Source: Pseudoalteromonas sp. '520P1 No. 423' (GTDB lineage: Bacteria; Pseudomonadota; Gammaproteobacteria; Enterobacterales; Alteromonadaceae). From it: a stretch of DNA of 64,000 nt. Made by a program: the position numbers and the translations under genes. Shown here piece after piece: positions 1 to 64,000 of this stretch (position 1 is its first letter; every line of letters begins with the position of its first letter). The notes beneath the pieces were generated by a model that saw only the letters and a list, made by a program, of their open reading frames with translations, had not been told where the DNA came from and made no database searches. The stretch covers positions 558,001 through 622,000 of the forward strand of contig NZ_BBZB01000002.1 in the NCBI RefSeq assembly GCF_001269985.1, read 5' to 3'.

Positions 1-1
1 A

Positions 2-238
2 AATGGATTAACCATCTTTTATTACTTTGCTGGTCATCCTTTAATTGGTTTAGCTGCACATTTGCATTAGGTATTTGGTCAAGATGAATCACATACATGG
101 CATGTAAAACTCAATACAAAAACCGTTAAGCTTAAAACAACTAGGTTAGATAGCTATTTTGAAGCTGCAATGGAGCAGGGCAAGGCTTTGATTGCAGATA
201 ATGGTATCTCCCTTCTTAAAATCAATAACGCAGCATAA
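2..238 (+). pseudogene. PhzF-family isomerase fragment (broken)
   Basis: The frame is open from the window edge, apart from a TAG at 68-70, and stops at TAA 236-238. It reads like the N-terminal part of PhzF-family proteins (phenazine biosynthesis/epimerase fold), with the family-typical segment FAGHPLIGLAAHL where the consensus is FAGHPTxGxAxxL. The TAG follows immediately. Only about 78 codons are visible, and the C-terminal half of a roughly 270-residue PhzF protein is missing, so the gene is both truncated and interrupted. Any 5' part lies outside the window. The family assignment rests on one motif and is moderate. Confidence 0.5.
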
Positions 239-460
239 ATCATTTTTAAACCAACCTTTTAGGCATTTCACAGGAACTTACTCTCTGCGTTCCAACTTAT
301 TAAAAGGGAATGCCATTCTTGCAAAGTAGCTTACATAGACTTTGTTTAATCAAGGTGTGAAAAAATCAATCTGTATTGGTTTTTATTTTATATTTCTGTA
401 TCTATTTTGATTTTTAATTCTTTTTATAATCATTTTTAAAAATTATTTGAGAAGTAAAAA

Positions 461-885
461 ATGAAAATAGAATTAACCACATCGGCTTCAAAAGAAGACG
501 CAAAAACTATAAGCAAGGTATTATTGAGTTTAATAAAAAAGCAATTGCAGATCTTGAGCCAAATCAAGCTGAAGTTAACTTTTCAGTATTTGCTCGAAAT
601 GATATGAATGAAGTAATAGGTGGAGTACGTTGTACCTGTTACTGGAATACATTGCATATAGAAGTATTATGGCTTTCAAAATCCTGCAGAGGGCAAGGCA
701 TAGTTAATAAACTTGTAAAACAAGCAGAGCTGTTTGCCATCGAAAACGGCTGTGAAAAAGCATTTGTAGAAACTACAAGCTGGCAAGCAAAACCTTTTTA
801 TGAAAAGGCTGGTTATGAACATGTAGCCACTTTGCCTGATAGACCAAAAGGGCACGCATCTCAGTATTTAACTAAAATGTTATAA
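461..885 (+). pseudogene. GNAT acetyltransferase, frameshifted
   Basis: ATG 461 starts a GNAT-like N-terminus (MKIELTTSASKEDAKTIS) in one frame. Near 515-519 the coding sense moves to the other frame (GIIEFNKKAIADLEPN) and runs to TAA 883-885. Inserting one G at aag/gta would join the two parts, so a 1-base deletion is the simplest explanation. The C-terminal part holds acetyl-CoA motif A as RGQGIVNKL, where GNATs usually have RGxGIGxxL, and the late FYEKAGY element. An ATG at 604 opens only the C-terminal 93 codons and is unlikely to be a real start. A sequencing error in the A-rich stretch is the alternative. Confidence 0.7.
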
Positions 886-1122
886 ACGCATTTAGCTCTG
901 TTTCCCAATGTAACCTATACACTTAGGTTATGATTGTCTTATAAATTTGAAATAGATTTTATATGCCGGTAAGTTAATTTGTTTAACTGGCATTGTTCTT
1001 ATTGCAATGTAAATTTATTAATCAAATACGAATTTTAAGTGCAAAGTATTCAGTGGTTTAAATGTTTAAAAATTGGGCTTAAAAAAAATTATAAATATGT
1101 GTTTCAAGTAGGATAAGTATAA

Positions 1123-2886
1123 ATGGTACAACAAAAACGCCTCTTAGTTAAAAAAATAGCATTAAGTGCGCTATTAGTAATGAGTGCAAGTCAGTTAAGT
1201 GCAGCAACAAAAAGTCATATTGATGATAGCGCAGCAATTATTCGATATGACACTATACATCATCCTGTTATCGGGGAAGATGGCATGGTTTCAAGCCAAC
1301 GTATGCTCGCAAGTGAAATTGGTGCACAGATATTAGCGCAAGGTGGAAATGCAATTGATGCTGCAGTTGCAACAGGTATTGCTTTGGCTGTGGCATTACC
1401 AAGAGCGGGGAACTTAGGTGGTGGTGGCTTTATGCTTGCGTATATTGCTGAAGAAGATAAAACGATAGCAATCGATTATCGCGAAATGGCACCTAAAAAA
1501 GCACATAGAGATATGTTTTTAGATAAAGACGGCGATGTAGATAATAAAAAAGCACGTTTTAGTCATTTATCATCGGGTGTACCAGGTACTGTTGCAGGTT
1601 TGTCATATGCTTTAGAAAAGTATGGCACTATGAGCTGGAAGCAAGTAGTCACACCTGCAATAAAACTCGCTGAACAAGGTATTTTGGTATCATATGATCT
1701 ATCCGAAAACCTGAAAAGCCGTAAAGCTTGGCTTACTTCAAACAAAGCAACTGCCGAGGCATATTTTAAAGCGGGTGGCGATGCTTACCAAGTAGGTGAA
1801 ACCTTAGTGCAATCAGACCTTGCTTGGACTTTGAAACGCCTTGCTGAAAAAGGGCCATCAGAGTTTTATCAGGGTGAAATTGCCAAACGTATTGTAAAAG
1901 ATATGGCTAAAAACGGTGGTTTAATCACGCTTGATGACATGAAAAGCTACAAAGTAGCTCAAAGAGAAGCGATCACAACAACTTATAATGGTTACCAAGT
2001 TGCTTCTATGCCACCAACAAGCTCAGGTGGTGTACACGTAGCTCAAATGCTTAATATTCTGGAACATTTTCCTATAAAGGAAATGGGGTATGGCAGTGCT
2101 GATGCAACACATTTATTATCTGAAGTAATGAAGCTCGCTTACGCAGATAGAAGTGAGTATTTGGGAGATCCCGATCACTTTGATGTGCCAATTAAAGGTA
2201 TCACTAGTAAGCTTTACGCAAAAGAGTTAGCAAATAAAATTTCACTTTCAAAAGCTAAACCTTCAAGTGAGATAAAACCAGGTAATCCAGCACCTTATGA
2301 GAGCCCAGATACAACACATTTCTCTGTAATGGATAAATATGGCAATGCGGTATCAAACACTTATACGCTTAATTTTTCATATGGCTCTGGCATTGTGATC
2401 CCTGGCACTGGCATATTGATGAATAACGAAATGGATGACTTTTCTTCAAAACCTGGTGTGCCAAATGGTTTTGGCTTAATTGGCGGCGAAGCGAATTCAA
2501 TTGCGCCATATAAACGTCCACTTAGCTCAATGACACCGACTATGATTTTTAAAGATGATAAACCTTATGTAGTTACAGGTAGTCCAGGTGGTAGCCGCAT
2601 TATTACAACTGTTTTACAGGTTTTAATTAATGTCATGGATCATGATATGAACATTGCTACTGCAGTTCATGCGCCTAGAGTGCATCATCAATGGTTACCT
2701 GATAGATTAGAGCTAGAACCTGGGTTTAGCCCTGACACTTTAAAATTATTACAAGGTAAAGGACAAAATATTAAGCAAGGTAAAACGATGGGTAGTGTGC
2801 AATCTATTATGTTTGATAATGGTTTGTTTTATGGCGTATCAGATCCTCGCAGGCCTGATGCCGGCACAGTTGCTGTTAAACTCTAA
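1123..2886 (+). CDS. ggt: Gamma-glutamyltransferase, periplasmic
   Basis: The enzyme transfers or hydrolyses the gamma-glutamyl group of glutathione and related compounds. It is an Ntn hydrolase made as a precursor that cleaves itself into large and small subunits. The 587 residues match the family length. A signal peptide covers about residues 1-27 (cleavage near SQLSA/AT). The autoprocessing nucleophile is Thr397 in DTTHFSV, which becomes residue 1 of the small subunit. Downstream, NNEMDDF, PLSSMTP and GSPGGSR are the substrate-binding and oxyanion-hole elements of bacterial GGTs. The ATG lies after a long AT-rich leader with an AGGA-type ribosome site. It is convergent with the SRAP gene and shares a hairpin terminator with it. 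The identification is firm. Confidence 0.95.
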   Translation: MVQQKRLLVKKIALSALLVMSASQLSAATKSHIDDSAAIIRYDTIHHPVIGEDGMVSSQRMLASEIGAQILAQGGNAIDAAVATGIALAVALPRAGNLGGGGFMLAYIAEEDKTIAIDYREMAPKKAHRDMFLDKDGDVDNKKARFSHLSSGVPGTVAGLSYALEKYGTMSWKQVVTPAIKLAEQGILVSYDLSENLKSRKAWLTSNKATAEAYFKAGGDAYQVGETLVQSDLAWTLKRLAEKGPSEFYQGEIAKRIVKDMAKNGGLITLDDMKSYKVAQREAITTTYNGYQVASMPPTSSGGVHVAQMLNILEHFPIKEMGYGSADATHLLSEVMKLAYADRSEYLGDPDHFDVPIKGITSKLYAKELANKISLSKAKPSSEIKPGNPAPYESPDTTHFSVMDKYGNAVSNTYTLNFSYGSGIVIPGTGILMNNEMDDFSSKPGVPNGFGLIGGEANSIAPYKRPLSSMTPTMIFKDDKPYVVTGSPGGSRIITTVLQVLINVMDHDMNIATAVHAPRVHHQWLPDRLELEPGFSPDTLKLLQGKGQNIKQGKTMGSVQSIMFDNGLFYGVSDPRRPDAGTVAVKL

Positions 2887-2910
2887 TATATTGTGCTTTA
2901 AGTTTAAAAA

Positions 2911-2941
2911 CGGGAATTTTTAAAATAAATTCTCGTCTTTT
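2911..2941 (+). terminator. Rho-independent terminator after ggt
   Basis: A 9-bp stem (cgggaattt with aaattctcg, one G-T pair) has a 7-base loop and is followed by tctttta. It lies 25 bases after the ggt stop and overlaps the last codons of the convergent SRAP gene. Confidence 0.6.
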
Positions 2942-3624
2942 ATTATGAGTTGTGGTGAGCCAAATGCATTGTAACGCGCTGGTTTATCTATTTGTTGCGC
3001 AATTAAATTAGTTGGTATATGAGGGGATAACAAAGGCTCAAATTGTGAAGTATCATTAAATTCAGGATTTAACCAAGCATTAATAAGGTTTTGATCTTGA
3101 GGTAAAATAAGCGGCATGGCTTTACTGTGAATATGTTTCAATTTTGAGTGAGGTGGTAAAGTGATCACTGAACAACTTAATTTAGTTTCGCCAGTAATAT
3201 TATGGCGCCACTCTTTATAAAGCCCTCCTAATAATAAACCGCCTTTTTCTGCTTGCATGTCGTAATAGTGAATCGGCTTTTTATTTTCAAATTCTGTTTC
3301 ACCAAATCCCTTAACAGTTAATATACAACGAGAATTTTTGTATGCTTGAAACCCTGCACTGTTTGGTGTGTTTAACTTGTCGTATCTGGTATTAAATGAT
3401 GTAAATTTGGATGGTTTAAACCCTGTATCGGTTTGATCTAATAATAGCCACCAAGTAGCGTTTTCCACTCGGCGCTGTTGCCCAATATTTCTCACAATAG
3501 ACACTTCTTTTGCAGCTGATTGAAAGCGGCTATCAATCGGCCTATCAATAATTTTATTGATTTGTAAGCTGGTATATAGTCCGCGAACTTCACTATCAAA
3601 AATGGCATTTAGCCTACCGCACAT
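2920..3624 (-). CDS. SOS-response-associated peptidase (SRAP/YedK/HMCES)
   Basis: SRAP proteins form a covalent thiazolidine link through Cys2 with abasic sites in single-stranded DNA and so protect stalled forks. The protein starts MCGR, placing the catalytic Cys directly after the initiator Met, which fixes the start. Other family marks are the FNTRYD segment, the Glu of GFGETEF (usually GFYEW) and the His region HIHSKAMPLIL (usually HxRMP). At 234 residues it is normal in length. I see no clear LexA box in the 70 bases upstream, only a 9-bp inverted repeat at 3662-3694. The family call is confident; SOS control is not shown. Confidence 0.88.
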   Translation of the reverse strand: MCGRLNAIFDSEVRGLYTSLQINKIIDRPIDSRFQSAAKEVSIVRNIGQQRRVENATWWLLLDQTDTGFKPSKFTSFNTRYDKLNTPNSAGFQAYKNSRCILTVKGFGETEFENKKPIHYYDMQAEKGGLLLGGLYKEWRHNITGETKLSCSVITLPPHSKLKHIHSKAMPLILPQDQNLINAWLNPEFNDTSQFEPLLSPHIPTNLIAQQIDKPARYNAFGSPQLIIKDENLF

Positions 3625-4521
3625 TATTTAACTCACTTAACTAGTCTTAATTTATGTTATTTTCGACCTATATGACATTAATAGCTAGGTCGAATTTTAA
3701 ATGGAAAATACTTCCTTAAAAATAATGTTGAATTTTTGAATACATTTTAATTTGTTAAGCATACATAAACAGGTTGGCGGTTAGAAACTGATAATGAACT
3801 TAATACCACTTAGGTAAAAAAAACTAATTAATGTTAGGAAGTTATATCAAAATGTCACATCGTGGCTAAAACTGGATGAGTCTAAGAATAATTTAGCAGA
3901 GTTGAAAATTTAGACAGCAATTAGATCGTCTCATTTCATATGTTATTGACGAAAATTCATCTAATAATGAAACTTTTAATAAAATCGTTATTATTTAGCT
4001 CTGAAATTATAAAGTATAAAGTTCTTTATAAATGGGCTTTGTAACATTGTTTTAAACGAGTTATACAAAAGTTACCCACTGAATCTGTGCATAAGTTTTT
4101 AATAGAGAACAACTTGTGGCAATAAATATTGTTGCCTATTACTGCATTTTAAATTGGCTAGAGTCTATTTTTAACTTTATATAGCCAAGCTGACTAGTTA
4201 GTATTCAAAATACTTTGAAGAAATTAATAATCTGTATTTAACTATTTTAATTAATTTATTTTTTGCAATAACACACTTTAAAAGTGATTAAATTTACCGC
4301 GATGCTATTTTAAACTGATTTTGTTTTAATTTTAGCTAGTAGGAAATTTATAGAATAAGGTAATTTGTAAGGCGCGTTAAATAATTATTGATGTCTCGCC
4401 ACAACATAGGTTTACGTGAGTTATGTAGTTTAAAGTTTAATTAAAAAATCTATTGAAAAATTGATGGATAGATAACATATATGGCTAGTACCTATTATAT
4501 TTTAAATTTAAAGGAATAAGT
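3625..4521. other. Long AT-rich gap without a recognisable gene
   Basis: About 900 bases lie between the SRAP gene and the next GNAT gene. All frames are short and stop-rich, and no protein family is recognisable. The stretch holds the inverted repeat at 3662-3694. The segment near 4155-4200 vaguely recalls the attC-like hairpins of the right half of the window (ggct and tatagcc arms) but lacks the full set of boxes. It may contain remnants too decayed to read. Confidence 0.4.
3662..3694. repeat. 9-bp perfect inverted repeat upstream of the SRAP gene
   Basis: The arms ttcgaccta and taggtcgaa are perfectly complementary across a 15-base spacer. The centre lies about 55 bases upstream of the minus-strand SRAP start, a plausible operator position, and no T-run follows in either direction strong enough to argue for a terminator. 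The binding protein is unknown. Confidence 0.5.
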
Positions 4522-4959
4522 GTGAGTATAAAGCTTAGTACTGTCACAAAAGAAAATTATGAAGCGGTTTGCGAGCTTGATGTATTAGAAGAGCAAAACG
4601 ATTACGTGGCCTGTAATATGTGGTCGTTAGTTGAGGCTCAATTTAATGATGGATATGAAACTCGCGCCATTTATTTAGATGATAAAGCGGTTGGTTTTTT
4701 TATGTGGGTACTTGAAACCTCAGAAAAAATATCGATTTGGCGATTTATGATCGATCATAAATATCAACAAAAGGGCATAGGACGAAAAGCACTTAATTTG
4801 GCTCTAAATGAAATTAAACAAGTCTCAGGATTAACAGAAATAGAGATTTGTTATAACCCTAAAAACCCAGTTGCTAAGTCTTTTTATTCCAGTTTTGGCT
4901 TTAATGAAACAGGCATGGATGAAGATGATGAAGACATGCTTGCCGTTATAATATTATAA
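4522..4959 (+). CDS. GNAT-family N-acetyltransferase
   Basis: A 145-residue acetyl-CoA-dependent transferase of unknown substrate. Motif A is QQKGIGRKAL (consensus Q/RxxGxG/A) in the middle of the protein. It is followed by the C-terminal NPVAKSFYSSFGF element and an acidic tail (DEDDEDML). The GTG start at 4522 is preceded at 7 bases by AAGGA, which decides the start. The broken VOC-family gene lies 88 bases downstream on the same strand and may have formed an operon with it. The gene looks intact. Confidence 0.82.
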   Translation: MSIKLSTVTKENYEAVCELDVLEEQNDYVACNMWSLVEAQFNDGYETRAIYLDDKAVGFFMWVLETSEKISIWRFMIDHKYQQKGIGRKALNLALNEIKQVSGLTEIEICYNPKNPVAKSFYSSFGFNETGMDEDDEDMLAVIIL

Positions 4960-5047
4960 ACAGTTTTAATATAATTAGAAGGTCATTTGGCGGAAGAACG
5001 CTGTCGTATTTAAGACACATTAACAGAGCAATAAGGAGTAATGTTTA

Positions 5048-5395
5048 ATGAAAGTAGATGATATAAGAGTATTTTTACCATGTAAAAATTATGATGTTTC
5101 TCAATGATTTTATCAAAAACTTGGGTTTACGCTTACCTTTATAACGGATGATTTATCTTTACTGGAAAATGGCGAGTGCAGTTTTTTTCTTCAGAGGTTT
5201 TACAATGCTGAACTTGCAAATAATCCAATGGTGCAGCTAATCGTATTGGATATAAATGATGTATTTAATCAAATATCTAATATTGAAGGATTTGATATTA
5301 AATATGAACCAATAAAGTCTGAGCCTTGGGGGAAAGTCATTTATTTATGGGGACCTTCAGGAGAGCTTTGGCATATTACAAAGTTGAATGATTAA
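5048..5395 (+). pseudogene. VOC/glyoxalase-like protein interrupted by a TGA
   Basis: From ATG 5048 the frame encodes a vicinal-oxygen-chelate protein (glyoxalase/bleomycin-resistance fold) of about 115 residues. It opens with the usual short beta strand and then FYQKLGF, and it ends with GPSGELWHI before TAA 5393-5395. Codon 20 is TGA (5105-5107), just before FYQKLGF. A single base substitution explains the break, and the remainder is in frame and intact. It could be a young pseudogene, a sequencing error or a read-through product. The gene follows the GNAT gene on the same strand. Confidence 0.75.
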
Positions 5396-5420
5396 ATTGC
5401 TCATTGAGATATCACTTTTG

Positions 5421-5906
5421 CTAATCAGCGACTTCAACACCTAAGTGGACAGGGATGATTTGTTGCTCTTTTAGTTTATCCCAAAGTAAGTTTTTAAGCT
5501 GTTCAGGAAATACTTTTATTGATTGCAACTCAGCTCTTGTAAACCATTTTATTTCTGTGATTAAGTGTTCTGTATTTTGAGTGTTGGCTATATTTTTTAA
5601 GCTTACTTCACCTTGAATAGAATTAATTAAATAATATTGTTCGACATGGTAAATGTTGCTACTTTTTTCAAAAAACTCTTGAATAAACATTAAAGGTCCA
5701 ACTTCAGCGGTTAAGCCCGACTCTTCAAATACTTCGCGTTTTACAGTTGCTTTTGTTGAAGTATCAATTTCTTCTAACCCTCCACCTGGAGGAGCCCAAT
5801 ATTTATAATTTGCATGTTTATGCTTTAGTAACATAATTTTGTCATCAACAACTATAATACCTGCAGCTCTTATTCGATGTTTCATAATGATGTTTTTATT
5901 TTTCAT
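5421..5906 (-). CDS. Nudix hydrolase
   Basis: Nudix enzymes hydrolyse nucleoside diphosphates linked to another moiety; the substrate here cannot be told. The Nudix box is GGGLEEID followed by REVFEESGL, containing the catalytic REVxEExG core. The canonical Glu seven residues before REV is Thr here, a non-catalytic position. The protein has 161 residues. ATG 5906 is used here, but Met8 (MKHRIRAAGI) is an equally good start because the fold begins just after it. The gene is convergent with the broken VOC gene and lies downstream of the amidohydrolase on the same strand. Confidence 0.85.
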   Translation of the reverse strand: MKNKNIIMKHRIRAAGIIVVDDKIMLLKHKHANYKYWAPPGGGLEEIDTSTKATVKREVFEESGLTAEVGPLMFIQEFFEKSSNIYHVEQYYLINSIQGEVSLKNIANTQNTEHLITEIKWFTRAELQSIKVFPEQLKNLLWDKLKEQQIIPVHLGVEVAD

Positions 5907-5977
5907 GATTAATCGCCCAACAATAATTGTGCGATTGTACTAGAGTTGAATTTACATAGTATGGAAAATAAATAAAA

Positions 5978-7282
5978 TTATTTATGTTTAACGATACGAC
6001 CTGACTTCATTACAAAATCAACATCTAATAATGCTTCAATATTTTTAAGCGGGCTATTATCTACCGCAATAATATCTGCAATTTTTCCTATTTCTAAGGT
6101 GCCTAGTGAGTCACTTTTACCTATTAAATCAGCAGCATTGATTGTTGCTGATTTGATTATTTCATTTGGTTTCATGCCTGTTTGATACATTAATACTGCT
6201 TCACGCGCATTGTTGCCGTGGCGAGATACACCACTATCGGTACCATAAGCGATTTTTACCCCGGCGTTAACTGAGCGTTTAAAGTTAGTAATCATATCGC
6301 CGCCAACTCTGATTGCCTTGGCTGCAATCACTGGCGACATAAAATCACTATTTTTTGCCATGCCAACAACAGTATCGCCAGCCATTAATGTTGGCACTAA
6401 ATAGGCGCCAGTTTGTTTGAATAGTTTTATGCTTTCTTCATTGGCATAACTGCCATGTTCTATGCTGTCTACCCCAGCGCGCAATGCTGCATTTATGCCT
6501 GTTGCTGCATGAGCATGACTTGCTACTTTTCGACCTAATGCATGGGCGGCATTGACAACTTCGGTTAATTCATCATCTGCCATTTGTTGTCCTGTGCCAG
6601 TATTGGTATCTGACAATACACCGCCTGTAGATGTGATTTTAATGACATCAGCGCCGTATTTTATTGCGCGACGTGTTGCACGGCGACAATCATAAGGTCC
6701 ATCACATATAGTTTGTGCTGTATGCATATCTAATAAATCAGGGCTCATACCATCAACATCGCCATGACCACCCGTTACAGCAACATTGCTACCCGCCGCT
6801 ATAATTCTTGGTCCATCAAGGTAACCTTTTTTAATGCCGTCTCTTAATGCAAAACTTTGTTCAGGGCTACCGCCTAAATCACGTACTGTTGTAAATCCTG
6901 CCATTAAAGTTTTTTTAGCAAAATAAGCACTTTTAACAAGCTTGTCTGCGTCTGACATTCTCAGCTTTTCACTATCATTTTTAGGGCTGAACTCACCTTG
7001 TAAATGTACATGCATATCCATTAAACCGGGTAAAACAAAGCTAGATGATAAATCAATTAAAGTCGCATTTTTTGAAATTTCTTTTGGCTTAACAAAGCCT
7101 TTTTTAACCGCTGTGATAATACCATCTGTGATCACTAAAGTTTGGTTTTTTAAAGGGGCTTGGCCAGGAATGGCTAGAAGTGATCCTGCATGAATTACTT
7201 GTGTTTTAGATAATGCACAAGTAGAAACTAAGCTACTTGTAGCAAGTGCGCTTAGGCAAATTGTTTTTATTAATGATTTCAT
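5978..7282 (-). CDS. Secreted metal-dependent amidohydrolase (prolidase/imidazolonepropionase-like)
   Basis: A TIM-barrel amidohydrolase of 434 residues with a signal peptide over about residues 1-25. The metal ligands are all present: His91 and His93 in HVH, Lys215 (KITSTGG, likely carboxylated), His256/His258 in HAH, His276 in SIEHGS and Asp349 in GTDSG. This set matches the binuclear Xaa-Pro/Xaa-Arg dipeptidase-like amidohydrolases that cleave the C-terminal residue of dipeptides or N-acyl amino acids, so periplasmic peptide catabolism is likely. The C-terminal LEIGKIADIIAVD is typical of the superfamily. The exact substrate is unknown. It diverges from the S8 protease gene across a 580-base gap. 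Confidence 0.88.
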   Translation of the reverse strand: MKSLIKTICLSALATSSLVSTCALSKTQVIHAGSLLAIPGQAPLKNQTLVITDGIITAVKKGFVKPKEISKNATLIDLSSSFVLPGLMDMHVHLQGEFSPKNDSEKLRMSDADKLVKSAYFAKKTLMAGFTTVRDLGGSPEQSFALRDGIKKGYLDGPRIIAAGSNVAVTGGHGDVDGMSPDLLDMHTAQTICDGPYDCRRATRRAIKYGADVIKITSTGGVLSDTNTGTGQQMADDELTEVVNAAHALGRKVASHAHAATGINAALRAGVDSIEHGSYANEESIKLFKQTGAYLVPTLMAGDTVVGMAKNSDFMSPVIAAKAIRVGGDMITNFKRSVNAGVKIAYGTDSGVSRHGNNAREAVLMYQTGMKPNEIIKSATINAADLIGKSDSLGTLEIGKIADIIAVDNSPLKNIEALLDVDFVMKSGRIVKHK

Positions 7283-7862
7283 TTTTGTGCCTACGTTCCT
7301 TTAAAGAGTGTTTTTTGTCGTTTCACTTTATCACTTGTTTCAAGATTTTGAATCTGGATAAGGTAAATTAATTGTTATTTATGATGAATTAACAAGTAAA
7401 ACTAATATTTGTTTGTTTTATTTTAAAATTAAGTTTTTGCTAGCCCAAACGCTAGAGATAGCGCTTTATTAGTGAATTAGCAATAAATATAACTAGGGCT
7501 TACAAAAAGCTGCTTTTATACTGAAGTTGAAATTTTATATATTAATTAGTTATAAAAAATGAACTTATACTAATAATTTTAAATAAAACAGTAAGATAGT
7601 AAAATCCCGCAAAATAAATGGTTTTTTAAACTTTACACAATAAAAATGACAGCGCTGTTTTTTTTATTGTGTTTTTAATTCAATAAATTCAGATGCTTAA
7701 AGAATTTTCTTTTTCTGTTTAAGGTACTTTGTGTATTGAATTGTTTACAAAGAAAAATACCTGTTAACAAAATGGTAATATTTACATCTGATTATTAACA
7801 CGATTTAATGAGTTTGTTCCTGTAGCGGAACTAAACAATAAAAAAGAATTTCAGGGGAAATT
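7283..7862. other. Divergent promoter region of the amidohydrolase and S8 protease genes
   Basis: This 580-base stretch has no gene and is very AT-rich. It holds a 38-bp near-perfect palindrome at 7635-7672, about 190 bases before the protease start. The protease has a ribosome site (aggggaa) just before ATG 7863. No other convincing signal is visible. Confidence 0.6.
7635..7672. promoter_or_regulatory. 38-bp nested palindrome upstream of the S8 protease
   Basis: Outer arms acacaataaaaa and tttttattgtgt (12 bp, perfect) flank a perfect 10-bp inner palindrome, acagcgctgt. Only the two-base steps between them (tg, tt) do not match. The centre is 7653/7654. It could be a dimeric regulator site, a cruciform, or a hairpin terminator, since the right side of the inner stem is T-rich. 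Confidence 0.6.
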
Positions 7863-9671
7863 ATGGCTTTTAAAAAAACGTTACTAGCAACAACAATTGC
7901 GCTGTGCAGTGCAACTGCTTTTGCTGATATAACGAATTCTACTTTTGTGTTAGCAGCAGGTGATCCACTTACTCCTCAGCAATGGCATCTACAAAATACA
8001 GGGCAAAGTGGTTTTTCACAATCTTCAGGTATTGCTGGAAATGACTTAGATATTGATTTTGCACATTTGATGGGCATTAAAGGTCGTGGTGTAACAGTAT
8101 CAGTTATCGATACCGGTGTTGAAATTGCACATCCAGATTTAGTTGCTAATGTTGTGCCAGGCTCAGTTAATTTGGATGATGGTACGGATTCACCTACTGA
8201 TACACATGGTCATGGTACTTCTGTAGCGGGTTTAATCGCAGCAACAGAAGGTAATGGTATTGGAGGACGTGGTGTTGCACCTTTAGCAAATTTAATCGGT
8301 TTTAATTTCTTATCAAACCAAACGGTTTCAGCTTGGTTTGTATCACATGGTTTATCAGAGGACTTCCGTCAGTTAGACCGTTTTACAGATCCTCGTGTAT
8401 TTAACCAAAGTTACGGTAGCACACCAGCTACGCCTCAAAAACTAGATTATGTAGCAAACCCATTTTCAGAAGTGCAAAACTTAGTAATGCAAGATATTAC
8501 AGAAAATAGCCACTGGGGTCGCGGTTCTGTTTATGTAAAATCTGCTGGTAACTCTTTTGGTTCATATAATGCGTATTATCAAGGTTTGCCTATTTTAGTA
8601 TTACCTTATGAAAACCGTGAGTTTTTTAATAATAATGGTTTACCATTCCACAGCTCAAATATAAGTGCAGATAACAATAACTATTGGAACTTAGTTGTTT
8701 CAGCAACGAATGCACAAGGTAAGTTATCTTCCTACTCATCAGTTGGTTCAAGTGTATTTTTAACTGCTCCAGGTGGTGAATTTGGTCAAAATGCACCTGC
8801 TATGGTAACTGTTGATTTAATGGGATGTGACAGTGGTTCAAATGTTACAGGTGAGCACGCAAACGCATTACATGGCGGCTCAGAACTTGATCCAAACTGT
8901 GATTATACAGGTACTATGAATGGTACTTCGTCTGCAGCGCCAAACACATCAGGTGCTATTGCAACAGTTATGTCAGCAAACCATGCTTTAGATGCACGTA
9001 CAGTACGACATTTACTTGCAACAACAGCACGTAAAACAGATGCTGATAATACTGGTGTCGCACTTTCTTTTGAAGATACAACTGGTGAAGTGGTTAGTTA
9101 TGACGCAGTACCAGCATGGCAAACAAATGCTGCAGGTTATAATTTCCATCACTATTATGGTTTAGGTGCTGTTGATGTTGATGCCGCAGTTTATAAAGCA
9201 TTATTCACAGGTGTTTCATTACCTGAACAACAAATTACACCTTGGCAGACAACAACTGCTGATGCTCAGATCCCTGATGCTTCTTTAGTGGGTGCACAAA
9301 GTGTTATTTCTAGTGAGTCAGATCTGACTGTTGAATCTGTTCAAGTTAAACTGAATATAGATCATAGCCGTTTACGTGATTTATCTATCGAACTTATTTC
9401 ACCTGCTGGCACACGTAGTATACTTATGAGTGCGCGTACTGGTTTCTTAGGTGGTAATGAAGGTGGTTACACTGACGCAGTTATGCTGAATACACATTTT
9501 TATGGTGAGCAAGCGAAAGGTGATTGGACTATCAAAGTACTAGATACTGATAAAGGCACTAGCTACACATTAGGATACAATCAACAAGTTGGCTTAATTG
9601 GTTTTAATAGCCGAAATAATGAAATTGCTGGTGTTTTAAAAGACTGGTCTATTCGTATATTTGGTCATTAA
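7863..9671 (+). CDS. Secreted S8 (kexin-like) serine protease with P-domain
   Basis: A 602-residue subtilase. A signal peptide covers about residues 1-21. The catalytic triad is Asp83 (VIDTGVE), His117 (HGHGTSVAG) and Ser356 (NGTSSAAP). A C-terminal P-domain (about residues 490-602, ending DWSIRIFGH) is typical of proprotein convertases. There is no N-terminal propeptide: the catalytic domain (QQWHLQNTGQ) begins some 20-30 residues after the signal. The domain plan resembles Aeromonas sobria protease ASP, which needs a separate chaperone, ORF2, encoded just downstream. Here too a small secreted protein follows after 15 bases. It is likely an exported, calcium-dependent endoprotease. Confidence 0.92.
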   Translation: MAFKKTLLATTIALCSATAFADITNSTFVLAAGDPLTPQQWHLQNTGQSGFSQSSGIAGNDLDIDFAHLMGIKGRGVTVSVIDTGVEIAHPDLVANVVPGSVNLDDGTDSPTDTHGHGTSVAGLIAATEGNGIGGRGVAPLANLIGFNFLSNQTVSAWFVSHGLSEDFRQLDRFTDPRVFNQSYGSTPATPQKLDYVANPFSEVQNLVMQDITENSHWGRGSVYVKSAGNSFGSYNAYYQGLPILVLPYENREFFNNNGLPFHSSNISADNNNYWNLVVSATNAQGKLSSYSSVGSSVFLTAPGGEFGQNAPAMVTVDLMGCDSGSNVTGEHANALHGGSELDPNCDYTGTMNGTSSAAPNTSGAIATVMSANHALDARTVRHLLATTARKTDADNTGVALSFEDTTGEVVSYDAVPAWQTNAAGYNFHHYYGLGAVDVDAAVYKALFTGVSLPEQQITPWQTTTADAQIPDASLVGAQSVISSESDLTVESVQVKLNIDHSRLRDLSIELISPAGTRSILMSARTGFLGGNEGGYTDAVMLNTHFYGEQAKGDWTIKVLDTDKGTSYTLGYNQQVGLIGFNSRNNEIAGVLKDWSIRIFGH

Positions 9672-9686
9672 TTAGGAGTTGTAACC

Positions 9687-10169
9687 ATGAAATTATTAAT
9701 TTTAGTAAGTAGCCTTTTAAGTACATCTGTTTTAGCATCACAACCAAGCGTTGCTGATTTATCTAAGCTTTCTATTACACCAGTAGAAGCATTAAAGTTA
9801 GTTAAAAAAAATGTGACTATTAATGGTGTTGTATATCAACAAGAAGCACAGCCAAATTTAAATAAACGTGCTCTTTCTAATCACGGTGAGATCCCAAGTT
9901 TAGTCATTGGTGAAGTTGTTAATAGTACAGATAGCTTTACAGCATATGATGTAACTGGCGAGATAATTGTTAAACTAGCTGGTGATGTAGATTTAGATAC
10001 TTTTAGTAAAGATAATAACCTGACGATTAAGCAGGCTTATAAAAACTTTTATATCTTAAAATCTGGTGATAAAACAAATTTATTACCGCTTGTTGAGCAG
10101 TTACAAAGTTTACCAAATGTCGTTTCTGCAACAATTGATTTAGTAGATAAAGGTATTAATACACATTAA
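9687..10169 (+). CDS. Secreted propeptide-like chaperone of the S8 protease (ORF2-type)
   Basis: A 160-residue protein with a signal peptide (about residues 1-17, ending SVLAS). Its C-terminal half reads like an S8 inhibitor/propeptide domain: GEIIVKLAGDVDL, then KNFYILKSG, then LQSLPNVVSATID, the usual 'lp-V-xA' end of subtilase prodomains. The gene starts 15 bases after the protease stop with a strong site (TTAGGAG), and a bidirectional terminator ends the pair. As the protease lacks its own propeptide, this protein probably acts in trans as its folding chaperone and temporary inhibitor, as ORF2 does for ASP of Aeromonas sobria. The role is inferred from context and motif, not from a close match. 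Confidence 0.7.
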   Translation: MKLLILVSSLLSTSVLASQPSVADLSKLSITPVEALKLVKKNVTINGVVYQQEAQPNLNKRALSNHGEIPSLVIGEVVNSTDSFTAYDVTGEIIVKLAGDVDLDTFSKDNNLTIKQAYKNFYILKSGDKTNLLPLVEQLQSLPNVVSATIDLVDKGINTH

Positions 10170-10188
10170 TTTGTTTATTTTACTTTAT

Positions 10189-10216
10189 AAAAAACCCGCT
10201 TGTTAGCGGGTTTTTT
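10189..10216. terminator. Bidirectional rho-independent terminator
   Basis: A perfect 12-bp stem (aaaaaacccgct with agcgggtttttt) has a tgtt loop and a T-run on either strand. It serves both the protease/chaperone pair on + and the RND operon on -. Confidence 0.92.
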
Positions 10217-10250
10217 ATGTTTATTAATTAAGTAAAAATTAATAAAATAA

Positions 10251-13200
10251 TTAAGTTTTATTACTTTTTAATATACTCACTAAAAGCGCAGGTAAAAAAC
10301 TCAGAGTTAAAACTGTAGAAAAAATAATACCGCATAAAACGATAATCCCGACACCGCGATATAACTCAGTACCATCACCTGGTATTAACACTAAAGGCGC
10401 TAAACCGAAGACTGTTGTAGCTGTTGACATCAGAATTGGCATTAAACGTTTTTCTACCGCAGCTTTTACGGCATCAATCACTTTACTACCTGCTTTTGAC
10501 ATATTTTTAAGTGTTTGATCTACAATTAATATCGGGTTATTTACAACTGTTCCTAAAAGAATTAAGAACCCTAACATAGTGATCATATCTAAAGGTTGAT
10601 GAAATGATGCGAGCCCCATTTGAGCTAATAGGGAGTTAACGCCATTTACTGATACTAAACCCAATAGTCCGCCTGCCATGCCTAAAGGTATTGTTGCTAA
10701 AATAAATAGCGGATAGCGCCAGTGGGTGAAAATTGCCACCAATAATAAATAACTTAAAACAATAGAAATAATAAAGTTTGAAGATAATGACGCCTTTGTT
10801 TCTTCAAGTTGATCTGCAGCACCACTGATAGTTAGATTGATCCCTTGGGCAATTTTGCCATTTTGAAGTAAGTTGGTAATTAGCTGCGTTCTTACCATTT
10901 CTTCAGCATTTTCTAATGCGATATTTTTTGGAGGGATAATATAAACAGAAACAGTACGTTTACCATCAACCCTGCGTAAACTATCACTGCTATAGTTTTC
11001 TTTCATATCAGCGAGTGCACTCAATGGCATAACTTGGCCTGCTGGTGTCATAATAGATGAGCTAGATAATTGCTCTAGGCTTTGTTTATTGCCGGCACTA
11101 CTAAATATAAATACATCAACTTTACTGTCTTCTAAAATAAACTCATCAACATAAGCGCCATCACTAAAAGCAGAAATCGCATAACCTAATTCACTGTTGG
11201 TTAAACCTAGCTCAGCGAGTCGGTCCCATCTTGGCTTAACTTCAATGAGTGGTTGGTTTAAACTTAAAGAACTCGGGTTAGAGTTGATTTGAGGGTTGTC
11301 AAAAACCACTTCTGCCTGGTCATAAACTGCTTGTGCTGCTTGATACAGTTCGATTAAATTTGGGCCTGAGATATCTACCGCGACAGCGCGAGTTCCGCCA
11401 TCATTACTTGAGATAATTGAACCACGAGAAGAAAATGCACGCATGTACTCATAACTTTTAAATTTAGCAGTAACAGCATCCATCATCGATTGGATATTAC
11501 TCGGATCGCTCGGTCTACTTAACATCCAAATACGGCCTGCCGATACACTCATTGAGTAATAACTTAGCGGTGGCATATCAGTTTTACCATTGTCAAAATC
11601 ATTATGCGCTGCGTTAGTATGTAGATCAAAATAATCTCTTAGTTCTAATCCAATGCGTTGCATTTCACTTAAATTGTAGCTAGGTGGGGCAATCATGATT
11701 GAAAAAGCTTTAGGTTCTTCACCTTCAGGTAAATACTCTGTAGCAGGCATTAAAACATAAGCGAGCATCAGGATCGCAACTGAAAATGAGGCGACCGTAC
11801 CAATGGCTCTTGATTTAGTTTTAATAAAGAAGCTTACAAATTTAATCCATTTAGTTGAGAGCTGTAAGTGATTTTTTTGCGTATCAGATTTATTTTTATC
11901 AAAGTTAGCAATTGCAACTGGCACTACAAAAATTGCAACTAACATAGATGCAATGATGGCGCCTGAAATAGCTATGGCAATATCAGAATAAAGTTGGCCG
12001 GCTTCTTGTTGAACAAATAATATAGGTGCAAATACTAATATTGTTGTTGCAGTGGATGCCAATACCGCAGGCCATACATCTTTAACACCAGCAATTGCAG
12101 CATCAAACCTTTCTAAGCCTCGCTTTTTTGCTTGCATAATGCTTTCTAAAACAACAATGGTATTATCTACCGTCATACCAATAGCAAAGGCGACACCAGC
12201 AAGTGAAATAACATTGATTGTACGATTAAATAGCATGAGTCCTAAAAATGCAGCTATGGTACACATTGGGATCCCAAGTATGCCAATCATAGTCACTTTA
12301 GCCGAGCGTAAAAAATAATACATAACTAATGTGGCTAACAATGCGCCTAGAATTAAATTAAACCACACATTTGAAAGTGAGCTCTGCACGTATTCAACAT
12401 CATCGCTTATTAATAGTAATTCAAGACCATTATGCTTTAATAGATCAGCATTGATTTTTTCGACGACAGAGCGCATATCTTCTTTGATTTGGATAACATT
12501 GGAACCACTTTCTCTTCGAACAGACAAACTGATAGTGCGTTCACCATCTAAATAAGAAAGGCTTCGAGTTTCATAATGATCAAGTACCACTTCAGCGACA
12601 TCTTTAAGGCGAATATTAATGTTGTTTTTGCGTTCGATTATTACATTTTCTAATTGAGCTACATTTTCAAATCGACCAATTACACGAATTAAATATCGCT
12701 GTTTTTGTGTTTCTATATCACCAGCAGAGGCATCTTTATTACGATTTCGAATGGCATTTCTAACAGTGTTTAAACTAATACCTCGCTGAGCAAGTCTTGA
12801 AGGATTGACCTTTATTTGGATTTGTTTTGCTGCACCACCTCCGACTCTGACCTCAGATACACCTTGCACACTTTCCATTCTTGGGCGTATATAATCTTCG
12901 GCATAATCTCGGATCAAGTCCATATCTAAACCAAGTGGGTTACCTTTATTTGGCTTTAATGAAAAATGCATAAATGCATTACTCGAAAAAGAACTTGAAA
13001 CAAGTCTAGGTTGATCAACATTTTCAGGATAAGAAGAAACTTGGCTTAAAGCATTATTTACGTTTATCATGGCATCATTGACTTCAACCCCAAATGGAAA
13101 CTCTAGCTCAATTGTAGCTTGTCCCATGCGAGCAATAGATGTCATGCGTTTTAAATTAGGTAAGCTACGTAAATATCGCTCTTGCTCAATTAAAATGTCT

Positions 13201-13376
13201 TTTTCTACATCTTGTGGTGTTGCTCCTGCCCAACCCGTTTGTACAGAAATTGTTCTTACTTCTAAGTCGGGGATCATCTGTACTGGGATTTTTAACGCAC
13301 CTACTATGCCTAATATACAAATAATAGATACAATTACAGCAACTAAAGTGCCTTTATGTATGACAGCTTTAAACAC
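10251..13376 (-). CDS. RND efflux pump inner-membrane transporter (HAE/AcrB-type)
   Basis: A 1041-residue proton-driven exporter with the family's 12-helix plan: TM1 near residues 11-29, a large periplasmic loop, five helices around 335-490, a second periplasmic loop and the last helices at about 880-1035. Helix 4 carries GMTVDNTIVVLES, with one of the paired AcrB aspartates replaced by Asn. The GTG start shares its G with the TAG of the upstream adaptor gene, so translation is coupled. It should form a tripartite pump with that adaptor and an outer-membrane channel encoded elsewhere. The substrate is unknown. The divergent two-component system probably controls the operon. Confidence 0.93.
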   Translation of the reverse strand: MFKAVIHKGTLVAVIVSIICILGIVGALKIPVQMIPDLEVRTISVQTGWAGATPQDVEKDILIEQERYLRSLPNLKRMTSIARMGQATIELEFPFGVEVNDAMINVNNALSQVSSYPENVDQPRLVSSSFSSNAFMHFSLKPNKGNPLGLDMDLIRDYAEDYIRPRMESVQGVSEVRVGGGAAKQIQIKVNPSRLAQRGISLNTVRNAIRNRNKDASAGDIETQKQRYLIRVIGRFENVAQLENVIIERKNNINIRLKDVAEVVLDHYETRSLSYLDGERTISLSVRRESGSNVIQIKEDMRSVVEKINADLLKHNGLELLLISDDVEYVQSSLSNVWFNLILGALLATLVMYYFLRSAKVTMIGILGIPMCTIAAFLGLMLFNRTINVISLAGVAFAIGMTVDNTIVVLESIMQAKKRGLERFDAAIAGVKDVWPAVLASTATTILVFAPILFVQQEAGQLYSDIAIAISGAIIASMLVAIFVVPVAIANFDKNKSDTQKNHLQLSTKWIKFVSFFIKTKSRAIGTVASFSVAILMLAYVLMPATEYLPEGEEPKAFSIMIAPPSYNLSEMQRIGLELRDYFDLHTNAAHNDFDNGKTDMPPLSYYSMSVSAGRIWMLSRPSDPSNIQSMMDAVTAKFKSYEYMRAFSSRGSIISSNDGGTRAVAVDISGPNLIELYQAAQAVYDQAEVVFDNPQINSNPSSLSLNQPLIEVKPRWDRLAELGLTNSELGYAISAFSDGAYVDEFILEDSKVDVFIFSSAGNKQSLEQLSSSSIMTPAGQVMPLSALADMKENYSSDSLRRVDGKRTVSVYIIPPKNIALENAEEMVRTQLITNLLQNGKIAQGINLTISGAADQLEETKASLSSNFIISIVLSYLLLVAIFTHWRYPLFILATIPLGMAGGLLGLVSVNGVNSLLAQMGLASFHQPLDMITMLGFLILLGTVVNNPILIVDQTLKNMSKAGSKVIDAVKAAVEKRLMPILMSTATTVFGLAPLVLIPGDGTELYRGVGIIVLCGIIFSTVLTLSFLPALLVSILKSNKT

Positions 13377-14443
13377 TAGAGTACCCCTTTATTATCTTTG
13401 ATTGATACAGAAGTACCATCGACTAACAATTCACTGCCAGAAACAATAATAGCTGCGTGATCAGGTACGCCTAATAGGGTGACTTGGTCAAAGTTAGTTT
13501 GTACTAATTGCACTGCTAATCTTTTTATTTTGTTATCTATCACTGAGTAAACACTATAGCTATCATCAGGGTGACGCTTTAAAGCGGTTTTCGGCAAAGT
13601 GACTTGTGTTGCTTGTTGGCCAGACAGAGACAGTTTCACTTTCGCCGACATTCCTGGTACAAGTTGCGTATTTTTAGGTAGATCAATACGTGCTTGAAAT
13701 GTGCGACTGATTGGGTTTGAAACAGTTACAAATTGAGATAAATTTAGTTGTATGATGTCTGTAGGAGAGGTATCTGGGATCACAGATGCGTTTACAGCAG
13801 TACTTGTTTTAATTTTATTAAAATACTCTTGAGGAATATTGATAAAGATACGTAAAGAATCATTAGATACTAACTGAAATGTCGGGTCTTGTTGCGCTAT
13901 CCATTCACCCACATCTATATTTCTTTGCGCAATTACGCCTGAAAAAGGGGCTGTTAATGCGTGTCTTTTTAGGATTTCTTTTTGTAAATCTACCTTAGCT
14001 TGCTCTTGAGTCATTAAAGCTTTGCTTAATGCCAGGTTTGCTTTACGCTCCGATAAAAGCGTTTCTGCGATTACTTGCTTTTGGGCCAGCGCTTGTATTT
14101 CATTTAATAAACGTACATTTTCTTGATATTGTATTTTTGCTGAATCTAACGTCGATTTGGCTTGCGCTAACTGAATTTTAGCTAATGTATCATCGAGTTC
14201 TATTAAAGTTTGCCCTTTAACAACTGCATCACCAGCATCTACTTTGATTGATTTTACAATGCCTTCTTCAAGTATGGTGAGTTGAGCGTTATTTAAAGCT
14301 TCTACATTTCCGCTAAGTGATATTTCATAATTCTTAATTTCTTGTTTTGAATATACAACCTCAACGTTAAGTGGTTCAGCTTGAGCCTTTAGACCTAATG
14401 ATGTAAACAGCAAAAAAAGCTGAATATAAACAATATTACGCAT
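13376..14443 (-). CDS. RND efflux periplasmic adaptor (membrane fusion protein)
   Basis: The adaptor links the RND pump to an outer-membrane channel. I place the start at ATG 14443 (MRNIVYIQLFLLF), which opens a signal peptide ending near KAQAE and has AAGG eight bases upstream. The frame runs further upstream, but that part has no ribosome site and would bury the signal. This gives 355 residues. The biotinyl-lipoyl half motifs (GIVKSIKVDAGDAVVKGQ and APFSGVIAQRNIDVGEW), a short coiled-coil hairpin between them (about residues 90-150) and the beta-barrel domain are in the expected order. Its stop overlaps the GTG of the pump gene by one base. Confidence 0.9.
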   Translation of the reverse strand: MRNIVYIQLFLLFTSLGLKAQAEPLNVEVVYSKQEIKNYEISLSGNVEALNNAQLTILEEGIVKSIKVDAGDAVVKGQTLIELDDTLAKIQLAQAKSTLDSAKIQYQENVRLLNEIQALAQKQVIAETLLSERKANLALSKALMTQEQAKVDLQKEILKRHALTAPFSGVIAQRNIDVGEWIAQQDPTFQLVSNDSLRIFINIPQEYFNKIKTSTAVNASVIPDTSPTDIIQLNLSQFVTVSNPISRTFQARIDLPKNTQLVPGMSAKVKLSLSGQQATQVTLPKTALKRHPDDSYSVYSVIDNKIKRLAVQLVQTNFDQVTLLGVPDHAAIIVSGSELLVDGTSVSIKDNKGVL

Positions 14444-14500
14444 ATATAACCTTAAATAAATTTTGATAAATTGAATTAATATTATGCAATTTATCAAACG

Positions 14501-14520
14501 CAGCGTGAACGGAACGTGAA
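14501..14520. promoter_or_regulatory. Tandem 11-bp repeat upstream of the efflux operon
   Basis: The half-sites CGTGAAC and CGTGAA are repeated in direct orientation with 11-bp spacing, the typical layout for an OmpR/PhoB-family dimer. The site is about 60-80 bases upstream of the adaptor start. The same motif occurs in reverse at 14590-14606, in front of the response-regulator gene. Confidence 0.55.
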
Positions 14521-14589
14521 AACAGTTCTCATTTAGAGTCAGAGAAATGAACCTGAAACATTTAAACATGCTAATTAAGGTGAAGAGAT

Positions 14590-14606
14590 TGGATGTTCAC
14601 GTTCCT
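14590..14606. promoter_or_regulatory. Second copy of the tandem repeat, in front of the response regulator
   Basis: Read on the minus strand, GTGAT and GTGAAC lie 11 bp apart. The 10-mer ttcacgttcc at 14596-14605 is the exact reverse complement of ggaacgtgaa at 14511-14520. It lies about 50-65 bases before the response-regulator ATG, which suggests autoregulation. Confidence 0.5.
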
Positions 14607-14655
14607 ATCACATTAGATTCGCTTATAATAAACATGAGACTATTTAGGAAGATAT

Positions 14656-15318
14656 ATGCGCATCTTACTTGTTGAAGATAATACTGATTTAGCTGCTAGT
14701 TTAGTTGATTACTTAGAAATGAAAGGACATAGTTGTGATTTAGCTTTTAATGGTGAAGCGGGTCTAAACGCCGCAATCTCAAATACTTACGATATGTATA
14801 TTTTTGATATTGCGATGCCTAAAATGGATGGCTTAGAACTGTGTAATGTTATAAGAACGCAATACTATGATTATACACCTATTTTATTTTTAACTGCCCG
14901 AGATACGCTTGAAGACAAAATAGCTGGTTTTGCAGCGGGAGCGGATGACTATTTAATTAAGCCATTTGCTTTAAGTGAATTAATTATGCGCTTAGAAGCA
15001 ATATATAAACGCTATACAGGTGTGAAAACCCAGCTACAAGTAGCCGATTTACAGGTGAATTTAAAAACCGAAGAAGTATCTAGAGCAAATTCAAAAATAT
15101 CGCTTTCGCCAAATACCTATAAATTATTAGTAATTTTAATGCATCGTACGCCTGAAGTCGTTTTAAGGCATGAACTTGAGCATTTAGTTTGGGGTGAGGA
15201 GCTACCTGACAGTGACTCGTTAAGAAGCCATATTTATAAACTACGCAGTAAAATTGATAAACCTTTTGATATTCCATTAATAAAAACAGCAAAGGGCAGA
15301 GGGTTTAGTATTTCATGA
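14656..15318 (+). CDS. OmpR/PhoB-family response regulator
   Basis: A 220-residue two-component regulator. The receiver domain (about residues 1-115) has the acidic pocket VEDN, the phospho-acceptor Asp51 (FDIAMP), Thr in LTARD and Lys in IKPF. The winged-helix DNA-binding domain (about 125-220) ends KTAKGRGFSIS. The gene diverges from the efflux operon and overlaps the kinase gene by four bases (ATGA). The paired tandem repeats in the 212-base divergent region are its best candidate binding sites, so it probably activates the pump and itself. Confidence 0.92.
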   Translation: MRILLVEDNTDLAASLVDYLEMKGHSCDLAFNGEAGLNAAISNTYDMYIFDIAMPKMDGLELCNVIRTQYYDYTPILFLTARDTLEDKIAGFAAGADDYLIKPFALSELIMRLEAIYKRYTGVKTQLQVADLQVNLKTEEVSRANSKISLSPNTYKLLVILMHRTPEVVLRHELEHLVWGEELPDSDSLRSHIYKLRSKIDKPFDIPLIKTAKGRGFSIS

Positions 15319-16670
15319 AACTATTTCAAAGTATTCGTTTTAGAATTGTAGTTGCCTGTATTTTCTTTTCAATTATTGTAACTGCTTGTTATGGATGGCT
15401 TACGTTTTATGGCGCGAGTGTTAATTCTGATGAACTATTTAATTGGTATATATCACAAGAAGCTGATTTGATAATCGCTGAATATAATCAAGATCCGAGT
15501 AAAGAACTGAACAAAAGTACAACGGCTAAAGTATTGATTTCAGATGAGCGCAATGTCATTAAATTACTAGCACAACATTTTGAAGGCAAAAGAAGTCAAA
15601 CTCAATTTGAAAAAGCTAACTCTTTAGATCAAATTAGACTACCAGGCCCGACATTTATTACAGAGCAAGGATATACCATATATGAATTTAGTGATGATAA
15701 TATTACAGTTCATATTTTAAAATCGACATTACCAAAGCTAAAAAATAAATACTTTTATTATATTGTTGATGTGACTAAGTTTGGTAGTTACGAGAATAAT
15801 TCCAGAAAATATATCGTAAGTGTATTTTTAAAAGTACTGATAGGAATTATGTTATTGGGTTTGATCATTGGATTTGCTTTGGCAAAGATGGTGGTGTCAC
15901 CACTGACACGGTTGGCAAAGTCGGTAGATTCAATTGATTATAGACAACTGAAAAAATCTAAAGAAACCTATTTTAATGATGAAATTGGCTTTCTAGCCAA
16001 CAGAATTGATTCTTTTGTCGTTAGAACAAATGACTTTATTAAAAGAGAAAAAGCATTTTCACGTGATGTCAGTCATGAACTAAGAACACCTCTTGCAAGT
16101 AGCCAAGCAGCACTTGAGTTAGCTATGTCTACTGATGAAGGTCAACAAGGTGTGATGAATAAATTTTTGCAACGTATGTTTCGTGCAAATAAGGATATGA
16201 CACATTTAATTGAAACTTTTTTGTTATTAGGCCGAGAAGAATCATCAAATTTAAGTACTATTGAGTTTAATTTACATGAGTTAGTTAATCGCTCTTTTAC
16301 TAAACATGCTTACTTGAAACGAACATCTCATATCCAATGCATTAATAAAATCGAACCTAATTGTATTATACGTGAGGCTGAGCAGTACTTAGCAATCGTG
16401 ATTGATAACTTGGTGCGCAACGCACTACAACATACAAATGATGGTTATGTATTAGTATACGCAGATGGTAATAAAATTTTTGTTGAAGATACCGGTGATG
16501 GTGTTGATAAGAATGAAAAACAAGTTCAACAAGTTAATGTTCTTAAAAAATCAGGTGTTGGTTTATCAATTGTAAAACGCTTAAGTGAAAGCCAAAACTG
16601 GCACGTAGAAATGTTGAGTAAACATGGAGAGGGCACGTGTGTTTCTATCACTATATCAACGTCATTGTAA
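15315..16670 (+). CDS. Sensor histidine kinase
   Basis: A 451-residue membrane kinase. TM1 is at about residues 10-30 and TM2 at about 168-192, enclosing a periplasmic sensor loop of about 135 residues with no recognised fold. A HAMP-like linker follows. The H-box is FSRDVSHELRTPL with His254 as the phosphorylated residue, and the N-box (LVRNALQHT), G1 (VEDTGDGV) and G2 (GVGLSIVK) complete the ATPase domain. Translation is coupled to the response regulator through ATGA. Its signal is unknown but is likely a substrate of the adjacent efflux pump or envelope stress. Confidence 0.92.
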   Translation: MKLFQSIRFRIVVACIFFSIIVTACYGWLTFYGASVNSDELFNWYISQEADLIIAEYNQDPSKELNKSTTAKVLISDERNVIKLLAQHFEGKRSQTQFEKANSLDQIRLPGPTFITEQGYTIYEFSDDNITVHILKSTLPKLKNKYFYYIVDVTKFGSYENNSRKYIVSVFLKVLIGIMLLGLIIGFALAKMVVSPLTRLAKSVDSIDYRQLKKSKETYFNDEIGFLANRIDSFVVRTNDFIKREKAFSRDVSHELRTPLASSQAALELAMSTDEGQQGVMNKFLQRMFRANKDMTHLIETFLLLGREESSNLSTIEFNLHELVNRSFTKHAYLKRTSHIQCINKIEPNCIIREAEQYLAIVIDNLVRNALQHTNDGYVLVYADGNKIFVEDTGDGVDKNEKQVQQVNVLKKSGVGLSIVKRLSESQNWHVEMLSKHGEGTCVSITISTSL

Positions 16671-16860
16671 TCATTTAGTTCCAGTAATTAATACTCTACT
16701 AGCCTGTTTTTGAAATACTTTCCTATATCGAGCTTAAATTATTTATCTCGTCTTAATTACTTGCATGGTGATATAAATCGTACTTTAATAACGTGATTCA
16801 CAATAATTATTATTTAGACTTGCGGGGCGCTTGTCTTATTTTAAGCACAAGGATGTATAA

Positions 16861-18036
16861 ATGCCGTTACCTAAGGTATTGGCAATAGGTAAATACATGA
16901 CTATCAGAAAGACCTTTTTTTGGCTGCATTTGATTATTGGCTGTAGTGTGGCAATTTTTATATTTTTAATGTCAATTACAGGTGTCGCGTTAACTTATGA
17001 GCGCCAAATGATTAAATCAGCAGAGCGTAGTGATTATCCAAGTAAGCCTGAAAATATAAATCAGCCTTTGCCTTTGTCAGAAATTTTAGTGATCGCACAA
17101 GGCTATGAAACTAAAAAGACGCCTCAAATCGTCATAGAAAATCGGCCTAATGCACCTGTTATCATTAAAGATGGTAGAATAAAAGTGGCTTATTTAAACC
17201 CTTATACAGGTAAAGAAATGGCAGTTCCGGGGCAGGGCACTAAAACTTTTCTTCGTAAATTACGTGCGTTTCATCGTTGGTTAACTTTAGATGGTAAATT
17301 CAGTGAAAATGGTCGCTGGGTAAATGGCATCTCTAATGTCATTTTTATTGGTTTGATTTTATCTGGTCTTTATTTATGGCTACCTAAAAAACTTAAATCT
17401 CGCGCACTAAAACAAAGACTGACTTTAAGCGGAAACTATAAAAATAAAAGTGCAAGAAATTACCAATGGCATAATGTTTTTGGTTTTTATATGGCACCAG
17501 TGTTATTTATTTTGGCTTTTACAGCGATATTCTTTTCATTTAAATGGCCAGGTCAAACACTCAAACAATATGTATCAACACAATCAACTGAGATGACTAA
17601 ACCAGTAGCGCTTGCAATGGAACAAAAGTCACTTTTATTACCTATTGATAAGCAGTTGGTCACGGTCAAAACGCATTATCCACAATGGCAAAATATTCAA
17701 TTTTCGTTAGGTAATGTGCAAACCAGTAGTAAAATTTATAATGTTGATAATGGCAATGGTGGTGAGCCACAAAAGCGTGTTTCTGTATTAATAGATGGCT
17801 TTAATGGTGAGTTAATCGAAGAAATGAAATTTGAACAAAAATCAACTTATAGCAAACTACGTAGCTATATTAGATTTGGTCATACAGGTGAAGTGTTTGG
17901 CATATTAGGCCAAACGATTGCAGGTATCGCCTCATTACTAGCTTGTTTATTGGTTTATACTGGCGTTATGTTATCTTGGCGACGCTACCAAAGCAGTAAA
18001 AATGTTAAGGAAGCCGAAACAGAGTTGATAAGCTAA
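16861..18036 (+). CDS. PepSY-domain membrane protein (PiuB-like)
   Basis: A 391-residue inner-membrane protein of the PepSY-associated TM family, often linked to iron-siderophore uptake or reduction. Helices are visible near residues 20-45 (WLHLIIGCSVAIFIF), 150-175, 205-228 and 340-368. Conserved His and Trp residues stand at the ends: FHRW in the first loop, and YQWHNVFG and RFGHTGEVFG later. The RBS AAGGA lies about 8 bases before ATG 16861. Met13 is an alternative start. No TonB receptor is directly attached, and a weak AT-rich palindrome upstream is not good enough to call a Fur box. Confidence 0.82.
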   Translation: MPLPKVLAIGKYMTIRKTFFWLHLIIGCSVAIFIFLMSITGVALTYERQMIKSAERSDYPSKPENINQPLPLSEILVIAQGYETKKTPQIVIENRPNAPVIIKDGRIKVAYLNPYTGKEMAVPGQGTKTFLRKLRAFHRWLTLDGKFSENGRWVNGISNVIFIGLILSGLYLWLPKKLKSRALKQRLTLSGNYKNKSARNYQWHNVFGFYMAPVLFILAFTAIFFSFKWPGQTLKQYVSTQSTEMTKPVALAMEQKSLLLPIDKQLVTVKTHYPQWQNIQFSLGNVQTSSKIYNVDNGNGGEPQKRVSVLIDGFNGELIEEMKFEQKSTYSKLRSYIRFGHTGEVFGILGQTIAGIASLLACLLVYTGVMLSWRRYQSSKNVKEAETELIS

Positions 18037-18057
18037 TTATTTTTATTGATTCAATAC

Positions 18058-18081
18058 AAACCCGCATTCTGTGGGTTTTTT
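18058..18081. terminator. Rho-independent terminator
   Basis: The stem aaacccgca with tgtgggttt (one G-T pair) has a ttc loop and is followed by a T-run. It ends the PepSY gene and may also serve the convergent diguanylate cyclase. Confidence 0.85.
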
Positions 18082-18109
18082 TATACATGTGATGTATTGT
18101 TCAATTTAA

Positions 18110-19405
18110 TTAGATGAATTGTGAGACTTGATCTCGGCCATTATTTTTAGCGTTATAAAGTGCTTTGTCTGCGCGTTTAAATAACTGTTCAAAAGAATCA
18201 TCTTCTGCTTTTAAGCTGGTTACTCCTAAACTCACCGTCATAGTAATTTCACCTTGGAAATCACCTTTAATAATCAGTTTAGCCAGTGTTTGTCTAATAC
18301 GTTCTGCAACTTGATTCGCAACATCTACCGGGGTTTCAGGCAATAATAAACTAAACTCCTCACCACCAATACGCGCTAAAGTATCTTCGTTTCTAATTAC
18401 TGGCTGTAAAGCTTTAGCTAGTTTTATCAGTACTTGATCACCTGCAGGGTGGCCAAATTGGTCATTAATATTTTTAAAATGATCGATATCAAAAGAGATT
18501 AATGAAAGTGAATTGTTGTGCCTTCTTGTACGGTTAAATTCTTTTTCAGCTTGTTCTATAAAAAATCGACGATTATACAGTTCAGTTAAAGGGTCCGTAT
18601 TGGCTTGTTTTTTAAATTGTTCTTTTAGTTGATATAATTCCGTAACGTCTGATGAAAAGCCAATAATCGCGGGGAGTTCACCTTCTTGGTTATAAGGCAC
18701 TTTGATACTTAAATACCTGCAATATTTACCGTCTTCTCCAATTACTTCTTCGTCTATTACTTGCTTTTGATTAGTTTCAAAAACGACTTTATCAGATTGA
18801 TAAAAGTGATCGGCTATTTCTGCCGGTAAAATATCATTTTCTTTTTTTCCTATTATGTCTTCCACTGGAAAACCGAATAATTCAGCTGTTTTATTGTTTA
18901 CATACAGGAGCTCTCTTTGGGAGTTTTTCATATAAATGTGTGCATCTACATTATCAAGTACAGTGTCTAAGAGCTTTTTTTGTTGGCGGATTATCTTTTG
19001 TAGCTTTTTTTCTTCGGTTATATCAGTAGATATACCGCACATACCAACTATCTTTTGGTTATCATTAAAAAGCGGTTTTTTTACGGTACGATAAATGTGC
19101 GTTTGGCCAGTTTCTTTAATAACGTTAGTCTCTTCATTTTCAGTGGTAACGCCGTCAGTCATAACTTTATTATCATTGACTTTTAATTGTTTTGATAAAG
19201 GAAGATCAAAAAAATGACTATCATCTTTTCCTAATACTTCATTTAATGGGCGATTAAATAAGTCTAATACTGCTTGGTTTGCATATACATAACATCCATT
19301 TAAATCCTTAGCATAAATAAAAGCGCCTACATTTGTTAGCATATTTTCTAATAGTCTTAGCTGCTTTTGAAGTTGCTCTGGAGGGGTGGTAGATGTTTTT
19401 TGCAT
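18110..19405 (-). CDS. PAS-PAS-GGDEF diguanylate cyclase
   Basis: A 431-residue soluble sensor that makes cyclic di-GMP from two GTP. Two PAS domains (about residues 15-135 and 140-258, each ending in a DIT/DVT helix) are followed by a GGDEF domain (about 265-431). The active site reads GGEEF. An RNED sequence five residues before it fits the RxxD inhibitory I-site, so product inhibition is expected. FDIDHFKNINDxFGH is the usual metal/GTP-binding segment. There is no EAL domain or membrane helix. The PAS ligands are unknown. Confidence 0.92.
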   Translation of the reverse strand: MQKTSTTPPEQLQKQLRLLENMLTNVGAFIYAKDLNGCYVYANQAVLDLFNRPLNEVLGKDDSHFFDLPLSKQLKVNDNKVMTDGVTTENEETNVIKETGQTHIYRTVKKPLFNDNQKIVGMCGISTDITEEKKLQKIIRQQKKLLDTVLDNVDAHIYMKNSQRELLYVNNKTAELFGFPVEDIIGKKENDILPAEIADHFYQSDKVVFETNQKQVIDEEVIGEDGKYCRYLSIKVPYNQEGELPAIIGFSSDVTELYQLKEQFKKQANTDPLTELYNRRFFIEQAEKEFNRTRRHNNSLSLISFDIDHFKNINDQFGHPAGDQVLIKLAKALQPVIRNEDTLARIGGEEFSLLLPETPVDVANQVAERIRQTLAKLIIKGDFQGEITMTVSLGVTSLKAEDDSFEQLFKRADKALYNAKNNGRDQVSQFI

Positions 19406-19587
19406 TACTCAGCCTTTATTATGATGAGTCGCTATTATAATCAATATTAGAGTAATTTTAAGTAAATTGTGATTTTGTGATGCTAAATGTAATAGACTTT
19501 TTGTAAAGTGTAATTTTTTGAAGGGGTTGGCTGAAAACCAACTGAAAGTTAATTTTGAGGAAAAGTACGTTTTTATATTTCATAAAT

Positions 19588-19613
19588 AAAAAACCCGCTG
19601 TTAAGCGGGCTTT
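19588..19613 (-). terminator. Terminator of the TonB receptor gene
   Basis: The stem cccgct with agcggg, extended by A-T pairs, has a gtta loop. On the minus strand it is followed by a T-run, 25 bases after the receptor stop. Confidence 0.85.
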
Positions 19614-19638
19614 ATTGTTTATATAGGCAAACTCTTAA

Positions 19639-21924
19639 TTAAAAGAAGTTAACTTTAAATTCAGCACCAATATAGCGTGGTTCGTTAACCATACCTGAGT
19701 TGTTGTTGAAGTCTACGCCACCGATGATCACTTGCTCATCAGTTAAGTTACGTACAAATGCAGAAACTTGGTATTCATTATTACCACTTTCCCAGTTGTA
19801 ACCTGTGCGAATGCCGCCTTCAAGAAGTGCTTTACCGTTAAACTCTTCAGCATGATATAAGAAGAAGTTAATGTCGCTACGGTAAGACCAATCTGTGTAA
19901 GCAAAGAATTCGCCATCAGCTACTTCAGTCGCATAACGTAAAGTGAAATTAGCAATCCATTCTGGAGAGTTAGGTAAGCTGTTACCATCAATATTAGCTC
20001 TACCATCCGAATTTAATGCATTAGTTACAGTACAAGTACCTGAACCACACGTTGCAACTGATAAGCTATCATCTTGAATCTCAGTGCTGTTGTAACTGAC
20101 ATTAAATGAAGCATTGATTTCATCAGTTAAAATCCACTGTGTATCAAGTTCAAAACCGTAACCAACAGTTTTATCTGCATTTAATAAAGTGTTTGAGTTT
20201 GCGCCACCACCGACAGCTGTTAATTGCTGATCATTCATTACAAAGTAATAAACCGTTGCGTTTACACGACCACGGCCGTCTAAAATATCTGATTTAATAC
20301 CAGTTTCAAATGAATTGATAGTTTCTGAATCGGCAATACTTACCTTTTGATCGTATAAAATACGACCTTGAACACTTGGTGCACGGAAACTATTGGCTAA
20401 ACGCGCAAAAACGTTAACGTCATCGTTAAGTTTGTAAACACCGCTTACATCCCAGCTTACATGGCTATCGCTTGGATTTGCTGATTCTTTGAAGTTAGTT
20501 TCTTCTTTATCAGTATTTGAAAATGGATGATTTATTAACCTTGCAGTGAAGTCTTTTTCATCATGCGAGTAACGAACACCTACCGTCATAGATAAATCTT
20601 CATCTACATCGTAATCTACAGAACCAAATACCGCATAGGCAGTAGTTTGTTGATCTTGAGTCGAATAACCTTTTTCATCACCATGGCTTAATTTAGGAAA
20701 GTCAGGGTTTTGGCCAGTTAAAAAATCATAAGAATCAATCGTTAAATCTTCGTAGTAATAAAATACACCGGTTTGGTAATTTAATGGACCATTTAAGTTA
20801 CTAGATAAACGCAACTCTTGTGTATATTGGTTATGATCTGGAATGGCATCAGCAGATTGTGCGCCCCACCAAACTGCATTAGGATCTTCAATTGGGTTAC
20901 CTAAGTAACCACCATCAACATCGGCACGAGAATAAATTTCTGCGCTTTCCCATGCTGAGATTGAAGTTAAAGTATGCGTATCACTTAAATCCCATTCAAG
21001 TTTTAAATTAGCACCTTGTGTGGTTACTTGTTGCGTCGCAAATTCTGCCGCATCTTGATATACAACGTCAGCGTCAAAGTCATCACGAATTTCGTTGCTA
21101 CCAGGTTTTGCAATATTTGTATGGAACACAATCGGTGTGCCATCTAAATCACGCCAGTGGTAGTTTAATAAAGCTGAAAAATCATTGCCTTCATATAAGA
21201 ATTGAATACGTGTTGCATTTTCTTCGTAACCGCCTAAAACGTCGTCTTGCTCAAAGCCTTCAGCACGGTTATCAATGTAATCATCTTTTTCTTGATGAAG
21301 ACCAGAAATACGCATTGATAAGTTATCTGTTAATGCAGTACCTACAGCACCTTCAAAATCAATTGCGCCTAAAGTGCCGTATGATAAAGCTGCATAACCA
21401 CTTGTATCTTCCGAAGGTTTTACTGAATCAAATTTAACTAAACCCGCAGGCGTATTACGACCAAATAAAGTACCTTGTGGACCACGTAATACTTCTACAC
21501 GCTCCATATCAAATACAGGGAAACCTTTTAATATAGGATTTTCTTGAACAACATCATCTACTACTAAAGATACAGGTTGTGATGCATTTAAATCAAAATC
21601 TGTATTACCTAAACCACGAACATAAAAGCGCGGAAAGCTACGACCAAAAGATGATTCAACCGAAAGTGATGGAATTTTTGCATTCATAAAACGAATGTCC
21701 ATACCTGCTGAACTATATGCCTCTAAATTATCACCTTGTAATGCAGAAACAGAAACTGGGATTTCTTGTGCATTTTCAACACGTTTACGTGCTGTTACTG
21801 AGATAACTTCTAATTGATTGGTTTTTGCTTGATCTTGCACTTGGGCGTCAGCTGCATAACCTGCAGCAGAAAACAAAGCTGTATTGATTAATACTGCTAA
21901 GGTTGTCTTTTTCATTGCTTTCAT
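19639..21924 (-). CDS. TonB-dependent outer-membrane receptor
   Basis: A 761-residue outer-membrane transporter powered through TonB. It has a signal peptide (about residues 1-24), a TonB-box-like LEVISVTA, and a plug domain with RGLGNTDFD and the conserved VEVLRGPQGTLFGRN element at about residues 140-160. A 22-strand barrel ends in the expected terminal Phe. The class resembles receptors that Alteromonadales use for sugars, oligomers or siderophores; the substrate is not deducible. ATG 21924 is preceded by AAAGG. Two inverted repeats sit in its leader (21961-21984 and 22023-22056). Confidence 0.92.
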   Translation of the reverse strand: MKAMKKTTLAVLINTALFSAAGYAADAQVQDQAKTNQLEVISVTARKRVENAQEIPVSVSALQGDNLEAYSSAGMDIRFMNAKIPSLSVESSFGRSFPRFYVRGLGNTDFDLNASQPVSLVVDDVVQENPILKGFPVFDMERVEVLRGPQGTLFGRNTPAGLVKFDSVKPSEDTSGYAALSYGTLGAIDFEGAVGTALTDNLSMRISGLHQEKDDYIDNRAEGFEQDDVLGGYEENATRIQFLYEGNDFSALLNYHWRDLDGTPIVFHTNIAKPGSNEIRDDFDADVVYQDAAEFATQQVTTQGANLKLEWDLSDTHTLTSISAWESAEIYSRADVDGGYLGNPIEDPNAVWWGAQSADAIPDHNQYTQELRLSSNLNGPLNYQTGVFYYYEDLTIDSYDFLTGQNPDFPKLSHGDEKGYSTQDQQTTAYAVFGSVDYDVDEDLSMTVGVRYSHDEKDFTARLINHPFSNTDKEETNFKESANPSDSHVSWDVSGVYKLNDDVNVFARLANSFRAPSVQGRILYDQKVSIADSETINSFETGIKSDILDGRGRVNATVYYFVMNDQQLTAVGGGANSNTLLNADKTVGYGFELDTQWILTDEINASFNVSYNSTEIQDDSLSVATCGSGTCTVTNALNSDGRANIDGNSLPNSPEWIANFTLRYATEVADGEFFAYTDWSYRSDINFFLYHAEEFNGKALLEGGIRTGYNWESGNNEYQVSAFVRNLTDEQVIIGGVDFNNNSGMVNEPRYIGAEFKVNFF

Positions 21925-21960
21925 GTCGGATTTAACCTTTATTCACTCTTAAATTTCAAC

Positions 21961-21984
21961 TGTAATATGTAGCGCCATATTACA
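21961..21984. promoter_or_regulatory. 24-bp palindrome in the TonB receptor leader
   Basis: The perfect 9-bp arms tgtaatatg and catattaca are separated by tagcgc, 36 to 60 bases before the receptor start on the minus strand. Position and symmetry suggest a dimeric repressor operator. Confidence 0.55.
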
Positions 21985-22022
21985 TTGGCGATGTAAGGGT
22001 CAATTTTACGAAGTTAATACGG

Positions 22023-22056
22023 ACCTAACGGGTAAGAGTGGTAGACACCGTTAGGT
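22023..22056. repeat. 9-bp inverted repeat in the TonB receptor leader
   Basis: The arms acctaacgg and ccgttaggt are separated by 16 bases, about 100-130 bases upstream of the receptor gene. This could be an RNA hairpin in the leader or a second operator. Confidence 0.5.
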
Positions 22057-22452
22057 TGAGCCTTACGGTAACAAATGATAACACGAGAAAAGGATAAATA
22101 ATTCAGTAAATGTTAAAAATATGTATTTTAAATTTTAATTTAACAATTTTTAAACATAAAATATGCAGTTTAAATTAGAGTTTTTACTCTATAAGTCTAT
22201 GATATTAATATAATCTTTTTGCACTATTTGCTTACAGGACAAATGTCCGCATTAAATGGAATTTTTTTTAATTATTTTTGTCTGATAAAGGTTTTGAGTT
22301 AGGTTTGGTGGTTTTTTAACAATTTTATACAATTTAAGAAAAAAGATTGTTACCGTATGGTACAAGTTAATTGCAGTTTAACTGTATTATCATTAATACA
22401 GAAATAAATATAATGACATCATCTTTTAATGAACAATAAATAAGTGATGTAA
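22057..22452. other. AT-rich intergenic stretch between TonB receptor and bestrophin-like genes
   Basis: Nearly 400 bases lie between divergently transcribed genes. They must hold the promoters of both, but I cannot assign convincing -35/-10 boxes and see no gene fragment. Confidence 0.5.
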
Positions 22453-23346
22453 GTGATAAATAGTAGACAAGTTCACCCTATAAAATTACTTTTTATTTTA
22501 AAGGGCTCTATTATTCCAATCATTGCCCCACAAATCATTTTCATCACACTATTTAGTCTTTTTGTAGCAATAAGTCACAAATTTTATCCTGCGATCTTGC
22601 CTCAATATGCATTAGCACCTTTCACTTTGCTTGGTATTGCTTTGTCTTTATTTCTTGGATTTAGGAACAATGCTTGTTATGCCCGCTGGTGGGAAGGGCG
22701 AAACTTATGGGGGCAATTAGTTATTAGTTCTAGAAACTTATCTCGACAAATAATGTCATTGATTGATAACAAAACAGCTTATGGAAGGGATGCTCAAAGG
22801 CAGTTGATTTGTTTGATCATCGCGTATAATTATGCTTTGAAACATCAATTAAATGGCTCTGTCCCTTGGTATGATATTGAAAAATTTTTGCAACCAAGTG
22901 AAATAGAGAGTTTAAAAAGTGCCTATAATCTTCCCGATGCTATTTTAAGATTGATCAGCACACAACTTATATTGCTTAGACAAGAGTCTTTATTATCTGA
23001 CTATTTTATAGTCAATCTAGAGCAGCACATTAGTGCTATGGTATCAGTACAAGCTGGCTGTGAACGCATTCAAAATACACCTTTGCCATTGGCGTATAGA
23101 TTGTTAGTACATCGCACTGTGTATTTATTTTGTTTTATATTGCCCTTTGGATTAGTAAATTCGTTAGGGCTAATGACCCCGATATTAAGCAGCATAATCG
23201 CATATGCATTGTTAGGTTTAGATTCGCTAAGTACTCAGTTAGAACAACCATTTGGTACATCGCTTAATCACTTGCCTATTTCAGATATTACTTATTCTAT
23301 AGAGCAGAACTTGTTAGAAAACTTAGAAGAGTTAAATCAGACTTAG
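22453..23346 (+). CDS. Bestrophin-family membrane protein (UPF0187/YneE-like)
   Basis: A 297-residue member of the bacterial bestrophin homologues, which form pentameric ion channels in the inner membrane. The family signature is the region FRNNACYARWWEGRNLWGQ, followed by helices, and a C-terminal region FGTSLNHLPISDI matching the family's E/xPFGxxxNDLPL end. Hydrophobic segments are near residues 22-45, 52-70 and 215-250. The GTG start at 22453 has only a weak upstream ribosome site, so the start is less sure. A second small membrane protein gene (UPF0114) follows 54 bases later and may be co-transcribed. Confidence 0.85.
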   Translation: MINSRQVHPIKLLFILKGSIIPIIAPQIIFITLFSLFVAISHKFYPAILPQYALAPFTLLGIALSLFLGFRNNACYARWWEGRNLWGQLVISSRNLSRQIMSLIDNKTAYGRDAQRQLICLIIAYNYALKHQLNGSVPWYDIEKFLQPSEIESLKSAYNLPDAILRLISTQLILLRQESLLSDYFIVNLEQHISAMVSVQAGCERIQNTPLPLAYRLLVHRTVYLFCFILPFGLVNSLGLMTPILSSIIAYALLGLDSLSTQLEQPFGTSLNHLPISDITYSIEQNLLENLEELNQT

Positions 23347-23400
23347 TTATTAACAGTGAGTAACATTTTTAGTCAAAATCTTTTATAAGTAGGAAACCCA

Positions 23401-23907
23401 ATGAAAAAAACCTTTGATATTTTTAGATTCACCAGCTGGATAGCCATAGTCTGCTCTTTAGTTGGTTCATTTTTATTATTTATTGTTGGCGCTATTAAAA
23501 CTTATTATGCGTTAACAACAGTATTACTGGGCAGAATTCCTAACGAAAGTTTAGCGCATTTAGATTCTTCAGATATTGCAACAGCTTATTTAATTAAATC
23601 TTTAGATACATTTCTAATTGCTTTGGTCTTATTTATATTTGCCCACGGCGTATATACTTTGTTCATTTTTAATAAGAGTGAAAGTAATACTAAACCTGTT
23701 TTAAAGTGGATAAAAACCCCTAATATTGGCCATTTAAAAAATATTTTAGGTGAAGTCATTGTTATTATTTTATTTGTTAAGTTTTTAGAGCTCATTCTTA
23801 TTAATTTGAATAATTTAAGTTGGGAAGTGCTTATATTACCTTTGGCGATTTTATTATTAGCTTTGAGTTTAAAGTTTTTAAGCTTAGGTAAAGAGCACAA
23901 TGACTAA
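23401..23907 (+). CDS. UPF0114 (YqhA-like) membrane protein
   Basis: A 168-residue inner-membrane protein with four predicted helices (about residues 12-35, 65-90, 115-135, 140-160). The sequence around KSLDTFLIALVLFIFAHGVYTLF matches the core of the UPF0114/YqhA family, whose function is not established. It follows the bestrophin-like gene on the same strand and ends at a strong terminator, so a two-gene unit of ion-handling membrane proteins is possible. Confidence 0.82.
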   Translation: MKKTFDIFRFTSWIAIVCSLVGSFLLFIVGAIKTYYALTTVLLGRIPNESLAHLDSSDIATAYLIKSLDTFLIALVLFIFAHGVYTLFIFNKSESNTKPVLKWIKTPNIGHLKNILGEVIVIILFVKFLELILINLNNLSWEVLILPLAILLLALSLKFLSLGKEHND

Positions 23908-23917
23908 GTGAGAATAA

Positions 23918-23946
23918 AAAAATGCCCATATTAAATGGGCATTTTT
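23918..23946. terminator. Bidirectional terminator
   Basis: A perfect 11-bp stem (aaaaatgccca with tgggcattttt) has a 7-base loop, between the convergent UPF0114 and S66 peptidase genes. Confidence 0.92.
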
Positions 23947-23975
23947 GTTTAAAGCCAAATTTACATATTACTTTA

Positions 23976-25004
23976 TCAGCTGAGTGTTTGCTTTATTTTG
24001 CCTACATTGTTTGAAACTGATACATCAGCAAAAGCGCCATTAAACAGGGTTAAGTTAGGTGGTAAATGGCCAATATCAACATCATAAACCACAGGAATAT
24101 CTAAATCGTCTAAAGCATTTGATAGTGCTTCAAATGACGAGATCTCCTTACCTTTATTACTCGTCACTGCATTACGCCCAATTAAAAGGCCATTAATTTT
24201 ATTACAAACCCCTTTAAACTTTAAACTTAATAATGCTCGCATAAATGCGGTGGGCGACATTTCAGCATTTTCGATATATAAGATAATGCCGTCATCTATA
24301 TAATTAAGATGAAAAGCATCAAAATCAAAATATTCAGTGCCAATAATATTTGAAATTGTATCAAAACAGCCACCAATTAAGCGACCACTAAAATTTGCTG
24401 TACTTGATTTATCTAATACTTTCCACAGTGTTGGCTCAGTTAAATTTAATGTGACGTTTGGGTTTTGGCTAAATGATTCATTCTTAATTTGATAAAATTG
24501 AGATGACTGTTGTTCAAAGTTATCATCATCCTTTAGCTTTAAATGCGCTAAAGTACTTGATGTCAACAATTCAGCCTCATCAGGATGTAGTTGCATTAAG
24601 TTAGTTGCATGAACTGTTGACCAATTAAGTTTAGTTGTAAGCGTTGTTAAAACCGTACTCACATCAGAGAAGCCCATTATCCATTTAGGTTTAACCGATA
24701 GTAAACGTTTAAAGTCTAACAAGGGTAAAATTTCCATAGCAAACTCTCCCCCCCAAGGCGGCATGATTGCATCTATGGTGTCATCACATAACATGTCCAT
24801 AAGCTCTTGGGCACGTAACTGCTTACATGCACTGACATGTTTAATATCTTCTCTAAGGCATTGACCTTCAATCACCTCAAAACCTAAATCTTTAAGATTT
24901 TTTAATACAATATCTAAACGCTGATGGCAGCTAGTTGCAACACCAGATGAAAAAGCGGTTATGGCAATTTTACTACCTTGTTTTAATGGTTTTGGGTATT
25001 TCAC
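23976..25004 (-). CDS. S66-family LD-carboxypeptidase (LdcA/MccF-like)
   Basis: S66 serine peptidases cleave L,D bonds in recycled muropeptides (LdcA) or inactivate microcin C-type compounds (MccF). The nucleophile elbow is GFSDVS with Ser113. The Glu (ENAEMSP) and His (DIGHLPPN) of the family triad are in place. At 342 residues with no signal peptide it is cytoplasmic. Length and the overall pattern do not separate LdcA from MccF function. The gene is followed by the shared terminator and preceded by the accessory region. Confidence 0.88.
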   Translation of the reverse strand: MKYPKPLKQGSKIAITAFSSGVATSCHQRLDIVLKNLKDLGFEVIEGQCLREDIKHVSACKQLRAQELMDMLCDDTIDAIMPPWGGEFAMEILPLLDFKRLLSVKPKWIMGFSDVSTVLTTLTTKLNWSTVHATNLMQLHPDEAELLTSSTLAHLKLKDDDNFEQQSSQFYQIKNESFSQNPNVTLNLTEPTLWKVLDKSSTANFSGRLIGGCFDTISNIIGTEYFDFDAFHLNYIDDGIILYIENAEMSPTAFMRALLSLKFKGVCNKINGLLIGRNAVTSNKGKEISSFEALSNALDDLDIPVVYDVDIGHLPPNLTLFNGAFADVSVSNNVGKIKQTLS

Positions 25005-25220
25005 TTTATTCCTAAATTAATGAAACTTCAGACTGTTAAAGGTTACGATAAATAATGTTTCAAAACAACGTTTTACCTATAGATTAAAAAGCCAACTAAA
25101 TTCTGATTTAAAAAGCTGGCATTGATTGCGTTATAAACTGAACTTTTTATACTTCTCTATATAGTTATCTAAGTTCTCATGATTTTCTTTTTTAGTGTAG
25201 AGTCCATTTAAATTAGCAGG

Positions 25221-25258
25221 TGATCCAATCTGTATTAGCATTGATCCGATCTCTTTCA
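25221..25258. repeat. Short direct repeats at the left edge of the accessory region
   Basis: TGATCCAATCTGT at 25221 and TGATCCGATCTCT at 25242 repeat in direct orientation 21 bp apart. The same TGATCC core appears as an inverted pair at 26298-26327. They could be recombinase or regulator sites near the end of the element. Confidence 0.35.
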
Positions 25259-25270
25259 GCAGCTCAAAAA

Positions 25271-26209
25271 TCAAAAGTAAACTTCACCAAATTTATGTTT
25301 TTTAGGTCGGGATTTATTAAGCGCTTTGAGTAGCCATTTTAATCCTTGGTTGCTATCTGGTAGCTTCCATTTTTCATGATTAAAGGCTTCTGCCATTTCC
25401 TGAATAATAAGTGGTTTATTACCGCGATATTTCCAATAAAAGAATTCTCTAGCTGTGGTATGACGGTCAATTATCATCAAATCTTCAGCCATCATTTCAT
25501 TCTTCTGCTCTATGCTGAGCATGTACTCAACAACTTCTACAGAATCAGGCCAAGTAGAGGCTCTTGCTCGAAGGATTTGACGCTGGAGGATATTATCATA
25601 AACGTATGTATAAAGCTCTGGTAAAAAGCTATGAGGACAAAATCGAGATAAAAAATTAAAGAACACATTATATAAATGCGTTTCAATATCATCGTTTATT
25701 AATACTGGCTCACTGTATTGCCGAAACAGCGCTATTAATGCTGCTACAGCATGGTCATCTCCTATCCTGATGAGTTTTTTTAAGGGCTTGTTATCGTCAA
25801 GCATTCGCTCATCGAATAGTCTGGGGTTTTCAATATAATCAAGTACTATTGTCGAAACATTTTTATTTAAGCTGTTATAAAACTCATGCCATTGGTCTTC
25901 ATCACGCTCGATTAATGTTAATGCCTGCCAAAAAGGGGAATGGTAAGTTTTAAGCGCACTAGGACAATGCTCTTTAATACGGCTCATTGATTTTTTACTG
26001 GGCGTTATTCCGTGCTTTAAAAAACGTCTCCATTTTCCTGAATCATAGAGCTGTCCAGTGTTTGGACTTATTTTGATATTTTCTGGCTCGAAATGTTTCT
26101 CCAGTGCATAGCCTGTGAGCCGTAAGTCATTTATCCGTGCGATAAAGTGCAGCATATATTTTACTTTTAGCCGTTCTATCGGATCTTTTTTAGGTCGAGT
26201 CATATTCAA
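25271..26209 (-). CDS. Uncharacterised protein of the IS21-like mobile region
   Basis: A 312-residue soluble protein that I do not recognise. It begins with a basic stretch (MNMTRPKKDPIERLK), contains DSGKWRRFLKHGITPSKKS, which could be a small DNA-contacting region, and is otherwise helical and rich in charged and aromatic residues. There is no signal peptide or membrane helix. It diverges from the small DNA-binding gene and istA operon, so it probably belongs to the mobile element as a regulator or accessory factor. Its minus-strand start is near 26209. Function unknown. Confidence 0.6.
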   Translation of the reverse strand: MNMTRPKKDPIERLKVKYMLHFIARINDLRLTGYALEKHFEPENIKISPNTGQLYDSGKWRRFLKHGITPSKKSMSRIKEHCPSALKTYHSPFWQALTLIERDEDQWHEFYNSLNKNVSTIVLDYIENPRLFDERMLDDNKPLKKLIRIGDDHAVAALIALFRQYSEPVLINDDIETHLYNVFFNFLSRFCPHSFLPELYTYVYDNILQRQILRARASTWPDSVEVVEYMLSIEQKNEMMAEDLMIIDRHTTAREFFYWKYRGNKPLIIQEMAEAFNHEKWKLPDSNQGLKWLLKALNKSRPKKHKFGEVYF

Positions 26210-26297
26210 AAGCCGCTATCCGAACGGTCACTGGTCTATATTTTGTTCGGCATGTCACAGTTAATTATAGCTCGTTATCTTAAAAATGCTTGTTTAT

Positions 26298-26327
26298 GCA
26301 GGATCATAACTATCGTTTTGATCCTGC
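26298..26327. promoter_or_regulatory. 9-bp inverted repeat in the divergent promoter
   Basis: The arms gcaggatca and tgatcctgc are perfect and separated by 12 bases. The site is between the divergent unknown gene and the small DNA-binding gene, about 70 bases before the latter, a natural operator position. Confidence 0.55.
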
Positions 26328-26394
26328 TAGCGAACCCATGTTTTATGAGCTAGGTTTGAAGGATACGTGACAAAGCGGAGCAAAGAGAGTTGAT

Positions 26395-26664
26395 ATGACT
26401 AATGAAGATCTGGCAGAAGCTTTATCAAAAGAGTTAGAGCAGAAGCTGTATGACGAGCATGGCCCAATGATGTTTGGTGATGCGTTAAGAAAAGCCTTGG
26501 GCTATCGCAGTGGGGATGCGTTTCGGCAAGCAGCAAGCCGAGGCACAGTACCTATTCATACATTTAGAATTGAAACCAGAAGAGGTCGATTTGCCATGAC
26601 CAAAGATGTAGCCAAGTGGCTTGCTGAGCAGCGTTATGCCACAGAGGGTGTTGTAATGGATTAG
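26395..26664 (+). CDS. Small DNA-binding protein of the mobile element (putative regulator)
   Basis: An 89-residue protein. The middle reads DALRKALGYRSGDAFRQAASRG, then a basic RRGRFAMTKDVAKWLAEQR, a layout typical of small winged or excisionase-like helix-turn-helix proteins in mobile elements. It precedes the istA operon by 180 bases and diverges from the unknown gene across an inverted-repeat operator. It may be the element's transcription or directionality factor. The exact family is not recognised; the DNA-binding role is inferred. Confidence 0.55.
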   Translation: MTNEDLAEALSKELEQKLYDEHGPMMFGDALRKALGYRSGDAFRQAASRGTVPIHTFRIETRRGRFAMTKDVAKWLAEQRYATEGVVMD

Positions 26665-26686
26665 TTTTTTAGGTGCAGAATGTGCA

Positions 26687-26720
26687 ACGCCAACAATTGA
26701 CTGGTACTCAATGTTGGCGT
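26687..26720. repeat. Hairpin between the regulator gene and istA
   Basis: A 9-bp perfect stem (acgccaaca with tgttggcgt), extended by four more pairs (ttga with tcaa) past one bulged base, has a 7-base loop. No T-run follows, so a structured leader or protein site is more likely than a terminator. Confidence 0.55.
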
Positions 26721-26777
26721 CGATGGTCTTTGTCTTTAAGCAGACACTATAATCATCGTACATTTTTACCGTTTGTC

Positions 26778-26799
26778 AAATTATCTTAGAAGATAATTT
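26778..26799. promoter_or_regulatory. 22-bp palindrome upstream of istA
   Basis: Perfect 10-bp arms aaattatctt and aagataattt are separated by ag, centred about 57 bases before the istA ATG. It could be the istA operator. Confidence 0.55.
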
Positions 26800-26844
26800 A
26801 GGGATTTCTGCGCCTTTATTTTTAATGACTTAAAGGTAAAGAGT

Positions 26845-28395
26845 ATGATTGAGGTACATAAATTAAGAGAAGTCATTCGCTTACTTCTTTTGCCCAAAGG
26901 TTTATCTCATATTTATATTGGCAAGTTAGCAGGTTGCCCTCGGCAAACCGTGGACGTGCTAAGCAATAAGCTATTAGCGTCAGAGATTACGCCTGAATCG
27001 TTTGCTGACTTAGATGATGACGAGCTAAAGCGTCAAATATACCCCAAGTGTTTTATTACAAAACGCTTCAAAATTGAGCCTGATTTTGAAGAAATTATTG
27101 TGCAATGCATTAAAGCCCATAAAAAATATCGTAAAACGATTTGGACTAAGTATTGTGAATATAAACGAAAGTACGGTGACAAAGCTTATGGTAGGTCTCG
27201 GTTTTATCAACTTATAGCGACTTACATTAAGAAAACTCGCTTGTCGATGCTGCAAGAGTTTGCCCCCGGTGAAGTTATGTTTATTGACTATGCTGGGTCA
27301 ACCTTATCTTACTCAAAAGGTGATCAAGAAGTGATGACCTACGCATTTGTGGCAACCTTGGGTTATTCGAAAAAGCGTTTTGCCTATACGACAAAAGATA
27401 TGAGTTCGGCAAGTTGGATTAAGGCCATTATCGCCGCCATAGATTATTTTGGTGGTATTCCTGAGGTCATTCATTGTGATAATGCCAAGGCTATGGTCAA
27501 AAAAGCAGGATTAGTTGCTGAACTAAGTCAATCTGCAAGTGAGTTTGCTAAGCACTATGATGATGTATTAATCGATACATCAAAAGTTGCTACACCAACT
27601 CATAACCCGTTAGCTGAAAATCGTGTAAAAGAGCTGACCCACAGCGTGTTTGCCACAATGAATACTGACCTGACGTTCTTCTCTATTGATGAGATGAATG
27701 CTCATTTAGCCGTGGAAGTTGAAAAGCGTAACGCTAACCCAATTCAGCGTATTGGGCTTAGTGCCAATGACTTGTTTTATTCAGATGAGTCTCACCAGTT
27801 AGCGCCACGACCTAAACAACCATTTGAGCCAGTAACATACCGCACTGTCGTAAAAGTACCTGAAAACTATTTTGTTTGGTATGACAACAATCGTTACTCC
27901 GTGCCTTATGAATATCGAAATGATTACGTTGAGTTGCGTGTTCAAGGTGGAAAACTGTTAATACTTCATAAAGGGCAGCTACGTGTTACTCATGACATTA
28001 TTGAAGGTAAAAATAATGTTGTCTCGATTGATAAACACCTACATCCAAAACATTTGGCTCAGAAGAGTAAAACCAAATCGCACTATATTGAATGGGCTAA
28101 AACCATTGCGCCCTGTGTTGTTAAAGTCGTTGAGCATCTATATAGCAAAACTAAACATGATCATTCTCACCCAATAGGCAAACGTTGCCAAGTATTACAA
28201 AAATTTGATAGTCAATTTGGTGATGTTGCTTTTGTAGCCGCCTGTGAATATGCCCTTCGATGTCACATGCTCAGTGTTAAAGAAATTGAACTTATTTTGA
28301 AATCTAACGTATATGATGTTGAGCCTGATGCTAGTGAAACGACTCATGCAAATTTACGAGGTCAGGATTACTACTCTGGATGTCAATATGAGTAA
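26845..28395 (+). CDS. istA: IS21-family transposase IstA
   Basis: A 516-residue DDE transposase. An N-terminal helix-turn-helix (about residues 15-45) is followed by the catalytic core. The triad is Asp148 (FIDYAG), Asp212 (HCDNAKAM) and Glu258 (LAENRVK), spaced as in IS21 enzymes. The C-terminal domain carries the VPENYFVWYDNNRYSVP segment typical of IstA. It opens a four-gene operon with istB (8-base overlap), a Toprim-like gene and a tyrosine recombinase gene. It appears intact. Confidence 0.93.
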   Translation: MIEVHKLREVIRLLLLPKGLSHIYIGKLAGCPRQTVDVLSNKLLASEITPESFADLDDDELKRQIYPKCFITKRFKIEPDFEEIIVQCIKAHKKYRKTIWTKYCEYKRKYGDKAYGRSRFYQLIATYIKKTRLSMLQEFAPGEVMFIDYAGSTLSYSKGDQEVMTYAFVATLGYSKKRFAYTTKDMSSASWIKAIIAAIDYFGGIPEVIHCDNAKAMVKKAGLVAELSQSASEFAKHYDDVLIDTSKVATPTHNPLAENRVKELTHSVFATMNTDLTFFSIDEMNAHLAVEVEKRNANPIQRIGLSANDLFYSDESHQLAPRPKQPFEPVTYRTVVKVPENYFVWYDNNRYSVPYEYRNDYVELRVQGGKLLILHKGQLRVTHDIIEGKNNVVSIDKHLHPKHLAQKSKTKSHYIEWAKTIAPCVVKVVEHLYSKTKHDHSHPIGKRCQVLQKFDSQFGDVAFVAACEYALRCHMLSVKEIELILKSNVYDVEPDASETTHANLRGQDYYSGCQYE

Positions 28396-29128
28396 CTTAT
28401 TATTACTAATATCTCAATCTAAAGCATTGAAACTAGATGGCTTTGTTGAAGTATTAGAGCAAGATGAAATTGATGACAAATCTAAGCTGGAATTTCTAGA
28501 AAAACTATTTGATGCACAACGAGGTAATAATACTGAGCGTAAGATTAGGAGACTAACGACACAAGCCAAACTCAAATATACCAATGTGTTTTTATCTGAT
28601 ATTGATTACACGCTTTATCCATCGTTAAAGGTTAACCAAGTCAATCAATTAGCTGAATGTCATTGGATTGATACCAATAAAAATATTTTGATAGTTGGTG
28701 CTACAGGCACAGGAAAAACCTCCTTAGTTTGCCGAATTGCTCAAGAAGTCATTGCTAAAGAGCATAGTGTTATTTTTTATCGTTTGTCACATTTGCTTTT
28801 GGAATTAGTGGCTGCGGAAAAAGAAGAAACACTGATGAAATTACTTAAAAAGCTCAGTCGTATTGATGTACTTATTATTGATGATTGGGGTAATGCAAGA
28901 ATGGATAAGAATGAACGCCATTTACTCTTCGAGCTTATTGAGTTTCGTGAATCAAAAGGCGCTTTGCTTATTACCTCGCAATATCCTATTGCAGCTTGGC
29001 ACGAGACCTTTGGCAACGAAACCATTGCCGATTCTGTGCTAGATCGTATTGTGCATAATAGCCATAAAATCAACCTGCAAGGTGAATCTATCCGAAAAGT
29101 GATTGCTGAGCGTGGCGGTGAATCATGA
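28388..29128 (+). CDS. istB: IS21-family helper ATPase IstB
   Basis: An AAA+ ATPase of 246 residues that assists IstA in target choice and strand transfer. The Walker A motif is GATGTGKTS and Walker B VLIIDDWG. I take ATG 28388 (MSNLLLLISQ), which overlaps the end of istA by 8 bases. The frame is open further upstream, but that part runs through istA without a family match. Its stop overlaps the next gene by 4 bases (ATGA), so the proteins are made together. Confidence 0.93.
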   Translation: MSNLLLLISQSKALKLDGFVEVLEQDEIDDKSKLEFLEKLFDAQRGNNTERKIRRLTTQAKLKYTNVFLSDIDYTLYPSLKVNQVNQLAECHWIDTNKNILIVGATGTGKTSLVCRIAQEVIAKEHSVIFYRLSHLLLELVAAEKEETLMKLLKKLSRIDVLIIDDWGNARMDKNERHLLFELIEFRESKGALLITSQYPIAAWHETFGNETIADSVLDRIVHNSHKINLQGESIRKVIAERGGES

Positions 29129-29937
29129 TTAGTTCTTACTTATTGCAGCATAAAGGGTTTAACCAATTATCCTTACTATCAACCCCTACGGTTGAAACAA
29201 ACACGCAGCAGCAAATTGAATTTTTGTATGAGCACTACCAGTATCGTGCCATTGAGCTTGATAAAGCGTTAAGCTTCTTTAGGGGGCGTGCCCTCAACGA
29301 TACAAGTATTAAGCAATTTAAGCTCGGTTTTGCCGATACATCGCTATGCCGATTGTTTCAACAAGTGCCTAATCAAGCAGCATTTCGAGAAATATTAAAA
29401 CGTTTTGGTTTTTTATCTCCTAAAGGACATCAACTGTGCTTAGGCTGTGCTGTTTTTCCAATTATTGAAAACGGTCAAATTAAAGGGGCATATGGCCGAC
29501 GTATCTCGACAGTATCGGTTCGAATGGAATCGTCGATATATCCGTTTTATTTAGCAAATGAAAATTTACTCTTTAATCAGGACTACCTGCATACTCAACC
29601 TAAATGTATTTTGTTATGTAAAAGTCCCTTAGAGGCGGTTAGCGCCATGCAATTGAGTGACACTAAGGCGCTATCACTGGTCGGCAGCATCGACTTTAAT
29701 GAAGCCCATGCAGAGCATCTAAAGACATGTGGTGTCAAATTAGTAAAGCTCGCCTTTAACTTATCTGAGTATTACCAAGATAAAACCCAAAAAATTGCAG
29801 AGCTTCTTGCTGAGCAGCGCATTAAATGCCGTATTGCTGACTTACCAAGTTGGCAAGATATTAATCACCTGCTTTGTCACGAAGCCTCTGCGAAGAAACG
29901 CTTTCATCGCTTGTTGCGTCAGGCTCGTTCTGTCTAG
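29125..29937 (+). CDS. DnaG/Toprim-like protein of the istAB operon
   Basis: A 270-residue protein resembling the DnaG primase core without the CHC2 zinc finger. The YRAIELDKALSFFRGRALND and IKQFKLGFA segments match 'yL..RGi....I..F.lG' of primases, and YGRRIS with LLFNQDYL fits the start of the core. In the Toprim part the expected EGxxD and DxD acids are not present (CKSPLEAVSA and AFNLSEY instead). It is therefore probably not an active primase and may act as a DNA- or nucleotide-binding accessory factor. It is translationally coupled to istB (ATGA overlap), and the recombinase follows 9 bases later. The domain call is moderate and the function unknown. Confidence 0.6.
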   Translation: MISSYLLQHKGFNQLSLLSTPTVETNTQQQIEFLYEHYQYRAIELDKALSFFRGRALNDTSIKQFKLGFADTSLCRLFQQVPNQAAFREILKRFGFLSPKGHQLCLGCAVFPIIENGQIKGAYGRRISTVSVRMESSIYPFYLANENLLFNQDYLHTQPKCILLCKSPLEAVSAMQLSDTKALSLVGSIDFNEAHAEHLKTCGVKLVKLAFNLSEYYQDKTQKIAELLAEQRIKCRIADLPSWQDINHLLCHEASAKKRFHRLLRQARSV

Positions 29938-29946
29938 GAGAACACT

Positions 29947-30936
29947 ATGCGTGAAATGAAAGAAATTTTAACGCTTGTTGATGGCTTGCAATATTACTTA
30001 GACCATTGTTTCTCACATGACATCGAGGCATCGACCATTAATGGTAAAAAGTGTTTGCTTGAACGCTTTGTGTTGTGGTGTCTTGTGAATGACGTTGTTT
30101 TATTAAAAGACATTAACTTAGCCTTAGTGAATGAATATCGTTTATTTGCACGTCAAAATTACAAAGGCAAAACAGGGGAGCCTATTCAAAAGAACTCGCT
30201 TCGAAATATCATGACAGCGATTAAAGTCTTCATTCGATGCTTGTACATGAATGAGATATTAGATGTTGACCCGCTAGGCCGACTTGAGTTGCCAAAAGCA
30301 GCTAAGCGTGTTCCATCTAATGTGCTTGAAAAGCATCAAGTGACTAAAGTATTTGAAATCCCCTTACTTTATGGCGACAAGGGGATGAGAGATAGAGCAA
30401 TCCTTGAAACGTTTTACGCATCAGGCGTACGCCGTAAGGAGCTAATTAATTTACGCGTAAGTGATATCAACTTTGAAAAAGGAGAACTGCTGGTTTTTAA
30501 GGGAAAAGGTGACTCAGATCGTAAAGTACCTATCGCGCCTCGAACCTTAATGTGGCTGAAGTATTATATTGACCATATTCGTCCTAAGTTGATACGCATT
30601 CACAGTGGAGAGCAGTTATTTTTAAATAGTGTAGGAAAGCCTTTTACTGAATCAGCCATGAGTAGCTTGGCGAGCAAATATATCAAAGCCGCAGGGTATG
30701 ATGAAATGGGAAGCTGTAACACGTTTCGCCACTCTGCTGCGACCCATATGTTAGAAGGTGGTGCTAGCCTTCGTTACATTCAAGAGTTTTTGGGTCATGC
30801 AAGCATTAGCACCACACAAATTTATACTAAAGTCAGCATTAAGCAGTTACATATCGTCTATGGTGACTCGCATCCAGCTAACCATATACCCTTGGATGAA
30901 AGAGTCGAAAAAGCCCTTTTACAAGATGTGGCTTAA
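29947..30936 (+). CDS. Tyrosine recombinase of the istAB operon
   Basis: A 329-residue integrase of the XerC/D-like type, with a core-binding SAM-like domain (about residues 10-115) and a catalytic domain. Catalytic residues seen are Arg162 (SGVRRKEL), Lys187, Arg261 in NTFRHSAATHML, His284 (LGH) and the nucleophile Tyr293 (QIYTKVS). The usual His three residues before Arg261 is Asn258 (AAC codon), an uncommon change that might lower activity. An AGGAG-type site precedes the ATG, and it closes the four-gene operon. Its stop codon abuts the stop of the convergent AbiEii gene with no spacer. I see none of the extra residues typical of integron integrases. Confidence 0.88.
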   Translation: MREMKEILTLVDGLQYYLDHCFSHDIEASTINGKKCLLERFVLWCLVNDVVLLKDINLALVNEYRLFARQNYKGKTGEPIQKNSLRNIMTAIKVFIRCLYMNEILDVDPLGRLELPKAAKRVPSNVLEKHQVTKVFEIPLLYGDKGMRDRAILETFYASGVRRKELINLRVSDINFEKGELLVFKGKGDSDRKVPIAPRTLMWLKYYIDHIRPKLIRIHSGEQLFLNSVGKPFTESAMSSLASKYIKAAGYDEMGSCNTFRHSAATHMLEGGASLRYIQEFLGHASISTTQIYTKVSIKQLHIVYGDSHPANHIPLDERVEKALLQDVA

Positions 30937-31881
30937 TCACAGTCGATTCAATATGGTTTGAGTTAACGTGCGAAAGCTTGCAAACGCATCTACCCATGTA
31001 ACAGGTTTGTTTGCATAAACCATAGGGGCTACATACGCTTGATAACGCTGTTGATGTTCATCGGTTTCAGCAAGCAAGGTTAAACCATACCTAAGTTCAT
31101 CAACAGGTGCAGTGACTAGCTCTACGTGTTGATTACCGTAACGTGCAATGTCTATTTGTATTACCTTATCTACCAATACTGTTAAATCATCAATATCAGA
31201 AGGTGACTCTAACTGAATGTGATGGGTATCGTAGATATGACGAATAAGTGTTTCATCATCTTGACGTTCATGGTTACGAGCATGGCTAGCAGTGCGTCGT
31301 AACATTGATATGAGTTTTTCTGCTTGCGTGTCAATAATGCTAGCGCACACGAATGTATCGATTTCACAAGGCTCGCTAACTGTTTGGCTGTATAGCGAAC
31401 TGATTTCGCGATTAACAGAACCACTTAATAATTCTGATTCGATAAGCTCTAGTTTTATATATGGTCGTAAACATGGCGCTTGTTGGTATGCTTGGGGGTA
31501 TTTAACATCGAAACACATATAACGATATTCATCTCGGCGAATAACATCTGAATCTAATTCGAAAATATCAGAATCATCAATTAATACACAGACGGCATTG
31601 TAAATATCCTTTCGTACATTCTTTTTAGCATTTCTAGAAGGGAGTGATTTGAAATCATCCGTTGGCACGAGCTTTAAATCAACATCTTCTGACATACGGT
31701 ATGTTTTGATGTTTGATTTAGCTAATGCTGTACCGCCTGAGAAAACCAAACGATGGTAAGGTGTTTCGACTTGCTGAATAAGCTTTAAAAGCTGAACAAC
31801 ATAATAGTCTTTTTCAACAATTGTCGGGTTACTTAGACCTATTGCATCAGCGACATCTGAAAACAGTGAACTATCCAGCAA
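30937..31881 (-). CDS. AbiEii-type nucleotidyltransferase toxin
   Basis: The toxin half of a type IV abortive-infection system. AbiEii proteins are nucleotidyltransferases that halt growth on phage infection. The 314-residue protein has the family opening VEKDYYVVQLL, the GG motif (VFSGGTALAK, Gly49-Gly50) and the metal-binding SEDVDLKL (Asp66, Asp68). A further Lys/Asp pattern continues in the middle. The gene overlaps its antitoxin gene by 11 bases, so translation is coupled. It is convergent with the recombinase gene with zero spacing and may be cargo of the istAB-type element. Confidence 0.85.
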   Translation of the reverse strand: MLDSSLFSDVADAIGLSNPTIVEKDYYVVQLLKLIQQVETPYHRLVFSGGTALAKSNIKTYRMSEDVDLKLVPTDDFKSLPSRNAKKNVRKDIYNAVCVLIDDSDIFELDSDVIRRDEYRYMCFDVKYPQAYQQAPCLRPYIKLELIESELLSGSVNREISSLYSQTVSEPCEIDTFVCASIIDTQAEKLISMLRRTASHARNHERQDDETLIRHIYDTHHIQLESPSDIDDLTVLVDKVIQIDIARYGNQHVELVTAPVDELRYGLTLLAETDEHQQRYQAYVAPMVYANKPVTWVDAFASFRTLTQTILNRL

Positions 31882-32275
31882 TATTTACCCCTTGTGAGCC
31901 TACGGCAATCTTACGCGTAAAGCGTGAAGATTTAGGCTTGATCAACACTTTGGCTGGTATTTGAGTGCTTTGACCTAGCATGTTCGATAAAGATAGTGCA
32001 TCAAACTGGTAGTCACGCCCTAAACGTTCCATTGCCTCAATGAGTACACCATCAGCACCTGCTGGGTTATCAGGCATAGGCTTACCTGTAATACGGTTTA
32101 AACGAGCACGCACATATAAACCGTATCCGATTTTAATAAGATCACCAGTAGTAACCATTTGACGTAAGATTCGTCCTACTTGATCATAATTGGCGATGTC
32201 TTTAAAGTCTGAACGCAAAAAGACAGAACGCTTTGAGCGTGAAACTCTAACCTTAATTCTGCTTTTAATAGTCAT
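31871..32275 (-). CDS. AbiEi-type antitoxin (DUF6088-like winged helix)
   Basis: The antitoxin of the AbiE pair, a 134-residue protein. The middle carries the winged-helix pattern DFKDIANYDQVGRILRQM and then LIKIGYGLYVRA, which is typical of AbiEi/DUF6088 proteins that repress their own promoter. At this length it lacks the long C-terminal half of classical AbiEi. It overlaps the toxin gene by 11 bases. Three 24-bp repeats ending in a palindrome lie just upstream and are its likely binding sites. Confidence 0.78.
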   Translation of the reverse strand: MTIKSRIKVRVSRSKRSVFLRSDFKDIANYDQVGRILRQMVTTGDLIKIGYGLYVRARLNRITGKPMPDNPAGADGVLIEAMERLGRDYQFDALSLSNMLGQSTQIPAKVLIKPKSSRFTRKIAVGSQGVNIAG

Positions 32276-32308
32276 ATAACACCTCGTTTTTCAACAATTC
32301 TAGTATAT

Positions 32309-32389
32309 GCAAAAATACGACATTTTTCAATTACAAAAACACGACATTTTTCAATTGCAAAAATACGACATTTATGTCGTGTTTCTGCA
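32309..32389. promoter_or_regulatory. Three 24-bp tandem repeats and palindrome at the AbiE promoter
   Basis: Copies at 32309-32332, 32333-32356 and 32357-32379 share AAAAAYACGACATTT, with a cysteine-like spacing of exactly 24 bp. The third copy continues into an inverted partner, so that acgacat and atgtcgt form a palindrome across tt (about 32364-32379). They lie 34-104 bases upstream of the antitoxin start. AbiEi antitoxins are known to bind repeated sites in their promoter and autoregulate. Confidence 0.72.
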
Positions 32390-32521
32390 TTTAAGTAGTG
32401 CTCGGTTTAGGGAAATTTTTGAAGTAAGATTGAATAATCTTATATATTTGATAAATTACAAAAAGCTTATTTATTAGCTAGTTATTGCTCTTTAACTCTA
32501 TCGAACTTCTGTGGAATTCAT

Positions 32522-33670
32522 ATGAACGGTCGGATCTACGATCCAACGTTGGGGAGATTCTTGCAGGCAGACCCGTTTATTCAGGCACCGAGTAATTCAC
32601 AGTCGTATAACCGTTATACTTATGTTTGGAATAACCCGTTAAGTTATACCGATCCGAGCGGGTATTTTGTTAAGTCTTTCCTTAAAGGCATGATGAAAGT
32701 TACTGGTACGGGCCATATACTGAGGGCGCTAGCCAAGGTTCCGATACTGAATTCCGCAGTGCAAATAGCGATCGGGATTGGTTGTGGTACTGCTGCTGCA
32801 CAATGTTTAGCTGCTTATAATGGTTTACAGAGTTATGCTGTCACGGGAAGTTTAGGGGCAGGGTTAAGGACAGCGGCGATTTCTTATGCTCAGTCTTGGT
32901 CGTTGCAACAAATTGGAGCCAGTAAAACTTGGGGCGAAGCTGGTTCGATAGCAAATGTGTCTGCTAATGCTTTGGTAGGTGGTGTTAGCGCAGAGCTTCA
33001 AGGAGGAAACTTTGGGCATGGATTTGTTTCGGCAGGTGTGGCGTCAGCATTTAAACCATTATTAAATGATATTGGTGGTGAAAATAGTGCCAATGCTGCA
33101 ATTGATAGGGGTGATGTTTCTGCTTTATCATATTACAAAGTTCATCGCATAGTTGGTGCATCAGTAATAGGCGGTACAACTTCAGTTATCAGTGGCGGCA
33201 AGTTTGCTAATGGTGCTGTTACAGGGGCTTTTACACAATTATTTAATGCCGAAACTAGCAATAAAAAGAAAGCAGAGTGGGTAAAGGCTAACCCTGAACA
33301 TGCTAGGGTTATCGCAAAATTAAGACTTGTGGCTCAAGATGCTGCAAATTCTTATGATAGTACGTGTAGTGATTGGGAATGTGCGATACCTTGGAGACGG
33401 GGTACAGGCATTCATAAAATATTTGCTGATAAAGTTGATGCACTTGGAGTCGATTATAATGCTGAAGTATCATACAAAAATGGTCTTCTAGTTCCTTATG
33501 GCACGAAAGGTTCAGTCCGAGCAGATGGTGTATATGGCCCAATAGCTAACCCTGAAATACTCTTCGAACTAAAAACAGGATTTTGGAATTATATGTCTGT
33601 TGGTGAAGCGAATAATTATTTTGAGCATATCCCTGATGGGTCTGCCCTCAGTCTGATAAAAGTTGACTAG
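32522..33670 (+). CDS. Orphan Rhs C-terminal toxin with PD-(D/E)XK-like nuclease tip
   Basis: A 382-residue orphan tip of an Rhs protein. It begins within the conserved end of the Rhs core (MNGRIYDPTLGRFLQADP ... NPLSYTDPSGY, residues 1-48) with no upstream core; homology starts near 32507 and a stop occurs at 32435. Residues 49-245 are Gly/Ala-rich pretoxin sequence ending GGKFANGAVTGAF. The tip (about 246-382) carries TGIHKIF, EVSY, SVRADGVYG and LFELKTG, whose Asp and ExK acids look like a PD-(D/E)XK nuclease. It lacks export parts of its own, so this is probably a displaced toxin cassette. The immunity gene follows 8 bases later. Confidence 0.75.
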   Translation: MNGRIYDPTLGRFLQADPFIQAPSNSQSYNRYTYVWNNPLSYTDPSGYFVKSFLKGMMKVTGTGHILRALAKVPILNSAVQIAIGIGCGTAAAQCLAAYNGLQSYAVTGSLGAGLRTAAISYAQSWSLQQIGASKTWGEAGSIANVSANALVGGVSAELQGGNFGHGFVSAGVASAFKPLLNDIGGENSANAAIDRGDVSALSYYKVHRIVGASVIGGTTSVISGGKFANGAVTGAFTQLFNAETSNKKKAEWVKANPEHARVIAKLRLVAQDAANSYDSTCSDWECAIPWRRGTGIHKIFADKVDALGVDYNAEVSYKNGLLVPYGTKGSVRADGVYGPIANPEILFELKTGFWNYMSVGEANNYFEHIPDGSALSLIKVD

Positions 33671-33678
33671 GTTGAATA

Positions 33679-34275
33679 ATGAATAAAAAGAAATTAACAA
33701 AACTTATATTGAAAGAATTTCCTACTTTTTCAAATAGTGGGGATTATATTTTTGTAAATCCATTAGAGCATATCCTCAGTGGCTTTCTTATCGAAAAAAC
33801 CAGACGCGGAATATATATTTGGCGTTTTATATATCCCTTATTTGATTGTAATGAACATTTGAGTTTGCTTTACAGTGATCGCTTGGATGTTTCAAAATTT
33901 TATATTAATTCTAGTGAACTGAGTGATAAAGATATTTCAGATAAAGATATTTCAGATAAAGTTTTAAATATAATTCAGCAAAACATATATTTAGCGCATG
34001 AATGTAAAACAATAGCTGATTTTTGTACGGAACTTCAAAACAAAAAAGGTATTTTAGAGCATAAGCATGCACAGATGATTTATGGGTTTGCTCTTATTTT
34101 AAATAATAAAGAAGAATTAGCTAAAGAATATCTATTGTTATCAGTTAGTAAACTATCAGAACCTTTTAAAAGTCGTTGTATGGAAGTTCTTAAAATGCTA
34201 GATAATGATGTTGATTCGGCTAAACAAGTAATCTTAGAATTGGAAGATAGAATGAAACAACTCTTAAAAATATAA
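33679..34275 (+). CDS. Probable immunity protein of the Rhs toxin
   Basis: A 198-residue soluble protein starting 8 bases after the Rhs toxin stop. I do not recognise the family. The central part has a short amino acid repeat (SDKDI twice, then SDK) matching a 15-base DNA repeat at about 33922-33960, and the C-terminal half is helical and rich in Lys/Glu/Leu, like TPR or ARM arrays. The position directly after an Rhs-CT gene is the main reason for the immunity call. Confidence 0.55.
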   Translation: MNKKKLTKLILKEFPTFSNSGDYIFVNPLEHILSGFLIEKTRRGIYIWRFIYPLFDCNEHLSLLYSDRLDVSKFYINSSELSDKDISDKDISDKVLNIIQQNIYLAHECKTIADFCTELQNKKGILEHKHAQMIYGFALILNNKEELAKEYLLLSVSKLSEPFKSRCMEVLKMLDNDVDSAKQVILELEDRMKQLLKI

Positions 34276-34292
34276 CATTTAACATAAAATTA

Positions 34293-34325
34293 AGGGAGTA
34301 ATGGTATTTGAGAGTTACTCTCTTT
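34293..34325 (+). terminator. Possible terminator after the toxin-immunity pair
   Basis: The gagtaa and ttactc arms, and an alternative gagag/ctctc hairpin, lie about 20 bases after the immunity stop and are followed by tttt. Confidence 0.5.
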
Positions 34326-34395
34326 TGATTTCAAACCTCTCACGAACTGAACGAAGGTTTGGCTTCTTTGGGAGCAAAGTGATTAAAGCAAATTA

Positions 34396-34415
34396 AAACC
34401 AGCGAAAGCTGGTTT
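34396..34415 (-). terminator. GAAA-loop hairpin terminator-like element
   Basis: A perfect 8-bp stem (aaaccagc with gctggttt) has a gaaa loop. It lies 3 bases past the stop of the minus-strand gene remnant and on that strand is followed by a T-rich tail. Confidence 0.6.
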
Positions 34416-34418
34416 CCT

Positions 34419-34735
34419 TTAGGCCAGCAACAGTTTTTTAGCCAAAAGTAATAACGAAACATAGTCAGAGAAATTTAACGGTAGTTCGAGTAATTGCTTT
34501 TCGGCTAATTTTGTTCGGACTGTCCTGCTAATATCGTTTGGATCAGATGCTAAAGTTGCTTGGATTGACTGCTAATAGTGAGTGGATTTTGCATTTAGCA
34601 AGTTTGATTGCTTTGTTTATGTAAAGTAATGCCGATGTTTGGTTATTTTGTGCATGAAAAACATCAGCTAATGTACGCATAGCAAATTGTGAGTTTGGAT
34701 AAAGCTTTAAACGATACTCAGCGATATGTAATGCG
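34419..34735 (-). pseudogene. TPR-like gene remnant
   Basis: On the minus strand a truncated frame reads TALHIAEYRLKLYPNSQFAM and then FHAQNNQTSALLYINKAIKLAK, a TPR-like pattern with a repeated Ala/Tyr spacing. After a frameshift the last 46 codons (DISRTVRTKLAEKQLLELPL and LLLLAKKLLLA) lead to the stop at 34421-34419. The 5' part is missing at the junction with the next remnant. The parent family is not recognised, and the gene is clearly dead. Confidence 0.5.
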
Positions 34736-34738
34736 GTA

Positions 34739-35967
34739 TCTAAATTGTTATTTCAAAGAAAGATGTGAGTGTACTCATAGAGATCTGTCTCTATTGTTAG
34801 TTAGCCTCATTTTATTTGTGAGTACATTTTTATATTTCAAACCTCAACCATTTGAAGCTAAATTTCAACATCGAAATATCATTACCTCAAGTCAGTCTCC
34901 TGAATTTCAAAGTGTATTTTCACCAAGTGAAAATAAGATCATTTATATTAAAAAAATACAGATAATAAATCGGTTTTAATTGAGTCTGATTTAGGTAAAA
35001 AACTCAAAGAATCGTTAGTAATACCAATTCCAATAAATATGAGATCAATCTAAATAGTCTAAATGTACAATAGCTGTGTTGCTTTCAATCCCAATAGCCA
35101 GCTATTGCTCAATCAAGCGCCTTGCTCTTGAAAATTTATCCTAATTTATATTAGATCATTAACTTAATAGAACTGGTATAAAGAATATGATGTAGGTATT
35201 AGCTTTGATTATGCCAATACTGACAAATCAATATTTGCATTGGTGAAAACAGATGCAAGCCAATTAGTTAAGATTAATTTAGAAGATGGTACAGAAACTG
35301 TTTTAGATATCAATAAAATAGGCCATGTAGATAATATTAAACAAATTAAAGCACAATTTTTAAATTTAAATGGTGAAGTATTTCCTATACAAATTGCCTC
35401 ACACAAAAAAAACACTATCCAAATTTTAATCGCAAAGGTCAGTTGTTAATAACGGAAACGAGTTTAGATACCGACTTATATGTTTTTGATACTAAAACCA
35501 ATGGTAAAAAATTAGTATCTGATTCTATTCATCAAGATCTCATAGTAATACCCAGTTTAACGAATAATAAGCAACTTATCGTTTCAAGACGATTGGGTAA
35601 AACGCAAATATTTTTAAAGCATAATGAACAGCTAAGCTTTGCTTATGCGAATGAAGGCGATGCAGAATATATTAGCCCGCCAATATGGTCACCAAATGAA
35701 GAAAATATCGCTTTTAGTGCCGATGAAAAGTTAGTTTTTATAAATCTCAAAAAACTAGAAAGAAAACTATCAACTTTGGATTATGATATTACTCGTGTAT
35801 TAGATTGGCATGAAAATGGTAATAAAGTTTTATTAAAAGGTGTTAACCAAGGGCAAGATTATTACATCATTAATAATGGCTTTAATCATATTATGAAATA
35901 TAACTTTCCTAAAAGCATGTTTCATTTAACTGGGGTGAGTAAAAAGCTTAATCACCTGTATTTTTAA
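34739..35967 (+). pseudogene. CadC-like transmembrane regulator, interrupted by a MITE
   Basis: Pieces of a transmembrane sensor-regulator (winged helix, one TM, beta-propeller) of the kind common in Alteromonadales. The wHTH is lost. A TM segment (LLLVSLILFVSTFLYF) precedes a periplasmic start (SPSENKIIYI) that shifts frame near 34960. A 159-bp MITE at 35021-35179 splits the gene. The sense resumes (YDVGISFDYANTD), shifts frame again near 35420, and continues with PD40/propeller repeats (DLYVFDTKTN, SPPIWSPNEENIAFSAD) to TAA 35965-35967. No single product can be made. Confidence 0.6.
35021..35179. mobile_element. MITE-like insertion with inverted termini
   Basis: A 159-bp element with no coding sense. 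Its ends are imperfect inverted repeats (ataccaattcca on the left, mirrored by aatagaactggtat on the right). It splits an otherwise continuous reading frame, and TA flanks suggest a Tc1/mariner/IS630-type target. The internal sequence contains a further hairpin (ttgctc...gagcaag type). Confidence 0.65.
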
Positions 35968-36046
35968 AGCGAAACTAAAAAACAACAAAATGAAATTTTG
36001 TATGATTAATCTTGGGCATGATGATAAACATGCCCATTTCAGATCG

Positions 36047-36910
36047 CTAAGATACAAGCCCTTTATTCTTTGACTCTATTTTTGCTAACCATAATAAAGG
36101 TGCAATAATAAAAAGGGTGCCAACTGCCATGGTTAGATCTGGTATTTCATCAAACCAAATAATACCAACAGCCACTGCACACAATAGACCACTATATTCG
36201 GCGCTGGCTATTTTACTTGCATCACTAGAGCGATAAGCCACGATGCAAATACCAGCATAGATCAAAATAAAACTACTAGAACCTGCCGCTGTGAGCATAG
36301 GTGTAAAATCCCAGGGCTTTCCTTCATATAAAGCTAAAGCAAATGCGATTGGAATGCCGACTATATTTGTCATAAATAAGGTTTGAAATACATTTTGCTG
36401 CTTTGGTAGCTTTCTTATTAGCAAATTATTTACTGCCATAGTGAATGCAACGATTAAAGCTGCAATGGCAGCCCAGTCTATATGTGTAGGGCGAATAACA
36501 ATTAAAACGCCTATAAAACCAAAAATAGCGACACCAACAGCATGTTTAGATAACTTTTCATTAAATAGCACCATAGCAAGTGGCAGCATTAATAAAGGTG
36601 CGGCATAAAAAATAGCATTGACCGTTGCTAATGGCATTGAGCTAATTGCAATCACCATAAATACAGCACCTATTAACCAAATATGACCACGGATCACGTG
36701 CCATTTTAAACCTTGTTTAAAAGCTGTTTTTTTACCGATAAAACATAAAGGCAATAATATTAATGCCGCTGTAATTTGTCGAAAAAGTACAAATTGGTAA
36801 ACAGCAATATCTTCAGAAAGTGTTTTGATCAAAGCATCAGAAAATACGGCAATTAAATTACCTATTACAAGTAAAATCATGGCTAAACCAACAGTCATAT
36901 TATTCATCAA
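36047..36910 (-). CDS. EamA-type (DMT family) transporter
   Basis: A 287-residue inner-membrane exporter with ten predicted helices in two EamA repeats (residues about 8-140 and 150-280). Typical repeat endings FNEKLSKHAVGVAIFGFIGVLIV and WFDEIPDLTMAVGTLFII are present. The substrate (amino acids, metabolites) is unknown. ATG 36910 is chosen, but Met2 or Met5 are possible. It diverges from a LysR-type regulator across 118 bases, which probably controls it. Confidence 0.87.
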   Translation of the reverse strand: MMNNMTVGLAMILLVIGNLIAVFSDALIKTLSEDIAVYQFVLFRQITAALILLPLCFIGKKTAFKQGLKWHVIRGHIWLIGAVFMVIAISSMPLATVNAIFYAAPLLMLPLAMVLFNEKLSKHAVGVAIFGFIGVLIVIRPTHIDWAAIAALIVAFTMAVNNLLIRKLPKQQNVFQTLFMTNIVGIPIAFALALYEGKPWDFTPMLTAAGSSSFILIYAGICIVAYRSSDASKIASAEYSGLLCAVAVGIIWFDEIPDLTMAVGTLFIIAPLLWLAKIESKNKGLVS

Positions 36911-36994
36911 ACCTCTCCTATAAAATTGTTCTGCAATTTGAGTAGGAGAAGTTTATTGCAAACCTATAGATTATGTATAATGATTAAAATACTT

Positions 36995-37013
36995 TTAGTA
37001 TGAGTTAAACTAA
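36995..37013. promoter_or_regulatory. LysR-type operator candidate
   Basis: The inverted arms ttagt and actaa are 9 bases apart, 16-34 bases before the LysR start, in the promoter shared with the EamA gene. T-N11-A symmetry is typical for LysR-type regulators. A tataat box is visible at 36976-36981. Confidence 0.4.
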
Positions 37014-37028
37014 TAATGAGTTTTTTAA

Positions 37029-37922
37029 ATGAAGTTACCTCCGTTACGTGCATTACAATGTTTTGAAGCTGTTGCTAGGCTGAATAGTTTTTCACAAGCA
37101 GCAGATCAACTTAACGTCACACAAAGTGCGGTTAGCCACCAAGTAAAGCTTTTGGAAGAATATTTAGGCGAAGCTATGTTTAGTCGCCATGGCCGCTCTT
37201 TTGCTTTAACAGAAGTAGGGGAGCGGTATTTTGAAGAAGTAACACATTCATTAAGTAACTTATCTAATGCGAGTCAGCTCATAAGAGAAGGACAAACAGG
37301 TAAGATCCGTTTAGCGCTATATAGCTCAGTCGCGGTTAAGTGGTTGATACCCCGTTTAGATGACTTAAAACAAAAATACCCAGAAATAGAACTCTCGCTC
37401 AATATGATGGCAGATGAACCTAAATGTAGTGATCAGGTAGCAGATTGTTTTATTACGGTAGACCCACCAAAAACAAATTTTGTAGTAGAGTTTTTATATG
37501 CTGAGCGCCTTTATCCAGTATGTGGTCACAAACTTTGGCAACAAATAAAAGATAAACCTTTACCTGATGCCTTATGGACTCAACCGCTATTATCTGTGCA
37601 AAATTTATTCCCAGGAGAGCAATTAGCTGAAGATTGGCGACGCTGGGCGCAACAAGGCGGTTTTGAAATGCCAAGTGATACAAAAATAAATCACTTTAGC
37701 CATATGTTATTGGCAGCAGAAGCTGCCCGATATGATCAGGGCATTACTTTAATGAATCATTATTTGATGTCAGATCAAGACAGGCAATATAATTTTGTGC
37801 GCATTCCTATGCATGAAGTATTAACCGGTGATAATTTCTATTTTGTTTATAAAAAATCACGTGCGAAACAAATGGATATCGTTAAACTAGGGCGTTGGCT
37901 TAAACAGCAGTGTTTTGAGTAA
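37029..37922 (+). CDS. LysR-family transcriptional regulator (GcvA-like)
   Basis: A 297-residue LTTR. The N-terminal helix-turn-helix (LRALQCFEAVARLNSFSQAA then LNVTQSAVSHQVKLLEEYLG) is of the GcvA/AmpR-like type. The effector-binding domain (about 90-297) starts GKIRLALYSSVAVKWL, the usual layout. It diverges from the EamA transporter gene, suggesting that it regulates this transporter and itself in response to an amino acid-like ligand. The gene is intact. Confidence 0.9.
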   Translation: MKLPPLRALQCFEAVARLNSFSQAADQLNVTQSAVSHQVKLLEEYLGEAMFSRHGRSFALTEVGERYFEEVTHSLSNLSNASQLIREGQTGKIRLALYSSVAVKWLIPRLDDLKQKYPEIELSLNMMADEPKCSDQVADCFITVDPPKTNFVVEFLYAERLYPVCGHKLWQQIKDKPLPDALWTQPLLSVQNLFPGEQLAEDWRRWAQQGGFEMPSDTKINHFSHMLLAAEAARYDQGITLMNHYLMSDQDRQYNFVRIPMHEVLTGDNFYFVYKKSRAKQMDIVKLGRWLKQQCFE

Positions 37923-37960
37923 TATAAACACTGCTGCTGAATTATCAAAGTATTGATAGA

Positions 37961-38805
37961 TTATTCATCAGATGAAAAGTAACTTAACTCAGCACTGATC
38001 ACTCTATCTTCATTAAAGGTAAAATAGCCTTGCCAGTTATCGTTTGAAAACTCAAGAATATCATTCATCATATAGGCGTCATCAATATTTAACTTTTTAA
38101 CTACTTGAGACTCAGACATTTCTTTTTCAACATTTAAAAACTGTCAATTAGTTATATTTGAAAATAATGAGTCTAAAATATTTAAACTCGCTGACTTTAT
38201 ATTTATTTCTTCAATTAAAGATAGCTCTGAGAAGGTATTTCGTTTAAAGGTTATAAGCTGATTACAAGAAGTTAAATAGGTTTTTGTTTTTGTCTTAATA
38301 TTAAATCTAAATAAATAATTAGATCTAATATTGTTGATAGTTTGATTTGATAAGTTATTAGTATTTAAACAAGAGTCTTTTGATGAGTTTAAATCTAAGT
38401 CTGATGTATTTCCACATCTTTTTTATCCATACCTAACCTAAATCCATAAAATGAATTTTTAGAAACAAAAGAATCAGCTAGAACAGGTGGTGTTACAGAT
38501 GTACTATGTTTGGTAGTAGATGTTTGAGCTTTAGATTCAACTTCGAAATCGAGAGTCAAATTAGATTGAGTTTGTGTTGATACCAGTGGAGATTTATTTT
38601 TTATAAACTGATCAAATTCTCGCTGGGTTAATTTCAAAGAGTTATCACAATTAATTGCTGGATAGAAAATAGCATATCCGGTTTGTTGTTTAGAATTCAC
38701 CACAGATTTTAAGCTTTCATCTGTATGATATTGTGTATTAAAAGATTTAACGTATACACTATTTATGTCATTTTCTTGTGCATATAAGTTAATTTTATCT
38801 AACAT
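37961..38805 (-). pseudogene. Broken uncharacterised protein gene
   Basis: The minus-strand sense starts near 38805 (MLDKINLYAQENDINS, possibly extending upstream) and runs to TAA 37963-37961. It has a frameshift near 38395, after GFRLGMDKKDVEIHQT, and a TGA at 38146-38144 (NITN-stop-QFLNVE). The GFRLGMDKKDVE segment resembles the 'GlrLGmskeeV' opening of small periplasmic domains. The C-terminal third is Ser/Asn rich and ends FSSDE. No function can be given. Confidence 0.55.
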
Positions 38806-38851
38806 TTTATTTGTTAAAAAGTCTCTTTTATTCCTAATTAAATCCCAATAT

Positions 38852-39574
38852 ATGGTGAAACAAGCTTTTTTAGATAAACCTCTTAATTTAGATGAGCAGA
38901 TTAATGCGCTTATATCCCAAGACATCACAGATTGGAATTTAATTGAGATAAACGCTTTATTTAAACAATTAACTGTCAGTAGCAATAAGTTAAATAAATC
39001 GATCAAAATTATTAATGAAAACCATATAACCTTAGCTGATCCAGAAGTAAAACAGTGGCAAGATGAATTAGTTAGACAATATGAGGTTTTACACCAAAGC
39101 CGCCAATTTATATTAGCTTATTCATTAAACGCTTCAGCTAAAAAACTAAAGTCTATCAACTTATCTCTAGCACAAGATGCAAGACCTTTATTCGCATCAA
39201 TTAATCCAGAAAATGCGTTAAATGCGATGCAACCATTATTTAAAACAATGTTTAAAGAGTATCTTTTTTATCAAAATTTAATGGTAAATCTTTATCTATC
39301 GGGAAAGGGAAGTTGACTCTATCAAGATTTTTTATGGTACGAACCATGGAAGAAACTCGAATCAGATATTTTTATGCCACAAGAAAACTTAGAAACTTAT
39401 TCTGATATGGCTGACCTAAGAACTAAAGAGATCGATAAGATAGTTACACAATATAATATTGAATCACCGGATTTATCTGATGAACTGGTTAGTATTGAAA
39501 TTCTTAATGAGAAATTTAAAGCATTACATATCACAATTTCAAACTTAGCCAGTCATCAGGCTCTTTTATATTAG
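38852..39574 (+). pseudogene. Interrupted uncharacterised helical protein gene
   Basis: From ATG 38852 the frame encodes a helical protein (QINALISQDITDWNLIEIN ... QDELVRQYEVLHQSRQFIL). At 39314-39316 a TGA stops it after SGKGS, but the same frame continues LYQDFLWYEPWKKLESDIF to a stop at 39572-39574. There is no ribosome site or upstream continuation, so the 5' end is probably missing as well, cut by the junction with the preceding minus-strand remnant. The family is not recognised. Confidence 0.5.
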
Positions 39575-39669
39575 AGAGGGACTTTTTATTCTCAGCCTGA
39601 TAGCTCTTGCTTATGTTATTAGGGGAGCTTTCTTTGTAATAAAACAACAAAACTTCCTGTTTTAACCGA

Positions 39670-40041
39670 CTATCTTCCTTGGGCTAAATCTGGGGTTAAT
39701 ACCTGAATAACAAGCCAACCTTTTTGACCTTCTTTATTGAAAATCTCTGCTAAATCAGGCATTTTTTTAAGCCCGGTTAAAAAACCTTCTTTATTGTCTA
39801 TTTCTAATGTTTTATATTCGTATTTTTTCATCTGAGGTAATTCCTTATATTCAAGTTCTAAAATATCTATGACTAATGCTGAGGCAAGTGCTTTTTTTGA
39901 TTGCAATGATGCAGAGCCCGCATTTTCAATTCGCTGAATAGTTCGTAAATTAAGTCCTCAAGCGATAGCTAATTCATCTTGTGAGCATGATTTTTGTTGT
40001 CGTAACTCGACAATTAAATGTGCATTAACTTTAATAAATAC
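39670..40041 (-). pseudogene. XRE-type helix-turn-helix/DUF4177 gene with nonsense codon
   Basis: On the minus strand a small regulator is visible: VNAHLIVELRQQKSCSQDELAIA, then TGA (39960-39958), then GLNLRTIQRIENAGSASLQSKKALASALVIDI, the XRE fold of the 'short HTH' group. It is followed by a DUF4177-like tail (YEYKTLEI and KGWLVIQVLTP). The TGA stands where Ser or Ala is usual, so one base change explains it. The only in-frame starts near 40041 are GTA/ATT-like, so the ATG may also be lost. Confidence 0.65.
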
Positions 40042-40345
40042 CTTTTACTAAATGTGTGAAGACAGAAAAATACTGCATGATGAAGTGAGATTGTTTTACG
40101 AATAGCTTACGACAGTTATACGACAGTTGTAAGTATTTCGTTATATTCAAGGTGTTATTAGCCATTTTTTAAGTAGGTTTAGTTTGTACGAAATTTTCGT
40201 TTTGTTTCATTACTATATAATTAATATAAATTTTAGCTGAAATCCTTTCATATTTGACAAAATGGAAGTTTTTATAAATAAAGTGATTAACTATGTTAAG
40301 CTTAAGCAACATTTTTAAATAATAAAAATAACCAGAGTAATTAAA
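40042..40345. other. Promoter region of the AgaR-like gene
   Basis: An AT-rich stretch of about 300 bases without a gene. The 10-mer tacgacagtt is repeated at 40108 and 40119 (11-bp period), a possible operator. Nothing else is convincing. Confidence 0.4.
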
Positions 40346-41119
40346 ATGCTAAGCACAATAGAAAGACGTCATGAAATTGTATTAAGAACACAAAAGCTTG
40401 GTAATGTATCCGTAAAAGAATTAGCTACAGAATTCGATATTTCAACGGTAACAATTCGACATGACTTAAATGAATTAAATAAATTAGGATTGATTGTACG
40501 CTCGCGTGGTGGTGCTGTTGCAAGTACACGTTTAACCAAAGAGTTATCTGTAAAAGAGAAGCATAAAGAAAACCATAAAATTAAAAAACAGTTAGGTGCA
40601 GCTGTCGCACAATTTATTAATGATGGCGATGCCGTTTTATTAGACTCAGGTACTACCACTGAAGAAGTTGCAGGTTGTTTAGGCAAGCATAAAGACATAA
40701 TAGTGATGACTAACGGCTTAAATATAGCCAATGAATTAGCAGGTTTTGAAAATTGTGATGTATTAATTACCGGCGGTCAGTTACGTAAAAAGTCTATGTC
40801 TTTTTATGGCTCTCATGCAGAAGATATTTTAAATGATTATAATTTTAATAAAGTTATTTTAGGTGTTGATGGTATAGATTTAAAAAGCGGTATAAGCACA
40901 CATTATGAACCTGAGGCCAGTTTTAACCGCGCGATGTGTGATAATGCAGATCAGATTATAGTGGTAACAGACTCTTCTAAATTTGGCCGCCGTTCACTTC
41001 ATTCAATTCTACAATTAAATGCGATTGATATTTTAATAACAGATAGCGGCATCCCTCAAGAATTTATTGAACTGTTTGAAAAAACAAATACGCAAGTTCA
41101 TATTGTAGATGCTAAATAG
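40346..41119 (+). CDS. DeoR-family regulator (AgaR-like)
   Basis: A 257-residue repressor-type regulator. The N-terminal HTH (about residues 5-58) has SVKELATEFDISTVTIRHDLN and then the RSRGGA tail of DeoR proteins. The sugar-binding (ISOCOT) domain carries LLDSGTTTEEVA, TNGLNIANELAG and the conserved VTDSSKFGRRSLH end, all shared with AgaR. AgaR responds to N-acetylgalactosamine metabolites in enteric bacteria, and no aga genes lie nearby, so its target here is unknown. A terminator follows at 41142. Confidence 0.9.
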   Translation: MLSTIERRHEIVLRTQKLGNVSVKELATEFDISTVTIRHDLNELNKLGLIVRSRGGAVASTRLTKELSVKEKHKENHKIKKQLGAAVAQFINDGDAVLLDSGTTTEEVAGCLGKHKDIIVMTNGLNIANELAGFENCDVLITGGQLRKKSMSFYGSHAEDILNDYNFNKVILGVDGIDLKSGISTHYEPEASFNRAMCDNADQIIVVTDSSKFGRRSLHSILQLNAIDILITDSGIPQEFIELFEKTNTQVHIVDAK

Positions 41120-41141
41120 TTGTAGTTAATTTACTTAATTG

Positions 41142-41165
41142 AAAAAGCGCTTTAAGCGCTTTTTT
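41142..41165 (+). terminator. Rho-independent terminator after the AgaR-like gene
   Basis: The stem aaaaagcgctt with aagcgcttttt lies 20 bases after the stop and is followed by a T-run. Confidence 0.9.
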
Positions 41166-41275
41166 ATGTTTAGAATTATTTTGTTACCAAAACCATCTGC
41201 TATTTAGGTATTATCTTATGTATTTTTTCTGAATTCAATGTACCTTTTATTAATACTCCTATTTTATGGTTATTT

Positions 41276-42349
41276 ATGAACAAGTATCTTGTCGTTATAT
41301 TTTTATTGTGCTTGATGGGATGTAGTACAACTAGCAAAGTTGATGAGAATAGCTTATCTCTGAAAGCAAAACTTTCCGCAATTATTAATAAGCAAAAAGA
41401 TACAAAACCAGGATTGAGTGTATTAGTAAAACATAAAAATAAAACCTTAATTAAAACAAGCAAAGGTCTTGCTAATCAGCGCTGTGTCATTACTGAAAAT
41501 ACCGCATTTAGAATTGGCTCTATTAGTAAAACTTTTACAGCTTTGTCTATAATGACTTTAGTTGAGTCTGGTCAGCTATCGCTCAGCGATAATGTTAAAC
41601 AACATCTTGCATCTTTGCCGAATAACTGGGCTGATATTAACATTAAAGACTTACTCTCTCATAAAGTCAGTTTATCAAAAGATTTTTTTGCATTTAATAA
41701 TCTTCATTTAGCTAATAATGCAACAAATAGCACTTTATTATCTTATTTACAGCAAGACGATTTACAAGTATCAAAATTAGAACGAGACAAAGCGGTTTAT
41801 TGTAATACTTGTTATGTTTTACTTGCTGAGATAGTAAAGCACGTGAGTGACCAAGATTATAATGAATATATGGCACAACATGTTTTTATGCCCGCTAATA
41901 TGAAGCAGAGCTATATTGTTGACGAACATACACATTTAAAGCCTGCCAGTGCGCTAAATTATGCAAAAACAACTAGGTTCTTTAATATCGAGCAATATAC
42001 AACGGGTGCGATGGCGCAAGTTAGTAGCATTAATGATCTAGATAATTTTATCACCGCGCTCAAACAAGAAAAAATAGTGAGTAAAAGTTCGTTAGATAAT
42101 ATGACTCAGGTGCATTCTGATTTGGGAGAAGATGGCTTATATGGATTAGGATGGATTATTGGCTGGGGTAACGAACCATTTTTTGCACATAGTGGTTCAC
42201 AAGATGGTTATCAATCTGAATTATTTTTATATCCAAAATATGATTTCGAAGTGGCTATATTATCAAATGGTGGAGACGAGACGTTTCAGCTTCAAAGTGA
42301 ATTGATGCAAGCAATAATCAGTCACTTTAAAGCACTTAATGAAGTTTAA
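41276..42349 (+). CDS. Serine hydrolase of the beta-lactamase (class C/PBP4*) fold, lipoprotein
   Basis: A 357-residue exported protein. The lipobox is LMGC (Cys16). The catalytic motifs are Ser82-x-x-Lys85 (SISK) in GSISKTFTAL, the Tyr-x-Asn equivalent YCN, and HSG in AHSGSQDGY. Such proteins act as DD-peptidases, esterases or beta-lactamases, and the fold alone does not decide. It is followed in convergent orientation by the acyltransferase gene with a 7-base gap. The start ATG is directly followed by the signal peptide. It appears intact. Confidence 0.87.
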   Translation: MNKYLVVIFLLCLMGCSTTSKVDENSLSLKAKLSAIINKQKDTKPGLSVLVKHKNKTLIKTSKGLANQRCVITENTAFRIGSISKTFTALSIMTLVESGQLSLSDNVKQHLASLPNNWADINIKDLLSHKVSLSKDFFAFNNLHLANNATNSTLLSYLQQDDLQVSKLERDKAVYCNTCYVLLAEIVKHVSDQDYNEYMAQHVFMPANMKQSYIVDEHTHLKPASALNYAKTTRFFNIEQYTTGAMAQVSSINDLDNFITALKQEKIVSKSSLDNMTQVHSDLGEDGLYGLGWIIGWGNEPFFAHSGSQDGYQSELFLYPKYDFEVAILSNGGDETFQLQSELMQAIISHFKALNEV

Positions 42350-42356
42350 CTTAAAT

Positions 42357-42944
42357 TTAAAAACCAGAAACATTCTCAGGATATTTAGCCATATTTTTAT
42401 CATATAAAGACTTTATGCTAATAAGCGCATGCTCAGTATTTTCATTAATATGTTGCGCAGGCATGATAATAAATGTTTTTGTTCTATAATCGAGCGCCAT
42501 AGGAACCACAGGCACATTTGAATTATGTGCAATATGTAAAAATCCAGTTTTCCATTCTTTAGATTTTTTACGGGTGCCCTCAGGAGCAAGACCCAATACC
42601 AAATGTTCGTTGTTATCAAATTGCTTTTTGACTTGTGAAACAAGACCATGGGGCGAACTACGATCAACGGGCATACCACCCCAAGCTTTTAATATCGGTC
42701 CTAATGGCCAAAAGAAAATGCTATTTTTACCTAAAAACCGAATCGTAATGCCCAATTGTAACTTAACAGCAATGGCAATTATAAAATCCCAATTTGATGT
42801 ATGAGGCGCGACAGCTGCAACAAATTTAGATGTTTGAGGGAATTCACCTGAAACCTTCCAGCCTAAGAGTTTTAATAAAAAGCGACCTAAATAATGGCTT
42901 ATGCTTTTTTGCGAGGTTTTAATACATTTGGGTAATGTTGTCAT
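42357..42944 (-). CDS. PlsC-like 1-acylglycerol-3-phosphate acyltransferase family protein
   Basis: A 195-residue acyltransferase of the PlsC superfamily. The catalytic HX4D is HTSNWD (His48, Asp53) and the substrate motif is PEGTRKK. The family transfers acyl chains to lysophosphatidic acid or related acceptors at the inner membrane face. This short, soluble-looking version lacks clear TM segments, so its acceptor may differ. ATG 42944 is a natural start. Confidence 0.85.
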   Translation of the reverse strand: MTTLPKCIKTSQKSISHYLGRFLLKLLGWKVSGEFPQTSKFVAAVAPHTSNWDFIIAIAVKLQLGITIRFLGKNSIFFWPLGPILKAWGGMPVDRSSPHGLVSQVKKQFDNNEHLVLGLAPEGTRKKSKEWKTGFLHIAHNSNVPVVPMALDYRTKTFIIMPAQHINENTEHALISIKSLYDKNMAKYPENVSGF

Positions 42945-43038
42945 GGATGATGAATAGCAGTTTTATTTTTATTCTGGGAATTTATCATAAGTGGTAATGA
43001 TTACCAGAAATAGCAGAGTAAGTTTTGATATTAAGGGA

Positions 43039-43773
43039 TTAAAGGGCTATCCACATATCTGTGGGTAATTTGTTTTCTTTCATTATTTTTTCATAATCTC
43101 CTTCTTTTATACCTTGGTATATTGCTTTGTCTATGATCTCTTTTAGGATTTTATAACTTAGGTTCTGTTTTGATAATGCGATATGAGCAGATCTTTTTTC
43201 TGCTCCTTGTTCTTGAAAATGAATGTATTTCGATATAGATTTTAGCTCATTTTTTATTAAATATTCTCCATAACCTCGAGCTAAAATAAATTTATCAATT
43301 TCATTTTTAGCTAAAAGCTGCAAGCCTCTTTGAGCAGTGGGTACTTGTATTAAGTTGTTTTGCTGCTTTGATGAAAGAATTTGATCTAAATTATTAATTC
43401 TTACCGAAGCGATTTTATTACCTGAACTTTGGTAGTTTGAATTAACAAAAAAACCAAAATAATCGTAGCCTAAAGGCCTGCTTAGTACCGCCCATTCTTT
43501 ACTACCCACTAGATTCGCCGCTAAAAATAGCCCATCAAGTTTACCTTCTTGTACTGTAGATAAAGCTTTTGACCAAGGTTGAGACACGACACTTACTGTA
43601 TGGCCTGATTTTCTCAAAGCTTGAGTTAAAAAAAGCCAACTAGCACGATATAAAGGGTAGTTATTGACGATCATTCGACTATGATCAGGGCCAACGGCAA
43701 GACGTATATTTCTTGCTTGCGTTGAAGCACAAAAGAATATGAAAATACACAATAGGGTAAGTAATCAATTCAT
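43039..43773 (-). pseudogene. Extracellular solute-binding (SBP_bac_3-like) protein, TGA at codon 3
   Basis: An exported periplasmic binding-type protein related to polar amino acid/signal-binding domains: RLAVGPDHSRM, QPWSKALSTVQEGKLDGLF, LGYDYFGFFVN and a C-terminal EGDYEKIMKEN. The natural start seems to be ATG 43773, which gives MN then TGA (43767-43765) then LLTLLCIFIFFCASTQA, a signal peptide cut at codon 3. A TTG at 43752 could open the rest but would lose the charged start of the signal. It is probably a pseudogene in early decay, or a sequencing error; everything after codon 3 is intact. Confidence 0.65.
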
Positions 43774-43949
43774 TTTTAAAATTCTTAAAGACCGCAATGA
43801 AAATTCATTTGAGTATAGTTAAATTAACAGTCTTGGGAAATAAAGGCTATTTAATATTCGTTTGATATTAAATTTCATAATAAACATAGATTTAATTGAT
43901 GTATCTGTTATATTCAGCTTCCAAAATTCGATTATAAGGACATAATTTA

Positions 43950-44594
43950 GTGAAGTTCATTAATATCATTCTTTTCAGTATGTACGTACTTACTTCAAGT
44001 TTAGCTTCAGCAAATGATAAAAATACATTTAGCTATTTTGGCGCTGCATTACAGAAAAGTAATTTTGACGAAATTCAGTTTCAATCGAACCCACAAACTG
44101 TTTTTGATGATCCTAAAAAATATAAAGAAAGTAAATCTGGCATAGGTGTGCGTATTTTTACGGGCTTTAATTTTAATGAATATATCGCTGTTGAAGCTGG
44201 CTTATCTCAGTTTGCAAAACCAGACTTTGCTGTTACTGAAAAAATTATCAATGCAGATAAAACAACTAAAACTACAACACATCATAAAGGCAATTTCAGT
44301 ACGTTAGGAATAGACATTCGTGCAATTGGCTCTTATTCATTGACCGATGATGTTTTTATAAGGGCACAATTAGGTGCTATAGGTTGGGATAACAAATACG
44401 CATCATTGAATGTGGCAGAAGATGAAGTGGTGACTGTTACTGAAGCAAAAGATCGCGGTGTTTCGTTAATGACAGGTTTCGGATTTGGTTATGGTATTAG
44501 TAAAACAATGGCCGTGACATTAGACTTTGAAAAAACAGAAATTGCAGAAATCCCCGTTAAAACAATTGCTATCGGCTTTTCATTTAAGTTATGA
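43950..44594 (+). CDS. Outer-membrane beta-barrel protein
   Basis: A 214-residue secreted protein with a signal peptide (about 1-21, ending SLASA) and alternating hydrophobic strands ending GFSFKL, typical of small eight-stranded barrels like OmpW/OmpX. GTG 43950 is preceded by AAGGA. Strand repeats such as FTGFNFNEYIAVEAGLSQF and the terminal Leu/Phe pattern support an outer-membrane role. The exact family and function are not known. Confidence 0.7.
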   Translation: MKFINIILFSMYVLTSSLASANDKNTFSYFGAALQKSNFDEIQFQSNPQTVFDDPKKYKESKSGIGVRIFTGFNFNEYIAVEAGLSQFAKPDFAVTEKIINADKTTKTTTHHKGNFSTLGIDIRAIGSYSLTDDVFIRAQLGAIGWDNKYASLNVAEDEVVTVTEAKDRGVSLMTGFGFGYGISKTMAVTLDFEKTEIAEIPVKTIAIGFSFKL

Positions 44595-44686
44595 ATCTTT
44601 GAGTAAGAAAATAAACACAATGTTTCAATGACTCATAACGTTAATTATTTTATTATCTTACGCATTAGAATAATAAGGTATAAAGA

Positions 44687-45325
44687 ATGTTTAAGTTAAT
44701 TTCAGTTATTACACTCGCATCTGCAATTTTAATCAGTGCATGCAGTGAACCAAAACAAAATGTGCAATCAGCTAAAAGTGGCCAAGTTGATATTAGCTAT
44801 GAGGAAGGTAAACATTACCGCTTAGTTAACAACATTAATGTAGGTGAACTTAAAGCACCATTTTTAGTTGAATACTTTTGGTTAGGTTGCCCTCATTGTC
44901 AAAGCTTTGAAAAACCGCTTCAAGACTTTAAATCCGCGAACCCTGAAGTTGGATTCATTAGAAAACACGCCGTATTATCTGAAGGCTGGGTAAATGATGG
45001 TCGAATTTTCTATGCACTTCAAGAAACCAATAATATGGCACATTTTTCTGAACTATTTGATTTATATAAATCAGGTATCACTGATGCAAATTTTGATGCT
45101 TTTTTTACTAAAAATAATATTGATAAAGCTGTATTTTTAGAAACTGCAGGTAAAAATGAAAACGTTATCAATAATATGAAAGAAAGTTATGAAGAAATGA
45201 GCGCGAATAAAATGACCAGTGTGCCATCTATTGTTGTTAATGGTAAATATCTGATCATCGCTTCTGAAGATACTAATAATAATGAGAAATACTTCAAACT
45301 TGTAAATCACCTCCTTAAAAAGTAA
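44687..45325 (+). CDS. DsbA-like thiol:disulfide lipoprotein
   Basis: A 212-residue periplasmic oxidoreductase. The lipobox is ISAC (Cys19). The active site is Cys68-Pro-His-Cys71 (WLGCPHCQ), the DsbA type, and the cis-Pro loop is SVPSIVVNGKY. It would introduce disulfide bonds in exported proteins. It follows the barrel gene on the same strand, and a 27-bp perfect hairpin at 45341 follows the stop. It looks intact. Confidence 0.88.
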   Translation: MFKLISVITLASAILISACSEPKQNVQSAKSGQVDISYEEGKHYRLVNNINVGELKAPFLVEYFWLGCPHCQSFEKPLQDFKSANPEVGFIRKHAVLSEGWVNDGRIFYALQETNNMAHFSELFDLYKSGITDANFDAFFTKNNIDKAVFLETAGKNENVINNMKESYEEMSANKMTSVPSIVVNGKYLIIASEDTNNNEKYFKLVNHLLKK

Positions 45326-45340
45326 AACCAACATAAATAT

Positions 45341-45408
45341 AAAGGGGTCGGAGTTAATTAATTTAGGTACATTCATTTGTTCCTAAATTAATTAACTCCG
45401 ACCCCTTT
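45341..45408. repeat. 27-bp perfect REP-like hairpin/terminator
   Basis: The arms run 45341-45367 and 45382-45408 and start ggggtcggagttaattaa. They are fully complementary around a 14-base loop and followed by a T-run. Similar 'ggggtcggagt' palindromes are known in marine gammaproteobacteria as REP/RAYT-mobilised repeats. It can also terminate the DsbA-like gene. Downstream is a truncated GNAT gene. Confidence 0.7.
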
Positions 45409-45428
45409 TTTTTATAGATAGCTGTTTT

Positions 45429-45634
45429 AAAGGGCAAGGCTTAGGTCATATGTTCATCAATGGAGCAGAAAATAAGTATGGTAAAACATATTGGCTTTAT
45501 ACTTTTAAACTTGGGTTGAAAACGATTCAAACGGTTTTTACGAGCATTTAGGTTTTTAAAAGATAGGATTGCTAACCTTTGAATTTTCTGGAGGTTTGAT
45601 TGAGAATAATGTGTTTCAGTCTACAAAGGCATAA
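45429..45634 (+). pseudogene. GNAT C-terminal remnant
   Basis: Immediately after the REP-like hairpin a GNAT end is readable: KGQGLGHMFINGAENKYGKTYWLYTF in one frame, then, after a 1-base shift, NDSNGFYEHLGF, a TAA, and KIGLLTFEFSGGLIENN to TAA 45632-45634. The N-terminal half is absent. Confidence 0.6.
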
Positions 45635-45815
45635 TAAATTTAAAGTTTTTTGAAACCTAAACTTATTGTAATATATAATGTGAAATAAATTAGAAGATAA
45701 TTTAACTTTTCTAAGAAACCTGAATCAATACCTAATATAGTGTAATAGTTTGGTTTTTATTAGATGTTAATTTAAATGAGTACTTTGCAAACTCGTTATT
45801 TTTTAAAGGTCGTCG

Positions 45816-46283
45816 ATGAATCGAAATTTTATAAAAACAATAGCTATAGTCTTCTTTCTTTCAGGTTGCGCTGAAAGGGCAATTGATATCAGTGATAAGG
45901 ATGGTAAAATTGTAGGTGGTTGTATTGCTGGCTTTGATTGGCATTTATACGGGCTACAAGATTCTATTGATTATGTGTTATATGAATGCGCTAAAGATTC
46001 AATTGCAAAAGGCTATACAATATCTGATGAAAGATTGCTCTCGATTGATTTTTCACTACCGCCTCCGCCAAAAGGGCAGTTATGGAATAAAAAAATAGCG
46101 ATGATGCAATTTCATAGCGGAAAAATTACTCAAAGGAAATTAGGGTATATACTTGCTGCAACAGAACTTCAATATACCAAGGTTTTGCGTGCTGCTGAAG
46201 AAGATTTAGCTAGCAAAAAAATAAGCCAGTCTGAATTTAATGAAATCAACAAAACCGCTAAACTTAAGTGGCTTGGTGAATAA
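45816..46283 (+). CDS. Hypothetical lipoprotein
   Basis: A 155-residue protein with a lipobox at SGC (FFLSGCAERA). It has a cysteine/tryptophan-rich stretch (GCIAGFDWHLYGLQD then LYECAKDS) and a helical Lys/Glu C-terminus (LRAAEEDLASKKISQSEFNEI). No family is recognised. The ATG has AAGG about 10 bases upstream. Its codon use and length suggest a real gene. Confidence 0.65.
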   Translation: MNRNFIKTIAIVFFLSGCAERAIDISDKDGKIVGGCIAGFDWHLYGLQDSIDYVLYECAKDSIAKGYTISDERLLSIDFSLPPPPKGQLWNKKIAMMQFHSGKITQRKLGYILAATELQYTKVLRAAEEDLASKKISQSEFNEINKTAKLKWLGE

Positions 46284-46584
46284 ATACGTTTTAAATAGCA
46301 ATCTTTTAAAATATCGTATTGATTATCGACAGAGTTATTCAGCATTCATTTAGTACTTCCTTATAAGCTAACTTGTTTAAAACACTGCAAGTCTAATATC
46401 TTATTTATTGCACAACGCCAATTAAAAGGTTCCTTATATGAGTTTTTTGTTGCGCTAGTAAGGTGATGTTATATTCAACTGAAGTTTCTATCTTATTGTT
46501 TTGAATTAATTAAAAATGTACTCTTATTTAAAAACTTATTATACCTTAACTTGTGTATTGTTATTGTTATGAGCAACTAATCCC
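46284..46584. other. Intergenic stretch without a recognisable gene
   Basis: About 300 AT-rich bases. An ATG at 46569 in another frame (MSN then TAA) may be the old start of the following GNAT gene, separated from it by a 1-base shift. Otherwise empty. Confidence 0.35.
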
Positions 46585-46986
46585 TTGTTGTACAAAAAAG
46601 AAAATTTTTTTATTTATGATGATGTGAAGCATGTCAATTTTATAAAAGTACAAGAGTTGTTATCTGCATCTTATTGGGCGTCTGAAAGGTCTATTGATGT
46701 TATTCAAAAATCAGTTGAACACTCAGAGTGCTTTTCACTTTACAACGGAGAGATTCAAATCGGATTTGCTCGGGTTGTCACAGATTATTCAACTTTTGGT
46801 TATATCGCTGATGTTATCATCGACTCCAATTACAGAGGACAAGGACTTGGAAAATGGTTAGTGGAAACGGTGATCAATGATCCTCGATGGAAAGATAAAT
46901 TCCTTTTACTGGCTACAGATGATGCACATAACTTATATCAAAAGTATGGCTTTAAACAAAGTCCGAAACTGATGGGAGTAGGCTGA
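46585..46986 (+). CDS. GNAT-family N-acetyltransferase, start uncertain
   Basis: A 133-residue acetyltransferase. Motif A is YRGQGLGKWLVE and the late motif is AHNLYQKYGF, with an IGFARVVTDYSTFGYIADV core. The frame begins with TTG codons (46585) and has no clear ribosome site. An ATG 16 bases upstream would be in frame after removing one base, so a small frameshift may have destroyed the true start. The body of the protein is intact. The substrate is unknown. Confidence 0.68.
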   Translation: MLYKKENFFIYDDVKHVNFIKVQELLSASYWASERSIDVIQKSVEHSECFSLYNGEIQIGFARVVTDYSTFGYIADVIIDSNYRGQGLGKWLVETVINDPRWKDKFLLLATDDAHNLYQKYGFKQSPKLMGVG

Positions 46987-47108
46987 AAATATTACAAAAA
47001 AGATAGGAATTTATCAGGCTAATAAGTCACTTATCAATCTTAATGATAAATATTCATAAGTCGTTTTATCAATTCAAAAACATAATTTAGTTTTATTCAG
47101 GGAGTAGG

Positions 47109-47823
47109 ATTAAAAAACAAGTAGAGAAAATCAACGATAGCCGAAGAGGTATAATAAAAAAAGCCACCTCAGTAGCAGGCATACTGATGACTAGTGGAAT
47201 CACTAATAATTTTCAGGCACAAATACCAAATGGTGATTTTGACTCTAGTAAAGTGGAATCAAAATATATGGCAAAACTCAAGCAAGTTCCTGTAACTGAA
47301 GGTGTATTACCTCTTCCTTCAGGTGCAGGGCTTTATTACTGGGATACAGGTGGTGAAGGCCCTGTTGTTTTACTTTCACACCCTGGAAGAGGTAGTGCGT
47401 TAACTTGGCCCTATCAACAACCTGTTTTTGCAAAAGCAGGGTTTAGAACAATAGCCTATTCTAGACGCTGATTTTTTGGATCTCCGCCAGGTTCAAAAAA
47501 TGATACAGGTAATTTTGCTGATGATTTGAATGCCTTAATTGAGTATTTAGGTGTAGAAAAAATCTAAAGGTGACGGTATTAGGTATCGTCAAAAAGCGAA
47601 AAGTAATATTACATGGGAAAAAATTCGTGCAGCTAACCTTCCTAGTTTTTTTATTGCTGGTGGGGCGGATTTATATCAACCGCCTTCTATGATGCGAGCA
47701 GCAGCTCTTGAAATACCTAACAGTCAAACGCTCATAATTCATGAAGCATGCCATGCAGTTCAGTGGGAGCAGCCTGAGTTATTTAATCAAGCTGTTCTCG
47801 AGTTCTTAAAAAAACATAGCTAA
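47109..47823 (+). pseudogene. Alpha/beta hydrolase, multiply broken
   Basis: A twin-arginine-like signal (DSRRGIIKKATSVAG) is followed by the hydrolase start (GGEGPVVLLSHPGRG, then YSRR). TGA at 47470-47472 breaks it, then FFGSPPGSKND follows in frame. After LGVEKI a frameshift and deletion remove the nucleophile elbow. The end (YRQKAKSNITWEKIRAANLP, GGADLYQPPS and HEACHAVQWEQPE) runs to TAA 47821-47823. The natural start codon position is ATT 47109 with a good ribosome site (ggagtagg), so even the ATG seems mutated. Confidence 0.7.
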
Positions 47824-47977
47824 ATCCACTTGAGAGAATTGAAGTTAATTGATATATGATAATAGGTTTTATTCTCTGAAACTCATGCTGAAGACATGGT
47901 AGCGTGCAATAATCCATTATTATCTTTAAATTATTAAGGGTTAAATCTCTGATCTCAATTCATAAAGGAATAATATA

Positions 47978-48782
47978 AATCGACTACCAGGCCTTGATTT
48001 ACTCAGAGCGATAGCAATTGTGTGGGTAATGCTTTTTCATGGTTTGAGGTATGGAACGCCTTATAGAGATTTTTCAGTATTTGGTTGGATGGGAGTCGAT
48101 CTGTTTTTGTATTAAGTGGCTTCTTAATTGGTAACCAAGTATTTAAGTCAATTTGTATATTGATATTAAAAATAGTAATACATTTTCACATGTTTGGTCT
48201 TTGTGTGTTGAAGAACATTTTTATTTATTATTTCCTTTAATAGTTTTATTAATTATGAAACGAAGTGGGACTGGGCTTGTTATATTTTTGTCCTTACTTA
48301 TTGTGATAATTGGCATGTATTTAAGAGCTGATATTTGGTTAAATGAAATAGATACAATTCCAATATACCGAGATTATGTCGAAAAAATATATTACCCAAG
48401 TTATACCAGGTTAGATGGGTTGTTAGCGGGCGTATTATTAGCAACCTTAAAAGTATTTAGACCGCATTTTTGGCAAGTTTTATTAACGAATTCAAATAAA
48501 ATGTTATTTTTGGGGGTGTTGAGTTTAGCTTTATCAATTTGGATTTTTAAAGATAGATTTGGTTTGATGGCAACTGTGATAGGGTTGCCAATTTTGTCGA
48601 TTAGTTTGGCATTAATCGTTGCCAGTGCATCGAGTACAAGCTCAATTTTAGCAAAGACAAAAGTACCAGGGGCTTATGTAATTGCTACTGTATTGTATCT
48701 TTCGGTAGAGCGTCCATTTCTTAAGTTTAGAGGTGAATTTTTGAACCGAAAAACACAAGACATTATGTTAATGCTGAAGTAA
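47978..48782 (+). pseudogene. Acyltransferase-3 (OafA-like) gene, frameshifted and deleted
   Basis: Pieces of a polytopic O-acyltransferase: RLPGLDLLRAIAIVWVMLFHG and GWMGVDLF, then a 1-base deletion before VLSGFLIGNQVFKS. A deletion follows, then FSHVWSLCVEEHFYLLFPLIVLL and the later helices. The expected ATG is ATA at 47979 after AAGGA. A middle segment before the end SVERPFLKFRGEF is also missing. Such enzymes modify O-antigen or other surface sugars. The gene cannot be functional. Confidence 0.68.
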
Positions 48783-48836
48783 GCCATAGTAATAATTAAT
48801 CTTTATGGTATTTATTAAAAAGGTTCAAATGAAAGT

Positions 48837-49208
48837 ATGAATTACGATGAATTTAATAAATTTTGTGGCGGGTTACCCGAAACGACTTATGTTGTGCAAT
48901 GGAGTAACTCACATGTATGGAAAGTAGGTGGTAAAGTATTTGCAATAGCTGGTTGGGGTAAAGATAACCAACCTGCTTTTACTTTTAAAACTTCAGAGCA
49001 AAACTTTTATTTTTTAAGTGAATGTGAAGGTTATATTCCTGCGCCATATTTTGCTAATCGCGGCATGAACTGGATACAAAAAGTTGATTGTGATAATCAA
49101 ACAGATGAAGACTTACGATATTACATTACACAATCTCATCATTTAGTTTCTTTAGGACTAACTAAAAGAAAACAAAAAGAATTAGGGTTAAGCCAAGCAA
49201 CTAGTTAA
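48837..49208 (+). CDS. MmcQ/YjbR-family protein
   Basis: A 123-residue cytoplasmic protein of the MmcQ/YjbR family (double-wing DNA-binding fold). The opening (FCGGLPETTYVVQWSN, VWKVGGKVFAI) and the AFTFKTS, YFANRGMNW and SHHLVSLGLTKRKQKELG segments match the family pattern. The function is not established; DNA binding is a structural suggestion. ATG 48837 follows a short spacer after the broken acyltransferase. Intact. Confidence 0.85.
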   Translation: MNYDEFNKFCGGLPETTYVVQWSNSHVWKVGGKVFAIAGWGKDNQPAFTFKTSEQNFYFLSECEGYIPAPYFANRGMNWIQKVDCDNQTDEDLRYYITQSHHLVSLGLTKRKQKELGLSQATS

Positions 49209-49245
49209 TGTAATAATTAGTACGTAATAAAAAAGTAATATAAGC

Positions 49246-49707
49246 ATGAAGGCAATATTGAACATGATAAAAAAACTCAAAAATTTTGATGAGATCACTG
49301 CCACTCGTATCTATGATGTTTTTCAAAGCGCATATAAAATTGAGGCACAATTGATTGGTACAGATAATTTCCCGCCTTTATCACGTGATGTAAACCACGT
49401 TAGGAACTCAAAAACAGATTTTTATGGTTATTTTTATGACGATTGTCTTGCTGCGGTTATTGAAATAGAAATGAATGATAAAAATTTAGAGATTAATAGT
49501 TTAACAGTTGCTCCTCGCTTTTTTAGAAAAGGTATAGCAGATAAGTTAATCGCTTATGTTTTAACTTCGATAGCCCATGATAAAGCAATTGTTGAGACGG
49601 CCGTTGTTAATAAACCTGCAATAAATTTATATCAAAAGCATGGATTTGTTGAATTTAAAAGATGGACACCTTCTCATGGTATAGAAAAGCTTGCCTTGAG
49701 TGTTTAA
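49246..49707 (+). CDS. GNAT-family N-acetyltransferase
   Basis: A 153-residue GNAT. Motif A is FRKGIADKLIAYV, and a late motif KPAINLYQKHGF is present. Met1 at 49246 or Met7 (49264, with AAGG further upstream) could start translation; the fold begins after both. It belongs to a run of small unrelated + strand genes. The substrate is unknown. Confidence 0.8.
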   Translation: MKAILNMIKKLKNFDEITATRIYDVFQSAYKIEAQLIGTDNFPPLSRDVNHVRNSKTDFYGYFYDDCLAAVIEIEMNDKNLEINSLTVAPRFFRKGIADKLIAYVLTSIAHDKAIVETAVVNKPAINLYQKHGFVEFKRWTPSHGIEKLALSV

Positions 49708-49777
49708 TTCAGTGTTAAAGCGTATTTTATTATAGCTCCAATACCAGTCTTAAATGATAACAATATAAAGGTGCATT

Positions 49778-51080
49778 TTGAATTCAAAAATTTGGTTTTT
49801 ACTTGTCTTAGTGTCGCCATACCTGTTGGCCGAACAAGGAGAAGTAGTTAAAAACTATGCACTTGAATTAACTAAAACTGATAATAAATATACTCATTTT
49901 ATTAATAAAAAATCGCCCAATGCGACTTGTATTGATTGCCATAAATCACAAACTCATGATTGGCAAAAATCAGATCATGCCAAAGCGATGGCAATCGCAG
50001 ATAAAACAAATGTATTAGGTGACTTTAAACATGTTACTGCAATGCACTATGGCTAAAAAGCACTGTTTTATATAGCGAATGATAAACACAAAGCTAAAGT
50101 TTCTTACGATGATAAAACTGAAACCTATGATATTAAATATACCTTTGGTCACTTTTCATTACAGCAATACCTTGTATAAACTAAACAGGGATCTATGCAA
50201 GTATTACCTTTTGCTTGGGATGCACGCAGCAAAGAAGATAAAGCCCAGCGTTGGTATCACAATTATAGTAATGAAGAAATTAGCCCTTAAGATAGATTAC
50301 ACTGGAAGCAACCATTGCAAAATTGGAATGGTATGTGTGCCGATTGTCATTCTGATGGTTTAGTGCGTGATTATAATGAAAAAACAAATACATTTGATAC
50401 TAAATGGAATGATATTAATGTGGGTTGTTTTTTTTGCCACGGTGATATGACAAGCCTTATCATCAACACGTCATAACTATTATTTACTAAATTCTGGTCA
50501 GCCAATTAGTTTGGAAAAACACAAAGCAGTAAGGATTGAAGCGGCAAGAAGCTTAATTGATACCAATATGTTTGCAAATAATATGGCAATATTTAGAGCT
50601 GTATTTGAAGAGTTATTATCAGTTAATAAAATCAATAGTTGGCGTGGTGAGGGCAGAGCAAATCAAGCCGTATTAGAAATGAGCCTTGGTAATTGGGCTA
50701 GTGCTGAAGAATCATTTAAAGCAGCCATAGAGGTTGACCCTTATTTTGAATCTGGCTATTTGAATTTATCTGAGTTGTATCGGAATTTACAAAGATCAGA
50801 TCACGAATAACAAGTATTAAATAAGGCTTTCTTTAAACTGCCCAAGTCAGCGCAAGTGCAATATGCTTTTGGACTTTATTTAATTAGATAGCAGCAACAT
50901 CATAAAGCAACAAAACATTTTGCTAAAGCCATGTCTTATGCACCAGAACAAGAACAGTACTTATATACCTATGTATTATCGCTTGATGGTGAAAATAAAA
51001 CTAAATTTGCATTGCAGAAGCTTAAAATGAAAATAAAGAAGTTTAAAGACAGCCAGCAATTAAAAGAACTTGGATTATAT
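49778..51080 (+). pseudogene. Multiheme c-type cytochrome/TPR protein, heavily decayed
   Basis: An exported cytochrome with a TPR tail. It has a signal peptide and then CxxCH motifs (CIDCH, CADCH, CFFCH). It is broken by stops at 50054-50056, 50177-50179, 50288-50290, 50474-50476, 50808-50810 and 50889-50891, plus a frameshift and a missing segment near the third heme motif. In several cases CAA/CAG would restore the codon, so C-to-T changes are common. The TPR part reads NWASAEESFKAAIEVDPYFESGYLNLSELY. It ends joined in frame to the next gene fragment. Confidence 0.72.
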
Positions 51081-51923
51081 TTATCTGAAAAAATGAAACA
51101 AGGATGCATCAATAAAGCCAAAGAACTGAACGTTAATTGCCATTTTATTGAAATGTCTGCCGGAAATCCTTTTCTTCAAAAAAACGCTATAAAAGCACTA
51201 CAAACACAAAAAGTTGATGGCTTGGCTTTATCTGTGATCGATTCAAAATTCCATATTGATTCTCTAAAATACTTTAAAGAAAACAATATTCCGGTTGTTA
51301 CCGTTGATGCAGATTTTGCTAGAGGAATTCACGGACTAGTAGATGATTTAAGAGCCGCTTATATTGGTAGTGATAACTTTAAACTAGGTTATGAACTGGG
51401 CAAGCACCTTCTTTCAATCGTAAAATTTAAACATGAATATTGCATTGTAAGTGGCTATAAAGCCACAGATAACTTAAACGAAAGGATCAAAGGATTTAAA
51501 AAAGCAATTAGTCAGTCTAAGTTACTTGAAGAACATCACAGGTGCCCTTTATATAGTTTAGAAGATACTGATTCTTCAATTAGACAAGGGGTTTCTTTCA
51601 TTGAAGACTTTGATGTTCATGGCATGGGAAAGACACTTGTTTATATGGGAGGTTGGGCGCAAATTAATATTGATAAATATACAAAGGTATTTGAAAAATA
51701 TAAACAAAATATAAAAAACCAAACAATTAATATCTTATCTATTGATGCATCTAAAGAACAAATGTTCCTTTTAAAACAAGGCCTATCTTCTGGAAATTTA
51801 GGTCAAAGCCCATTTGAAATGGGTGAAAAAGCGCTGGACACTTTGTTTAACTTAAAGCAGGGCAAAAAACTTAGCTCTAATGTTATTCACACTAACTCTG
51901 TTTTATACCCTTATAAACTTTAA
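51081..51923 (+). pseudogene. Periplasmic sugar-binding (RbsB-like) protein, 5' truncated and fused
   Basis: A substrate-binding protein of the Peripla_BP_4 type: KAKELNVNCHFIEMSAGNPF, KVDGLALSVID, NNIPVVTVDADF, YIGSDNFKLGYELGKHL, then QTINILSIDASKEQMFLLKQGL. The N-terminus, with signal and first strand, is missing. Instead the frame is continuous with the last part of the cytochrome/TPR pseudogene, giving an open frame of 330 codons from 50931. The fusion is probably an accident of a deletion and unlikely to be exported. Confidence 0.65.
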
Positions 51924-52080
51924 TCATTGCTGTATTTAGCAAAGTTTTTTTTACGGGATCTTATTTATACCTCCTTTGCTCTATAAACTTCTGTCTTGCC
52001 AGTGATCTAGCTCAACTTCATAAAATTGAGATATGTAAGAGCAATCATTTCATTTATCTTGTGTTTGTTATTTGTAAAAA

Positions 52081-52536
52081 TCACGATGTTGTTTTTATAT
52101 AGTATGACAATATAGATGAGATTGATCTTAAATCATCCACACTATCAATATTATGAGTCATATAAATCAGCTTAAATTTAACTAAAACATTTATTTTGGA
52201 TCCGCGACGTAATAAGTCGCGTGTAGCACGCATTTCTTTGTCGTAGACATAAGCTAGAGGAAAGTTACCGCCTCGAATAAGTTTAGAAATTTTAAATGAA
52301 TCTATTTTATCGTTTTTAGCCTTGCCACCATTAATGGCTTTCATATAAAGGGCATGAACAAGAATAAGTCCTGTATTATCAATGATACAGACATAGAGTA
52401 ATCTGGCGTGTAAATCAATACCACAATAGTATGGATGTATGTTATTGTAAAAGTTCATTGAGCTTTCTCCTTTTTGTTTGGTCACTAAAGTATTACGTAT
52501 AGACGCGATACTTTGGAGGAGGCTCAATGATTATCA
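52081..52536 (-). mobile_element. IS110-family (IS1111-attC-like) remnant, copy 1
   Basis: On the minus strand the transposase start is recognisable from 52458: MNFYNNIHPYYCGIDLHARL. After an internal deletion come MKAINGGKAKNDKIDSFKIS and RATRDLLRR. The DEDD core is incomplete, so it is not active. Upstream of the gene is the IS end, with a perfect pair ATACTTT/AAAGTAT. The end (ggctcaatgattatcaa) meets an attC-like site at 52538, as expected for IS1111-attC elements. Confidence 0.75.
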
Positions 52537-52537
52537 A

Positions 52538-52622
52538 GTCGTTTAAAAGGACAAAAACCATTTGGCTTTTGCTCCTTCGTCGCTAATTTTAGCCAAGCAT
52601 TTATGCGCCCATTAGTGAGGCT
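52538..52622 (+). repeat. attC-like site A (degenerate)
   Basis: It begins gtcgtttaaaagg and ends attagtgaggct. The arms tttggctttt and ttagccaag form the central hairpin shared with the other sites. It directly joins the IS110 remnant on the left, and the next gene starts 13 bases later. The core boxes are mutated relative to RYYYAAC/GTTRRRY. Confidence 0.5.
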
Positions 52623-52634
52623 TTCAGGAGATTT

Positions 52635-53375
52635 ATGAAGTATCTGCAAGGATTAGTATTTTTAATTGCTAGTGCATCTAGCGTTTCAAATGCAGACACA
52701 ATCTACGATGAATCTAGGGAGAGAAATATCCCTATAGAAGTTACGCTTCCTCAATCAGCTAAAAACTGTAAAAAGGAATCTAAATGTCCAGTTGCTCTAT
52801 TGAGCGCTGGCTACGGCGTATCTCATTTGAAGTATACATTTTTTGCTAATCAGCTTAATAACCTGGGTTACCTTGTTGTAGCTATTGGACATGAACTGCC
52901 AAATGACCCACCACTTTCAACGTCAGGAAATTTATTTGAAACCAGAAGTGAAAATTGGCGCAGAGGCGCTCAAACTCTGGACTTTGTTAAATTAGTTTTG
53001 AGTAGGCGTTTTGAATATTATGATTTTGACAATTTGCTTTTAGTTGGGCACTCAAATGGTGGTGATATTTCTTCATGGTTAGGAAATGAAAATAAGCCTT
53101 ATATTAAATCATTAATCACTCTCGATCATAGACGTGTTCCTTTGCCTAGAGGTACCAATATAAAAGTATTATCTATTCGGGCTAGCGACTTTCCAGCTGA
53201 TAAAGGTGTTTTGCCTTCAGCCTCCGAGCAAACAAACATTTGCGTAGTCAAAATTCCTGAATCACGGCATAACGACATTTCGGATTTCGGTCCCAAATGG
53301 TTAAAGGATAAAATCAATTTATTGGTTCGATATTATTTGCTAGAAGAATCATGTTCGGTGCTTAAGAAAGCCTAA
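52635..53375 (+). CDS. Secreted alpha/beta hydrolase
   Basis: A 246-residue exported hydrolase with a signal peptide (residues 1-20, ending SNA). The nucleophile elbow is GHSNGG (Ser140), and a late His is in SRHNDISDF. The segment SAGYGVSHLKYTFFANQLNNLGY is typical of the PET-hydrolase/dienelactone-hydrolase-like group; the substrate is unknown. The stop codon overlaps the start of an attC-like site, as in integron cassettes, so this is the best-framed cassette here. Confidence 0.85.
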   Translation: MKYLQGLVFLIASASSVSNADTIYDESRERNIPIEVTLPQSAKNCKKESKCPVALLSAGYGVSHLKYTFFANQLNNLGYLVVAIGHELPNDPPLSTSGNLFETRSENWRRGAQTLDFVKLVLSRRFEYYDFDNLLLVGHSNGGDISSWLGNENKPYIKSLITLDHRRVPLPRGTNIKVLSIRASDFPADKGVLPSASEQTNICVVKIPESRHNDISDFGPKWLKDKINLLVRYYLLEESCSVLKKA

Positions 53376-53457
53376 CAAGGCCATCAAGAAAGGACGCAAA
53401 AAGCTTGGCTCTAATTATAGCCAAGCATTTTCTGCCTCTTACGGCGGCGTTGAGGCT
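53369..53457 (+). repeat. attC-like site B
   Basis: The best-preserved attC-like site. It starts agcctaacaagg, and the end cggcgttgaggct pairs with the start through one bulged base. A central hairpin (gcttggct with tagccaagc) is present. It overlaps the TAA of the hydrolase gene. Confidence 0.65.
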
Positions 53458-53468
53458 TTAGAATTTAT

Positions 53469-53496
53469 AAAAAAGACACTTTTTAGTGTCTTTTTT
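53469..53496. terminator. Hairpin terminator after attC-like site B
   Basis: A 12-bp perfect stem (aaaaaagacact with agtgtctttttt) has a tttt loop and terminates in either direction. Confidence 0.85.
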
Positions 53497-53594
53497 AGTT
53501 TTTACTATTTGTTTTTTTTTAAGCTTGATACCAGATCTTTGATGTGATCTAATAGATATTATTCAACTACTGAACATCAAAATGGCACTTATTA

Positions 53595-54654
53595 TTGCAA
53601 AGAGGTAAACCTGATTTATCTTGTCAAAATAAGTTCATATCTATCGATTTTTCTCGCCATCAATCACAAGATGTTATGCCTGAAGATGAAGTTACACACG
53701 ATTTAAAACAAAAGGAAAAACTTGATAAAAGCGCCGCCAAAATAGCTGATGACTTGGCAACAAAAAGAGAAAAATTAGGCAGTAAAGGCAAGCCAGTAAA
53801 AAGTAATATAACCGATCCTGATAGCGCAAAGATGACTACATCAAAAGGCACAATCCAAGGCTACAATGGGATTGCAATAAATGATGATAAACATCAAATC
53901 ATTGTGCAAGCTCAAACTTGAGGCTCGGTAGGTGAGCAACAAACCTTGAAGCCAGCGATAACACAACTAGAAGAACAACTAAAAGCGTTAGGCACACCGA
54001 ATACCTTATCAGAAGCAAAGTTCACAGCAGATAGCGGGTTTCATAGTGAAGAAAACTTAAAATATGTAGCAACAACAGGGTTAAACAGTTACATGGTAGA
54101 CGCTCAATTTAGAAGTCGTAATCCTATATTTAAAATCAGTGAAACGTACCATACAGAAAAAGAAAAGCGACGATTTAAGCGCAGTAAAGGTAAGCCAAGA
54201 TTATTTACCAGTAAAGACTTTCATTATGATAAAACACAAAAAGTTGTCGCTGCCCAGCAGGGAATGAAATGTGGTGTAGCGGCGATAACCTCAAAAGTGC
54301 AGTGCGCACTTACACACGATTTTGGGTTATTCAAAAGACTGTAAAAATTGCCCCTTACAGAGGCTATGCATGAGAAAAGAGCCAAATAAAACAGGACGAC
54401 AAGTCCAATTTTTAAATGATAATGAATTAAAAACGCCTTCATATACAGATAAGATGAGGATTAAAATAGATAGTCCAATTGGGCGGCGACAATACAGTAA
54501 AAGGTTCGGTGCAATAGAGCCTATTTTTGGCAACATTAAAGTAAATAAGGGTATGAAAAAATTCACCTTTCGAGGATAAGAAAAAGTGAATGCGCAATGG
54601 CAAATTTATTGTTTAGTTCATAACATAGAAAAGTTAAGAAACAACCTACATTAA
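53595..54654 (+). pseudogene. IS1182-like transposase, broken
   Basis: A DDE transposase of the IS1182/IS5-like group: ITDPDSAKMTTSKGTIQGYNG, a TGA at 53919-53921 (VQAQT-stop-GSVGEQQTL), then TADSGFHSEENL and the tail FGAIEPIFGNIKVNKGMKKF and YCLVHNIEKLRNNL. A frameshift lies near 54320 (CALTHDFG/GYSKDCKNC) and a TAA at 54577-54579. The N-terminal domain is missing, and no terminal repeats were found. The element is dead and probably inserted in the cassette array. Confidence 0.75.
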
Positions 54655-54873
54655 GGGTTAATCAGCTACGAAAAAACATCATATCCCACCAAAAAACCAA
54701 TAAATCAGCACAAAACTCGTAAATCTGAAACTCTCATAATTCAAACAGTAAAAATAGCCAAAAACGTAAACGTTTTTGATTGTTAAAATAACTGAATGAC
54801 AGTAAAATTTCCGATTATAAAATATTATTTTAAAACGAGTAATTCTACAGGCTCGTTGTATGCAAAGGAAATT

Positions 54874-55215
54874 ATGCAGTCAATCAAATATCTAATCACA
54901 GCATTAATAATTTATTCTTCTGGCAGTTTTGCCCAAGATACACATTGTGAAATATCTGGAACTTGGAAGCATGCAGATAAAAATGCTTGGCTTGAAATTA
55001 ATTTAACTACCAAAACGGTTAACGTGAAATCTCACTTAGATAATCCTAAAGCTAACGGCCTTACTGTAATAAAAAACTTAGAGCCAAATTGGTCAGGTCA
55101 AATGTATAATGCAAGCACTGGTGGTTTTGTTCCTGTTCTATTAGCTTTCAATAGTTGTGAGCAACTTAAAGTAACTGATAATGGTGTAAATATTCTTACG
55201 TTAAACCGAGCGTAA
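54874..55215 (+). CDS. Small secreted protein, uncharacterised (cassette gene)
   Basis: ATG 54874 (MQSIKYLITALIIYSSGSFAQ) opens a signal peptide and is preceded by AAAGGAAA, which decides against the longer upstream frame. The mature part (about 93 residues) starts DTHCEISGTWKHADKNAWLEIN and has a second Cys at AFNSCEQLKV. The compact beta-rich pattern and two cysteines suggest a small periplasmic domain. No family is recognised. It lies just before attC-like site C, like a typical cassette gene. Confidence 0.65.
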   Translation: MQSIKYLITALIIYSSGSFAQDTHCEISGTWKHADKNAWLEINLTTKTVNVKSHLDNPKANGLTVIKNLEPNWSGQMYNASTGGFVPVLLAFNSCEQLKVTDNGVNILTLNRA

Positions 55216-55225
55216 TTCCATACAA

Positions 55226-55308
55226 GCCATTTAACAGGAAAAAATACAGATGGCTATTTTCGTTCCTCAAATATTATAGCCAACTGCATTTTGCTCGTTA
55301 ATAGTGGC
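55226..55308 (+). repeat. attC-like site C
   Basis: The start gccatttaac pairs with the end gttaatagtggc across a structure with a central arm tatagccaac. It begins 11 bases after the stop of the small secreted protein gene. This is a good attC candidate with the RYYYAAC-type box attTAAC. Confidence 0.6.
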
Positions 55309-55491
55309 GTTGGTATCGGGTTTACCCAAGAAGTGGACATCCCTAATAGTTGGTAACACCAGTATGCTAGTGCCATTAACTGTAGCTCTGATTTCACATT
55401 TATTTCACATCTAAAGTAATAATGTGAACGTTATTAAATAATGGTGGAATCTAAAGCATTAACGTTACGAGCAAACGGAGGTTTCATTTAA

Positions 55492-55509
55492 ATGGAAGAT
55501 AAATTATGA
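55492..55509 (+). CDS. Five-codon leader ORF overlapping the CPBP gene
   Basis: ATG 55492 follows a strong site (GGAGG) at good spacing and gives MEDKL then TGA, whose bases overlap the ATG of the CPBP gene (TTATGA). The ribosome may thus be handed to the main gene. Such mini-ORFs, like ORF-11 of class 1 integron attI, can boost cassette translation. The role is inferred. Confidence 0.45.
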   Translation: MEDKL

Positions 55510-56258
55510 ATTACCCTTTAATTAAGCCAAAGTACTATTACTCACTGTATTGTGATATTTTTAATTTTATTAAGCAGCCTCATGATAAGAAGGATATTGA
55601 GAAGTCTACTCGGTTCAAGGTTTACGATACGGTGGGGTTGTATGTTCTTAAGTTTATCTTTCTGATCCCCGTAATCCTGTTTTTTGCTGTTGTTTATGAT
55701 CCTGAAAATATACAAAGCGTAAAAATGACAGAACGGTTCTCCCCAGCAATGCTGTTGTTGGTTGGCGGAATCCTATTACCTTTTTTAGAAGAAATTGGAT
55801 TTAGGCTCTCATTAGTATTCAAGCCAATATATTTTGCTCTGTCTTCAAGTGTATGTACATACTACTTTTTGACTAAGGTCGTGTTTAATACAAAAATTTC
55901 GATGGTAGATGAAAGCTTTTTACTAAGAGTAATCATCTCAGTTTCGTTTGGGGCTCTTCTATATCTGATATTCAATATACAGTCGATAAAGAAAAGGTTG
56001 GTTTCATTCTGGGAAACGAATTTTCGGGGGATTTTTTATTTTTCGTGTATTGCATTTGCATGGATGCACATAACAAAATATGAAATTACATTACTCAATA
56101 TTCTATTGCTCCCTATACTGACAATACCTCAGCTATTCAGCGCTATTATTTACGGGTATATAAGATTATCATTTGGTTTTATTTATCCATTAATGCTTCA
56201 TATGGGTATGAATACTCTAGTTATAAGCATATCGCTGCTAACCGGAAGCAGCATTTAG
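55506..56258 (+). CDS. CPBP-type intramembrane metalloprotease (Abi family)
   Basis: A 250-residue polytopic protein of the CPBP (Rce1-like/Abi) family. Motif 1 is EEIGFR (Glu95, Glu96, Arg100), motif 2 FAWMH (His188) and motif 3 HMGMN (His232, Asn236), the proposed active site. About six helices are visible. Family members include bacteriocin self-immunity proteins and prenyl proteases; which applies is unknown. A 5-codon leader overlaps its ATG. The IS110 remnant begins right at its 3' end. Confidence 0.82.
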   Translation: MNYPLIKPKYYYSLYCDIFNFIKQPHDKKDIEKSTRFKVYDTVGLYVLKFIFLIPVILFFAVVYDPENIQSVKMTERFSPAMLLLVGGILLPFLEEIGFRLSLVFKPIYFALSSSVCTYYFLTKVVFNTKISMVDESFLLRVIISVSFGALLYLIFNIQSIKKRLVSFWETNFRGIFYFSCIAFAWMHITKYEITLLNILLLPILTIPQLFSAIIYGYIRLSFGFIYPLMLHMGMNTLVISISLLTGSSI

Positions 56259-56261
56259 AAA

Positions 56262-56735
56262 ATACATAACAATCAAGAAGGGCCATATCCAAATCAATGT
56301 TTTGTTGTACAATAGGACTTTAAATTGTGAACGAAGTTGTTGTCTAACTGAGATATTTTTTAAATTAAGTTCAGTCGGGGGTAAGTTGTATTGGCTATTA
56401 GTGTTTACAATATGACCTTTAAGCATTGCGCCGTGACGAACGATTTTAGTACGGCGGCTCAGTAAATCTCGAGTTGCACGCATTTTATGGGGATAAGCGT
56501 AAGCAACAGGGAAATTTCCATCACGCAATAGCGCTGCTATTTTAAAAAAATCAATTTTATCATTTTAGCTTTACCGCCATGAATAGCTTTCATATATGAG
56601 GCGTGCATGTAAATCTATTCCACAGTAATATGGATGTGAGCTATTATAAAAGTTCATTGAGCTTACTCCTTTATGTTTGGTCACTAAAGTATTACGTATA
56701 AACGCGATACTTTGGAGGAGGCTCAATGATTATCA
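56262..56735 (-). mobile_element. IS110-family (IS1111-attC-like) remnant, copy 2
   Basis: The transposase is readable from start 56657: NFYNSSHPYYCGIDLHARL, then after an internal deletion and frame changes NDKID, LLRDGNFPVAYAYPHKMRATRDLL. The 5' end of the IS is nearly identical to copy 1 and again ends ggctcaatgattatcaa directly before an attC-like site (56736). Dead. Confidence 0.72.
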
Positions 56736-56820
56736 ACCTGTTAAACAAGGACAAAACACTTAGCTCGTGTTCGTGCCTCACTTATCTTAGCCAACTATAA
56801 ATATCTGCTTAATGTGGCGA
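56736..56820 (+). repeat. attC-like site D (degenerate)
   Basis: It starts acctgttaaacaaggac and ends gcttaatgtggcg, with a ttagctc...tcttagccaac hairpin. It directly follows the IS remnant. Confidence 0.5.
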
Positions 56821-56873
56821 AACGCACTGGTAATCTAAATTAACACTAAATATTTAAAATAAGGAGATAGAAG

Positions 56874-57710
56874 ATGGGTAAACATAGATTTTTTGTTGGC
56901 GTAACATTTTTACTTTTAACTATTAATGCTAAAAATGTATTGGCTGAATCAAGTAATAAAGATGCTATATGGCAAGCAGTTCACAATAATTCACACCGTA
57001 CAGTGGAAGAAATCAAACGAGATAAATACCGTAACCCTGATCAAGTGTTACGATTCTTTGAAATTAATGAAACTTCCTCAGTTGGTGAAGTCGCACTTGG
57101 CGGCGGTTGGTATACACATATACTTGCACCTTTATTGAAAGATAAGTGAAGGTATGTGGGATTGCAACACAACCCTGCTTACTATGGCAAGTGGCCTGAT
57201 TGGGCAAAAAAACTTTCTGCCTATCCAGAGAAAATAAAAAATGAACAAAACTTATACGGGAATAACGCTATCGGCACTTGGTTGCCAGCCGTTGAGGGGT
57301 TACCTGTAGATGAAGCTTCGTTAGATTTTGTTTTTATTACGCGTACTATGCATAACTGGCAAAACCAAGGAAGGTTAGATAATGGACTAAAGCAGTCTTG
57401 GAAGATATTGAAAAATGGTGGTGTTTTGGCGATTGTGCAACACAGAGAAGCTGAAAGCTCTACAAAAAATCGTGAAGCTTCTTCGAAACGTGGACGTTGG
57501 AAACAATCAGATCTTATCAGTGTAGTTGAGTCGTTTGGGTTTAAATTAGTAGCTAGTTCAGAAATGAACGCTAACCCAAAAGATACTAAAGACTATGAGA
57601 AAGGCGTTTGGACACTACCTCCCAGCCTTGCACTGAAAGAAAAAGATAAAGAGATCTACACAAAAATCGGTGAGTCAGATCGAATGACTCTTAAATTTGT
57701 TAAAATTTAA
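56874..57710 (+). pseudogene. Exported SAM-dependent methyltransferase-like protein, one nonsense codon
   Basis: From ATG 56874 (signal peptide MGKHRFFVGVTFLLLTI) the frame shows a methyltransferase-like fold: RFFEINETSSVGEVALGGGWY, then TGA at 57147-57149 (LKDK-stop-RYVGLQHNP), where Gly (GGA) is usual. It goes on GLPVDEASLDFVFITRTMHN and KILKNGGVLAIVQHREAE to a stop at 57708-57710. All but one codon is intact, so it is a young pseudogene or a sequencing error. Its secretion signal is unusual for methyltransferases. Confidence 0.7.
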
Positions 57711-57800
57711 TCATAGTTAGAAGCTGTATAAAAAGAGAAATTTGTAATGCGTATATAACACATATGAGCCGGATCTCAGTCAATTGTGTTTGTGCGTGAC

Positions 57801-58316
57801 TTAATTCTTTAAAAATCTTTCTTTATCGAATATAGTTTTATTTTTTAGCATAAAGCGACCAAGCTTATGAGTTAAAACTGATAGACCCTTGGTTTTACTC
57901 ATACGTTTCTGTCACTTATTGATATCGTTCATCGCTTTATCATCACCTATTAGATGCGAAACAGCAGCTTCAGCTTTGTAATTAAAATTAATACCCAACG
58001 AATTTGTCATGTATAAGGGTGGTCTAAAACAAAATCAGTACCAGTAATAAATACATTTAACACCGATAACAAGCTTGCCAATATAAGGTTCAGTAATGCG
58101 AGGAGTTGAGAGCTGTCAGCTTTAATTTTATTGTGGACAATAATTTTGTTTTTAAAATCAATGATACAGGCATATAAAAGGCGTGCATGTAAATTTATAC
58201 CGCAGTAGTATGGATGTGCGCTATTATAAAAAGCCATTGAATTACCTTCTTTATATTTGCTCAATAAAGTATTACAGATAGGCGTAATACTTTGTAGCAG
58301 ACTCAATGATTATAAA
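57801..58316 (-). mobile_element. IS110-family remnant, copy 3
   Basis: The N-terminus (MAFYNSAHPYYCGINLHARLL, start 58237) and the C-terminus (GDDKAMNDINK, TGA, QKRMSKTKGLSVLTHKLGRF, stop at 57801) are kept and the middle is deleted. The 5' end resembles copies 1 and 2 (catactttg- and tcaatgatta-type), but no attC-like site follows. The TGA replaces the usual Trp of the family. Confidence 0.68.
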
Positions 58317-58370
58317 TAGTGAAATGAATAGATATAAGTAACATTGAAGATAGAAATTAGGTGAGAACTT

Positions 58371-59249
58371 GTGATAGAAACCTTTAGTAATAAGAACGCA
58401 AAAATCATTAGCCAGGTCGGGCAATATATTTATAATCACAGCGACAAGACTATCAGTTTGGATGATCTGGCAAGTTATACTGGGTTTTCTAAATATCACT
58501 TTAATCGCATATTTTTTGCGGCAACGGGTTACCAGTTAGGCGAATTTATTCAGCGACATAAGCTAGAAAAGGCACTGTACTTAATCAAACAGGGGAACCA
58601 CAATATTATAGATGTCGCTATGAGCGTCGGCTATGATTCTCCATCATCTTTTTCTCGCGCGTTTAAAAAGAACTTCTCTGTTACGCCAAGTGATGTAATT
58701 CAAGGAAAATTGCCTAATAATGAGCGTGCAGGTAGCTTAAAGCCTAAAAAAATATTAACGGACCAAAAAATTGAACCTGTTTGGAAAACGTTACCGGAGC
58801 AAAAAATTTTAGGCTTATATGGTAAAGGGTTTAATGAACAATCCTTTTCCGTAGTAGCTGGAAAGTTATACGGTCAATTAGCTACTATGGCTGAGCCATT
58901 AAATTATACGCAGTTACAGCCTATCGGTGTATCAGTTGATAACCCATGGGCAGGGGAACAAACTGAAAGTCGATTTTTTGCAGGTTTTGTTGAAGGTCTA
59001 CCTGCTCACAGTGAAAAGCTAGCATTTTTTAAATGGCGTGGTGGAAGATGGGCCTGTTTTACGCATACAGGTCCGCACTATTGTATGTGGCAAACCATTT
59101 CTCAAGTTTATGCTCAATGGGTTTTACCTAATAATATTAAGCTCAAAGATCAACAAATTGTACAGTTATATCTGAATAACCCTATGGATACGGATCCTGA
59201 AGCACTTAAAACCGAGTTGTATTTTGCTGTAGATGATGGCGCAATATAG
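58371..59249 (+). CDS. AraC-family regulator with GyrI-like ligand domain
   Basis: A 292-residue regulator with the two HTHs of AraC at the N-terminus (about residues 10-108: LDDLASYTGFSKYHFNRIF and IIDVAMSVGYDSPSSFSRAF). The C-terminal GyrI-like domain (about 145-290) has the WRGGRWACFTHTGPHYCMWQ region. This plan is found in Rob/BmrR-like regulators that sense small molecules. GTG 58371 follows AGGTGAG. It may belong to a drug response; no partner is adjacent. Confidence 0.88.
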   Translation: MIETFSNKNAKIISQVGQYIYNHSDKTISLDDLASYTGFSKYHFNRIFFAATGYQLGEFIQRHKLEKALYLIKQGNHNIIDVAMSVGYDSPSSFSRAFKKNFSVTPSDVIQGKLPNNERAGSLKPKKILTDQKIEPVWKTLPEQKILGLYGKGFNEQSFSVVAGKLYGQLATMAEPLNYTQLQPIGVSVDNPWAGEQTESRFFAGFVEGLPAHSEKLAFFKWRGGRWACFTHTGPHYCMWQTISQVYAQWVLPNNIKLKDQQIVQLYLNNPMDTDPEALKTELYFAVDDGAI

Positions 59250-59389
59250 CAGCTTAATTAGGAGATAAATTATAAAACTTTGAATGAAGTGGCGCTTTTT
59301 CATAAAACGCACTTTCTGCACAGCTAAATTTAATCCTGAAGTTATAGTTGAACGATAGAATGTTTAAGGATAGAAAAAGAGAGATAACT

Positions 59390-60415
59390 ATGAACTTAAA
59401 AATAACAAAATTTTATTATATTACTCTTATACTGCTTGCTTTTATTGGCAGTACACCAGTCTTTGCTAGCGACATAACTGAACTTAAGACAACAGAAGTC
59501 GACTTTATTAATCAGCAATTAAATCGTCCAGCTAAGATTAAGTTTTGGTATCAAGGTGGTTCAAAACCCTGTGAAGCAACGATTTGTCTATCACAAAAGC
59601 AAGACAGTAAACGGATTGCTATTATCTCACATGGTGCTTTTGGGTCTCCTCGAGAAATGAACTGGTTGGGATATGCATTAGCATCTCAAGGCTGGGTTGT
59701 TGCTGGCATTGCACATTTTGGAGAATCTTGGGTGTATGGTCCTGAGACTATTGATCCAAGTACGGTTATGCGTTTTTGGCAGCGACCACAAGATGTGAGC
59801 TTTGCGATCGATAGTTTATCTAAAACAGGTCTATTTAATCGTTCACTTGAAACAGACAAAATAATAATGTTAGGGCATTCTTCAGGTGGGTTTACATCTT
59901 TAGCTATGGCGGGAGCAAATTTAGAATCCGGTAAGTCGGAAGTTTATTGCGCTACAGAAATGGCAAAAGGTGACAAAGGTTGTGATTATGGGAAGCATAA
60001 AAAACGTAAGCCAATGAATGAAGAAATGTTAAATAAAGTTGGTTTGCTACAATCACAAATGCGAGACGAACGCGTTGCAGTAGTGATTGCATTCGATCCG
60101 GCCTTAGGTCATGCGGCTAGCGAAGCAAGCCTTGAGAGTATAAAGGTGCCAACTTTGGTTCTTGGCTCTGTAGAAAATGATTTTTTGCCTTATAACACAC
60201 ATTCAAAATATTATGCGGATCATATTCAAGGCGCGAATTTAGTTGGTATTGAACAGGGGGCCGGACATTTTGTATATATTGATAAATGTGATTCTGATCG
60301 AAAAGTAAAAGGCGTATCTTTGTGTAATGATCGTGAAGGCGTAAATAGAAAGGCGATACAGAAACAAATACTCAATCATGTATTTAGCTTCATATATAAA
60401 AATGGTGTTAGCTAA
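59390..60415 (+). CDS. Exported alpha/beta hydrolase (PAF-acetylhydrolase/dienelactone-hydrolase-like)
   Basis: I choose ATG 59390 (MNLKITKFYYITLILLAFI), which opens a signal peptide after GAGAGATAA; a longer frame from TTG 59348 is less likely. This leaves 341 residues. The nucleophile is GHSSGG, the oxyanion region is ISHGAFGSPREMNWLGYAL, and a His is in GAGHFVY. A Cys pair (KPCEATICL) and CATEMAKGDKGCDYG suggest disulfides in the periplasm. The substrate is unknown. Four cysteines are conserved in some PET-hydrolase-like relatives. Confidence 0.85.
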   Translation: MNLKITKFYYITLILLAFIGSTPVFASDITELKTTEVDFINQQLNRPAKIKFWYQGGSKPCEATICLSQKQDSKRIAIISHGAFGSPREMNWLGYALASQGWVVAGIAHFGESWVYGPETIDPSTVMRFWQRPQDVSFAIDSLSKTGLFNRSLETDKIIMLGHSSGGFTSLAMAGANLESGKSEVYCATEMAKGDKGCDYGKHKKRKPMNEEMLNKVGLLQSQMRDERVAVVIAFDPALGHAASEASLESIKVPTLVLGSVENDFLPYNTHSKYYADHIQGANLVGIEQGAGHFVYIDKCDSDRKVKGVSLCNDREGVNRKAIQKQILNHVFSFIYKNGVS

Positions 60416-60451
60416 AGGAACATCGTTGGCTTAAAATACATAAAACTTAAA

Positions 60452-60483
60452 AGAAGTGAGATTTAAAATCTCGCCTTTTTTAT
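60452..60483 (+). terminator. Rho-independent terminator
   Basis: The gagat/atctc stem is followed by gccttttttattt, 40 bases after the hydrolase stop. Confidence 0.65.
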
Positions 60484-60583
60484 TTAACATGAAGTGGTTA
60501 AAACTAATAGCTCCTCCTATTTGTACTTCAAATCAGCACCGACTGATATAAAAACAAATTCAATAAGTTAAAGGGAAAGAATA

Positions 60584-61225
60584 TTGAAACTCTTTGGTCG
60601 CACAACATCATTTAATGTTCAAAAAGTACTTTGGTTGTTAGAAGAATTGAATGTTAAATATGAACATATTGAGCTAGGGGGTCGCTTTGGAGGCTTAGAT
60701 GAAAGTGAGTTTTTAAAGTTGAATCCGCTTCAAAAAGTGCCAGTACTGATTGATGGCAGCAAATCTATTTGGGAATCACATACAATTTTAAGGTATTTGG
60801 CAGCAAGCTATGGAAACGAGAGTTGGTATCCTGCTTGTCCTTATGAGCGATCATTAAGTGAAAGGTGGTTAGATTGGTCACAAACAATTTTTCAACCCGC
60901 ATTTATGGGAACTTTTTGGGGATATTATAGAAAGCCTGAAGATAAACGAGATATGGAAGCGGTAAATAAAGATTTGGATACTTGTATAAACTGCTTGCAG
61001 GCAATTGAGAAGCAATTATCTCAATCAGAATATTTAGCAGGAGACAATTTTAGTCTAGCTGATATAGTAGTTGGTGCTGTGATCTATCGGTTAATTTCAC
61101 AAGGGTTAACTGTTAAATTGCCTGATTTAGTATGTAGTTGGTACGAAAAACTTAATGAACGGCCAGGTTACACAAAATGGGTAATGAGTGACTTTTCAGA
61201 GCTTAAAGCCAGAGAAGGATTCTAA
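60584..61225 (+). CDS. Glutathione S-transferase family protein
   Basis: A 213-residue GST. The N-terminal thioredoxin-like domain has RTTSFNVQKVLWLLEEL (Ser/Asn glutathione contacts), NPLQKVPVLID with the cis-Pro and WESHTILRYLA. The C-terminal helical domain has LAGDNFSLADIVVGAV. The start is TTG 60584 after AAGGGAAAGA. It lies before attC-like site E and is a credible cassette gene. The reaction is unknown. Confidence 0.88.
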   Translation: MKLFGRTTSFNVQKVLWLLEELNVKYEHIELGGRFGGLDESEFLKLNPLQKVPVLIDGSKSIWESHTILRYLAASYGNESWYPACPYERSLSERWLDWSQTIFQPAFMGTFWGYYRKPEDKRDMEAVNKDLDTCINCLQAIEKQLSQSEYLAGDNFSLADIVVGAVIYRLISQGLTVKLPDLVCSWYEKLNERPGYTKWVMSDFSELKAREGF

Positions 61226-61315
61226 TATAAAAAGCAATACCATCGGACTGACAATATAAAAAGCTTAAGCAAGGTGAAAATGTATCAATGTATTTTCGCA
61301 CTAAAGTTATCAATT

Positions 61316-61402
61316 ATTTTAAAGGGCTCAAAATGCTTGGCTTGTACTCCTTTATTACTTATTTTAGCCAAGTATTTTTACGCCAATCTTTGAGGCGTTA
61401 GG
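61316..61402 (+). repeat. attC-like site E
   Basis: The end gaggcgttagg matches the classical R' box. The start attttaaagggctc pairs with it imperfectly (TAA-GGCTCAA). The central hairpin is cttggct with tagccaag. It lies about 90 bases after the GST gene. Confidence 0.6.
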
Positions 61403-61416
61403 AATTTAGAACGCAT

Positions 61417-61782
61417 ATGGATATCGCACTGTCAATTCAGATACATTTACTTGTCGTTATTCTTTCAATCATTCTTGGTTTTCTAAATTTAGTATTAGAA
61501 AAAGGCACTCATTTACATAAATTAAATGGCAAGTATTGGGTGGCTTTAATGCTAATCGCTTCTTTTAGTTCTTTTTTTATAATGCCGACTGGTAGTTTAA
61601 CTTGGCTTCATTTATTTGCTATCTTAGTTATTGTCACAGTTTTAATTGGGATGTTGGCAATTTATAAGCACGATAAACAGCTTCATATTGGTTGCATGTT
61701 TGGTGCTTTCATTGGTACTGTCATTTCAGCTGTTATTGCAGTAAGTGTTGAAGGGCGTTTACTTCATAGTATATTGTTTTAA
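61417..61782 (+). CDS. DUF2306-like membrane protein
   Basis: A 121-residue protein with four predicted helices (about residues 8-26, 41-58, 64-85, 92-112) and the pattern HKLNGKYWVALMLIASFSSFF, matching DUF2306. Function unknown. It begins 15 bases after attC-like site E, hence a possible cassette gene in the same orientation. Confidence 0.7.
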   Translation: MDIALSIQIHLLVVILSIILGFLNLVLEKGTHLHKLNGKYWVALMLIASFSSFFIMPTGSLTWLHLFAILVIVTVLIGMLAIYKHDKQLHIGCMFGAFIGTVISAVIAVSVEGRLLHSILF

Positions 61783-61899
61783 ATATCTAGTAAGGTAAGT
61801 ATACAATCAAAGGAAGCCAATCTTAGTTGCTTTCAATAGTTTTAGTTAACTACAATTTTATTGGGGTGCCAACAGCCCTTTAATAAACATGGATGTAAT

Positions 61900-62000
61900 A
61901 TGAAGTTTTTGTGTTTTGTATTCTTTTTTTATTTTCTATTAGTAGCAATGCAGTTGTTAAAAGACATGATGTCCCTCCCGAGCATTATATTTTAGAGTAG
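61900..62000 (+). pseudogene. Fragment of a secreted trypsin-like protease
   Basis: ATG 61900 opens a hydrophobic stretch. After a 1-base shift the frame reads SSNAVVKRHDVPPEHYIL before TAG 61998-62000. The AVVKRHDVP pattern is the start of secreted trypsin-like proteases in marine bacteria. Only the N-terminal 30 codons remain. Confidence 0.4.
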
Positions 62001-62016
62001 TACCACTACAACTTCA

Positions 62017-62343
62017 ATGAGTATAAAAGATGATACCGCTAAAACGAATGTTCTTATAGCATATGCCCTGATGGTAGCAGGTTTGTTTACGGGTATTTTA
62101 TGGATTGTTGGCGCTGTTTGGGCAATGGTCAAAAAAGATGAAGCTAAAGGCACATTATTTGAAGATCATTATACTAATATAACTAACACCTTTTGGTGGG
62201 GCTTAGGGATTTGGATAATCGGATTTATAACAGTATTTTTTGTTGTTGGTTACTTTATTCTTTTAGGTGTGTGGGTTTGGTCTATTTATAGAGTAATTAA
62301 AGGACTTGCCAGAATCACTTCAAATAAAGCCTTCAATTCATAA
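62017..62343 (+). CDS. DUF4870-like membrane protein
   Basis: A 108-residue protein with three helices (about residues 13-37, 55-74, 76-95) and the DEAKGTLFEDHYTNITNTFWWG loop typical of DUF4870-like proteins. Function unknown. ATG 62017 is chosen. It looks intact. Confidence 0.7.
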   Translation: MSIKDDTAKTNVLIAYALMVAGLFTGILWIVGAVWAMVKKDEAKGTLFEDHYTNITNTFWWGLGIWIIGFITVFFVVGYFILLGVWVWSIYRVIKGLARITSNKAFNS

Positions 62344-62690
62344 TAAGACTCTGCTAAAAGGGTTTCTTTAATCCGTACCATCACAAAATAAATTAACATT
62401 AATGAAAAAAGGAGCCTAAATGGTTCCTTTATTATTTTTAACAGTAGCTTATATATATTAATTTCAAAGCAAAACCTAGAACTGAGAGATCATTTAAATG
62501 AGTGTATTGGGTTTATCATCCAATTAATCACCATATTGGTTAGGGAATATTCCATCCTAGTAGTCAGATATTTATTCCAAAAAAATTATTTTAAAACTCA
62601 ATTTATTTAAAAAATATAAAATAATTTAACCCTTTTTAAAAAAGCTGACGTTTATACCTGTAATACAATTTAATTTTAAAGGTTATGACT
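62344..62690. other. Intergenic stretch with terminator
   Basis: About 350 bases with a hairpin terminator at 62406-62430 (aaggagcc with ggttcctt and a T-rich tail) and the promoter of the VWA gene. No gene is visible. Confidence 0.5.
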
Positions 62691-64000
62691 ATGAACACAG
62701 CTTTAACAAAATCAATTTTGCTATCAGGTATTACATTATCTTTTATGAGTGCCTGTAGTCCGCAAACAAAAAACAATGATGAACAGTATGTTGTTAATGA
62801 TAAAAAGGATAATCAGCAGCACGAAAAAATAGAAATAACTGAATCACAAGAAATAAAAATAGAAAGTATGGCCAGTGATATGGAAGTAGCAAAACAAAGG
62901 GCTTCAGGACCTAAAGCTAAGGCCATGTTAATGCGTGTGGCACCTGGTCAAGCTTATCATCAAAGAATCGTTTTGCCGCCACCAATAATTGCACCCATTC
63001 ATACTGAAACCCCAAATACAGAAAAATACAGTGATGATCCAGAAAATGAACTTAAATTAACTAAAACTCAGCCTGTGTCTACTTTCTCAATAGATGTAGA
63101 TACAGGTAGTTATACTAATAGTAGACGCATGATAAACATGGGAAAACTACCACCATCTGATGCGGTAAGAATTGAAGAGTTCATAAATTATTTTGATTAT
63201 CAATATCAAGCACCTTCAAAGGTAAATACGCCATTTAAGTTATATACAGAAGTTGCAGCTTCTCCTTGGGATCAAAATAGACAATTACTTAAAATTGGAT
63301 TAAAAGGATTTGAGATTGAAAAATCAGCGCTAAAAGATGCCAATTTAGTGTTTTTGCTTGATGTATCGGGCTCAATGAATTCAGAAAATAAATTACCTTT
63401 ATTAAAACGCAGTTTATTGATGTTATCTAAACAACTAGACCAAGATGATACTGTTTCTATTGTCGTATATGCTGGCGCTGCAGGTGTTGTATTAAAACCG
63501 ACTAAAGGCAATGAGGTACATGAAATATCTATGGCATTAGATAAGTTACAAGCAGGAGGCTCAACTAATGGTGGCCAAGGCATTAAATTAGCGTATCAGT
63601 TGGCCCAACAAAATTTCAAAAAAAATGGTGTTAATCGTGTTATTTTAGCGACTGATGGCGACTTTAATGTGGGAACACAATCTATTGATGCCTTAAAAGA
63701 GATCATTAAAAAGAATAGAAAATCAGGCATTGCTTTGACTACGCTAGGTTTTGGTCGTGGTAATTATAATGATGCCTTAATGGAGCAATTAGCGGATATT
63801 GGCAACGGCAATCATGCTTATATCGATAATATTAATGAAGCTAGAAAAGTGTTAGTGGATGAAATATCTTCTACTATGCAAATAATTGCTAAAGATGTGA
63901 AGATTCAGGTTGAATTTAATCCAGACCAAGTTGCTGAGTATAGATTGATTGGTTATCAAAATAGACAATTAAAACAAGAAGACTTTAATAATGATAAGGT
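62691..64000 (+). CDS. VWA-domain lipoprotein (YfbK-like), partial
   Basis: ATG 62691 (AAAGG upstream) opens a lipoprotein with lipobox MSAC and a long low-complexity linker. It carries the YfbK-type opening VSTFSIDVDTGSYTNSRRMI and a VWA domain with the MIDAS motif DVSGSMN, GGSTNGGQGI and ATDGDFNVG. The frame is still open at the window edge, so 437 codons are visible and the C-terminal part is missing. Such proteins are surface-anchored, with an unknown partner. Confidence 0.88.
   Translation, partial: MNTALTKSILLSGITLSFMSACSPQTKNNDEQYVVNDKKDNQQHEKIEITESQEIKIESMASDMEVAKQRASGPKAKAMLMRVAPGQAYHQRIVLPPPIIAPIHTETPNTEKYSDDPENELKLTKTQPVSTFSIDVDTGSYTNSRRMINMGKLPPSDAVRIEEFINYFDYQYQAPSKVNTPFKLYTEVAASPWDQNRQLLKIGLKGFEIEKSALKDANLVFLLDVSGSMNSENKLPLLKRSLLMLSKQLDQDDTVSIVVYAGAAGVVLKPTKGNEVHEISMALDKLQAGGSTNGGQGIKLAYQLAQQNFKKNGVNRVILATDGDFNVGTQSIDALKEIIKKNRKSGIALTTLGFGRGNYNDALMEQLADIGNGNHAYIDNINEARKVLVDEISSTMQIIAKDVKIQVEFNPDQVAEYRLIGYQNRQLKQEDFNNDK

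Follow-up and report, generated by a model that had tools for sequence, protein, structure and literature searches.

What is a tyrosine recombinase gene, together with a primase-like gene, doing in one operon with istA and istB? In the window, the whole 64,000-nucleotide stretch of Pseudoalteromonas sp. '520P1 No. 423' DNA that was analysed, istB overlaps istA by 8 bases (provided that the ATG at 28388 is its start codon; the longest reading frame begins at 28313), the Toprim-like gene overlaps istB by 4 bases, and 9 bases separate it from the recombinase gene, just as the preliminary description had it. That description proposed a mobile element combining DDE chemistry, tyrosine chemistry and a degenerate primase, and the analysis supports the proposal. 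The four genes occur together on one strand in 41 rows of a survey, including the window itself and one repeat of another unit; L042 and L043 (on the same contigs as L164 and L183), L152, L158 and L159 were dropped before the count. The matches over 75 bits number 46, with 45 in the covered regions and G667:C1:3737071 left out; G1061 was left out of a second set of 18 matches, and the long-primase matches at G331, G349, G096 and G177 were left out as regions. That unrelated genes merely happen to lie side by side in a variable island is barely credible: the region 23890-36061 is indeed variable, being missing from the close relative G461, but the same four genes recur in 41 rows, fall into a well-supported clade and are accompanied by target duplications.

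The operon is real and conserved, and it drives a larger mobile element, whose ends bear several terminal repeats of ~21-23 bp. The interval 26395..30936, to which it was first confined, is too narrow, since the element spans 25196-34593 (9,398 bp, or 9.4 kb; Table 1), in the order left end (LE), divergent gene, regulator, istA, istB, degenerate primase, tyrosine recombinase, cargo, R1, Rhs tip, immunity gene and right end (RE). The Rhs tip, overlooked in the preliminary description, is the key to the likely function. A search for ends near the operon, confined to 25800-32600, gave no convincing pair, and the accepted ends lie outside that interval. The LE is identical to the homologous end of another element, L148, at 29 of 40 positions. 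The sister species G461, tried as an empty site, lacks all of 23890-36061; this gap exceeds the element, and G461 is therefore not a clean empty site. Genes weakly similar to the divergent gene occupy the same place in L041 and L149. The DNA-binding gene reported ahead of the operon is present, on the forward strand, and its match to PrtN (PF11112) scores 21.7, below the cut-off of 24.2.

Table 1. Features of the element, in positions of the window.
Feature	Position	Strand	Basis or remark
Target duplication, left copy (TTTAG)	25191..25195	.	right copy at 34594-34598
LE: TG terminus, about three repeats of ~21-25 bp, inverted relative to RE	25196..25262	.	repeats counted by eye
Divergent gene, 312 aa	25271..26209	-	no Pfam match over cut-off
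Small putative DNA-binding gene	26395..26664	+	kept before istA in several relatives
istA, DDE transposase	26845..28395	+	rve and Mu-transpos_C_2 matches above cut-off
istB, helper ATPase	28388..29128	+	longest ORF from 28313
Degenerate DnaG-type primase core (DNAG_N + Toprim), catalytic acids lost	29125..29937	+	domain matches, model, alignment
Tyrosine recombinase (XerC-like)	29947..30936	+	domain matches, tree
AbiEii, cargo	30937..31881	-	domain match
AbiEi / DUF6088, cargo	31871..32275	-	domain match
R1, proposed recombination site	32490..32560	+	limits estimated
Displaced Rhs tip: core end and variable C-terminal domain	32522..33670	+	TIGR03696 at 32516-32662
Putative immunity gene	33679..34275	+	position only; no Pfam match
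RE: four repeats of 19 nt, spaced 22-23 bp, and CA terminus	34502..34593	.	sequence
Target duplication, right copy (TTTAG)	34594..34598	.	pairs with 25191..25195

The first two genes of the operon belong to an IS21-type module. IstB scores 213.9 bits against the NCBIfam model of the IS21 helper (cut-off 200), and IstA scores 142.9 against the IS21 transposase model, under the cut-off of 160. Aligning ends and looking for duplications, the check that had been suggested, gave TG...CA termini with target duplications in four elements: TTTAG in the window, AATAA in L148 and CAAGC in L150, each of 5 bp, and the 6-bp AGGGGG in pPUV-9, a relative in a Pseudomonas plasmid for which pPUV-4 provides a clean empty site. 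Such ends are also found in L159, and those of L148 are homologous to those of the window. When 31 loci were searched blind for TG...CA ends flanked by duplications, the control of reversed flanks scored about equal to the best pair in most loci; the accepted pair ranks first in L150 and in L159 (which had no control) and second in L148, and the duplication of the window, absent from the displayed ranks, was spotted by eye. The four elements with duplications sit at sites without an adjacent Rhs core. Elements of this kind measure 9.4-24.7 kb. IstAB-type transposition of the element is thus well supported, and with it the DDE half of the original proposal.

The Toprim-like protein lacks catalytic acids, as first noticed: the E, D and D of DnaG are replaced by K, N and S. 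It matches the dnaG model TIGR01391 weakly (E 2.9e-8), and an AlphaFold2 model (pLDDT 83), whose best PDB matches are DnaG domains, predicts the fold of the DnaG RNA polymerase domain. The catalytic E is missing in all 23 relatives that retain the region, a number that excludes four long-primase fragments (retaining E, D and D), three sequences without readable residues and the duplicate of the window. A broken housekeeping dnaG, which would have reduced the combination to chance, is ruled out, since its relatives elsewhere show the same degeneration or shortening. The primase remnant most likely assists the recombinase without catalysis of its own, by binding DNA or by setting the direction of the reaction.

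The recombinase is not one of the housekeeping enzymes by score, falling below the equivalog cut-offs for XerC (202.0 vs 335.15) and XerD (202.2 vs 329.6); its match to PRK01287 (E 2.2e-84) scores 283.5, under the cut-off of 371. It has Asn in place of the first His of the HxxR motif, unlike most tyrosine recombinases. The recombinases of the four-gene set form their own clade (48 tips, support 0.995), and istA or istB is nearby in 44 of the 48, four loci having neither. Recombinase and primase do occur without IstAB, which had been named as grounds for doubt, in a sister clade of 27 tips; the primase of that clade, however, is long (~840-1080 aa), catalytically intact and provided with a long C-terminal part, and the four-gene set remains a separate clade. 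The model of that C-terminal part is of low confidence (pLDDT 67, pTM 0.39), and its weak MCM-like matches carry no weight here. The sister group is present in 55 of 5,426 E. coli genomes; a search of E. coli DNA with the window gave no match. A circular record of 8,758 bp matches one sister-clade tandem unit and could be an assembly product; for IstAB-type units, neither a circle nor recombination was observed.

The tyrosine half of the proposal is supported indirectly, in that the recombinase is associated with one fixed position in rhs. Rhs sequence starts abruptly in the window at about 32516 and follows the layout of an orphan tip, with a core end, a variable domain and a small gene; the tip has no Pfam match, and its toxin activity is assumed by analogy with Rhs biology. 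Among the 31 operon loci having enough downstream sequence, R1 with the Rhs core end lies downstream in 27 (the exceptions being L041, L160, L173 and L188), against 1 of 65 control recombinase loci. The boundary falls at identical codons in 59 displaced copies, which points to a fixed integration site inside the rhs coding sequence. The element-borne arm mirrors the Rhs-borne arm in many displaced copies (mean match 0.479 vs about 0.31 shuffled), weakly in the window (6/11) and not at all in some elements, and intact sites reach a mirror match of 0.392 at another offset. On the trees of recombinase and primase, R1 type needs just the minimum of 3 changes, against 8 for istA and 9 for istB (n=31), whose trees nevertheless fit R1 better than nearly all shuffles. 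The window and L148 have IstAB and ends in common and differ in recombinase, primase and R1 type, and units have swapped istA and istB among themselves. Two modules are separable, IstA and IstB going with the transposon ends, and the recombinase and degenerate primase with R1.

These observations bear on another reading, in which an IS21-type transposon picked up Rhs tips like any other cargo, cointegrates or dimers are resolved by the tyrosine recombinase, and R1 is a spot of homologous recombination between conserved core ends. Transposons that pair a DDE transposase with a tyrosine resolvase are known (in some Tn3-type transposons, TnpI resolves cointegrates or dimers), and the core ends have 60-160 bp in common, 73-92% identical, which suffices for some homologous exchange. 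Such exchange would, however, scatter the boundary, which is constant to the codon; R1 type follows the recombinase and primase and istAB much less; and of 26 loci of the sister clade, which lacks IstAB, 11 likewise lie beside an Rhs core end. This reading is accordingly judged unlikely. A further one, that the recombinase and primase alone move the unit as an integrative circle at rhs, with istAB a captured hitchhiker that now moves it only occasionally or never, is very doubtful: the sister clade manages without IstAB, and istA and istB are swapped between units, but four elements have TG...CA ends and IstAB-type duplications at sites with no Rhs core next to them, and istA or istB has been retained by nearly the whole clade.

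A division of labour between two modules is considered likely, in which IstAB spreads the element and the tyrosine recombinase works at R1, where it inserts tips or exchanges them. The first module (IstA, IstB, LE and RE) would bring about IS21-type transposition of the unit to sites unrelated to rhs, with target duplications of 5-6 bp. The second (tyrosine recombinase, degenerate primase and R1) would act at the fixed site within the coding sequence of rhs. There the unit, as a circle, would undergo R1 x R1 recombination with a resident rhs gene; the incoming tip and immunity gene would thereby be joined in frame to the Rhs core, and the old tip would come to lie downstream. Run in reverse, the reaction would excise the unit. 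In favour of this model, RE-type sequence is repeated on both sides in rhs-located copies, RE-LE junctions occur without a matching far duplication, and L196 contains a tandem of two different units that point the same way. The balance leans somewhat towards a dedicated warhead-exchange system, in which the recombinase and pseudo-primase splice tip-immunity units in frame into rhs and displaced tips are the store; one lineage would have swapped the long primase for an IS21 module and so turned a circle-forming element into a transposon.

Each known system shares part of this anatomy. As in the IS21 family, istA and istB follow each other with a short overlap, and TG...CA ends with multiple terminal repeats border 5-6 bp duplications, but IS21 elements have no genes beyond istAB, whereas here two further conserved operon genes (primase remnant and recombinase), AbiE cargo, an Rhs tip and a second recombination site are added. 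The Tn3-type transposons Tn4430 and Tn5401 also unite a DDE transposase and a tyrosine resolvase; the present transposase is of IS21 type, and the recombinase is tied to a toxin-gene site, not to an internal resolution site. Tn7 and Tn5053/Tn402 likewise have a DDE transposase with an AAA+ ATPase, repeated terminal sites, 5-bp duplications, accessory proteins and defence cargo, but Pfam scans of the ten element proteins (E up to 1 / up to 0.01) gave no match to TniQ, and a DnaG-like remnant and a tyrosine recombinase are found instead. Integrons resemble the units in their tyrosine recombinase, promoterless cassettes and silent arrays; here every unit brings a recombinase of its own, and the site is within coding sequence, so that insertion would alter the protein. 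Orphan or displaced rhs tips, too, consist of a core end, a variable tip and a small downstream gene without a full Rhs core, but the present ones sit in a defined mobile unit with a recombinase. In the rAID of Bacteroidales a tyrosine recombinase adjoins arrays of interbacterial-warfare genes (PMC12247911), but these are immunity genes only, and IstAB, a primase remnant and an Rhs site are absent. The sister clade, for example in E. coli rhs arrays, has a related recombinase and primase core, displaced Rhs tips and tandem units, and differs in its intact primase and lack of IstAB.

Rhs proteins are antibacterial weapons with constant cores and variable toxin tips, and to our knowledge no dedicated enzyme for tip exchange is known; the literature searched held no description of such an enzyme or element. 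The element may explain how bacteria swap the warheads of these weapons. If the recombinase works at R1, tip exchange would be a site-specific reaction, two unrelated recombination chemistries would perform separable tasks in one element, and a primase fold would have been retained without catalysis. The presence of the sister group in E. coli makes the question open to study in harmless laboratory strains. In the host of the window, none of four TIGR03696 matches is an intact rhs of the R1 type of the window. Elsewhere in that genome, a remnant at G000:C2:370217-372890 consists of a recombinase fragment, R1 and another tip.

The gene calls of the preliminary description, which named istA, istB, a Toprim-like gene, a tyrosine recombinase gene and a gene preceding them, are borne out. 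The operon lies on the smaller contig of a two-contig, 5.39 Mb genome. Directly after the recombinase gene comes a convergent AbiEii/AbiEi pair, followed by a 382-aa ORF that opens with an Rhs core end and by a 198-aa ORF, by position its putative immunity gene; a Pfam scan of these two ORFs gave no match. Three 24-bp direct repeats immediately upstream of abiEi may be its operator.

The element is a transposable unit with IS21-type ends. Its right side carries four 19-nt repeats spaced 22-23 bp apart and its left side inverted copies of them, the outermost copies starting with TG, finishing with CA and being flanked on each side by TTTAG, which gives a length of 9,398 bp. This end pair and its TTTAG were picked by eye, a blind end search having given the pair no rank, and are independently supported by L148, another operon locus, whose IstA (63% identity) and IstB (68%) are the nearest to those of the window among 40 others, whose ends are homologous (29/40 and 25/40 bases) and whose duplication, AATAA, is unlike TTTAG. 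The duplication at locus L150 is CAAGC. The clearest insertion is that in the Pseudomonas aeruginosa plasmid pPUV-9, where, relative to pPUV-4, about 24.7 kb with ends TGTAGGG...CCCTACA and duplication AGGGGG lies within a gene; besides the operon and an Rhs tip, this copy contains matches to Lamassu LmuA and LmuB and a Fic-type candidate defence protein. The L148 element sits between arrays of repeats of about 60-110 bp that resemble an integron cassette array. The close relative G461 entirely lacks a stretch that takes in the element, an S66 peptidase gene to its left and fragments to its right. A 163-bp segment of the window, outside the element, is 94% identical to one on the other contig.

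Coordinates of the features (window positions unless another sequence is named)
Feature	Sequence	Position
Element	window	25196-34593
Left-end repeats	window	from 25196
Right-end repeats	window	34502-34587
24-bp direct repeats	window	32310-32381
Proposed site R1	window	~32490-32560
Start of many genus matches	window	32515-32519
Stretch missing in G461	window	23890-36061
163-bp segment	window	35019-35181
Its 94% copy	G000:C1	638853-639015
Second, decayed unit	G000:C2 (L226)	370217-372890 (10218-12891)
762-bp copies	L146, oriented	1457-2218; 14763-15524
Flanking repeat arrays	L148, oriented	410-3316; 15721-17196
Long primase, XerC pair and secretion genes	L162	5730-18816

A search for Toprim across 394 genomes of the order found the operon in other genera. 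In profile searches covering 395 and 369 genomes, family members scored above about 75 bits against mostly 35-60 bits for ordinary DnaG, and once neighbourhoods were fetched all four genes stood together in 41 entries, which include the window (L125) and one repeated unit (L194/L193). Where 2.5 kb or more of downstream sequence was available (31 entries), the recombinase gene is followed within 6 kb by an Rhs core end on its own strand in 27 cases. In a control set of 74 loci with other tyrosine recombinases, 65 had enough sequence and 1 of these had such a core end; since 15 family-locus sequences went into the core-end profile, it is possibly less sensitive to distant Rhs types in the control. 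No downstream core end was found in the other four (L041, L160, L173 and L188), L160 having an Rhs gene upstream.

The proposed recombination site, R1, lies within the rhs coding sequence. At 59 distinct displaced tips, recognised by a stop at most 50 codons upstream, the transition to Rhs sequence falls on the same codons, such as L-I-H-M-N-G-R-x-Y-D or L-I-Y-M-Q-A-R-Y-Y-D, and in the window many genus matches start there. Many elements carry a TGGATCGTA-like sequence just 5' of the boundary, mirroring TACGATCCA within rhs. These arms, taken over 11 bp, have a mean match of 0.479, whereas shuffled upstream sequence gets no higher than about 0.31. The 19 intact sites used for comparison reach 0.392 at a different offset; at the displaced-tip offset they give about 0.24, summed from the listing. 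The mirrored arm varies between elements and matches at 6/11 in the window.

The 31 operon units whose R1 is clear, selected by a different filter from those of the Rhs count, show four R1 types: HMNGR (17), YMQAR (8), YNxxR (5) and YYKAR (1). The type changes three times, the minimum, on both the recombinase and the primase tree, eight times on the istA tree and nine on the istB tree, while shuffled labels give means of 12.6-12.7; the observed values were reached in 0, 0, 1 and 3 of 1,000 shuffles, respectively. Some signal thus remains for istA and istB, as expected from relatedness, but recombinase and primase fit R1 perfectly. The window itself shows the two modules, since L148, so close in IstAB and ends, has another R1 type and ranks only 22nd (primase) and 23rd (recombinase) of 40. 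That the recombinase and the primase remnant are functionally tied to R1 is strongly supported.

In the window recombinase the arginine, lysine, histidine and tyrosine positions are retained, but Asn replaces the first His of the HxxR motif; a pattern search of 77 family recombinases found H there in 47 and N in 21. For the primase remnant, structure prediction (pLDDT 83) gives a match to the DnaG RNA polymerase domain, with K, N and S in place of the catalytic E, D and D. Counted from the listing, the catalytic E is absent in 23/23 relatives that keep the Toprim region, and 27 shorter relatives have lost most of the Toprim domain. Retention of the first half, together with the co-variation with R1, suggests a structural role beside the recombinase.

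Among 15 loci with R1 upstream, seven (L147, L149, L165, L169, L193, L196 and L200; doubtful in L193, at 68% identity) have the element flanked on each side by a second direct repeat that comes 0.4-2.8 kb after R1; in L147 and L149 this repeat follows the immunity genes, and the array in L166 is more complex. Read by eye, L149, L196 and L200 show a short-spaced RE-LE junction, and their far RE has no matching duplication. This pattern suits a circle that entered through R1 better than it does a plain transposition event. In L196 two different units stand in tandem and share one orientation. The decayed unit in the window's own genome has a C-terminal recombinase fragment (57% identical), an R1 with 83% identity over 156 bp, a different tip and a small downstream ORF. 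In L146, 99.5% identical copies of a 762-bp piece with an Rhs core end lie on either side of the element. L195 and L201 are possibly decayed arrays: each has Rhs core ends on either strand, and its short primase and recombinase occur without istAB.

The unit is shown to be a transposon with IS21-type ends. A circle of it would enter rhs by recombination at R1, exchanging the Rhs tip in frame, and the primase remnant would serve alongside the recombinase; we consider this explanation as a whole probable. Tn4430-type transposons, Tn7, Tn5053, integrons and orphan rhs tips are other systems for comparison. The nearest described system, from the part of the source available, appears to be rAID (PMC12247911).

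The IstAB-linked recombinases form one clade of 48 (support 0.995), 44 with istA or istB nearby and 4 without. An adjacent clade of 27 (support 0.904; both joined, 0.694) contains 26 with a long primase and one other, and E, D and D are kept in 30/31 long primases. The Rhs link is weaker here than for the operon, partly because of short contigs: a core end lies on either side in 11/26 long-primase loci and downstream in 3/13 with enough sequence. Relatives occur in 55 of 5,426 E. coli genomes, at a median of 4 places each, and the two regions inspected both hold tandem units behind an rhs gene. A circular Shigella record of 8,758 bp aligns with one such tandem unit over 8.8 kb at about 99%; it could be a genuine circle or have arisen in assembly. 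A Salmonella plasmid (L162) carries a long primase and XerC pair and, downstream of it, two-partner secretion genes with the annotations ShlB/FhaC/HecB and hemagglutinin-repeat protein.
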